Positions 1-33,871 of a stretch of DNA of 33,871 bases are shown here, in pieces. Below the pieces are notes generated by a model, which saw nothing but the letters and a program-made list of their open reading frames with translations, was not told the DNA's origin and did no database searches. Source of the stretch: Clostridia bacterium (GTDB lineage: Bacteria > Bacillota > Clostridia > Oscillospirales > UBA644). Position 1 is the stretch's first letter; every line of letters starts with the position of its first letter. The stretch is from positions 1-33,871 of the forward strand of contig JAGAOU010000098.1 in NCBI GenBank assembly GCA_017623595.1. Reading direction: 5' to 3'. The translations under genes and the position numbers were made by a program.

Positions 1-336
1 TACGGGAGGCAGAGGATTGGGCGTAGTCTGCGAGGTTTGGAACCGATGCGCCAAAAAGGCATTGATCTGCTGATCCACCGCCTCAAAGCCCGTCAACACC
101 TCGGGGGTTGTTTGGGTGACGGAACTCTCGGGGGCGGGGGCGGGCTTTTCGGGCAAAAGGCTGAAGGAGCTCTCCAAAGAGAAGGGCAACACCAGCCGCA
201 GAGCCACAATAGCCCACAGAAGGCAATGGATCGCCTTGGGAGCCCGTTTCAGAAGCAGGCGCAGCAGCAAAACCGCCGCCACCAGCCAAGATGCGGACAG
301 GGACAAGTTTAAAAGCTTCAAAAACACAGCATCCAT
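1..336 (-). CDS. BlaR1/MecR1-like M56 membrane sensor, N-terminal part (cut by window edge)
   Basis: Only the first 112 codons lie in the window; the frame is open to base 1. The ATG at 336 follows the stop of the BlaI-like repressor gene by 2 bases, so the pair is one transcript. The visible protein has a hydrophobic helix at about residues 10-25 (SASWLVAAVLLLRLLL), a short basic loop, a second helix (AIHCLLWAIVALRLVLPF, about 33-50) and then a Pro/Thr-rich segment. The 'CLLWAIVALRLVLPF' pattern is typical of the N-terminus of BlaR1/MecR1-type M56 peptidases, which sense cell-wall antibiotics or envelope stress and inactivate the partner repressor. The HExxH protease motif would lie outside the window, so catalytic competence cannot be judged. 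Confidence 0.8.
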   Translation of the reverse strand, partial: MDAVFLKLLNLSLSASWLVAAVLLLRLLLKRAPKAIHCLLWAIVALRLVLPFSLESSFSLLPEKPAPAPESSVTQTTPEVLTGFEAVDQQINAFLAHRFQTSQTTPNPLPPV

Positions 337-338
337 GG

Positions 339-701
339 TCAATCCTCCTCGTATTGCTCAATCATGCGGCGCAGCTGGGCAATGTCCTCGGGAGTCAGCC
401 GTTTCTGCGACGTAAAGGCGGCAAGGAAGGAGGGCAAAGAGCCTTGAAAGCTCTCATCCACAAACTGCTCGCTCTTTTTTCCGTAAAATTCGGCGCGGGA
501 CAAAAGGGAGTGAACCATACCGCCCTCGTTGTAAAAAATCCCCTTGTCGCAAAGGCGCTTGAGCACCGTATAACAGGTGGTCTTTTTCCATTGCAGTTGT
601 TCTGCTCCCATCCTTGCCAGCTCGGCGGCGGTGACGGGCTCATGCTCCCAAACCATGTCCGCAAAGCGGGATTCGGCAAGGCCCATTTGATAATCGTGCA
701 T
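339..701 (-). CDS. BlaI/MecI/CopY-family transcriptional repressor
   Basis: This is a 120-residue winged-helix repressor, the usual length for the family. The ATG at 701 is preceded by GAGAGGAG; an upstream in-frame ATG at 752 lies inside the promoter and operator region and is unlikely to be used. Family traits are the N-terminal 'ESRFADMVWEHEPVTAAEL' helix-turn-helix, 'KKTTCYTVLKRLCDKG' as recognition helix and 'SLLSRAEF' leading to the C-terminal dimerisation helices. Members repress their own operon until the M56 partner triggers their cleavage. The two TACA-N3-TGTA palindromes upstream are very probably its autoregulatory sites. Its other targets are not visible here. Confidence 0.92.
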   Translation of the reverse strand: MHDYQMGLAESRFADMVWEHEPVTAAELARMGAEQLQWKKTTCYTVLKRLCDKGIFYNEGGMVHSLLSRAEFYGKKSEQFVDESFQGSLPSFLAAFTSQKRLTPEDIAQLRRMIEQYEED

Positions 702-730
702 ACGATCGCTCCTCTCAAGGGTATTTTTTA

Positions 731-747
731 TTCTACACGTTGTAGAA
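731..747. promoter_or_regulatory. BlaI-type operator, distal copy (between -10 and gene)
   Basis: Perfect 17-bp palindrome TTCTACACGTTGTAGAA with a TACA-N3-TGTA core. It lies downstream of the -10 box of the repressor promoter, in the leader, 27 bp centre to centre from the other copy. Confidence 0.85.
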
Positions 748-756
748 CCCACTTAC

Positions 757-785
757 ATTCTACACTATGTAGAACCGATTGTCAA
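757..785 (-). promoter_or_regulatory. SigA-type promoter of the blaI/blaR-like operon
   Basis: Minus-strand TTGACA (780-785), 17-bp spacer, TAGAAT (757-762). It is followed by a leader of about 50 nt holding the second operator and the GAGAGGAG ribosome site. Confidence 0.85.
758..774. promoter_or_regulatory. BlaI-type operator, proximal copy (within promoter)
   Basis: Palindrome TTCTACACTATGTAGAA with the same TACA-N3-TGTA core. It sits between the -35 and -10 elements and overlaps the -10 box, so a bound repressor would block RNA polymerase. Confidence 0.85.
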
Positions 786-818
786 GTACCTTCACATTTT
801 TTTCACAAAAAAATTATC

Positions 819-851
819 CAAAAAAGCACTCTGAGACAAAATCTCAGAGTG
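819..851 (-). terminator. Rho-independent terminator of the SLOG/YpsA-like gene
   Basis: Ten-base-pair perfect hairpin (827-836 with 842-851, 5-nt loop) directly after the stop codon. On the minus strand it is followed by a T-rich tract. Confidence 0.88.
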
Positions 852-1451
852 TCAGTCAAAAAGTTTTATTTCAGCAGAAGGCTCTTGCGCAACATCGTCT
901 GCGGACGGATTCACAAGCTGCGCAGGCACGGGAGACAGAATTCGCAGCTCCAATCCCTTTTCGTGGGCCATGCGGATCGTATTTGCAGTACCGCCCTTTT
1001 TTCCATCAAAGACGGCAATAAGGCGATCTGCCCGCTGCACCATGGCACGGTTGCGCGTCTCCATGCAAGAGGGCTTGTATTCCTCACAGAGCACGGTGAC
1101 GGAATCACATTGGGAAAGAATTTTATGATATCTCCGTCGACTTTTTGCGCTCCATCGCTCGTCTTGCCTCGCAAAGGGCAGGTAGGCATGCAGATGCACC
1201 TCTTTAATGCCGGACAGGGTCTTTTGCACCTCCAGCACCAACTCCGCAGCCCATGTATCGGATCCCAAGGCCATACCACAGAGAAAATCGGTATACCCCT
1301 CAGCGACGGCGTCGTAAATCTCATCCTTCAGCCGCATCTTCAGAGCGACGCAGGCAGGGTCGGATTCGGAAGCAAAGGGCATTTTTGCGGGACGATAGCC
1401 CGTAAAGGCGCAAACTTTCCCCAGAGGTTGCCAAAGAATATTTTTTTCCAT
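852..1451 (-). CDS. SLOG/YpsA-like (DUF1273-type) nucleotide-binding domain protein
   Basis: The 199-residue protein begins at the ATG at 1451 behind GGGGAGGG. An in-frame extension to 1505 would run through the promoter and is rejected. Near the N-terminus is 'CAFTGYRPAKM', followed by 'DFLCGMALGSDTWAAELVL' around residues 55-75 and 'KKGGTANTIRMAHEKG' near residue 155. These match the Rossmann-like SLOG fold of YpsA/DUF1273 proteins, which are related to DprA and LOG proteins and are thought to bind nucleotides or related ligands. YpsA has been linked to cell division in some Firmicutes. The last 20 residues are an acidic, Pro-containing tail. It is a monocistronic unit with its own promoter and terminator. 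Its function here is unknown. Confidence 0.82.
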   Translation of the reverse strand: MEKNILWQPLGKVCAFTGYRPAKMPFASESDPACVALKMRLKDEIYDAVAEGYTDFLCGMALGSDTWAAELVLEVQKTLSGIKEVHLHAYLPFARQDERWSAKSRRRYHKILSQCDSVTVLCEEYKPSCMETRNRAMVQRADRLIAVFDGKKGGTANTIRMAHEKGLELRILSPVPAQLVNPSADDVAQEPSAEIKLFD

Positions 1452-1476
1452 AAATGTCCCTCCCCTCGTTGCTTTT

Positions 1477-1505
1477 ATTGTATCACCTTTTCCGCCCCTT
1501 GTCAA
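1477..1505 (-). promoter_or_regulatory. SigA-type promoter of the SLOG/YpsA-like gene
   Basis: Minus-strand TTGACA (1500-1505), 17-bp spacer, TACAAT (1477-1482). This fixes the downstream ATG at 1451 as the likely start. Confidence 0.85.
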
Positions 1506-1557
1506 GTCGAAGAATGGGGACGGTTTTATGACTTTTTTCTAAAATTATAAAAATCCG

Positions 1558-1586
1558 TTGACTTTTTCGTTTTGGTGTGGTATCAT
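1558..1586 (+). promoter_or_regulatory. SigA-type promoter of mrp
   Basis: TTGACT (1558-1563), 17-bp spacer, TATCAT (1581-1586). AGGAGG at 1611-1616 serves the ATG at 1628. The promoter diverges from the SLOG gene promoter. Confidence 0.82.
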
Positions 1587-1627
1587 AAACAGAGAAACAA
1601 TTATCCCTATAGGAGGTTCTATATCAT

Positions 1628-2440
1628 ATGGGTTGTACACATGATTGCAAAACCTGCGGGCAGAATTGCGGCGGGGCGGAAAGCCTCAAAGCAAAAGCCC
1701 ACGAGTTGAGCCACGTTAAAAAAGTGATCGCCGTCGTCAGCGGCAAGGGCGGCGTGGGGAAATCCTCCGTCAGCGCCATGCTGGCAGTGCTGATGAATCG
1801 GAAAGGATATAAGACTGCCGTTCTCGATGCGGACGTTACCGGCCCCTCCATCCCCAAGCTGTTCGGCCTGACCGATAAAGTACAGGGCGACGATATGGGC
1901 ATGTACCCCGTTCGCACCAAGACGGGCATCTCCGTTATGTCCACCAATCTGCTTCTTCCCGACGAAACCACCCCCCTCATTTGGCGCGGCGCCGTTATCG
2001 CCGGTACCGTCACCCAGTTCTGGACCGACACCATTTGGTCCGAAGTGGACTACATGTTTGTGGACATGCCCCCGGGAACGGGAGACGTGCCTCTGACCGT
2101 GTTCCAGTCCCTTCCCGTGGACGGCATCATCATCGTCACCTCTCCTCAGGATCTGGTGTCCATGATCGTCACAAAGGCAGTGAACATGGCGAACAAGATG
2201 AACATTCCCATCCTCGGTCTGATTGAAAACTACAGTTATCTGGAATGTCCCGATTGCGGCAAACGCATCGAGCTGTTCGGCGAAAGCCACATCGAAAAGG
2301 TCAGCACGGATTTCTCGATTCCCGTTCTCGCCAAGATTCCCCTCGATCCCACCTTTGCCCGTCAGTGCGACAGTGGTCTGGTGGAGCTGTTTGAGGGCGA
2401 TTCCCTCGACCGCGCTTCCGACGTTATCGAAAAAATCTAA
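1628..2440 (+). CDS. mrp: Mrp/ApbC/Nbp35-type P-loop ATPase, iron-sulfur carrier
   Basis: This 270-residue protein is of the MinD/Mrp NTPase family. A cysteine cluster at the extreme N-terminus (C3, C7, C10, C14) resembles the metal-binding tails of Nbp35-like proteins. The deviant Walker A motif GKGGVGKSS lies at residues 39-47, 'LDADVTGPS' is the switch I region and 'DMPPGTGD' is the Mrp signature with Walker B. The C-terminal CPDC pair near residue 207 is the bridging Fe-S cluster site of Mrp dimers. Such proteins carry Fe-S clusters to apoproteins in the cytosol. The DUF59 domain found in some Mrp proteins is absent, as is common in anaerobes. Translation starts at ATG 1628, 11 bases after AGGAGG. 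Confidence 0.95.
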   Translation: MGCTHDCKTCGQNCGGAESLKAKAHELSHVKKVIAVVSGKGGVGKSSVSAMLAVLMNRKGYKTAVLDADVTGPSIPKLFGLTDKVQGDDMGMYPVRTKTGISVMSTNLLLPDETTPLIWRGAVIAGTVTQFWTDTIWSEVDYMFVDMPPGTGDVPLTVFQSLPVDGIIIVTSPQDLVSMIVTKAVNMANKMNIPILGLIENYSYLECPDCGKRIELFGESHIEKVSTDFSIPVLAKIPLDPTFARQCDSGLVELFEGDSLDRASDVIEKI

Positions 2441-2446
2441 CCCCTT

Positions 2447-2479
2447 CGGGAGCAGGGATCTGCCTGCTCCCGATTTTTT
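2447..2479 (+). terminator. Rho-independent terminator after mrp
   Basis: Ten-base-pair perfect stem (2447-2456 with 2463-2472), then A and six Ts. It lies only 13 nt before the next start codon, so the HAD/SDR pair is probably expressed by readthrough or from an unseen promoter inside mrp. Confidence 0.85.
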
Positions 2480-2491
2480 AGGAGTTTTTAT

Positions 2492-3262
2492 ATGGAATGG
2501 AGTTCTGTGCTTCTGATTGCCCTGCTTGTTGCGGGAACGGTGGCGGGGATGGGAATTGTCCTCCGCTTTGCTGTGATAAAACCCCGCATCCGCACCCTTC
2601 TGCTGGATGCGGACGGCACCCTTTTGGACTTTGATCGGGCAGAAGCCTCTGCGTTGAAGGAAGCCTTTGAAACCCTGGGATATCCCTTCTCGGAGGAGAT
2701 CGAAGCCGCATACCACATCCACAATCTGGACTGCTGGAAGAGTCTGGAAAAGGGAGAGATCACCCGTGCGCAGCTCAAGCCGCTGCGCTTCCGCAAGGTC
2801 TTTGAGCAAATGGGCATCGACGGAGATCCCGAGGCCATTTGGCCTGTTTATGAAAAAGCGCTGGGATCTTACGGCTACGTTTTCGACGGAGTGGAGGAGG
2901 CCTGCGCCCGTCTGAGCAAAAAATACGATCTGATCCTGGTGACCAACGGCACAAAATCGGTGCAGAACGCCCGGCTGTTGCAATCCTCCATCCCCGAATA
3001 TCTGAAAGCGATCTACATTTCCGAGGACGTGGGCTATGCCAAGCCTGCGGCGGAATTTTTCGACAAGATCTTTGCCGACCATCCCAAGATGAAACGAAGC
3101 GAGACCATGATCGTGGGAGATTCTCTGTCGGGAGATATTGCGGGGGGAAACAATGCGGGAATCTACACCTGCTGGGTCAACCGAACGGGGGAAAAACGCC
3201 CCGGCAATCTGCGGATCGATCTGGAAATTGAAGATTTTGTAGCATTGGAGAAGGAACTTTAA
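2492..3262 (+). CDS. HAD hydrolase, YjjG-like nucleotidase, with N-terminal membrane helix
   Basis: The 256-residue protein has a hydrophobic helix at about residues 5-28 (VLLIALLVAGTVAGMGIVL) and then a complete HAD phosphatase. Motif I is D39-A-D41-G-T, motif II 'LVTNGT' is near residue 150, motif III is the Lys of 'GYAKPAAEFF' and motif IV is 'VGDSLSGDIAGG'. The 'DGTLLDFDRAE' and 'GDSLSGDIAGGN' patterns match YjjG-type pyrimidine nucleotidases, which hydrolyse non-canonical nucleoside monophosphates. The helix is not usual for this cytosolic family, and with the basic residues after it the catalytic domain should face the cytoplasm. The ribosome site TTAGGAG precedes ATG 2492. Substrate assignment is by similarity only. 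Confidence 0.85.
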   Translation: MEWSSVLLIALLVAGTVAGMGIVLRFAVIKPRIRTLLLDADGTLLDFDRAEASALKEAFETLGYPFSEEIEAAYHIHNLDCWKSLEKGEITRAQLKPLRFRKVFEQMGIDGDPEAIWPVYEKALGSYGYVFDGVEEACARLSKKYDLILVTNGTKSVQNARLLQSSIPEYLKAIYISEDVGYAKPAAEFFDKIFADHPKMKRSETMIVGDSLSGDIAGGNNAGIYTCWVNRTGEKRPGNLRIDLEIEDFVALEKEL

Positions 3263-3263
3263 G

Positions 3264-3971
3264 ATGCGAAACGTACTTATAACGGGAGGCAGTCGGGGCA
3301 TCGGCGCCGCCTGCGTCCGAAAATTTGCCGCCGCAGGAGATCGGGTAATCTTTTTATACCGCTCCTCCGAGGAGGCAGCAGCAAAGCTCGCCCACGAAAC
3401 GGGCGCCATGGGGCTGAAATGCGATGTGGCAGATAAAAAGGCCGTAGAAGCCCTCTTTTCCCAGTTCTCCGTGTCCGTGGATGTTTTGATTAACAATGCG
3501 GGAATCGCAGGCTTTTCCCTCTTTCAGGACCTGTCCGAGGAGGATTGGTCCCGTATGATGGAAACCCATCTGGGAGGAACCTTCCGTTGCACCAAGGGGG
3601 TTCTGCCTGCCATGATCGCCAAGCAAAAGGGGTGCATTATCAACCTTTCCTCCATGTGGGGACAGGTGGGAGCCTCCTGTGAGGTGGCCTATTCCGCCGC
3701 GAAGGCGGGAATCATCGGTTTGACCAAGGCTTTGGCCAAAGAGGTTGGGCCCTCGGGAATCCGCGTCAACTGTGTGGCCCCCGGCGTGATCGAAACCGAC
3801 ATGAACGCCGCATTGACTCCCGAAACCGTGGCCGCCCTTGCGGAAGAGACGCCTTTGGGGCGCATCGGTACCCCCGAAGAGATTGCCGAGACAGTCTTTT
3901 GGCTGGCGTCCGACAACGCTTCCTTCCTCACGGGACAGGTGATTGCCCCCAACGGAGGGCTTGTGATCTGA
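3264..3971 (+). CDS. ymfI: SDR-family reductase, probable EF-P 5-aminopentanone reductase (YmfI type)
   Basis: This is a 235-residue short-chain dehydrogenase. The cofactor motif TGGSRGIG is at 7-14, NNAG at 77-80, the catalytic Ser at about 130, Tyr143 and Lys147 (YSAAK). It would often be labelled FabG, but two features fit the YmfI branch better: 'SSMWGQVGASCEVAYS' around the active site, and His102 (ETHLGG) where FabG enzymes have the tetrad Asn. In Bacillus, YmfI reduces a 5-aminopentanone group on a lysine of elongation factor P, completing its modification. The gene starts 1 nt after the HAD stop codon, so the two are co-transcribed. EF-P itself is not in the window. A generic 3-oxoacyl-ACP reductase is the alternative. 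Confidence 0.85.
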   Translation: MRNVLITGGSRGIGAACVRKFAAAGDRVIFLYRSSEEAAAKLAHETGAMGLKCDVADKKAVEALFSQFSVSVDVLINNAGIAGFSLFQDLSEEDWSRMMETHLGGTFRCTKGVLPAMIAKQKGCIINLSSMWGQVGASCEVAYSAAKAGIIGLTKALAKEVGPSGIRVNCVAPGVIETDMNAALTPETVAALAEETPLGRIGTPEEIAETVFWLASDNASFLTGQVIAPNGGLVI

Positions 3972-3976
3972 CTTTT

Positions 3977-4009
3977 TGCGGCTGTTTTGGGTGAACAGCC
4001 GCATTTTTA
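3977..4009 (+). terminator. Rho-independent terminator after the SDR gene
   Basis: Ten-base-pair perfect stem (3977-3986 with 3994-4003), 7-nt loop, followed by TTTTTAT. Confidence 0.9.
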
Positions 4010-4101
4010 TAGGTTATTTGTGAATTTTTTGTGAAATTTTCAATTTTCTTGTCACATTTTCATTTTTTTTACGTGTATATAGGGTGAAAGGAGTGTTGAC
4101 C

Positions 4102-4686
4102 GTGTCTTCACAAGAAGTGATCCTCACCAAAACGGACGAGCCGGAGCTGGTGCGGATGTATTTTGACCGCAACGAAGAAGCCCTTCGAGAGACCGAGGAA
4201 CGTTACGGATCCTATTGTTACCACATTGTTTACAGTATTCTGCGGGATCTGTACGATGCGAAGGAGTGCGAAAACGATACCTACCCGGAACTCTGGAACA
4301 CCATTCCACCCTCTGTTCCCTCCTGCTTCCGCACTTTTTTGGGGAAAATTGCCCGCCACCTTGCCATAGACCGAAAGAGGATGGACGACGCAGAAAGGAG
4401 GCCTGCGGCGGATCTGCTGCTGGAGGAGCTTGGGGAAGTTCTGCCCTCCGATGCGGATCCGACCCGGGAGGTCAGTTTCAAGGAACTGTGCCGTGTAATC
4501 ACGGAATTTCTGCAGGCCCTACCGCAAGAGCAGCGGGTATTCTTTGTTCAACGCTATTGGTATGCCATGTCCACCAAAGAAATCGCAAAAACCCATAACT
4601 GCACCGACCACAGAGTTCGGGCGATTTTATCCCGCATCCGTAAGGATCTTCGGATTTATTTGGAAAAGGAGGGATATCACGTATGA
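4102..4686 (+). CDS. RNA polymerase sigma-70 family factor (ECF-like)
   Basis: The likely start is the GTG at 4102, with AAAGGAG eight bases upstream; an in-frame GTG at 4084 has no such site. The 194-residue protein has a region 2 like ECF sigma factors ('VRMYFDRNEEALRETEERYG' to 'FLGKIARHLAIDRKR') and a C-terminal region 4 with 'LPQEQRVFFVQRYWY', then 'STKEIAKTHNCTDHRVRAIL' as helix-turn-helix. Such factors direct RNA polymerase to stress or envelope regulons. Its stop overlaps the start of the next gene (ATGA), whose product has the build of a membrane anti-sigma factor. The AT-rich stretch upstream (4010-4083) should hold the promoter, possibly self-controlled, but I see no clear -35/-10 pair there. 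Confidence 0.9.
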   Translation: MSSQEVILTKTDEPELVRMYFDRNEEALRETEERYGSYCYHIVYSILRDLYDAKECENDTYPELWNTIPPSVPSCFRTFLGKIARHLAIDRKRMDDAERRPAADLLLEELGEVLPSDADPTREVSFKELCRVITEFLQALPQEQRVFFVQRYWYAMSTKEIAKTHNCTDHRVRAILSRIRKDLRIYLEKEGYHV

Positions 4687-6221
4687 CCGAAAAGGATTTG
4701 TTCAAACTGTTGGGCGATCTGCCCGATGAAATGATCTTGGAAGCCGATCCCGCAAATTTCAAGAAGAAAAAATCCCCTGTGGCATGGATCAAATATGCCT
4801 CCGCCGCCGTGGCTGCCGCTTTGGTAATCGCCCTATCTATCACCTTCTTGCCCTTGGGGACGGGAACGCCCTCGGTCGATCTGCCCACCACGGACCGTCC
4901 TCCCCTCCATACGCAAGGATCGCAACCCAACAGTTCTCCCTCCGGAGACGAACGTCCGGACACCAACATCACCGACACAGACCACGAAACCGACACCGAG
5001 GATGACAACAGTACCCACGGAGAGATCAAAGACAACGTCTACTGGCAGGAAGGAAAAGTTCCCGAAACGCAGGTGTTCCTTACTTCCGATGCCCTGACGG
5101 AGATGTATTATTCCATTCCATTCGGTGCCTGGAACGTTGCTGTCTACGACGATTTGCTTACCTGGGAAAACGTTCTCTCCTATGGAAATATTGTTAACAA
5201 TCGGATGATCGAGATTCTCTATCGGGATGGAGATTTGGATCCCAATACGCCCGTGATCCCGGGAAATTGGTACGATTCTTCTTACCCTCGTATCCCCTCT
5301 GATAAGATCCGTGATGCTTATCTCGAGGCTTGGGGGCCTTTCTTTTGGGAAGCTAAGCTTAAGAGTATCGAGAATGGTTCTCCGTTAAATCCGAAAAATG
5401 AAAAAGGCTACCCTAATTCGATAGGGAGCGACAACTGTATTCTTTTTTACGAGGAAGCTACCGACAGTTACATTGTTTACAACGAACCCCCCATGGATCG
5501 CGGCGCCCTGAAATCGGGAGACCATTTCTATGGACGCCTACTGTATACGGAAGAGATAAACGGAGAACTTGTGGCCTACATCCGTTTCGGGAATTACGAT
5601 ATCCTGAACGGAAAATGCTACCTTTTGCCTACAAACGTGGAGCATTGGTTTGATAAGGATAACCCCATCGTTCCTCTTTTGGAGGGAGATCATTCTTCCA
5701 ACTACAAAGAAGACAAAAACAGTATCTACAACCGTCTCTTTGCAGGAATGTTTGATGAATATCTCCCCGTTTATCGCCTCTCCTTCCGCCCCGATTCCGA
5801 AGGAAAATATTGGTGGTCTTCCACGCAACGAGTCAAGGAATCGCAGCCCATTCCTGCGGAGCTCGCCACCTCGCCCATTCCCGAAACACGTCCTGCGGGA
5901 ACGGTGTTGCCTATCTATGGAGCTGCTGACGAGGAATCCTCCGTGAAGCTGGGACAACTGTCCTATTTCCGCCCCTATATGGGGATCTATCAATTCTGCA
6001 TCACCCTGGAAGAAGATCGGCTGGATTATTATTGCAAAGTGCCGGGGAACGATGAAGTTCTCACAAAGAAGGATTATATCCTGACCTTCCAGCAAAATCT
6101 GGACGGCGAAACCTGCACATGGGAGGTCTACTCCTCCAATGAATACCCCAACGGATTCGGGATCATCCTTGTCAACGTAACCAAGGGAACCTCCGAAAAC
6201 TGGTACCGTCTGGAACGGTAA
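4683..6221 (+). CDS. Single-pass membrane protein, probable anti-sigma factor with large extracellular domain
   Basis: A 512-residue protein translationally coupled to the sigma gene. Residues 1-34 are cytoplasmic ('MTEKDLFKLLGDLPDEMI'), residues 35-58 form one membrane helix, and residues 60-118 are a Thr/Asp/Ser/Pro-rich linker. The outer domain of about 390 residues is rich in Trp, Tyr and Asp. No zinc anti-sigma HxxxCxxC motif is seen. The short cytosolic segment, single helix and coupling to a sigma gene are typical of Clostridial anti-sigma proteins, so I infer that it holds the sigma factor and responds to an external signal. I do not recognise the outer domain. Middle codons look less GC-rich than those of neighbouring genes. 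Confidence 0.65.
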   Translation: MTEKDLFKLLGDLPDEMILEADPANFKKKKSPVAWIKYASAAVAAALVIALSITFLPLGTGTPSVDLPTTDRPPLHTQGSQPNSSPSGDERPDTNITDTDHETDTEDDNSTHGEIKDNVYWQEGKVPETQVFLTSDALTEMYYSIPFGAWNVAVYDDLLTWENVLSYGNIVNNRMIEILYRDGDLDPNTPVIPGNWYDSSYPRIPSDKIRDAYLEAWGPFFWEAKLKSIENGSPLNPKNEKGYPNSIGSDNCILFYEEATDSYIVYNEPPMDRGALKSGDHFYGRLLYTEEINGELVAYIRFGNYDILNGKCYLLPTNVEHWFDKDNPIVPLLEGDHSSNYKEDKNSIYNRLFAGMFDEYLPVYRLSFRPDSEGKYWWSSTQRVKESQPIPAELATSPIPETRPAGTVLPIYGAADEESSVKLGQLSYFRPYMGIYQFCITLEEDRLDYYCKVPGNDEVLTKKDYILTFQQNLDGETCTWEVYSSNEYPNGFGIILVNVTKGTSENWYRLER

Positions 6222-6232
6222 TAGGAGAAACA

Positions 6233-6601
6233 ATGAAAAAAGCAAAAAAAACAAGCATCATCATACTGACACTTCTGCTCTTGATAATTTTGTCCGCCTG
6301 CTCCGCCGCCCGTTGGCAGACCGACGGAAACACACCGAAGGAGGGCGTGCGCCGCAACGAGGACAACGCCATTCTCATCTTCACCGCAGAAGAGGCCACT
6401 CTGGTACGGGAGGCCTGGAAGGAGGGCCGCTGGCTGGAAAACATCCCAAACTGCGCATCGGACTACATCTTCTACCTCGACGGCATTGAGGTGAAATATC
6501 ACGCCGCCTGCGGCACCTTCTACCGCCCCGACAACGGTCAAACCTTCACGCTGAAAGAGGCAAAATGGGAGGAAATCAACCGCATTTTAGCCCTCCCCTG
6601 A
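6233..6601 (+). CDS. Small lipoprotein of unknown function
   Basis: A 122-residue protein starting 11 nt after the preceding stop, with AGGAGA before the ATG. The basic start KKAKK, hydrophobic stretch IIILTLLLLIILSAC and lipobox LSAC (Cys about 22) mark a lipoprotein signal peptide. The mature part of about 100 residues contains 'TAEEATLVREAWKEGRW', a central 'DYIFYLDGIEVKYHAACGTF' and 'LKEAKWEEINRIL'. Position suggests co-transcription with the sigma and anti-sigma-like genes. No family is recognised; similar small lipoproteins occur beside ECF systems in gut Clostridia, but the role is inference. Confidence 0.75.
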   Translation: MKKAKKTSIIILTLLLLIILSACSAARWQTDGNTPKEGVRRNEDNAILIFTAEEATLVREAWKEGRWLENIPNCASDYIFYLDGIEVKYHAACGTFYRPDNGQTFTLKEAKWEEINRILALP

Positions 6602-6640
6602 CGTCACTCACTTCCTCCTTTTCAGAAAGAGTCCCCATAC

Positions 6641-6672
6641 AGAGATCCCCCGCAATTTTGCGGGGGATCTCT
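6641..6672. terminator. Strong hairpin after the lipoprotein gene, putative terminator
   Basis: Thirteen-base-pair perfect stem (6641-6653 with 6660-6672), loop AATTTT, 40 nt after the stop. No T-tract follows on either strand, so termination is less certain than the structure itself. Confidence 0.5.
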
Positions 6673-6713
6673 CAGTTGGTCGACAAACCATAAAAAGAAT
6701 CTTTTTGTCCCAT

Positions 6714-6903
6714 ACAATCCTTCAGTCTCGCCTATGGCGAGCCGGCTCCCTTTACGCAAGGGAGCCTGACCGTTGCGCACGGACTTCCTATTATTTTACT
6801 GTCTGAGAGCGGCTCTTGAACAGCGAAAAAACATTGAGAAATGCACAAAAAAGCCTCCCTTGTATAAAGGGAGGGGGACCGCATAGCAGTGGATGTGAAT
6901 GTC
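6714..6903. repeat. MITE-like palindromic repeat element
   Basis: The two ends are imperfect inverted copies. The left end carries stems CTCGCC/GGCGAG (6727-6741) and GGCTCCCTT/AAGGGAGCC (6744-6766). The right end carries CCTCCCTT/AAGGGAGG (6854-6874) followed by GGGGACCGCATAGCAGTGG. The core 'CTCCCTTTAnnCAAGGGAG' is shared in inverted order. The layout resembles non-coding repeats dispersed in many Ruminococcaceae and related genomes. It encodes nothing; copy number cannot be judged from one window. Confidence 0.6.
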
Positions 6904-6936
6904 CTTTTGTCATAAAAGAACTTTTTCGACAGACTG

Positions 6937-6964
6937 CGGCGACCTGCGATAACGCAGGTCGCCG
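6937..6964. terminator. Hairpin between convergent operons, putative bidirectional terminator
   Basis: Twelve-base-pair perfect stem CGGCGACCTGCG/CGCAGGTCGCCG with loop ATAA. On the plus strand it is followed by GTTTCGACTTTTCTTTTT. It lies 40 bases past the end of the ABC operon on the minus strand. Confidence 0.6.
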
Positions 6965-7003
6965 TTTCGACTTTTCTTTTTAAGAAGAATAAATTCGTAA
7001 GAA

Positions 7004-8011
7004 TTATTCTACCAGACCGGAACGCTCGATACTCTGGATGAAATACCGCTGAGCAAAGAGGAACACGATCAACAAGGGGAAGATGATCAACAAACAAGCA
7101 GTATCGTTGATAGCGGCGATCTGTGCTTCGTCTTCGATGGAAGACGCAACCATAGAAGCCTTGTTTGCCAACAGGTCCATGTCGGGCATGAGCATACTGT
7201 TGTAGGTGGTGTCGGTCCACTGCCAGGTGAAGGCGAAGAGGAAGACGGTGATCATCATGTTGGCGGCGTTGGGCAGCATGATGGAGAAGAAGGTGCGGAA
7301 GAAGCCTGCGCCGTCGATATAAGCAGAGTTTTCCAGTTCCTTAGGCAGGCCGCGGAAGAACTGACGCATCAGGTAGATGTAAAGACCGTTCTTCAGACCG
7401 AGGCCGGTAGCGGACATGATGGTCAGAGGCCAAATGGTGTTGGTCAGGCTGATATCCATGCCGAGGAAGTTGGCAAATCTGATGTACAGAGGCAGCTGGA
7501 TGGTCTGCGCGGGGATCATCAGAGTCAGCATGACTGCCAGGAAGAGCAGGTCCTTGCCGCGGAACTTAAAGCGGGCAAAGCCGTAACCGGCGACACATGC
7601 AACAAACAACTGACAAACCGCAACCACCACCGACAGAAGCACTGTCGTACCGAAAGAGGTCCAGTAGTTCATGTTCAGCATAGAGCGTTCGATGAAGTAT
7701 GTGGAACCCTGACGGGGAATGTACATAACCGTGTTATCCACGATATCTTCGGTACTAGAGAAGGCAACGACCATCTTGACGAAGAAGGGATACAGGATCA
7801 TGTAAGCGATACCGACGATGATAACAAAGCGGAGGATCATCCAGATGAACTTACCCAAGCCGTTGAGGTTCAGGTTACGGCGCTTCCAGGTCGCCCAGTC
7901 CACCTTTTCACGGTAGACCTTGTTCCCGGAACGCATTTCTGCCATGAAGCTCTTTTTGCCGGATTTACCCAAGAAGGGAATTTTTTCCATGAAAGATTTT
8001 TTCTCACTCAT
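7004..8011 (-). CDS. Carbohydrate ABC transporter permease (MalG-type, CUT1), second pair
   Basis: This 335-residue inner-membrane permease has about six helices, starting at about residue 57 (FIWMILRFVIIVGIAYMIL). The cytoplasmic EAA loop reads 'ELENSAYIDGAGFFRTFFSI' and is the docking site for the ATPase. Residues 1-50 are a long basic cytosolic extension (KKSFMEK, KSGKKSF). It is the last gene of the run; AGGAGGG precedes ATG 8011, which lies 14 nt after the partner permease. MalG-type subunits pair with MalF-type ones to import oligosaccharides or related solutes; the substrate is unknown. Confidence 0.92.
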   Translation of the reverse strand: MSEKKSFMEKIPFLGKSGKKSFMAEMRSGNKVYREKVDWATWKRRNLNLNGLGKFIWMILRFVIIVGIAYMILYPFFVKMVVAFSSTEDIVDNTVMYIPRQGSTYFIERSMLNMNYWTSFGTTVLLSVVVAVCQLFVACVAGYGFARFKFRGKDLLFLAVMLTLMIPAQTIQLPLYIRFANFLGMDISLTNTIWPLTIMSATGLGLKNGLYIYLMRQFFRGLPKELENSAYIDGAGFFRTFFSIMLPNAANMMITVFLFAFTWQWTDTTYNSMLMPDMDLLANKASMVASSIEDEAQIAAINDTACLLIIFPLLIVFLFAQRYFIQSIERSGLVE

Positions 8012-8025
8012 TTCGATTCCCTCCT

Positions 8026-8979
8026 CTAGTCCTGATAGACGATTAACTTCTTAACGAGGATAAAGACCAAGCCGACAAAGAGCAACAGCAGCAACGTGTA
8101 CATCCAGGAGAATGCCGATGCCAGCGAGTAGGTGGCGACGTTGGTATAATATCTCGAAATGTAAGAAATCGTCGCGTTATCGATACTGGTGAACAGGTCG
8201 ATAACCGTATAGAGCAGGTTAACCAGAATCAGGGGAGAGATCATGGGGAAGGAGATCTTCCAGAACACTTCCCAACCGGTGGCGCCTTCTACCTTAGCGG
8301 CTTCGTACATGTTAATGGAAATGGACTGAAGGCCGGAAAGGAAGATCAGCATCTGAACCCCGGACGAGGTAATAACGGTGTAAAGGCTTCCGATGGCTCC
8401 GGCGATAATCTCCGAAAGTCCGGAGCTTCCCAAAGCCGAGAGGAGCATTTGTTCAATCTCCACAAAGTCAAATGCGGAGGTCTCGGTACCGACGTTAAGC
8501 TTTTCACCCTGTTCGTACATATCGGTCATGGAAGACAGGTTATCGAAGTAGGTAACGATACCGGTAGACATAACAACGGGGATGAAGAAGATCACGCGGG
8601 CGACGGATCTGCCGTGGAAGTTCTGATTCAGAATGTTTGCCATAAAGAAGGCAAAGATCAGAATGATGAAGATCTGAGGCAGCAGCGCAACCGTGGAAGA
8701 ATATACCGTTTTCAGGAAGTCTTTTTCCACGAACAGCGCATCGTGATAGTTCTGCCAACCAATGTACTCAAGTTCTTTACCGTACTGGCCGGCGTTGGAA
8801 GAGAAGGAGTACTGTGCGGACTGCACAAGAACGGGAATGTAGATGAACAGAAGACCGATCAAAATCGGAGCAACAAATACATAGCCGAACAGACTCTTCT
8901 TGCGCTCCAGCGACATCAGGGGTTTCCCCGGGCGCTTGGGCGGCTTTACTGCTTTTACAGTTGCTGTAGTTTCAGCCAT
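8026..8979 (-). CDS. Carbohydrate ABC transporter permease (MalF-type, CUT1), second pair
   Basis: A 317-residue permease whose first helix is 'LFGYVFVAPILIGLLFIYIP' (residues about 30-50), typical of MalF/UgpA-like subunits. The EAA loop is 'NMYEAAKVEGATGWEVFWKI'. An acidic segment 'FDFVEIEQMLLSALGSSGLSE' lies between helices and is not a usual part of short CUT1 permeases. The gene starts 3 nt after the lipoprotein stop, with its AGGAGG inside the lipoprotein coding end, so translation is tightly coupled. It should form a channel with the MalG-type product that follows. No ATPase is encoded nearby. Confidence 0.92.
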   Translation of the reverse strand: MAETTATVKAVKPPKRPGKPLMSLERKKSLFGYVFVAPILIGLLFIYIPVLVQSAQYSFSSNAGQYGKELEYIGWQNYHDALFVEKDFLKTVYSSTVALLPQIFIILIFAFFMANILNQNFHGRSVARVIFFIPVVMSTGIVTYFDNLSSMTDMYEQGEKLNVGTETSAFDFVEIEQMLLSALGSSGLSEIIAGAIGSLYTVITSSGVQMLIFLSGLQSISINMYEAAKVEGATGWEVFWKISFPMISPLILVNLLYTVIDLFTSIDNATISYISRYYTNVATYSLASAFSWMYTLLLLLFVGLVFILVKKLIVYQD

Positions 8980-8982
8980 TGT

Positions 8983-11900
8983 TTAACCCTCCTGTCCATT
9001 ATCAGAAGGCTCTTCCACCGGAGCGGGAACCACGGGAGCGGGTTCATAAGCAGAGCCATTGATAATTGCTTCATATTCAGCCAAGGTGAAGACCTTATAA
9101 GAAGTTGCTTCCACAACGGTGCGGTCATTCAGTTCAACAGCGAAGGGGTTGTAGTTGACAACAACAACCTTCTTGTCGCCGTAAACGGTAGCGAAGACAC
9201 CGCCGTCGGAAGAATTGCGTTCCACAGCATGGACGTGAACGTAGTTGCCGTTTTCATCCACGGGAACCAATCCGGTAGCCTTGTCGGGATCGGCCATGAC
9301 CCAACCCAACTTACCTTCCTGATCGAATACGTAGTACGCATCGAGAGCTTCGTGCTTGGTGATGGGATCGTTGAGAACATCATTCAGAACAGAAGCGGCT
9401 TCTTTGTAAAGGGCAACTGCACGATCAATAGTAGAGGTGTAGTTGAGGGAGAAGTAGTTGTAGAAGGAAGTGTAGTCGAAGATAGAGTCTTCTGCACCCA
9501 TCCAACGGAAGGAGGGAGCAGCACCGGTTTCCAGCGCCAGAAGCAGGGCGGTCTTGTAGTCACCGGTCTGGTTCACAGGATCCAGAGAGTAGTTTACATA
9601 ACCGTGGAGCAGCATCTGGGTGAAAGGAATAGCTGCGGATTCGAAGAGATATTCGGAGGAGCCGACAGGCAGCCCGAAGATGTGGTTTGCATAGTTCCAA
9701 GTGTAGAAGTTACCGGTAGAAACGGCAATGTTGTAGCCTTCAAAGTTCTGAAGGATCTTCACATGGTCTTTTTCAGCCCAGGAACGGGTCACGCCTTCGT
9801 TGGTCTTGTAGTTGGAGTGGAGATCCTTACCCAGATTACCGAGGGCAATGTTCTTGGAGGTGAAGACTTCTTCGAAGGAAGTCTTGTAAGTAGCGGAGAT
9901 TTCAGCGGCAACCTTGGAGGAAACAAGGATCTGTTCTTCCAAATCGTCGCGCAAAGAGCCAATGGCGTTCATACGAGACACGATGGTGGCAGTAGAACGG
10001 TTCATACGGCGGGCAGCGTCCTGAGAGGTGCTGAATCCGTTATCAGTGTTGGTAACATGCAGGAATTCAACCGAGGGGAAGAAGCCCATATTGTTATCGT
10101 CGCAATACTGAATCAGTGCTTTCAGGTCGTTCTCGGCGCCCATGCAGCTCAACAACTCCAGATCGGAAGCCATGAAGTTGTTTTCACCACCGTTTGCCCA
10201 GTAAGAATAACGGGCAACCACATTATTGACACCGGCTTCCTTCAGCTTGGAGAGGATCTCCTTGGCCTGAGAATAGGTGGTCAGAGCGGTTTCGGACTGA
10301 ACGGGAATACCAAGGAAGGTCTGATTCAGGTCAACACATCCGAGCAGATCAACATAGAGGGGAAGTTCGGTTTCGCTGAGGGTTTCAGCGGGGAACATGC
10401 CTTCTTTAATAAAGTAGTCTCTCAGAATCTTAGCGTAATCGGAATAGGTCAGACCGCCTTCGGTGAAGAGATACTGAATGGAGAAATGTCCGGTAATGGC
10501 ATCCTTGGAGAGGAGCAGGCCGGATCCTGTTTCCGCTTCAGCAGCACCCACAGCATAAGAGGTGGAGTAGGTACGGTAATCGCGTTCGGAGTAAATGACT
10601 TCATAGTTGACCGAAGCAACGGGGTTTGCGTTCCCCGACTTGGGACGAGCAACCACGCTGGCCTGGGCGGCACCGTCCTTCATAACGGCAATCACACCGC
10701 CGGCATTGTAACGGGTAGCCTTTTCAGACAGATTGTCGCGGTCATAGATGATATAGGGAGCCAACACCTGTTCGGCATAGCTCATATCATATTCCTTACT
10801 AAAGGATCCGTCGGCGCCGTAGATACGATTCTTGAAGACATCGGCAGTCAATTTACCCGTGAGGGGAATGGTTGCGCCGGAGCCGTCGGGAACGATCATG
10901 TAAGCGTCGGTGTAGTTATAATCCTTACCGTTCTTGTCAACACCCTTGTGCTGGAAGCCGCCGTTGGCACCGAAGCCGCGGTACACGTTAATGGTGTAAA
11001 GACGCTGCTTGGTGGGGCCCAGGATCAAAGAGGTGTCAATATCAACGGAAAGGCCGTCGTTGTTGAGGGTCAGATCCACGGGAATTGTGTAAAGAACGGA
11101 ACGTTCGGGGCCCTGGTAGTCGGCCTTTTCCATTTCCTTCTTAACGTCCTTAACAGTGAATCCGATGGTTTCCATCAAGCCTTTGATATTCTTCTTCAGC
11201 TTTGTGGAGGTACCTTCATAAGAAACGTACAAGGTCATAACGTCGATGGTGGGGAAGGTAGACTTAAAGCGCTCCTTGGTTTCGACGGTAATATCCTTGG
11301 GGGTCATGTAACGGTAGCAACGTTCCAGAAGGTCAACGTAATCAAGGTACTGATCTTCATCGATGGTACCGTCGAGGTATTTATCCTCCAGGCCCTTCAA
11401 AATGCGGTTGTTGTAAGTATCTTCGGTAATAACCGGGGGGAACAGGTCCTTATCGGGGTCGTTACCAATGGTATACACGAGACGGAGTGTGTTTTCGCCG
11501 GTTTTCACAACATAGAAGGAACCGGTACCGTCTTCCCAACAGTTGCCGTAGAAGTTGAAGGAATAGCGCTTACCGGAAGCGTCGTAAGCTTCAAGAATCA
11601 GGGGAGAAGCGATATTCTGCTGATTTGCAGTGGAGAAGGAGGAGATGCCGGGATCCCGCTTGGGATTGGAATGGAACACATTTCCGGTCTTCATGTCCTT
11701 CACAGCCACGTCAGTGGTCTTGAAGTCAAAGTACAGCTGATAATTATCGTTCTTCATCAGCAGATACATATCGGTCAAGCCGGAGGTACCGCCGTCACTT
11801 TTGCTGACCTTCTCGAAGTTGGTGGGAACCTGAGCAAAATGACCGTAGGTTTCCTCATCTTCCGTCAGATCCACGATCTGGGGACCGTAGAGAAGCTCTA

Positions 11901-12057
11901 CGTCCTCTGCGAAAATGAGGGATTTGATGAACTTGGTGCGGGCTTCGTCGGAAACCTCGTTGGTTTCTACGGAGTCAATTCCGCAGGAAGAGAGTGCGAT
12001 TGCGATCAGCAATACACTCGTAATCAAAACGAGTAATTTTTTAGTCATAGATTTCAT
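8983..12057 (-). CDS. Large surface lipoprotein, DUF5696-like, with probable TIM-barrel-like region
   Basis: A 1024-residue secreted protein. The signal peptide ends in lipobox LSSC (Cys about 25), so it should be anchored to the outer membrane face. The first 570 residues look beta-rich ('VDKNGKDYNYTDAYMIVPDG'). Residues about 575-860 have the alternating strand-helix pattern of a glycosidase-type barrel: 'LPLYVDLLGCVDL', 'GVNNVVARYSYWANGG', 'LIQYCDDNNMGFFPSVEFLH'. A C-terminal beta domain ('KVVVVNYNPFAVELNDR') and an acidic Pro-rich tail follow. From memory this fits DUF5696 proteins, which occur beside sugar ABC permeases. Catalytic residues cannot be assigned. AAGGAGG precedes ATG 12057. 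Confidence 0.7.
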   Translation of the reverse strand: MKSMTKKLLVLITSVLLIAIALSSCGIDSVETNEVSDEARTKFIKSLIFAEDVELLYGPQIVDLTEDEETYGHFAQVPTNFEKVSKSDGGTSGLTDMYLLMKNDNYQLYFDFKTTDVAVKDMKTGNVFHSNPKRDPGISSFSTANQQNIASPLILEAYDASGKRYSFNFYGNCWEDGTGSFYVVKTGENTLRLVYTIGNDPDKDLFPPVITEDTYNNRILKGLEDKYLDGTIDEDQYLDYVDLLERCYRYMTPKDITVETKERFKSTFPTIDVMTLYVSYEGTSTKLKKNIKGLMETIGFTVKDVKKEMEKADYQGPERSVLYTIPVDLTLNNDGLSVDIDTSLILGPTKQRLYTINVYRGFGANGGFQHKGVDKNGKDYNYTDAYMIVPDGSGATIPLTGKLTADVFKNRIYGADGSFSKEYDMSYAEQVLAPYIIYDRDNLSEKATRYNAGGVIAVMKDGAAQASVVARPKSGNANPVASVNYEVIYSERDYRTYSTSYAVGAAEAETGSGLLLSKDAITGHFSIQYLFTEGGLTYSDYAKILRDYFIKEGMFPAETLSETELPLYVDLLGCVDLNQTFLGIPVQSETALTTYSQAKEILSKLKEAGVNNVVARYSYWANGGENNFMASDLELLSCMGAENDLKALIQYCDDNNMGFFPSVEFLHVTNTDNGFSTSQDAARRMNRSTATIVSRMNAIGSLRDDLEEQILVSSKVAAEISATYKTSFEEVFTSKNIALGNLGKDLHSNYKTNEGVTRSWAEKDHVKILQNFEGYNIAVSTGNFYTWNYANHIFGLPVGSSEYLFESAAIPFTQMLLHGYVNYSLDPVNQTGDYKTALLLALETGAAPSFRWMGAEDSIFDYTSFYNYFSLNYTSTIDRAVALYKEAASVLNDVLNDPITKHEALDAYYVFDQEGKLGWVMADPDKATGLVPVDENGNYVHVHAVERNSSDGGVFATVYGDKKVVVVNYNPFAVELNDRTVVEATSYKVFTLAEYEAIINGSAYEPAPVVPAPVEEPSDNGQEG

Positions 12058-12071
12058 GTTATTCGTCCTCC

Positions 12072-12809
12072 TTACTCGTTAAGCCGGAATATGACTTCTG
12101 TCCCGATTTCCATAAAGAAACTCGTGACCTGCTGGAGCAGGAAGAAGACAAGGATAGCGACGAAGGCGATCACTGCCATGCCGACAATAGTCAGAACGGT
12201 TGTACCGAGACCTTTTGCAACCGAGTACTGGTGAACGATAATCATCGCGAGGAAGATGTACAGGTAAGCCCAAACCATACCGAGGGAGCCGATGAAGGTA
12301 AAGATGCTGGCTTCGGCAGCGGTAAAGAAATGGCTCAGGGGGATCTGGATCAAGTTGCAAATCGTCATGGGCAGGGTCGCAAAAGCCGTAACCATGAAGA
12401 CGTCGGAAAGCTTACCGTCACCATCCATCAGGGAGGAGAAGCACCAGTTGGCGACCGCCCAAAGGATGAAGGGAAGCAATGCGGTGATCATGCGAACAGG
12501 GACGTTCAGGTCCAGTTGTGCGCCGCGATCTGCGAACAGATAACCCAGAGACTGGAAGCGAACGAGATCGACGACTGCATAAACAACCAACCACATAACG
12601 CCGGCAGAAACCGAGCGACGCTTGGGGTCATTCTTCAGATCGAAGAATCCGTCAAAGGGGTGAAAAAGAATGTAGAAAGCGAATCCCATGCGCTTGAAGG
12701 TGGTCTTGGTTGCCACCCCAAATTTGGGGAAGAAGACCTTCAGCCAAGCGAGGAAGTCGGAGAAGAGCGCGGAGAAGCTAAAACCGGATTTCTTTTCAGT
12801 CTTTTCCAT
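12072..12809 (-). CDS. YIP1-family multi-pass membrane protein
   Basis: A 245-residue protein with a cytosolic N-terminus of about 65 residues followed by five hydrophobic segments (for example 'VMWLVVYAVVDLV', 'ITALLPFILWAVANW', 'SLGMVWAYLYIFLAMIIVHQ', 'LTIVGMAVIAFVAILVFFLL'). The 'FHPFDGFFDLKND' entry segment and the 'LPFILWAVANWCFSSLMDG' helix followed by 'DVFMVTAFATLPM' are typical of bacterial Yip1-domain proteins. Their biochemical role is unknown. The start overlaps the stop of the beta-propeller gene (TAATG), so the two products are made together and may act as one unit beside the transporters. Confidence 0.85.
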   Translation of the reverse strand: MEKTEKKSGFSFSALFSDFLAWLKVFFPKFGVATKTTFKRMGFAFYILFHPFDGFFDLKNDPKRRSVSAGVMWLVVYAVVDLVRFQSLGYLFADRGAQLDLNVPVRMITALLPFILWAVANWCFSSLMDGDGKLSDVFMVTAFATLPMTICNLIQIPLSHFFTAAEASIFTFIGSLGMVWAYLYIFLAMIIVHQYSVAKGLGTTVLTIVGMAVIAFVAILVFFLLQQVTSFFMEIGTEVIFRLNE

Positions 12810-14560
12810 TATGCAACATCTCCTTTCTTAGCCCGATTGATCTTGGGAGCGTCTCTGTCCTCGTCCCGATGTACAGGCTTCATTTTCTTCTTTTTCAAAT
12901 GTTTGCGAACAAAACTCAGAACGATCAGGCCAACCACCAGAACACCGATGGCACCGAAGATCAGACCGAAGTATTTCTCCAACTCATTTCCGCGAAGCGC
13001 GGTGTAAGCAACGGAGTAGTTCACCTTTTCGTTGGCGCGGTCGAAGTAGACAATGGCCTTTTCGTAGTGGTCGAGAGCGTTCATGCCGTTTGCATCTCTC
13101 TGATCATCGATCAGAGCCATAGCCAGACGCATCTCAGCCTTACCGAGACCGATGTTTGCGATGAACATGTTGGAGTTGTAGGAAAGAACCTCCTGCCACA
13201 GAGGAATGGAAGCTTCCCAGTATCCGTTTGCGGAAGCCTGAGCGGCCTCGTTGATCGCATGGACATAGTCGGTAGCGCGGAAGACCGTTACGGTCTTTGC
13301 CTTGGTATCGGAAACATAGACGTAGTCCCCGTTAATCTCGATGGCAGCTGCCAATTGGAAGGTACCCTGAGAAGTACCGGAGCCACCGCCAAGATACAGA
13401 AGGTTACCGTCGGCATCGTAGGTGAAGAAGCGTCCGGTCTGCTGATCCAGGATGGTGTAGCGTCCGCTGTTGCTTTCCACAGCGATGTCCACAATCTTGG
13501 GATAGACTTCTCTGGAGGGAGCCCAAATCAGGTCACCCATGGGAGAAGACAGACCTTTGCGGCGGAGCATGTCGGTACCGTCGGCAGAGAGCTTCTTAAC
13601 GGGAGCATAGGTGGGGCTGACAGACAGACTGCGAAGAGCCGAAACTGCTGCCTCATCCAGTGCTGCAATAGTGGGATAGATAAATCCACGGTCATCGATG
13701 GTCAGGCTGCTATACTCGGTGGGAGTGTAGGTAACCATCTGAGCCAGCTGCTCTTCGGTAGCGAAGTTACGCCAGATGCGTTCCCAAGCGCTGATCAGAA
13801 CGTCGGGAGCACCAAAGAAGGAACGGAATTCACCGTCGCTGGTGATCTGCATGATACCGCGGTTAATGCCGGCACAGATAACCTGAATATCGCCGGTATT
13901 ATCAATAACCAGACGGGTGGGATTGAAGACGTAATTGTCGCCCAGAACCGAAACCTTGATGGACTGATAAACGTTGTAAACCTTACCGGTCAGGTCGCAT
14001 GCAACGATGCGCTGATTGTCGGTGTCGGAGACATAAACGATGGGGTCGAGTTTCCCGTCGCCGTCGGCATCTTCTTTGCCGTCAACAACGAAAATACCCT
14101 GAGGATTGTTGAACTCAAGCTTGTTACCGGAGCCGCTCGAGGCACCGGAAGATCCGCCGCCTTCTTCTCCCTCTTCACCCTCTTCGGGAGCAGCCTGGAC
14201 GATAGCAAGATCGGGAACATCACCGACCAGGAGTCGGATCTGAGTAACGAGCTGATATTCTTCGTCAAGAACAAATACACAGCGGTTCACGGAGTCAAGG
14301 ATATAGAGATAACCGTTATGAACGTGAAGGTCCGTGGGAGAGAACTTCGCGGTCAGCGCCATATCGGTGAAATCCGAGACCTTCAGAACGCGGTCGACGG
14401 TAAAGGAGAGGGGCGCAGATGCGTCATTTCCGTTTACGTCATAGAAATAGGAATTGGAAACATTGTTAATGGGCAACGCGAAGGAGGTGGTAACCATACC
14501 GACGACCAAGGAGAGTGCGAGGACCGTAACAATGAGTGCTTTGATAAACTTTTGCTTCAT
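12809..14560 (-). CDS. Secreted membrane-anchored beta-propeller (NHL-like) and TPR-like protein
   Basis: A 583-residue protein. Residues 1-29 are a signal peptide ending in TSFA. Residues about 50-440 contain repeated beta-propeller-like strands: 'DLHVHNGYLYILDSVNRCV', 'NPQGIFVVDG', 'IVYVSDTDNQRIVACDL', 'YVYVSDTKAKTVTVFRA'. A low-complexity Glu/Gly/Ser insertion sits near residues 133-155. Residues about 445-525 look like TPR helices ('GYWEASIPLWQEVLSYNSN', 'ALDHYEKAIVYFDRANEKV'). A membrane helix spans about 532-551 and a basic tail lies in the cytoplasm. NHL-type propellers bind proteins or glycans. Placement between permeases and YIP1 suggests a scaffold or sensing role at the transporter; that is inference. 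Confidence 0.75.
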   Translation of the reverse strand: MKQKFIKALIVTVLALSLVVGMVTTSFALPINNVSNSYFYDVNGNDASAPLSFTVDRVLKVSDFTDMALTAKFSPTDLHVHNGYLYILDSVNRCVFVLDEEYQLVTQIRLLVGDVPDLAIVQAAPEEGEEGEEGGGSSGASSGSGNKLEFNNPQGIFVVDGKEDADGDGKLDPIVYVSDTDNQRIVACDLTGKVYNVYQSIKVSVLGDNYVFNPTRLVIDNTGDIQVICAGINRGIMQITSDGEFRSFFGAPDVLISAWERIWRNFATEEQLAQMVTYTPTEYSSLTIDDRGFIYPTIAALDEAAVSALRSLSVSPTYAPVKKLSADGTDMLRRKGLSSPMGDLIWAPSREVYPKIVDIAVESNSGRYTILDQQTGRFFTYDADGNLLYLGGGSGTSQGTFQLAAAIEINGDYVYVSDTKAKTVTVFRATDYVHAINEAAQASANGYWEASIPLWQEVLSYNSNMFIANIGLGKAEMRLAMALIDDQRDANGMNALDHYEKAIVYFDRANEKVNYSVAYTALRGNELEKYFGLIFGAIGVLVVGLIVLSFVRKHLKKKKMKPVHRDEDRDAPKINRAKKGDVA

Positions 14561-14580
14561 TACGAAAAACGCTCCTTTCC

Positions 14581-15546
14581 TTAGTCTTTCATACCGGAGG
14601 TTGCCATGGTTTCGATGATGTTACTCTGGGTGATCAAGAAGGTCAGAACAGGAACGATCATCATGATAACGTTAATAGCCATGGAAACGCCGGCACGGGC
14701 AACGCCTTCTGCGGCGATCTGACCCATTGCGTAGTTCAGAGTCTTCAACTCTTCACGGTAGATGTAAATGGTAGCACCCTGGTTCCAGTAGTCCTTAACC
14801 GAGAACACGATCAAGGTCATCCATGCGGGCTTCATGTTGGGCATCAAAATGCTCCAGAAGATCCGGAACTCGCCGGCGCCGTCGATACGGGCTGCTTCCA
14901 GAACCGAGTCGGGGAACTGGTCAACGAAGCCGCGGATCAGGTACAGCGAGAAGGAAGAACCGAGGGCGGGAACCAGCAAACAGAGCCAGGTATCGATCCA
15001 GCCCAGATTTGCCATGATCAGGTAGTTTGCCAGGGCAGCTGCGGGGGCAGCGAACATCAGGGTCATGGTGATCAGTTTGTTGATCGCTCTGCGGCCCTTG
15101 AACTTTGCCTTAGAGAGGGGGTATGCGGCCATAGACGCGGAGATAACGCGGAGAAGGGTAGCGCCGATGGTGATAAACAGGGTGTTAAACAGATAACGGG
15201 TAAAGGGAACGGTGGAGTTGGAAAGAATGGTGAACATGTCGCGGTAGTTTGCCCCGGTGGGGTTCTTCACGATCAGGTTCGGGGGGAACAACCACAGTTC
15301 GTGGAGAGGCTTAAAGGAGTTGGAGATAGCGTAGATCATGGGGAAGGCCATGAACACACCGGCAATCAGAAGGAACGCCACCATGGCGATATCGCCGCCG
15401 ACAGAACGGTTCACGCGGTTTTTGATGAGCTTTTTCTTCTTATAATAAATACGGTTGCCTTCCTCATCGTACTTGGGACGCTTACGGAAGATACCTACGG
15501 TCTCCTGCTTCTGCTTAGGAAGTTTAATTTCTTCAGTACTATTCAT
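14581..15546 (-). CDS. Carbohydrate ABC transporter permease (MalG-type, CUT1), first pair
   Basis: A 321-residue permease with a basic cytosolic N-terminus of about 55 residues ('KKKKLIKNRVNRSVGG'), then six helices starting at 'IAMVAFLLIAGVFMAFPMI'. The EAA motif reads 'SVLEAARIDGAGEFRIFWSI'. 'FKPLHELWLFPP' after the first helix is characteristic of LplC/YtcP-like permeases. AAGGAGG lies 9 bases before ATG 15546, and the gene follows its MalF-type partner by 14 nt. It should form the first transport channel of the operon with that partner. Confidence 0.93.
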   Translation of the reverse strand: MNSTEEIKLPKQKQETVGIFRKRPKYDEEGNRIYYKKKKLIKNRVNRSVGGDIAMVAFLLIAGVFMAFPMIYAISNSFKPLHELWLFPPNLIVKNPTGANYRDMFTILSNSTVPFTRYLFNTLFITIGATLLRVISASMAAYPLSKAKFKGRRAINKLITMTLMFAAPAAALANYLIMANLGWIDTWLCLLVPALGSSFSLYLIRGFVDQFPDSVLEAARIDGAGEFRIFWSILMPNMKPAWMTLIVFSVKDYWNQGATIYIYREELKTLNYAMGQIAAEGVARAGVSMAINVIMMIVPVLTFLITQSNIIETMATSGMKD

Positions 15547-15560
15547 TTCATTAAACCTCC

Positions 15561-16475
15561 TTATTTACCGATTCTGTCAAGCACGAACTGAACAACCTTG
15601 TTCGCCAGGATGGAGATCAGGAACAGCAGAGCCGCAATGGCACATGCGTAACCCATCTCGTAACGGACGTTACCATAGTCGTGCAGGTGGTGCATGATGG
15701 TGTGAAGCTTGTAAGACTGAGTGGGGAAGCCGAAGACTGCGGTGATGATGCCGTCGACACCGAAGGAGCCGGTAATCGCAAGAATAGCACCGAACATCAG
15801 CTGACCACGCATCTGGGGCAGGGTGATGTAGTAAAGTTCCTGCCAGCGGTTCTTGATACCGTCTACGGCGCCCGCCTCGTAGAGGGAGCGGTCAACGGTC
15901 TGAAGACCGGCGATGAAGGTCAGGAAGGTTGTACCCAAGGACTGCCACAGAATAATGATAATACAAACGGGGAACATGTAGTCGGTATCAACGGTCCAAC
16001 GGATGGGTTCCGAAATGATATCGAACTCCTGGAGCCAGGCGTTGATGTAACCGTAGGAGTCACTGCTGAAGAGCAGGGCCCAAACGGCACTCATACCACC
16101 GGAAAGAGAGGGGGCGAAGAACAACAGAGTCATGAATGCACGGGGCTTGGGAGGAATTTCGTTGACCAGCCACGCAAAAGCGAAGCAGAGCAAGTATCCG
16201 ATAGGACCCGTAATGCAGGCAATGATCAGGGTGTTCTGAATTGCGGTGGAGAACACGCTATCGTTCAAGAAGAGCTTGGCGTAGTTGTCCAGACCGACGA
16301 AGTCAGGCATTTCCAACAGGTTGAAGTTGGTCAAGCTGAACATGATGGAAACCAAAACCGGAAGAATGGTGAACAGGAAGAAGGTTACCAGGAAGGGCCC
16401 AAGGAAGACCACCAAACTCAACCGACGGTTCCGATTCGCTTGTTTGAGGCTTGCGGATTTAGCAGTATTTTTCAT
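15561..16475 (-). CDS. Carbohydrate ABC transporter permease (MalF-type, CUT1), first pair
   Basis: A 304-residue permease with first helix 'LVVFLGPFLVTFFLFTILPV' at about 20-40. The EAA loop is 'SLYEAGAVDGIKNRWQELYY'. The length and the 'FNLLEMPDFVGLDNYAKLF' periplasmic-side segment fit LplB/UgpA-like subunits. The gene starts 18 nt after the solute-binding protein stop, with GGGAGGATAGGAA before the ATG. It should receive ligand from that binding protein and share a channel with the MalG-type product downstream. Confidence 0.93.
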   Translation of the reverse strand: MKNTAKSASLKQANRNRRLSLVVFLGPFLVTFFLFTILPVLVSIMFSLTNFNLLEMPDFVGLDNYAKLFLNDSVFSTAIQNTLIIACITGPIGYLLCFAFAWLVNEIPPKPRAFMTLLFFAPSLSGGMSAVWALLFSSDSYGYINAWLQEFDIISEPIRWTVDTDYMFPVCIIIILWQSLGTTFLTFIAGLQTVDRSLYEAGAVDGIKNRWQELYYITLPQMRGQLMFGAILAITGSFGVDGIITAVFGFPTQSYKLHTIMHHLHDYGNVRYEMGYACAIAALLFLISILANKVVQFVLDRIGK

Positions 16476-16493
16476 TTCCTATCCTCCCTCGCA

Positions 16494-19400
16494 TCAATTC
16501 GAAGCTGCTTCGGGCCGGGAAGAGTCGGTCGCGGAATCGCTATAGGGGAGATTCAACTGTTCTCTCTTATACTTGATTTCCTTGTTGATCTCCTGAACGT
16601 AGTTCAAGATAGACTCTCTGGCATCCGTGTAATCGTCAAGGACTTCGTTGAATGCAAAGCCATAGTAACGAGAGTAGTAATAACCACCAACCTTCTCTTC
16701 ATAGCCGACGGTGTTTTCCCACTGGTCGAGAATTGCGGTCAATTCCTTCGTGGTCCAGGGCAAACGCTGAGCGGCAGCAAGGTTTGCGGTATTGTAGCGA
16801 GCGGCAACACCCAAGGTAGCTTCCAGTTCAATACCATATTCGTACTGAGCATCTTCACCGCACCACCAGGTCATCCAAGCCCAGCAGGCCTTGGCATGAT
16901 CTTCACCCTTTTCGATACCGCCCTGGTTCAGCAGAGCAATGGAGGAAACGGTGGTAACGGTCTTGTAGTTGATCTCGGGATTGCCTTCCGCGTCAAGAAC
17001 GGGATTTCCGTTTTCATCCACGACCTCGGTGCCGGGGACGGTGGTGAAGGTCCAGTTGCCTTTGATTTCGGGAGCCGCAACACACAGGGTGCTGTAGAAG
17101 GTCAGAGGCTGCATGCCGATGGGCATTTCGCCGAAACGGAAACGGTTCTGGAAGTTAAAGGACTTGGGACAGTTATAAGTAATATAGTAGTCGGTAACAG
17201 TAATGAAGGACTGGATTGCAGTTTCGCTGTCAAGGTTAATCTGATAACCGTTATTCTTATAAAGAGTTTCGCCTCTCTGATAGAGGATGGTGAGGAAATC
17301 CGGGGGAGCAAAGTCCATATAGCGCTTCTTCAGCACGGCGATCATGTCATAAACCTCGGTCCAGGTCTCGGGAATTTCCATACCAAGGTCGGCCATAACA
17401 TCTTCGCGGTAGAAGAGCAGGTCGAAGCTCTGCTTCTCGGGAAGACCGTAAACATTGTGTACGGTTTCACCTTCCCGCTTTTCCTGATCCTTATACATTT
17501 CCAGCGTAATGGAAGTGAAGGCAGTGGGAGCGAACCAGGTTTTAACCTCGTCGAATCCGGGAATCTCGCGATATCCTTCTTCCGCACTTTCCTGCGTATG
17601 ACCCTCAAAGTTATTCAACGCAACCAAAGCATTACGGGAGGCATAGTTAATAATATCGGTAGCGCCCAGACCCATTACAATGTCGGGACCCTTACCTGCA
17701 AAGACGGAGGGAAGCAGCGCGCCGCCGGGAACCAGTTCGATGTCAACACCGATTCCGTACTGATTAATAAAGGCACGTTCAATCAGTCTCTGCTTGATTT
17801 CGGCACGTTCCTTACCGGTGGTAGCCCAGATCGAAACAGTGGTATCAAAGACCTTATCGCTGGTGGCACCGATGGAGTTGGTGTCGGAAGTGAAGGAAGC
17901 GGCAAACATAACGATATTGTGCCAAATGTCTTCGAAGAAATTGGATTCAGCATCGCCGGGAACATAATCGGGCTGAGCCACAAGGATGTAGTCGATTTCC
18001 AAAGGCTGATTACGCATGGTGTTCAGCCAGGAACCCAGGTTGGTGATCTGGTTTTGGAAGTTTTTGAACAGGGAAGCGATCTCATCGGGATCTTCGGACA
18101 TTTCGTAGAGGACGTCGATTACATTATAAATAATAGCGGTCTGCTGACCTTCGCCGCCCATGATCTCGATCAGGTTGTTGTAGATGCTCATCAGAATATC
18201 GCCCTGCGCCTTCAGGTCGGAGATGACATCGGGAATTTCTTCATCCAATTTATAATCGCGGTATTCGTCGGGCTCCGCACCGGTGATCTGCATGATCTTA
18301 CGGTAGTCGTTGTTCAGCTTGTTAACAACGGTATCAACAGCGTTGATATAGTTGCTCAGCTCGCCGGTGGTAGCGGCAATGCGGATGATGTTTTCACCCT
18401 CATTGAACTTGAACAGCAGTTCTTCACCGTAGTCATCGGTGGGAGTGGACAGTGTCCAGGAGGTGTCATAGGGGAAACGGATGCGGGTCGCTTCGCTGAC
18501 GGGAGTCTCGCCGTTGACAGTAATCTGACGGCTGGAGAAGGTACCGGAAGCGATGTTCTGACGGGCACGGAGAACGATCTTGTACAGGCCGGCTTCGGGC
18601 ACGCTGACCTTATATTCCACCCACTGACCGGAGGTATTCCAGTTTTCACCGCCCAGAACGTTGTACTTCAACAGGTCGGAGGACTGGGGCTCGGTAGCCG
18701 CAGAGGAACGGTCGTAAGCGGAGTAAACGGAAGTGGAAGACTTCGCGTAGGGATATTCCGCCTGGATCTTCGTAACAAGGTCGCCGCCTTCGATTCTCAG
18801 AGCGCTGTTTTCAGCCAGGTATTCCGTATAGGAAATGGAGGCTTCCACACCGTAGAGATAGATCTCGGAGAAGGCAACGGGTTCACGGGTGGAGGTAAGA
18901 CGGATGACGTTTTCGCCCTTTTCCAGATAGAACTGGAGAGCGCCGTCATAGGCACCGGTGGAATCCTTGAAATAGGACTTGTCGACCCACTGGTGATTCT
19001 CCACAGAGGGAACGCGGATCTGATTGCCCTTCAGGTCCGTGGGGAAGTAATTGTCGATCAGGCCGTTTTCGTCAGGATCGGAAAGATTTTCGGGATCCTT
19101 AACGTCATCGACAAAAATACGGTCGAGGGCTGCGGTACGGGCTTCGGTGTAGGGAGATTCGCCGTTGATCGTGATGGCACGCTCAATGGCCACGCCCTTA
19201 CCGGGGACCGTAAAATAAGAACAGCCGAGGCCGTAAAGACCGGTGGAGGGAACGTTGACGGTAAACTCAACGTAGCCTTCGTCCTCCATCAAGAGGACGT
19301 TCGATCTTTCTTCGTAAGTATCTTTCACCTGTACCTTTTCGCCGGCGGTATACTTCGTCACATCGATAACGAGAGTTTCTTCCGCGGCGGCTGCACGGGC

Positions 19401-19562
19401 GTAAGTCTGGAGGTATTCACCGTAGGATCCCGCTTTGTAAACGGCGACGAAGGGAATCGAGGAGTCGAGCTCCGTGATTGCCTTCGCGAACGAGGAAACG
19501 GCCAATACCTGGACCGCCATCACAACGACGAGGATCGTTGCGATAACTTTGCTTTTGCGCAC
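16494..19562 (-). CDS. Giant extracellular solute-binding protein with N-terminal carbohydrate-binding-like modules
   Basis: The start is the GTG at 19562: AAGGAAGGTG lies 7 bases upstream and the product opens with a clean signal peptide (VRKSKVIATILVVVMAVQV, cut after about 'SSFAKA'). A longer frame to 19703 would translate the promoter and is rejected. The 1022-residue protein has two beta-sandwich-like modules in residues about 30-390, each with 'GLYGLGCSYFTV' or 'AGLYKIVLRARQN' and a 'GENVIRL'/'GENIIRI' strand, like CBM6/35-type folds. A helical linker follows, then a family 1 binding protein from about residue 565 ('VFAGKGPDIVMGLGATDI', 'YGLPEKQSFDLLFYREDVM', 'ACWAWMTWWCGEDAQYEYG'). Ordinary binding proteins are about 430 residues long. 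There is no lipobox cysteine, so the anchoring mode is unclear. Confidence 0.85.
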   Translation of the reverse strand: MRKSKVIATILVVVMAVQVLAVSSFAKAITELDSSIPFVAVYKAGSYGEYLQTYARAAAAEETLVIDVTKYTAGEKVQVKDTYEERSNVLLMEDEGYVEFTVNVPSTGLYGLGCSYFTVPGKGVAIERAITINGESPYTEARTAALDRIFVDDVKDPENLSDPDENGLIDNYFPTDLKGNQIRVPSVENHQWVDKSYFKDSTGAYDGALQFYLEKGENVIRLTSTREPVAFSEIYLYGVEASISYTEYLAENSALRIEGGDLVTKIQAEYPYAKSSTSVYSAYDRSSAATEPQSSDLLKYNVLGGENWNTSGQWVEYKVSVPEAGLYKIVLRARQNIASGTFSSRQITVNGETPVSEATRIRFPYDTSWTLSTPTDDYGEELLFKFNEGENIIRIAATTGELSNYINAVDTVVNKLNNDYRKIMQITGAEPDEYRDYKLDEEIPDVISDLKAQGDILMSIYNNLIEIMGGEGQQTAIIYNVIDVLYEMSEDPDEIASLFKNFQNQITNLGSWLNTMRNQPLEIDYILVAQPDYVPGDAESNFFEDIWHNIVMFAASFTSDTNSIGATSDKVFDTTVSIWATTGKERAEIKQRLIERAFINQYGIGVDIELVPGGALLPSVFAGKGPDIVMGLGATDIINYASRNALVALNNFEGHTQESAEEGYREIPGFDEVKTWFAPTAFTSITLEMYKDQEKREGETVHNVYGLPEKQSFDLLFYREDVMADLGMEIPETWTEVYDMIAVLKKRYMDFAPPDFLTILYQRGETLYKNNGYQINLDSETAIQSFITVTDYYITYNCPKSFNFQNRFRFGEMPIGMQPLTFYSTLCVAAPEIKGNWTFTTVPGTEVVDENGNPVLDAEGNPEINYKTVTTVSSIALLNQGGIEKGEDHAKACWAWMTWWCGEDAQYEYGIELEATLGVAARYNTANLAAAQRLPWTTKELTAILDQWENTVGYEEKVGGYYYSRYYGFAFNEVLDDYTDARESILNYVQEINKEIKYKREQLNLPYSDSATDSSRPEAASN

Positions 19563-19676
19563 TGCAAAACACCTTCCTTTTGGTTCGAATATTGCCATGG
19601 AGACGTAAAACGACTTACGAGGCGCTCGCAAATGTTTTGTTTCTCCCATATTGCCAAGGGTAGACCCCTTTTTTAC
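19563..19676 (-). promoter_or_regulatory. Leader of the ABC operon with small hairpins
   Basis: The roughly 113-nt leader between promoter and GTG can form short hairpins: 19604-19619 (CGTAA/TTACG), 19618-19628 (CGAG/CTCG) and AAGGG/CCCTT at 19656-19670. An 8-base motif GGCAATAT occurs twice. No known riboswitch is recognised. Confidence 0.3.
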
Positions 19677-19682
19677 TTGCTT

Positions 19683-19711
19683 ATTATAATATATTTGCGC
19701 CAAAATGTCAA
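19683..19711 (-). promoter_or_regulatory. Consensus SigA promoter of the eight-gene ABC operon
   Basis: Minus-strand TTGACA (19706-19711), exactly 17 bp, TATAAT (19683-19688): a full consensus match. No operator palindrome is obvious around it. Confidence 0.92.
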
Positions 19712-20046
19712 GTGATTTTCTACTCTTTTCGAGGGTTCCTCCCCCCGACCTCGTGCAAAATTGATGATATTTTTCACAGTTTGTTCCGTAATTTCGTACA
19801 TTTTTAAGTCCATTTTTCGACTACTGTCATGCGAGCATTACAACCAAAATACAATATATAGCATTTTACAATACCGTTTTGGAATTATTTTATCAAGATA
19901 TTGTGTTCATCCGTCAACCCCGAAAAATGCAAAATGTGCAATTTGCACAAAAATTCACGCTAAAAAAAGGTTCAAAAAAACGAAACAAAGGTTTCACAGA
20001 CAGTTGACAAACTTTTTTAAGTTCAACTTTTTTATGAACTTTTCGG
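19712..20046. other. AT-rich gene-free stretch
   Basis: I see no credible gene. The stretch has many A and T runs and an imperfect inverted repeat around AAGTTCAACTTTTTT (about 20018-20042). It separates the ABC operon promoter from the terminator of the sortase operon. Confidence 0.6.
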
Positions 20047-20079
20047 ACAAAAAAACACCCCGACCAATAGGCCGGGGCG
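20047..20079 (-). terminator. Rho-independent terminator of the transketolase/sortase operon
   Basis: Ten-pair stem with two G-U pairs (20070-20079 with 20056-20065), loop TATT, then seven Ts on the minus strand. It lies 18 nt past the sortase stop codon. Confidence 0.9.
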
Positions 20080-20097
20080 TATAACGAAATTGAAACA

Positions 20098-22026
20098 TCA
20101 GGCAGGAGGAAGATCCGTCGGCGTTCCCGAATCCACGGGAAGAGAGGTGTCGGAAGCCGTTCCGCCGTCCGTATCCGAAGGTACCTGCGGAACCTCGGAG
20201 GAAGACTCGGAGGGAACAGAAGTGCCGGAATCGGCGGTATCATCGGTGGGAGTCCCGCTATCGGTCACACCGGGATTATCGGTGGGAACAGAGGCCGAAT
20301 CGGAGGAAACAATCTCCCCTCCCCCTTCCGTCGTGCCACCCGAATCGGTGGTATCGGAAGGATCTGCCCCCACAGAATCCGTAGGAACATCGGTGGGCTG
20401 CCCGGAAGTATCGACAGAGGAATCCGTACCGGGAACATCGGTGCTCGGGGGAACATCGGTGGTACCGACATCGGGCGAAGCCCCTGTTCCGTCGGTGGAA
20501 GGAATGTCCGTGGGGGTATCGGTGGGGATGTCAGTAGGAATATCGGTGGGCGCGTCAACGGATCCATCCGTCACATCGGTGGAATTATCGGTGACACCGG
20601 ATCCGCCGGAGCTTCCGGTGAATCCCTGTCCGTCATCGTCGGTAAAACTCGGCCCCGGCAGTTCTCCCAAGGCTTCATGCTTCATCAAAACCGCATGCAC
20701 CGCCACGCGCATATTTTCATCGGTGCCCTTACAGGTGGACATGGTCATAATCCGATCCTTGGGCGAAAATTCAAACTTTTCAAATGCGGGAATCATGTTC
20801 TTATTCTGCAGGGTATACAAAAAGTCTACATATTCCGCATCATCGACAAAGGCAGTATCAATGTAGTTAAAATCGACCGTAGTCTCATACCAGGAAAAGA
20901 TCTGCCACACAGAGCGTTCCATGGGCGTGTTGATATAAATAAAGTGATTATAGCCGTCCTGTTGCCACGCCCGTTGTGTATTCAGATACTTCAATCCGCC
21001 AAAAATCATATAACTGCGAGCATGGCCGTAGAAGATCAGATTCCGATTACTGCGCAGGTTTGGCATATAGTTGCGGCAGTCGGCATAAACCCAGCCGTTT
21101 TCGCTGACACTGTGATCAAAAGAGGTGTTGAGATAATAGTCATTGTCATCCCCCTGCACCACGGGCAGATTGATGGGCAAACCCTTCACATCCGCTGTGG
21201 AGGGCACATAAAGCCAACAAACCGTATCCTCGTTCTCCCCCTTCAACGCCGCAAAATCCACCGTCTGCAAGAACGGAAGGGTGGCGGGGTCAATATCCGT
21301 GGGAGCGATGGCTTGCCATGCATCCAGATCGGGATAAGGCAGCGGCGGCATAACCGAGCTGTCCCCCTCCTGCAGCTCGGGGAAGGCAAGGCCCGACAAT
21401 TCCTGTCGCACCCCTTCCACAGCGGTGTCCAGCAGAGATTGCTCGAAGATGCCGAGCAGGCTGAAGGAAAAGACAAAGGCACAAGCGGCGAGCATCAAAA
21501 GAGAAATGGGAGAATATTTCAAATATCCCCCTTTTTTCTTTTTCTTCTCAACGGGAGGGGCTTCCGCTGAAGAGGTCCCGGGCTCCGACGGAGCATCCTC
21601 AGGAGGCGGCGGTGGAGCAGAAGATTTCTCGGAAGGTTCCTCGACGGGAAGATCCTGTACATCCTCATCGGCAGAAGACTCCTCGGAAGAAGATTCTTCC
21701 GAAGACTCATCCTCGGAATTCACCACTTCGGGGTCATGCTCCGCCGCAGGAGTGTCCTCTTCCGTCGGCAAGGGTGCAGATTCTTCCTCGGAAGCCTCAG
21801 CAGACGCTCCCTCCGATGTAGTCTCCCCTTCCGCCGCATCCGACGGCGCTTCCGCTGAGGAGTCCTGCGCAGAAGGGGCCTGATCAACGGAAACGGGAGC
21901 CTCCGTCACGGAAGCACGCTCTTCAGGCACAGATTCAACCGTTGCCCCTTCGGGGTGCACGGATTCGGCGCAAGCCTCGGCGGCTTGCGTCTCCTCCTCG
22001 GGAACCCGATTTTTTTCATCAGACAT
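20098..22026 (-). CDS. Class B sortase with acidic cytosolic head and Thr/Asp/Pro-rich outer tail
   Basis: A 642-residue protein in four parts. Residues 1-160 are cytosolic, very rich in Glu, Ser and Ala. KKKKK then precedes one membrane helix (about 173-193). Residues about 265-450 are a class B sortase: 'VVQGDDNDYYL', 'FYGHARSYM' with catalytic His335, 'MTMSTCKG' with Cys432 and 'NMRVAVHAVL' with Arg440. Sortases normally end here, but a 190-residue tail of Thr/Asp/Ser/Pro repeats (PTDIPTDIPTDTPTDIP) follows. The enzyme should attach surface proteins to cell wall or pilin partners; no sorted substrate is in the window. AGGAGG precedes ATG 22026, 34 nt after the transketolase stop, so co-transcription is likely. 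Confidence 0.9.
   Translation of the reverse strand: MSDEKNRVPEEETQAAEACAESVHPEGATVESVPEERASVTEAPVSVDQAPSAQDSSAEAPSDAAEGETTSEGASAEASEEESAPLPTEEDTPAAEHDPEVVNSEDESSEESSSEESSADEDVQDLPVEEPSEKSSAPPPPPEDAPSEPGTSSAEAPPVEKKKKKGGYLKYSPISLLMLAACAFVFSFSLLGIFEQSLLDTAVEGVRQELSGLAFPELQEGDSSVMPPLPYPDLDAWQAIAPTDIDPATLPFLQTVDFAALKGENEDTVCWLYVPSTADVKGLPINLPVVQGDDNDYYLNTSFDHSVSENGWVYADCRNYMPNLRSNRNLIFYGHARSYMIFGGLKYLNTQRAWQQDGYNHFIYINTPMERSVWQIFSWYETTVDFNYIDTAFVDDAEYVDFLYTLQNKNMIPAFEKFEFSPKDRIMTMSTCKGTDENMRVAVHAVLMKHEALGELPGPSFTDDDGQGFTGSSGGSGVTDNSTDVTDGSVDAPTDIPTDIPTDTPTDIPSTDGTGASPDVGTTDVPPSTDVPGTDSSVDTSGQPTDVPTDSVGADPSDTTDSGGTTEGGGEIVSSDSASVPTDNPGVTDSGTPTDDTADSGTSVPSESSSEVPQVPSDTDGGTASDTSLPVDSGTPTDLPPA
20101..20604 (-). 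repeat. Low-complexity region encoding the sortase tail
   Basis: Degenerate repeats of triplets for Thr-Asp-x-Pro, Thr-Asp-Ser-Gly and similar units, running to the stop codon. The frame is intact across the whole stretch. Such tracts can change length by slippage. Confidence 0.75.
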
Positions 22027-22060
22027 AACAGCACCTCCTCAAGGGGCGCAACAAACTTAC

Positions 22061-23035
22061 TTAACGATCCAGCAGGCTCAGCTTTTCGGGAGCCTTGGCC
22101 GCCAGAATCTTGCGGCAGACCGCCTCGGCGGTAAAGCCGTATTTTTCCATCAATTCCGCAGGTGTACCGGATTTGCCGAAAGCATCCTCCACGCCGATGC
22201 GGATCACAGCAGGTCCCTTGCGGGCGAAATCCACCTCACAGGCCGCTTCGCAAACCGCAGAACCGAAGCCGCCGTTGATGTTATGGTCTTCAAAGGTAAC
22301 GATCAGCCCCGTATCCTTCAAAGCATCCTCAATAGCCTTGTTATCCACGGGTTTGACGGAGGGCATGTCAACGATACGGCAGGTCATACCCACGGAAGCC
22401 AGCAATTCCTTCACCTGAGCCGTCAGCTCATGGAAATGTCCGCAGAACATCAGCGTCACGTCATTCCCTTCCGCAATGCGGTAGGACTGCCCTGCGGTAT
22501 AGGTAACGCTTCCTTCGGGATACACCACGGGAACGGCAAGACGTCCGCCGCGAATGTACACAGGGCCGTCATGCTCTACGGCAAAGCGAAGAGCAGCCTT
22601 CATCTGGGTGGCATCGGAGGGGTTAATCACGATCATTCCGGGGATGGTGCGCATAAGGCCCAAATCCTCCAGGCACTGATGGGTGGCCCCGTCTTCCCCA
22701 ACGGTCAGACCGGAGTGGGTCCCAACGATCTTGACATTCAGGTGAGGATATGCAACGGTGTTGCGGATCTGCTCAAAAGCACGTCCCGCGGCGAACATGG
22801 CAAAGGACGAGGCAAACACAATGTTTCCGCAGGTGGCAAGGCCTGCAGCCACGCCGATCATATTCCCTTCGGCAATACCGCAATCGATAAAGCGCTCGGG
22901 ATACTGCTTCTTAAAGGTGATGGTCTTGGTTGCCTTGGCAAGGTCGGCATCCAGGACGTAAAAATTGGAATATTCATTCGCGAGCTCTACGAGACCTTCG
23001 CCGTAGGCGTCACGGGTTGCTTTCAACTCAGCCAT
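22061..23035 (-). CDS. Transketolase, C-terminal subunit
   Basis: This 324-residue protein has the pyrimidine-binding and C-terminal domains of a split transketolase. Visible signs are 'YVLDADLAKAT' at the start, 'FIDCGIAEGNMIGVAAGLA' with the conserved catalytic Glu, 'GTHSGLTVGEDGATHQCLED' and 'GPVYIRGGR'. Together with the N-terminal subunit it transfers two-carbon units in the non-oxidative pentose phosphate pathway, using thiamine diphosphate. The start overlaps the end of the N-terminal gene by 8 bases, which should give balanced synthesis. Many anaerobic Firmicutes carry the enzyme as two genes. Confidence 0.95.
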   Translation of the reverse strand: MAELKATRDAYGEGLVELANEYSNFYVLDADLAKATKTITFKKQYPERFIDCGIAEGNMIGVAAGLATCGNIVFASSFAMFAAGRAFEQIRNTVAYPHLNVKIVGTHSGLTVGEDGATHQCLEDLGLMRTIPGMIVINPSDATQMKAALRFAVEHDGPVYIRGGRLAVPVVYPEGSVTYTAGQSYRIAEGNDVTLMFCGHFHELTAQVKELLASVGMTCRIVDMPSVKPVDNKAIEDALKDTGLIVTFEDHNINGGFGSAVCEAACEVDFARKGPAVIRIGVEDAFGKSGTPAELMEKYGFTAEAVCRKILAAKAPEKLSLLDR

Positions 23036-23837
23036 TGTTTTCCAGCTCCTTCATTGCAATTTCGTATTCTGCCTGCTTGGGGGCGGCACCGTGCCAATCG
23101 CACTGATTTTCCATGTAAGAAACGCCCTTACCCTTGACGGTATGCGCCACAACACAGGTAGGTTGCCCCTTGGTTTCCCGTGCGGTCTTCAGGGCAGCGC
23201 GGATGGCGTCATAATCGTGACCGTCGATCTCAATCACGTTCAGACCGAAAGCACGCATTTTGTCGGGAACGGGATCAGAGCCCATGACCTCGGCGGTGGT
23301 ACCGTCGATCTGAAGGCCGTTGAGGTCCACAAACACGCAGAGATTATCCAGCTTGTAATGGGCGGCAAACATCATCGCCTCCCAAACCTGACCTTCTTCC
23401 AGCTCGCCGTCACCAAGAACCGCATAAACACGGTAATTTTCCTCCCGCAGCTTTGCGGAAAGAGCCATGCCGCAGGCAGTGGAGATTCCCTGACCGAGAG
23501 AGCCTGTGGAGATATCCACACCGGGGGTGGACTTCATGCTGGGATGCCCTTCCAGATAGCTGTCGATCTTACGCAGGGTAACCATATCCTCTGCGGGGAA
23601 ATAGCCCTTCAGCGCCAGCGCGGCGTAGAGTGCGGGTGCCGCATGTCCCTTGGACAGAACAAAACGGTCCCGATCCGCCTTCTTGGGATCGGCCGGATCC
23701 AGATTCATTTCTTCGTTGTACAGCACCGCCAAAATGTCGGTACAGGACAGAGAGCCTCCGGGATGTCCGCTCTTAGCGTGATACAGGGAGGTCAGGATCA
23801 GCTTGCGCATTTCCTTTGCCATGCATTCGGTGTTCAT
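23028..23837 (-). CDS. Transketolase, N-terminal (thiamine diphosphate-binding) subunit
   Basis: A 269-residue protein with 'HAKSGHPGGSLSCTDILA' near the N-terminus, 'RFVLSKGHAAPALYAAL', 'STGSLGQGIS' and the thiamine diphosphate/Mg motif 'GDGELEEGQVWEAMMFAAH' ending at 'DLNGLQIDG'. This is the standard N-terminal half of a split transketolase and needs the adjacent C-terminal subunit for activity. AAGGAG precedes ATG 23837. The leader includes a G/C hairpin (23858-23875) just downstream of the transcription start. It is the first gene of a three-gene unit that ends with the sortase. Confidence 0.95.
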   Translation of the reverse strand: MNTECMAKEMRKLILTSLYHAKSGHPGGSLSCTDILAVLYNEEMNLDPADPKKADRDRFVLSKGHAAPALYAALALKGYFPAEDMVTLRKIDSYLEGHPSMKSTPGVDISTGSLGQGISTACGMALSAKLREENYRVYAVLGDGELEEGQVWEAMMFAAHYKLDNLCVFVDLNGLQIDGTTAEVMGSDPVPDKMRAFGLNVIEIDGHDYDAIRAALKTARETKGQPTCVVAHTVKGKGVSYMENQCDWHGAAPKQAEYEIAMKELENNG

Positions 23838-23857
23838 GCTTTCGTCTCCTTATGTGT

Positions 23858-23875
23858 CCCCCGAGGATCGGGGGG
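23858..23875 (-). promoter_or_regulatory. G/C hairpin in the transketolase leader
   Basis: CCCCCGA/TCGGGGG stem with a 3-nt loop, in the short leader between promoter and AAGGAG. It may stabilise the 5' end of the mRNA. No T-tract follows, so it is not a terminator. Confidence 0.4.
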
Positions 23876-23890
23876 AATATTCTGAATTAC

Positions 23891-23919
23891 AGTATACCAT
23901 AAAATTTTAAGAAATGCAA
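23891..23919 (-). promoter_or_regulatory. SigA-type promoter of the transketolase/sortase operon
   Basis: Minus-strand TTGCAT (23914-23919), 17-bp spacer, TATACT (23891-23896). Confidence 0.8.
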
Positions 23920-23979
23920 GAGAACGAAAAAAGATTCCGAAAAATTGCCGATTTTCTTCCGATTCTCGTACGAAACCCC

Positions 23980-24008
23980 TTGCATTTTGCATCAAAATGT
24001 GCTATACT
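23980..24008 (+). promoter_or_regulatory. SigA-type promoter of the carboxypeptidase gene
   Basis: TTGCAT (23980-23985), 17-bp spacer, TATACT (24003-24008). The hexamers and spacer length are identical to those of the divergent transketolase promoter. Confidence 0.82.
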
Positions 24009-24053
24009 GAAAAAAACATCACCCATTCCGCCCTTCCTCGAAAGGATCTTTTC

Positions 24054-25097
24054 ATGAAACGAAGACGCAAGACCTCCGTTCTGCGGCGACTGTTGATCAC
24101 CCTGCTCCTGTTTCTGGGAGTTATGGGCGTCCTGATTGCCGTTGCCATACTTCAACCCACCGAAGCAAATCCTCCCCCGAATCTCTCGGGAGACACCGAC
24201 ACGGAAACCATCGAAACATCCTCCACGGAGGACCCTGTTCAAACCGTAGACAAGGAAACAGTACAAGCCCTGGCGGCAACCCTGTTCGCCCAACAGGAAT
24301 TCACCGCAAAGCATATGGCGGTTTACGACACAAAAACAGGGGCGATTCTCTATGAAAAGAACGCAGCCGACCGCATCACCGCCGCCTCCACCATCAAGCT
24401 GCTCACCGCCCTGACCATGCTGGACTATGTCACACAAGACACGGTTTTCACCGTGGGTAACGAGATCAAGCTCATCGGATCCGGGTCCTCCACCGCCAAG
24501 TTGAAAAAGGGCTTCACCCTCACCGTGGAGCAGGCCCTGGACGCGCTTCTCATTCCCTCGGGCAACGATGCGGCATATATGATCGCCGCCCATGTGGGAC
24601 GGAAGCTGGCAAAGGACCCGGAAATCAATGACAAAGACGCCGTCACCCTCTTCCTGGACAAGATGAACGACAAAGCAAAATCTCTGGGCGTCACCGATTC
24701 CCTCTTCACCTGCCCCGACGGGTACCCGAACAAGACCCAATACACCACTGCGTCGGACATGATGAAAATCGCCGTGGCGGCAGCTAAAAACGAAACCATT
24801 CGCCGCACCACCTCCAAAACCTTTGTCACCTACACCATGAACGACGGAACGGTGCTGGAATACACAAACACAAATCAACTCATCGTCCCCTCCTCCTCGA
24901 ATTTTTACGAGGGTCTGTTCGGGCTGAAAACGGGAACCACCAACGCCGCAGGGCAATGTCTGATCGCAGGATGCGACATTTACGGTCATGAGGTGATCAT
25001 CACCATCTTCAAATCCACCGACCGCTGGAGCGACTGCAAAAAGGTGATCGACACCGCCACCGCCGCCATATCGCAAGCCATCGCAGTTCAACAATAA
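24054..25097 (+). CDS. D-alanyl-D-alanine carboxypeptidase (penicillin-binding protein, S11 family)
   Basis: A 347-residue protein starting at ATG 24054 behind GAAAGGA; the longer frame from 23997 begins inside the promoter. KRRRK and the helix at about 12-33 anchor or export it, and a Thr/Glu-rich linker follows. The penicillin-binding triad is complete: Ser112-x-x-Lys115 (ASTIK), SGN at 169-171 and KTG at 292-294 (GLKTGTTNAAG). S11 enzymes trim the terminal D-Ala of peptidoglycan stem peptides outside the cell and are inhibited by beta-lactams. The C-terminal beta domain of DacA-type proteins is missing, since the protein ends soon after the catalytic domain. The ECF S component follows by 36 nt. 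Confidence 0.93.
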   Translation: MKRRRKTSVLRRLLITLLLFLGVMGVLIAVAILQPTEANPPPNLSGDTDTETIETSSTEDPVQTVDKETVQALAATLFAQQEFTAKHMAVYDTKTGAILYEKNAADRITAASTIKLLTALTMLDYVTQDTVFTVGNEIKLIGSGSSTAKLKKGFTLTVEQALDALLIPSGNDAAYMIAAHVGRKLAKDPEINDKDAVTLFLDKMNDKAKSLGVTDSLFTCPDGYPNKTQYTTASDMMKIAVAAAKNETIRRTTSKTFVTYTMNDGTVLEYTNTNQLIVPSSSNFYEGLFGLKTGTTNAAGQCLIAGCDIYGHEVIITIFKSTDRWSDCKKVIDTATAAISQAIAVQQ

Positions 25098-25133
25098 AAC
25101 AACCACCACCCCATCACAAAGGAAAGGATTTTT

Positions 25134-25664
25134 ATGAACTCCCGTCTTCGTAAAACCGTTTACGCCGCTCTGTTTCTGGCGCTGGGATTGGTTCTGCCCT
25201 TCCTCACCGCACAGATTCCCGAAATCGGAAACATGCTTTTACCCATGCATCTGCCCGTAATGCTCTGCGGCCTTGTCTGCGGACCTCTGTACGGCGGGCT
25301 GGTGGGCGCCGTCACGCCCCTGTTCCGATCCTTGCTCTTCGGGATGCCCGTCTTCTATCCCAACGCATTGGGCATGGCCTTCGAGCTGCTGACCTACGGG
25401 GCAGTGATCGGAATTCTGTACCGCATGTATCGCAAGAAAAACCTGCTTACCCTCTATGGAAGCCTGATTCCTGCCATGCTTGCGGGGCGTCTTGTGTGGG
25501 GTCTTGCCCAGACCGTGCTTCTGAGCTTTTCGGACAAATCCTTTGCCCTTGCCGTCTTTTGGACCAACGGCTTTGCCAACGCCCTCCCCGGCATCCTCCT
25601 GCAGCTGATTCTCATTCCGTCCCTGATGATCCTGATTCAGCAATTTCAACAAAAACACAGATAA
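25134..25664 (+). CDS. ECF transporter S component (substrate-binding membrane subunit)
   Basis: A 176-residue, very hydrophobic protein with about six helices. 'AALFLALGLVLPFLTAQIPEIGNMLLPMHLPVMLCGLVCGP' as a pattern (residues about 11-52), then 'LVGAVTPLFRSLLFGMP', is typical of energy-coupling-factor S components; the AxxxA-like Ala and Gly positions in the first helix contact the T component. Such proteins bind a vitamin or similar small molecule and use a shared T/A1/A2 module encoded elsewhere. The substrate cannot be read from sequence. AAAGGAAAGG precedes ATG 25134, and co-transcription with the carboxypeptidase is likely. Confidence 0.88.
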   Translation: MNSRLRKTVYAALFLALGLVLPFLTAQIPEIGNMLLPMHLPVMLCGLVCGPLYGGLVGAVTPLFRSLLFGMPVFYPNALGMAFELLTYGAVIGILYRMYRKKNLLTLYGSLIPAMLAGRLVWGLAQTVLLSFSDKSFALAVFWTNGFANALPGILLQLILIPSLMILIQQFQQKHR

Positions 25665-25675
25665 ATGCAATCCAT

Positions 25676-25717
25676 AAAAAAAATCGCGACGCACTCCGAG
25701 CCATCGGGGTGCGTCGC
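25676..25717. terminator. Bidirectional terminator between convergent genes
   Basis: Fourteen-pair stem with one G-U pair (25686-25699 with 25704-25717). It is followed by ATTTTTTTT on the minus strand and by ACAGTTTTATG on the plus strand. It serves the ECF S gene and the opposing small membrane protein. Confidence 0.9.
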
Positions 25718-25736
25718 ACAGTTTTATGACGTTTTA

Positions 25737-26150
25737 TCAATCGGGGAAACAGAAGGTTTCGCAGGCGATCACTTCCCCGTCGGGGGTGTAGCAGGTAATC
25801 GTTACACCATCTTCCAGCCACTCCAGATCGTAATTTCCGTCGCGGAAGGGGAAATAGGGGTTTTCATATTCCAGATGCCCGATACGTATATACTCCCCGT
25901 TCCAACCGTATTTCCAAGAAACCGAACACGACACTTCCGGATCAAGAAATGAGCTTTCGTAAAACCTCAAATACTCCTCCTCTGTTCCTCTCGGAATACG
26001 AACCTGTATTTCTGCTTTCATTGCAGACTTCGACCACTCTGACATGCTATTATAAAAAGCAACCCCGAGAATAATCAAGCAAGCAAAAAAGATTCCGACT
26101 ACCACCTTAGGAAGAGTCACTTTCCGTTTTTTCATTAAAATCTCACTCAT
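25737..26150 (-). CDS. Small membrane-anchored protein of unknown function
   Basis: A 137-residue protein with basic start KKRKV, one membrane helix (about 15-33, VVVGIFFACLIILGVAFY) and an outer domain of about 100 residues. The outer domain contains 'GTEEEYLRFYESSF', 'VSCSVSWKYGWNGEYI' and 'DGVTITCYTPDGEVIACETF', with three cysteines. ATG 26150 overlaps a TAA stop of the upstream broken gene (TAATG), suggesting translational coupling; the in-frame ATG at 26135 is an alternative start. No family is recognised. It ends just before a strong terminator. Confidence 0.7.
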   Translation of the reverse strand: MSEILMKKRKVTLPKVVVGIFFACLIILGVAFYNSMSEWSKSAMKAEIQVRIPRGTEEEYLRFYESSFLDPEVSCSVSWKYGWNGEYIRIGHLEYENPYFPFRDGNYDLEWLEDGVTITCYTPDGEVIACETFCFPD

Positions 26151-26688
26151 TACTCATAATCCTTCTGCGTAAGCACGTAATCACGAAAAGCTTCGTAAAA
26201 TGCCGGTTGTTGAAAATCTTCGATAGTACCCCATATCATGGATGAACGCCCTCCCAGTTGCCAAGATTATCCGAGGAAAATTCGGATGCGGAAACATTAT
26301 TGCCCAAAAGAGAAAGCCATTGAGGAATAAGCTTATCCGTCAAAAACGGATGAGATTCAGCATATTCTTCCTTCGTATCATTGGTATCATAGGTCAGGGT
26401 ATCCGTGCGTACGTCATATGTGTAACGATACCACAAACCGTCGGAATAGTCAACACCATTGTCAGGGATCTCTTGATAGATAAAATCAATCATCCCCTTA
26501 TAAGGCTTAACCGAACACGTCAACTTCGCAAGAGGAACCCGATTAAATACATATCGCTGTATTCTCGGAGTCAAATCTCGATATTCTCCCAAAGGCTCCA
26601 CGATGCGTCCGTCCGCAAGTACATCTATTCAACAATCAAACAAAGCAGAGTAACCACGAACGTGAACCACGCAAAATACTTTTTTCAT
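26150..26688 (-). pseudogene. Broken gene for a small exported protein (several frame disruptions)
   Basis: The ATG at 26688 has GGAAAGG eight bases upstream and begins MKKVFCV, but that frame meets TGA at about codon 20. Shifting by one base after codon 7 gives a good hydrophobic export helix (FTFVVTLLCLIV). The first frame then resumes with 'IDVLADGRIVEPLGEYRDL' and runs open to TGA at 26236. A third frame continues from about 26265 as 'GRSSMIWGTIEDFQQPAFYE' and ends in 'YVLTQKDYE', with its TAA overlapping the next ATG. Joined, these give one protein of about 178 residues. Decay, assembly error or, less likely, programmed frameshifting could explain it. The family is unknown. Confidence 0.65.
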
Positions 26689-26819
26689 AACAACAGCCTT
26701 TCCGAATATCGTAAGTCAACTATAAGACACACAGGTCATATAATTCGTTACAACATTTTTGCGATATTTTCACATTTGGTAAAAAAACAGATCAAATCTT
26801 CACTCTTTCCCCTGAAAAT

Positions 26820-26849
26820 ATTATAGCACACAAAAAGACACGTTGTCAA
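26820..26849 (-). promoter_or_regulatory. SigA-type promoter of the broken gene and small membrane protein
   Basis: Minus-strand TTGACA (26844-26849), 18-bp spacer, TATAAT (26820-26825). The leader to ATG 26688 is about 125 nt with no obvious structure or small gene. Confidence 0.82.
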
Positions 26850-26877
26850 TACCGCATCCAAAATCTTACACTCTTGT

Positions 26878-26919
26878 CATAAAAAAATGCACCCCAGGCG
26901 TTCTGCCTTTGGGGTGCAT
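26878..26919 (-). terminator. Rho-independent terminator of the rpmB-rnhA-amidohydrolase unit
   Basis: Long stem ATGCACCCCA/TGGGGTGCAT with an inner GGC/GCC pair (26887-26919), followed on the minus strand by a run of Ts. Confidence 0.9.
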
Positions 26920-26947
26920 ATTCGGTGCCGATTTTTATGTACTGCAA

Positions 26948-28264
26948 TCAGATTTTTTTCATGAAGCGCAGGGCGTTGTAGTAATAGATGTCTTCCAGAA
27001 TTTCGGGCTCGATGTGCATGGGAGCCACGGGATATTTTCCGCCCACCACTTCGGGCTCGTCTCCTTCAAAGAAGACCTCCATCATGCGCACCTTCTGATC
27101 GTTGAATTCACGGACCCGACTTCCGGGCGCCCAGTTGGTGTTAGTGTCTGTGCCGATAAACATGCGCTTGGAGTATTTATGAATGAATTCGCGGGTTGCC
27201 TCGGGGGTCAGAGACAATTCAATAAACACCTCCACGGCAGGGGTCAGATCCATGTACAAATTGGGATACTTATCCATCAGCGCAGAAACGCGGGGAAGAT
27301 TGTCATAATAGAATCCCATGTGCGAAAGAGCAACCCGCAGGTTGGGATGGCGTTCCAGAACCCCTTCCATCATTTGGAAAAATTCTTCCTGAGAGGGCAC
27401 ATCGCCGTCCCCGTAATACCAACCCTTCTCCCGAAGATGGTCAGCCTTCGGATGGGAGGGATCCCAGTTGGCGCGGGGGTCATTGTTGTGAATCACCAGA
27501 GGAATGTCCTGTGCCTCGGCATAAGCAAAAAATTCGTCCATGCGGGGGCCCTCATAGCCCGTGCCCCAGAAGCGATAGAGGGAGGGCTTCCCTTCCAACA
27601 TCTTGATGCCGTCAAAGCCCTGCTCCATATACAGCTTTGCCTGCTCGACAAAGTCCTTCCCGTGATCCAGCCCCGCAAAGGCAAAGCAACCGGGAATGCG
27701 ACGCTTCAGCTCCATGGTGACCTCGTTGGAATCGAGATGGAACCCCACGGAATTGCGCAGACAACCCATAAAACCCAATCCGCAATAACCGCGCAGATCC
27801 ATCATCTCTTTCATGTACGCCACCTTCTGATCCATGGAGATGTCGCCATAGGTATGAATATGCATATCGATCTTTTTCATCTTTTTTACAACCTTTCCGT
27901 TTTTAACCGTCCACCGTTCTTTGGGAATATAGAACCGCCCGTCTGCGGTCCTTTGCAATTGATCCAGCCAAAAGTCAAAGCCCTTTCGAAGCCCTTCCTC
28001 GTCACCGAAATCCAGGCGACAGTAACCCTTCGTCGCCACCAAGCTCCACCAACCCGACTCCTTGCGCCGCGCCTGATGCATGTTCAGCCCGTCGTAGCCA
28101 TCCTCAAAGGGAACCTTGAACCGATCCGTGGCGGCGTTTTTCAAGGATTCGTGCACCGCCGCATTCTGCCACAAAAAGCGAACCTGCGGCTTCAATTCCA
28201 GAACCGCATCGGAGGCAACCGCCCTGTCAAGGTCAAAATTTTTCGTAATTTCCATCTTCTTCAT
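26948..28264 (-). CDS. Amidohydrolase (TIM-barrel metal hydrolase) with extra N-terminal domain
   Basis: A 438-residue protein. Residues 131-438 form an amidohydrolase-2-type barrel: metal site His135-x-His137 (KIDMHIHTYG), Lys221 (GIKML), His259 (LVIHNND), His315 (ALSHMGFY) and Asp373 (FIGTDT). Residues 1-128 are an added domain I do not recognise ('QARRKESGWWSLVATKGYCR', 'GLRKGFDFWLDQLQRTADG'). 'MKKIDMHIH' at 129 looks like an ancestral start, which suggests a fusion. The ATG at 28264 overlaps the RNase H stop (ATGA), so the genes are coupled. Such enzymes hydrolyse or decarboxylate small metabolites in the cytosol; the substrate is unknown. Confidence 0.85.
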   Translation of the reverse strand: MKKMEITKNFDLDRAVASDAVLELKPQVRFLWQNAAVHESLKNAATDRFKVPFEDGYDGLNMHQARRKESGWWSLVATKGYCRLDFGDEEGLRKGFDFWLDQLQRTADGRFYIPKERWTVKNGKVVKKMKKIDMHIHTYGDISMDQKVAYMKEMMDLRGYCGLGFMGCLRNSVGFHLDSNEVTMELKRRIPGCFAFAGLDHGKDFVEQAKLYMEQGFDGIKMLEGKPSLYRFWGTGYEGPRMDEFFAYAEAQDIPLVIHNNDPRANWDPSHPKADHLREKGWYYGDGDVPSQEEFFQMMEGVLERHPNLRVALSHMGFYYDNLPRVSALMDKYPNLYMDLTPAVEVFIELSLTPEATREFIHKYSKRMFIGTDTNTNWAPGSRVREFNDQKVRMMEVFFEGDEPEVVGGKYPVAPMHIEPEILEDIYYYNALRFMKKI

Positions 28265-28941
28265 TCTCCGATCCCGAGGGCATCCTTCGCCAAGCGGTCT
28301 GCCATTTCGTTATACTTCACGCCCGTGTGGGCGGCAATTTTCCGAAAAGAAACCTCCAAAACACCCCGATAGGCCTCCGTAGCCGCCACGTATTCCTTCG
28401 AAACATAGGAGTTTGCCCGCCATTCCCCGTGAAACCAGGCGGAAATGCCGCTGTAATCGTGACAAATCAGAACCTTTTTGTACCCCAACTCTTCCGCCCG
28501 TTTCAAAGCGGTCAGGGTCCCCTGCAATTCCCCCGCCACATTACGGGCGGTAACGGCCTCGGGATGATCTCCCACCCCGTTCTCGCAGATTTCTCTGCCG
28601 TCCTGCGTCAGCAAAACGCATCCGAACCCATAGCGCTTGGTAGCGGCATCGTAACTGCCGTCCACAAAGGCAACAAGGGTATCCTCGGGGATTTCGAAGG
28701 AATCTTCCGACTCCGATTTCTTGGCTCCGCGGGATTTTTTGGGGGAAGAATGCTCTTCGGAGGAAACCTGAATTCCCTCCCCCGATTCCAAAAAGGCCTG
28801 CGCCTCTTCCATCGTGGGAAAGGATTTGTATTTCGCCCCCTGAACGCCGTGCACCAAAGGCTCACATTCCGCCCAGGTGCGATAGATTCCGGGGACAAGC
28901 CCCACCTTCACCGCATAAAACTTCGGTTTTTTGTCTGCCAT
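28261..28941 (-). CDS. rnhA: Ribonuclease HI with N-terminal hybrid-binding domain
   Basis: This 226-residue enzyme cuts the RNA strand of RNA/DNA hybrids in the cytosol. Residues 5-55 (FYAVKVGLVPGIYRTWAEC, then KYKSFPTMEEAQAFL) are the RNase H1 hybrid-binding or viroplasmin-like domain also found in eukaryotic RNase H1. A Ser/Lys-rich linker (about 56-85) follows. The catalytic domain has the full DEDD set: Asp94 (FVDGSYD), Glu138 (VAGELQG), Asp162 (CHDYSGI) and Asp215 (EMADRLAKD). GAGGAG precedes ATG 28941. It probably shares the rpmB transcript, because I see no clear promoter of its own. Confidence 0.95.
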   Translation of the reverse strand: MADKKPKFYAVKVGLVPGIYRTWAECEPLVHGVQGAKYKSFPTMEEAQAFLESGEGIQVSSEEHSSPKKSRGAKKSESEDSFEIPEDTLVAFVDGSYDAATKRYGFGCVLLTQDGREICENGVGDHPEAVTARNVAGELQGTLTALKRAEELGYKKVLICHDYSGISAWFHGEWRANSYVSKEYVAATEAYRGVLEVSFRKIAAHTGVKYNEMADRLAKDALGIGE

Positions 28942-29016
28942 GACAACTCCTCAAAAAAAAGAGAGCCGAGAAAGATCCAAAACCTTCCCTGCCCTCCTTA
29001 CAAGATGTTTTTCCGA

Positions 29017-29064
29017 AAAACAAGACAGCACAGCGGACGGGAATCCACCCGCACCCCTGTGCCG
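29017..29064 (-). terminator. Weak hairpin after rpmB, possible attenuator
   Basis: On the minus strand GGCACAG pairs with CTGTGC across an inner CGGG/CCCG stem, followed by TGTCTTGTTTTT. It is imperfect and could let some transcripts continue into rnhA. Boundaries are approximate. Confidence 0.4.
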
Positions 29065-29091
29065 TTATGCTCTGTTTTGAGTTTCGCAGAA

Positions 29092-29280
29092 TCAGACTGC
29101 TCTCTGTACCTTACCGGAACGCAGGCAGGCAGTGCAAGCGTAGACGTGCTTCACCTGACCGTTGACGATAGCCTTGACGCGTCTGACGTTGGGCTTCCAG
29201 GTGCGGTTGGAGCGTCTGTGAGAGTGAGAGACTTTGATGCCGAAAGCGACATCCTTACCGCAGTAATCACATTTTGCCAT
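29092..29280 (-). CDS. rpmB: 50S ribosomal protein L28
   Basis: A 62-residue protein starting at ATG 29280, five bases after GGAGGTGG; longer upstream frames run through the promoter. It has the L28 core 'SHSHRRSNRTWKPNVRRVKA' and two CxxC pairs (CDYC near the N-terminus, CTAC near the C-terminus), marking the zinc-binding form of L28. It binds 23S rRNA in the large subunit. The basic residues and length are normal for the family. It is divergent from smc. Confidence 0.97.
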   Translation of the reverse strand: MAKCDYCGKDVAFGIKVSHSHRRSNRTWKPNVRRVKAIVNGQVKHVYACTACLRSGKVQRAV

Positions 29281-29323
29281 ATTTTCCACCTCCAAGCGTG
29301 TGTTTGTTCGTTCAGCACGAACT

Positions 29324-29352
29324 ATTATAGCAAAAAAATATGCGGATTGCAA
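29324..29352 (-). promoter_or_regulatory. SigA-type promoter of rpmB
   Basis: Minus-strand TTGCAA (29347-29352), 17-bp spacer, TATAAT (29324-29329). Confidence 0.85.
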
Positions 29353-29405
29353 GCCCATTGGCAAAAAGTTCATAAATTTGTCAGATGCGGTCATGAAAAG
29401 AGGGC

Positions 29406-29434
29406 TTGAAAAATGCAAAGAAATGTGCTATTAT
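29406..29434 (+). promoter_or_regulatory. SigA-type promoter of smc
   Basis: TTGAAA (29406-29411), 17-bp spacer, TATTAT (29429-29434). It lies about 38 nt before the TTG start, so any start further upstream would fall inside the promoter. Confidence 0.8.
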
Positions 29435-29471
29435 ATTTAAGTATATTTTATTTAAAGAAGAGGAAACCGTT

Positions 29472-32400
29472 TTGACGAAGGAAAACATCTCCGGGATCCC
29501 GTTCCCCGAAAGCCGCCTGCGCCGTCTGGAGCTGCAGGGATTCAAGTCGTTCCCGGACAAAACCGTCATCGAATTCCGTGAAGGGATCACCGCCATCGTG
29601 GGCCCTAACGGAAGCGGAAAAAGCAATATCGCCGACGCACTGCGTTGGGTTTTGGGCGAAACCTCATCCAAGACCCTGCGAGGCGCAAAAATGGAAGACG
29701 TTATCTTCAACGGCACAAAGGAACGCAAGCCCATGAGCTATGCGGAGGTTTCCATCTGCCTGGATAACGCCGACCGCATGTTTGATATCGATTATGCCGA
29801 GATCGTGGTCACCCGCCGTTTTTACCGTTCGGGGGACAGTGAATACCTGCTCAACCGTGCCCCCGTCCGTCTGAGAGACATCCGGGAACTGTTCCGAGAT
29901 ACGGGCCTGGGACGGGACGGCTATTCGGTCATCGGACAGGGCATGATCACCGAAATCATCAAGGCCAAGCCCGCCGACCGCCGCTTTTTGTTTGAAGAGG
30001 CGGCAGGTATCGCAGGGCTGAAATTCAAGAAGGAAGAAAGTGCCCGCAAACTGAATCAGGCCGAAGAGAATCTGGTCCGTGTGGGAGACATTATCACCGA
30101 ATTGGCGGACCGTCTCCCCTCCTTGGAGGACAAATCCCGCAAGGCCCGCAAATTTTTGGACTACAGCGGAGAGAAAAAGGATCTGGAGCTCTTCGTGTGG
30201 CAGAAGCAGGCCGAGAAGTATACGGAGGATTTGGGCAAGGCACGGGAGGTCAAAAAGACCTTTGACGATCAATTAGCCGCCTCCGCCGAATATTTTGCCC
30301 GCGCGGAAGAAAAAGAAGCGGAACAGAATCAGCGCATTCGGGATCTGTCCGTGGCCATGGACGAGGAGCATCGGAACAAATCCGAAACCGAAGCAAAAGC
30401 CGCCTCCGCCGATGGGGAAATTCTGGTCCTGCAAAACGATCTTGCCCACTTGGAAGAAGAAAGCCTCCGCCTCCGTCGGGAGGACGAACAGAGCGATGCC
30501 CTGCGCACCGTTCTGGAAGAAGAAAAGACCCGAACACTGAACAACATTGCCGAAAGCGAAGCCACCGTCCGCCGTTTGGAGGAGGGCATGGCATCCGTCA
30601 CCGCCCGCAGAGACGATTCCCGAAAGACCGAGGAGGCCTTCGGATCGGAAGCAACCCGCACCGCCGCCGAAACAGCGGAGCTGACGGCAAACCTGACGGC
30701 ACTTCACATTAGGAAGGCCGCCGCAGAGCAATCCCTATCCGATGCATCGGCAAAACTGGATGATCTGGCCCTGGACGGTGCCGATGCGGAAGAAAAACTG
30801 GCATCCCTGAAAAAGGCACAAAAAGAATGTAAAAACGAAGTAGACAAATACACTTCGATCATCAACGATAACAAGAACCGCTTGGAAGGATACCGTCTGC
30901 GATTCGAAAACCGCAAAGGACAGGCGGCGAAAAAGGAAGCCGCGCTGCAGGAAACCCGCATTGAGTTTTCCAAAAAGCAGAGCCGCCTGCAGCTTTTGTC
31001 CGACATGGAAAAGCACTACGAAGGCTTCAATCACGCCGTGCGCACCGTCATGCAGGAGTCCCAACGGGGCATACTGAAGGGTGAAATGGCGACGGTGGCA
31101 TCGGTGATTACCGTAGACCCAAAATATGCCGCCGCCATTGAAATCGCTCTCGGTGCCGCCATTCAGAATATCATCACCGAAGACGAAGGCTCGGCAAAGG
31201 CCGCCATGCTCCTTTTAAAGAACAAAAACGCAGGCCGAGCCACCTTCCTGCCCCGCACCACCGTCAAGGGCAATCGTTTGACTGTGAAAGGATTGGATAC
31301 GGAAGAGGGCTATGTGGGCCTCGGTTGCGATTTGATCGGTTACGATAAAAAATACGATGGTGTTATGGCATTCCTGTTGGGACGCACCGCCATTGCCGAA
31401 GACATCGACGACGCTTTGGCCATTTCCCGCCGTCATGACCGCGCCTTCCGTATCGTTACGCTGGACGGGCAGGTGGTCAACGCAGGGGGATCCCTAACAG
31501 GGGGAAGCTTGTCCAAAAATACGGGCATCCTCACCCGCCGCAACGAAATCGAGGATCTGACGGCGCAGATCGAAAAGGAAGAAGCCTCCTTAAAAGAAGC
31601 GGAAAACGCCCTGCGTGCTCTGAAGGAAGAGGTTGCCGTGGCGGAAAAGGCCATCGGAGAGATCAACGCCCAATCCGATGCGGCTCGCCAGCAACTCATC
31701 AAAGCCCAATCGGAGTATGACAATTACGCAAATTATATCGCCAACGTCACCCGCTCCATGGAGGAACGGACCCTGCAGACCGAGGCGCTGAGCCGCCGTA
31801 CCGAAGAGTTGAACGAGCAGATCGGCACGCTGAACAAAGAAGCGGAGGAAATTTCCGCCGCCATCGCCGCCCATGAAACCTCCGCCAAGGCCGCAGAAGA
31901 AAAGCTGGCCGCATTGAAAGCGGAACAGGAAGCCATCGCCGAGGAGCTTCACGGCATTCAGATGGAAATCCTGTCCGAGCAGAAAAATATTGAACAAAAC
32001 AAGACCACCGTAGCCTCCCTGGAGGAGCGCATCGCCGATTGCGGGCGCAGCGGGGATCAGACCCGTCTGATGCAGGAAGAAAACGCCCGAAAAACCGAAG
32101 AAACCAACCAAGCCGTGATCCAAGCCCAAACAAAGAAGGATGCCCTTCTCAAGGAAGCGGAGGCCATTGAAGCAAAGATCCGCACCCTCGCAGAGGAACG
32201 GACCAAGGTGGAAGCGGAGCAGAACCGCATGCGGGCAGAGCAAAAGGAAATCTACGACACCCGTGAACGGCTGACCCGAGAATCGGAACGCACCCAAGCC
32301 AAGATCGACCAACTGACCGAGGCGAACAACGCCATTCTTTCCCGTTTCTGGGACGAATACGAACTGACCCTCAGCGAAGTGGAAGCCATGAATCTGTCCT

Positions 32401-33080
32401 TCGATCTGCCCACCGCCCGCAAGAGAGCGGCGGAACTGAAGGAAATGATCCGCGCCTTGGGGCATGTGGACGTATCCTCCATCGAAGAATACGCCGCCGT
32501 CAAGGAACGGCATGACACCCTTTCCGCCCAGTTTGAGGACATCAGCAAAGCAAAAGCGGAACTGGAAGGCATGATCGCCGAGCTGGAAGGGGAAATGGCG
32601 AAGATCTTCGAAGAGCAGTTGCACACCATCAACGAAGCCTTCTCCGAAACCTTTAAGGAAATGTTCCAAGGAGGCGAAGCCAAGCTCCGCCTCGACACTC
32701 CCGACAACATCCTCGAATCGGGCGTGGAAATTTTCGCCGCACCCCCGGGGAAGATCATCAAGAATCTGGTCTCCCTTTCGGGAGGCGAACAGGCACTGAC
32801 CGCAATTGCCCTTTACTTCGCCATTCTGAAAATCAAGCCTTCCCCCTTCTGCCTTTTGGACGAAATCGAAGCGGCCCTGGACGACGTCAACGTGGCCCGC
32901 TATGCCGCCTACCTGCACCGTCTTGCGGGCAACACCCAATTTGTCACCATCACCCACCGCCGCGGCACCATGGAAGAGGCGGATAAGCTCTACGGGGTCA
33001 CCATGATCAACAAGGGCATCTCCCGCGTCATCGCCATCGATGTGGACGAAGTGAGCCGCATGAATTTGGATAAACAGTAA
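29472..33080 (+). CDS. smc: Chromosome segregation protein SMC
   Basis: The start is the TTG at 29472, eight bases after AAGAGG; the in-frame stretch upstream is promoter sequence. The 1202-residue length is normal. The Walker A motif GPNGSGKS is at 44-51 and the R-loop region is 'FREGITAIVG'. Long coiled coils rich in Glu, Lys and Ala (about 150-515 and 690-1040) flank a hinge at about 517-680 ('ILKGEMATVASVI', 'YAAAIEIALGAAIQNIIT', 'NAGGSLTGGSLSK'). The C-terminal head has the signature LSGGEQALTAIAL at about 1100 and Walker B 'FCLLDEIEAALDD'. SMC dimers with ScpA/ScpB entrap and compact DNA and align replicated chromosomes. ftsY follows by 12 nt. Confidence 0.98.
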   Translation: MTKENISGIPFPESRLRRLELQGFKSFPDKTVIEFREGITAIVGPNGSGKSNIADALRWVLGETSSKTLRGAKMEDVIFNGTKERKPMSYAEVSICLDNADRMFDIDYAEIVVTRRFYRSGDSEYLLNRAPVRLRDIRELFRDTGLGRDGYSVIGQGMITEIIKAKPADRRFLFEEAAGIAGLKFKKEESARKLNQAEENLVRVGDIITELADRLPSLEDKSRKARKFLDYSGEKKDLELFVWQKQAEKYTEDLGKAREVKKTFDDQLAASAEYFARAEEKEAEQNQRIRDLSVAMDEEHRNKSETEAKAASADGEILVLQNDLAHLEEESLRLRREDEQSDALRTVLEEEKTRTLNNIAESEATVRRLEEGMASVTARRDDSRKTEEAFGSEATRTAAETAELTANLTALHIRKAAAEQSLSDASAKLDDLALDGADAEEKLASLKKAQKECKNEVDKYTSIINDNKNRLEGYRLRFENRKGQAAKKEAALQETRIEFSKKQSRLQLLSDMEKHYEGFNHAVRTVMQESQRGILKGEMATVASVITVDPKYAAAIEIALGAAIQNIITEDEGSAKAAMLLLKNKNAGRATFLPRTTVKGNRLTVKGLDTEEGYVGLGCDLIGYDKKYDGVMAFLLGRTAIAEDIDDALAISRRHDRAFRIVTLDGQVVNAGGSLTGGSLSKNTGILTRRNEIEDLTAQIEKEEASLKEAENALRALKEEVAVAEKAIGEINAQSDAARQQLIKAQSEYDNYANYIANVTRSMEERTLQTEALSRRTEELNEQIGTLNKEAEEISAAIAAHETSAKAAEEKLAALKAEQEAIAEELHGIQMEILSEQKNIEQNKTTVASLEERIADCGRSGDQTRLMQEENARKTEETNQAVIQAQTKKDALLKEAEAIEAKIRTLAEERTKVEAEQNRMRAEQKEIYDTRERLTRESERTQAKIDQLTEANNAILSRFWDEYELTLSEVEAMNLSFDLPTARKRAAELKEMIRALGHVDVSSIEEYAAVKERHDTLSAQFEDISKAKAELEGMIAELEGEMAKIFEEQLHTINEAFSETFKEMFQGGEAKLRLDTPDNILESGVEIFAAPPGKIIKNLVSLSGGEQALTAIALYFAILKIKPSPFCLLDEIEAALDDVNVARYAAYLHRLAGNTQFVTITHRRGTMEEADKLYGVTMINKGISRVIAIDVDEVSRMNLDKQ

Positions 33081-33092
33081 AGGATAGATTAT

Positions 33093-33871
33093 ATGGGTTT
33101 TTTTGAAAAAATCAAGCAAGGTCTGAAGCGGACCAAGGACTCCATCGGAGAAGGGCTCAACGGCATTTTCGCATCCTTCCGTCGGGTAGACGAGGATCTG
33201 CTGGAGGAACTGGAGGAGCTTCTGATCCTTGCCGATGTGGGCTTTGAAACCACGGAAAAGATCATCACCGCCCTTCGGGATCGTGCCAAAAAGGAGAGCA
33301 TTGACTCTGCCGACCGTCTGCGGGAGACCTTGAACGAAATTTTGGTGGAATTCATGGAAGGGGATCACACTCTTCATCTGTCCACGAAGCCCTCCGTCAT
33401 TTTGGTGGTGGGGGTCAACGGCGTGGGAAAAACCACCACCATCGGAAAATATGCGAAAAAGCTGAAGGACGAAGGAAAAGCGGTGCTCATTGCCGCCGCA
33501 GACACCTTCCGTGCCGCCGCTATTGAGCAGTTGGAGGTCTGGACCGACCGAGCAGGGGCACAGATTGTCCGCCATGCGGAGGGCTCAGACCCCGCCGCCG
33601 TGGTCTATGACGGCATTAAGGCCGCCGAAAGCCGCAATATGGATGTGTTGATCTGCGATACGGCAGGTCGACTGCACAACAAGAAAAACCTGATGGCGGA
33701 ACTGAGCAAGATCATGCGCATCATCGACCGTGAGCTGCCCGATGCAGACAAGGAAGTCCTGCTGGTGCTGGATGCCACCACAGGAGCCAACGCCGTGGAG
33801 CAGGCAAAATATTTCAATGAAGTAGTCCCCCTGACGGGCATCGTGCTGACCAAGCTGGACGGCACGGCCAA
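33093..33871 (+). CDS. ftsY: Signal recognition particle receptor FtsY, partial (cut by window edge)
   Basis: The ATG at 33093 has AAAGGA eight bases upstream. About 259 codons are visible and the frame is open to the window end. The protein begins MGFFEKIKQGLKRTKDS, has the helical N domain ('DEDLLEELEELLILADVG') and then the GTPase domain: G1 GVNGVGKTTT at about 108, 'AAADTFRAAAIEQLEVW', G3 DTAGR at about 189 and G4 TKLDG at about 253. The acidic A domain of E. coli FtsY is absent, as in most Gram-positives. FtsY docks SRP-ribosome complexes at the membrane. smc-ftsY order is common in Firmicutes; the two genes are co-transcribed. Confidence 0.97.
   Translation, partial: MGFFEKIKQGLKRTKDSIGEGLNGIFASFRRVDEDLLEELEELLILADVGFETTEKIITALRDRAKKESIDSADRLRETLNEILVEFMEGDHTLHLSTKPSVILVVGVNGVGKTTTIGKYAKKLKDEGKAVLIAAADTFRAAAIEQLEVWTDRAGAQIVRHAEGSDPAAVVYDGIKAAESRNMDVLICDTAGRLHNKKNLMAELSKIMRIIDRELPDADKEVLLVLDATTGANAVEQAKYFNEVVPLTGIVLTKLDGTA

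Follow-up and report, generated by a model that had tools for sequence, protein, structure and literature searches.

Importers of the CUT1 class of ABC transporters, such as MalEFGK2, UgpABCE and MsmEFGK, contain one MalF/MalG permease pair per transporter and can draw on a shared ATPase, MsmX or UgpC. The 33,871-nucleotide stretch of Clostridia DNA that was analysed here (referred to as the window) carries an operon with two such pairs, one giant binding protein and three further proteins, none of which is an ATPase. This raises the question of whether these genes belong to one system, how that system would be powered, and what the additional proteins contribute to it.

The eight genes lie on the minus strand and, together with a promoter and a terminal hairpin, make up one tight operon at window positions 6854–19711 (Table 1), in the order giant solute-binding protein (SBP), MalF1, MalG1, PROP (an NHL-propeller/TPR protein), YIP1, DUF5696, MalF2 and MalG2. 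Pfam families were matched by the SBP (SBP_bac_8), the four permeases (BPD_transp_1, UgpA/UgpE-like), YIP1 (Yip1) and DUF5696. Proceeding from the SBP to MalG2, the gene coordinates give gaps of 18, 14 and 20 nt, an overlap of 1 nt, and gaps of 14, 3 and 14 nt. Chance alone would give about 0.0025 perfect promoter sites per 14.5 kb, as against the one found at 19711–19683. Promoter-like sites in general numbered 11, where chance predicts 11.2; the perfect site at 19711 stands apart, and a splitting of the operon by internal promoters was rejected. Gene coordinates and Pfam/profile families thus confirm the preliminary description, which had proposed an eight-gene run in this order, its genes overlapping or at most 20 nt apart, with a single consensus promoter and no ATPase gene within it.

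Table 1. Features of the operon, in the order of transcription (positions in the window).
Feature	Position	Strand	Characteristics
Promoter, sigma-70 type	19683..19711	-	TTGACA-17-TATAAT, 12/12 match
Giant SBP	16494..19562	-	about 1022 aa, with a signal peptide; CBM-like beta-sandwich domain present twice; coiled coil; C-terminal SBP_bac_8 domain
MalF1	15561..16475	-	MalF/UgpA-type permease; EAA loop EAGAVDG...LP
MalG1	14581..15546	-	MalG/UgpE-type permease; EAA loop EAARIDG...MP
PROP	12809..14560	-	NHL propeller with six blades (about 50-430), TPR-like helices (431-510), transmembrane helix (527-556)
YIP1	12072..12809	-	membrane protein; Pfam Yip1, 7e-13
DUF5696 protein	8983..12057	-	lipoprotein; GH129/GH101-like fold, GH129 nucleophile lost
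MalF2	8026..8979	-	second MalF-type permease; EAA loop EAAKVEG...FP
MalG2	7004..8011	-	second MalG-type permease; EAA loop ELENSAYIDG...LP
Intrinsic terminator-like hairpin	6854..6874	-	follows MalG2

A second terminator-like hairpin, at 20080–20055, closes the sortase gene upstream; a search for structured RNAs found none in the window. The 642-aa product of that upstream gene (20098–22026) resembles sortase B and has a long tail rich in Ser, Thr and Pro. Near the other end of the operon, positions 4084–6221 hold the gene for a divergent sigma-70-family factor, followed by that for a 512-aa protein without a family match.

Homologues of PF18952, the Pfam family of DUF5696, were present in 41 of 59 relatives and in every sampled genome of the source genus, and the cassette was syntenic in about 40 relatives of the order. 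The same gene order was found, as far as the contigs run, at all 80 loci that scored best among at least 534 relatives of DUF5696; these loci come from named genomes of Clostridia, Lachnospiraceae, Paenibacillus and Cohnella. Because they were selected by DUF5696 score, an even sample of 291 genomes of the class provides a fairer test. It contained 83 long DUF5696 matches in 64 genomes and 80 PROP matches in 62, with both present in 61 genomes, DUF5696 only in three and PROP only in one. All but six of the long DUF5696 genes (77 of 83) had PROP on their own strand at a distance of no more than 3.6 kb, and some of the exceptions sit near contig ends. Chance adjacency is rejected by this co-location and by the synteny. 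The co-occurrence of PROP, YIP1 and DUF5696 with CUT1 permeases, for which the preliminary description had suggested a search, is therefore conserved in Clostridia and Paenibacillus relatives, and its view of the run as a conserved multi-gene system is upheld, the operon being neither split by internal promoters nor variable in content. A single permuted cassette was seen (genome G028, L078:7753-19525), in which MalF2/MalG2 precede the SBP and a gene for a GH31 enzyme directly follows DUF5696.

The genes that surround the cassette vary. Enzymes of families GH10, GH43, GH30, GH53, GH76, GH38, GH127, GH2, GH31, GH95, GH123, GH78 and GH106 are encoded next to or near it in relatives, in support of the glycan link that the preliminary description had proposed; a Butyrivibrio copy has GH43 and a two-component system alongside, many copies in Paenibacillus and Butyrivibrio have additional SBP genes beside them, and in G028 six complete or partial DUF5696 cassettes have differing neighbours. 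Some neighbours are housekeeping genes. The window copy lies near genes for sortase B and a D-Ala carboxypeptidase, and neither a glycosidase nor a regulator gene adjoins it. Since about a dozen glycosidase families are represented beside the copies in relatives, the cassette resembles an all-purpose chassis for glycan import, with exchangeable enzymes that determine the substrate. Some copies may carry cargo other than a glycan, because the plasmid-borne copy of Paenibacillus cellulosilyticus (L166:7552-19751), with ugpC at its head, sits among flavin oxidoreductases (several of the LLM class lie behind it) and not among glycosidases. Two other neighbours were recorded: a 1400-aa protein without a Pfam match, which five genomes of the family encode downstream of the cassette (L036:14311-18561 and L042-L045), and a WD40-repeat protein with a weak GH16-like stretch directly behind another copy (L050:4162-6483).

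How would such an operon be energized? The EAA loop of the permeases contacts the ATPase, and these coupling loops are intact in all four permeases of the window. The same holds in relatives for 115 of 115 MalF1, 116 of 116 MalG1, 120 of 122 MalF2 and 123 of 123 MalG2 proteins. A MalK/UgpC-type ATPase with a C-terminal OB domain is encoded in the source genome outside the operon: one lone OB_MalK ATPase on contig C54 (L073:1858-2979), flanked by other genes and scoring above the NCBIfam cut-off for UgpC. The genome encodes 11 BPD permeases. With MalF1 and MalG1 as queries (E ≤ 1e-8), no CUT1 permease beyond those of the operon was detected in it, in an assembly from a metagenome that is about 86% complete and may lack other transporters. 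Because this is the sole OB_MalK ATPase found and no other CUT1 permease was detected, we infer by elimination that it probably powers the permeases of the operon.

An ATPase of this type was found in 48 of the 59 relatives, in none of them inside the cassette loci that were read; the other 11 gave no OB_MalK match, and some of these genomes are incomplete. Consistent placement of ATPase and regulator genes inside the locus of relatives had been named beforehand as a result that would speak against the system. It did not appear, and an ATPase within the locus as a rule is rejected, with one UgpC among about 127 loci. In that one case, P. cellulosilyticus, a ugpC gene whose product is 55% identical directly precedes the SBP gene, a natural hint that UgpC pairs with the permeases of the cassette.

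The SBP is of the extracytoplasmic CUT1 type in its C-terminal half, for which the closest solved relative is Lin1841 (5ysb; E=4e-26), the beta-1,2-oligoglucan binding protein of Listeria. The front part of the window SBP bears two copies of one beta-sandwich domain, an internal duplication (hhalign 99.5%), with weak matches to CBM35 and CBM6. The longest frame has 1069 codons and opens with a TTG. Since this TTG lies inside the promoter, the true start is likely to be the GTG at 19562 behind AAGGAAGG, which yields the product with a signal peptide listed in Table 1.

PROP has no Pfam match. Its propeller and TPR parts were recognized by both profile and fold (model pLDDT 82; NHL Z 28), and its transmembrane helix by hydropathy. 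In most relatives YIP1 is fused to the C-terminus of PROP, with separate strong matches for the two domains; 75 junctions of PROP with DUF5696 lack a separate YIP1, as compared with 44 PROP–YIP1 junctions. As the two are so often one polypeptide, we conclude that PROP and YIP1 form one functional unit.

The DUF5696 protein matches PF18952 far above the curated cut-off (E=5e-123; 412 bits, cut-off 25.6 bits). It had been described as a lipoprotein, which holds for the window copy, with its LSSC lipobox, but not for the family, because only 40 of 125 relatives have a lipobox. A profile search with this protein matches GH129 structures, alignment to the GH129 profile gave E=8e-12 (hhalign 97.5%), and its model (pLDDT 77) superimposes on ZgGH129 and NagBb with a Z of about 29 over 560–590 residues, the score for GH101 being lower, at 19. 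The known catalytic aspartate of GH129 enzymes (D435 in NagBb, D486 in ZgGH129; PMC5698469) falls, in an alignment at low identity, on G740 of the window protein, in a column where most of 125 members have S (46), G (35), R (16) or A (10). At the acid/base column, 65 of the 125 carry D or E, and the window copy carries S780. D391, D416, D833 and E843, by comparison, are nearly invariant. All of 37 DUF5696 proteins match PF18952, and PF11308 (GH129) is not among the families that these 37 match. A shorter DUF5696-like subfamily of about 570 aa (profile about 190–612) occurs outside the cassette, at L071:9810-11543 and in many genomes of the class, and could be an enzyme branch of the family.

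The preliminary description had an envelope assembly capture or process a glycan. Because a protein of GH129 fold has lost the GH129 nucleophile, processing by DUF5696 is less likely than binding, and we favour a role as a non-catalytic glycan receptor for MalF2/MalG2, in place of a binding protein. Its gene stands directly before MalF2, where that of an SBP would stand, and this position fits such a role, as does its apparent co-evolution with PROP and the second permease pair. Alternatively, DUF5696 may be catalytically active and represent a new GH129-related family of surface glycosidases, trimming glycans so that the two pairs import two different products. The GH129/GH101 fold over the whole length, the profile homology, the acidic residue kept at the acid/base column in about half of the members, and the use of partly different catalytic residues by a GH129-like 3,6-anhydro-D-galactosidase (PMC5698469) would all suit an enzyme, and an altered chemistry is conceivable, since those four further acidic residues hardly vary. 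The residues at the nucleophile column, and serine at the acid/base column of the window copy, nevertheless argue against catalysis of the GH129 kind, and retention of DUF5696 beside very different glycosidases fits a general role better than specificity for one bond. We regard an active glycosidase as rather unlikely.

Somewhat less probable still is that the operon combines two separate, co-regulated importers, SBP–MalF1–MalG1 and MalF2–MalG2 with another binding protein, one of which is helped by the accessory proteins. Distance matrices, compared without a species-tree baseline, correlate in two blocks, SBP/MalF1/MalG1 (r 0.85–0.92) and PROP/DUF5696/MalF2/MalG2 (r 0.93–0.95), as two importers would predict. 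Further binding proteins are also at hand, both in the extra SBPs beside the Paenibacillus and Butyrivibrio copies and in the source genome, where a lone gene for a CUT1-type SBP_bac_1 lipoprotein, without adjoining permeases, lies on contig C110 (L170:5968-7311); its product is a possible extra binding protein for the cassette importer itself. Yet the two blocks are practically never apart across about 120 loci, and PROP, YIP1 and DUF5696 lie between the two permease pairs everywhere except at the permuted locus. A system directed at the glycans of the cell's own envelope, in recycling or quality control, or one that senses glycans rather than feeding the cell, would agree with the sortase B and carboxypeptidase genes near the window copy, the missing glycosidase there, the constancy of DUF5696 in the genus and the housekeeping neighbours in some relatives, but is improbable given the plant- and host-glycan enzymes of many families that adjoin the relatives' copies and the one genome with six copies whose adjoining genes differ.

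On balance, we consider it probable, if by no wide measure, that the operon encodes a CUT1-derived double-permease ABC importer for glycan fragments, with DUF5696 as a receptor, PROP–YIP1 as a scaffold and one UgpC/MsmX-type ATPase encoded elsewhere. In such an importer, the CBM-like front domains of the giant SBP would hold a glycan, in the source strain as in relatives, and its SBP domain would hand oligosaccharides to MalF1/MalG1. DUF5696, at the binding-protein position, would most likely serve the second pair as its receptor, PROP and YIP1 would act as one membrane-anchored propeller scaffold, and the single ATPase would drive both pairs. Joined to different glycosidases in relatives, the chassis would be a general module rather than a transporter of a single sugar. 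An operon that held two transporters, each with a cargo of its own, would look no different. A stronger version, in which both permease pairs, PROP–YIP1, the CBM-bearing SBP and the pseudo-glycosidase receptor physically assemble into one double-barrelled complex on a shared UgpC, as a Gram-positive counterpart of the SusCD chassis, is put forward tentatively and seems to us doubtful.

This fixed gene set, three of whose proteins have no assigned function, is kept by about one in five sampled genomes of the class and by many Paenibacillaceae. Should it prove to be a general machine for glycan import, it would account for the nutrition of many uncultured gut Clostridia, give roles to DUF5696 and to bacterial YIP1 proteins, and provide an instance of an ABC importer with two permease pairs. 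Two permease pairs with three constant accessory proteins make a layout for which we found no published description, in a system that would work as a CUT1 importer does. Our literature search, which covered few subscription papers and is weak evidence in this respect, returned no paper on DUF5696 and nothing relevant on YIP1 with NHL proteins or permeases; a transcriptome paper on Paenibacillus JDR-2 does not mention YIP1 or NHL proteins.

Comparison with known systems places the cassette between several of them. It resembles the SusCD importers of Bacteroidota by analogy only, in joining a conserved chassis to changing enzymes, and differs in using ABC-type permeases in Bacillota, without an outer membrane or TonB. 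With Gram-positive polysaccharide utilization loci it shares the glycosidases, SBPs and regulators that adjoin it in many relatives; unlike them, its transporter core has eight fixed parts, and no enzyme or regulator gene adjoins the window copy in its locus. DUF5696 shares its fold with GH129 (NagBb, ZgGH129/DagB) and GH101, but at about 14% identity, without conservation of the nucleophile, and as a membrane-anchored protein of an ABC operon. Lin1841, closest to the SBP domain among solved structures, lacks the N-terminal extension of 500 residues and belongs to an ordinary operon. With CUT1 importers the cassette has in common the MalF/MalG-type permeases with EAA loops, an SBP gene in first place and, probably, a shared UgpC-type ATPase; it departs from them in its two permease pairs, which the window operon shares with nearly every relative whose locus is complete, in the size and the front beta-sandwich domains of its SBP, and in the three constant proteins PROP, YIP1 and DUF5696.
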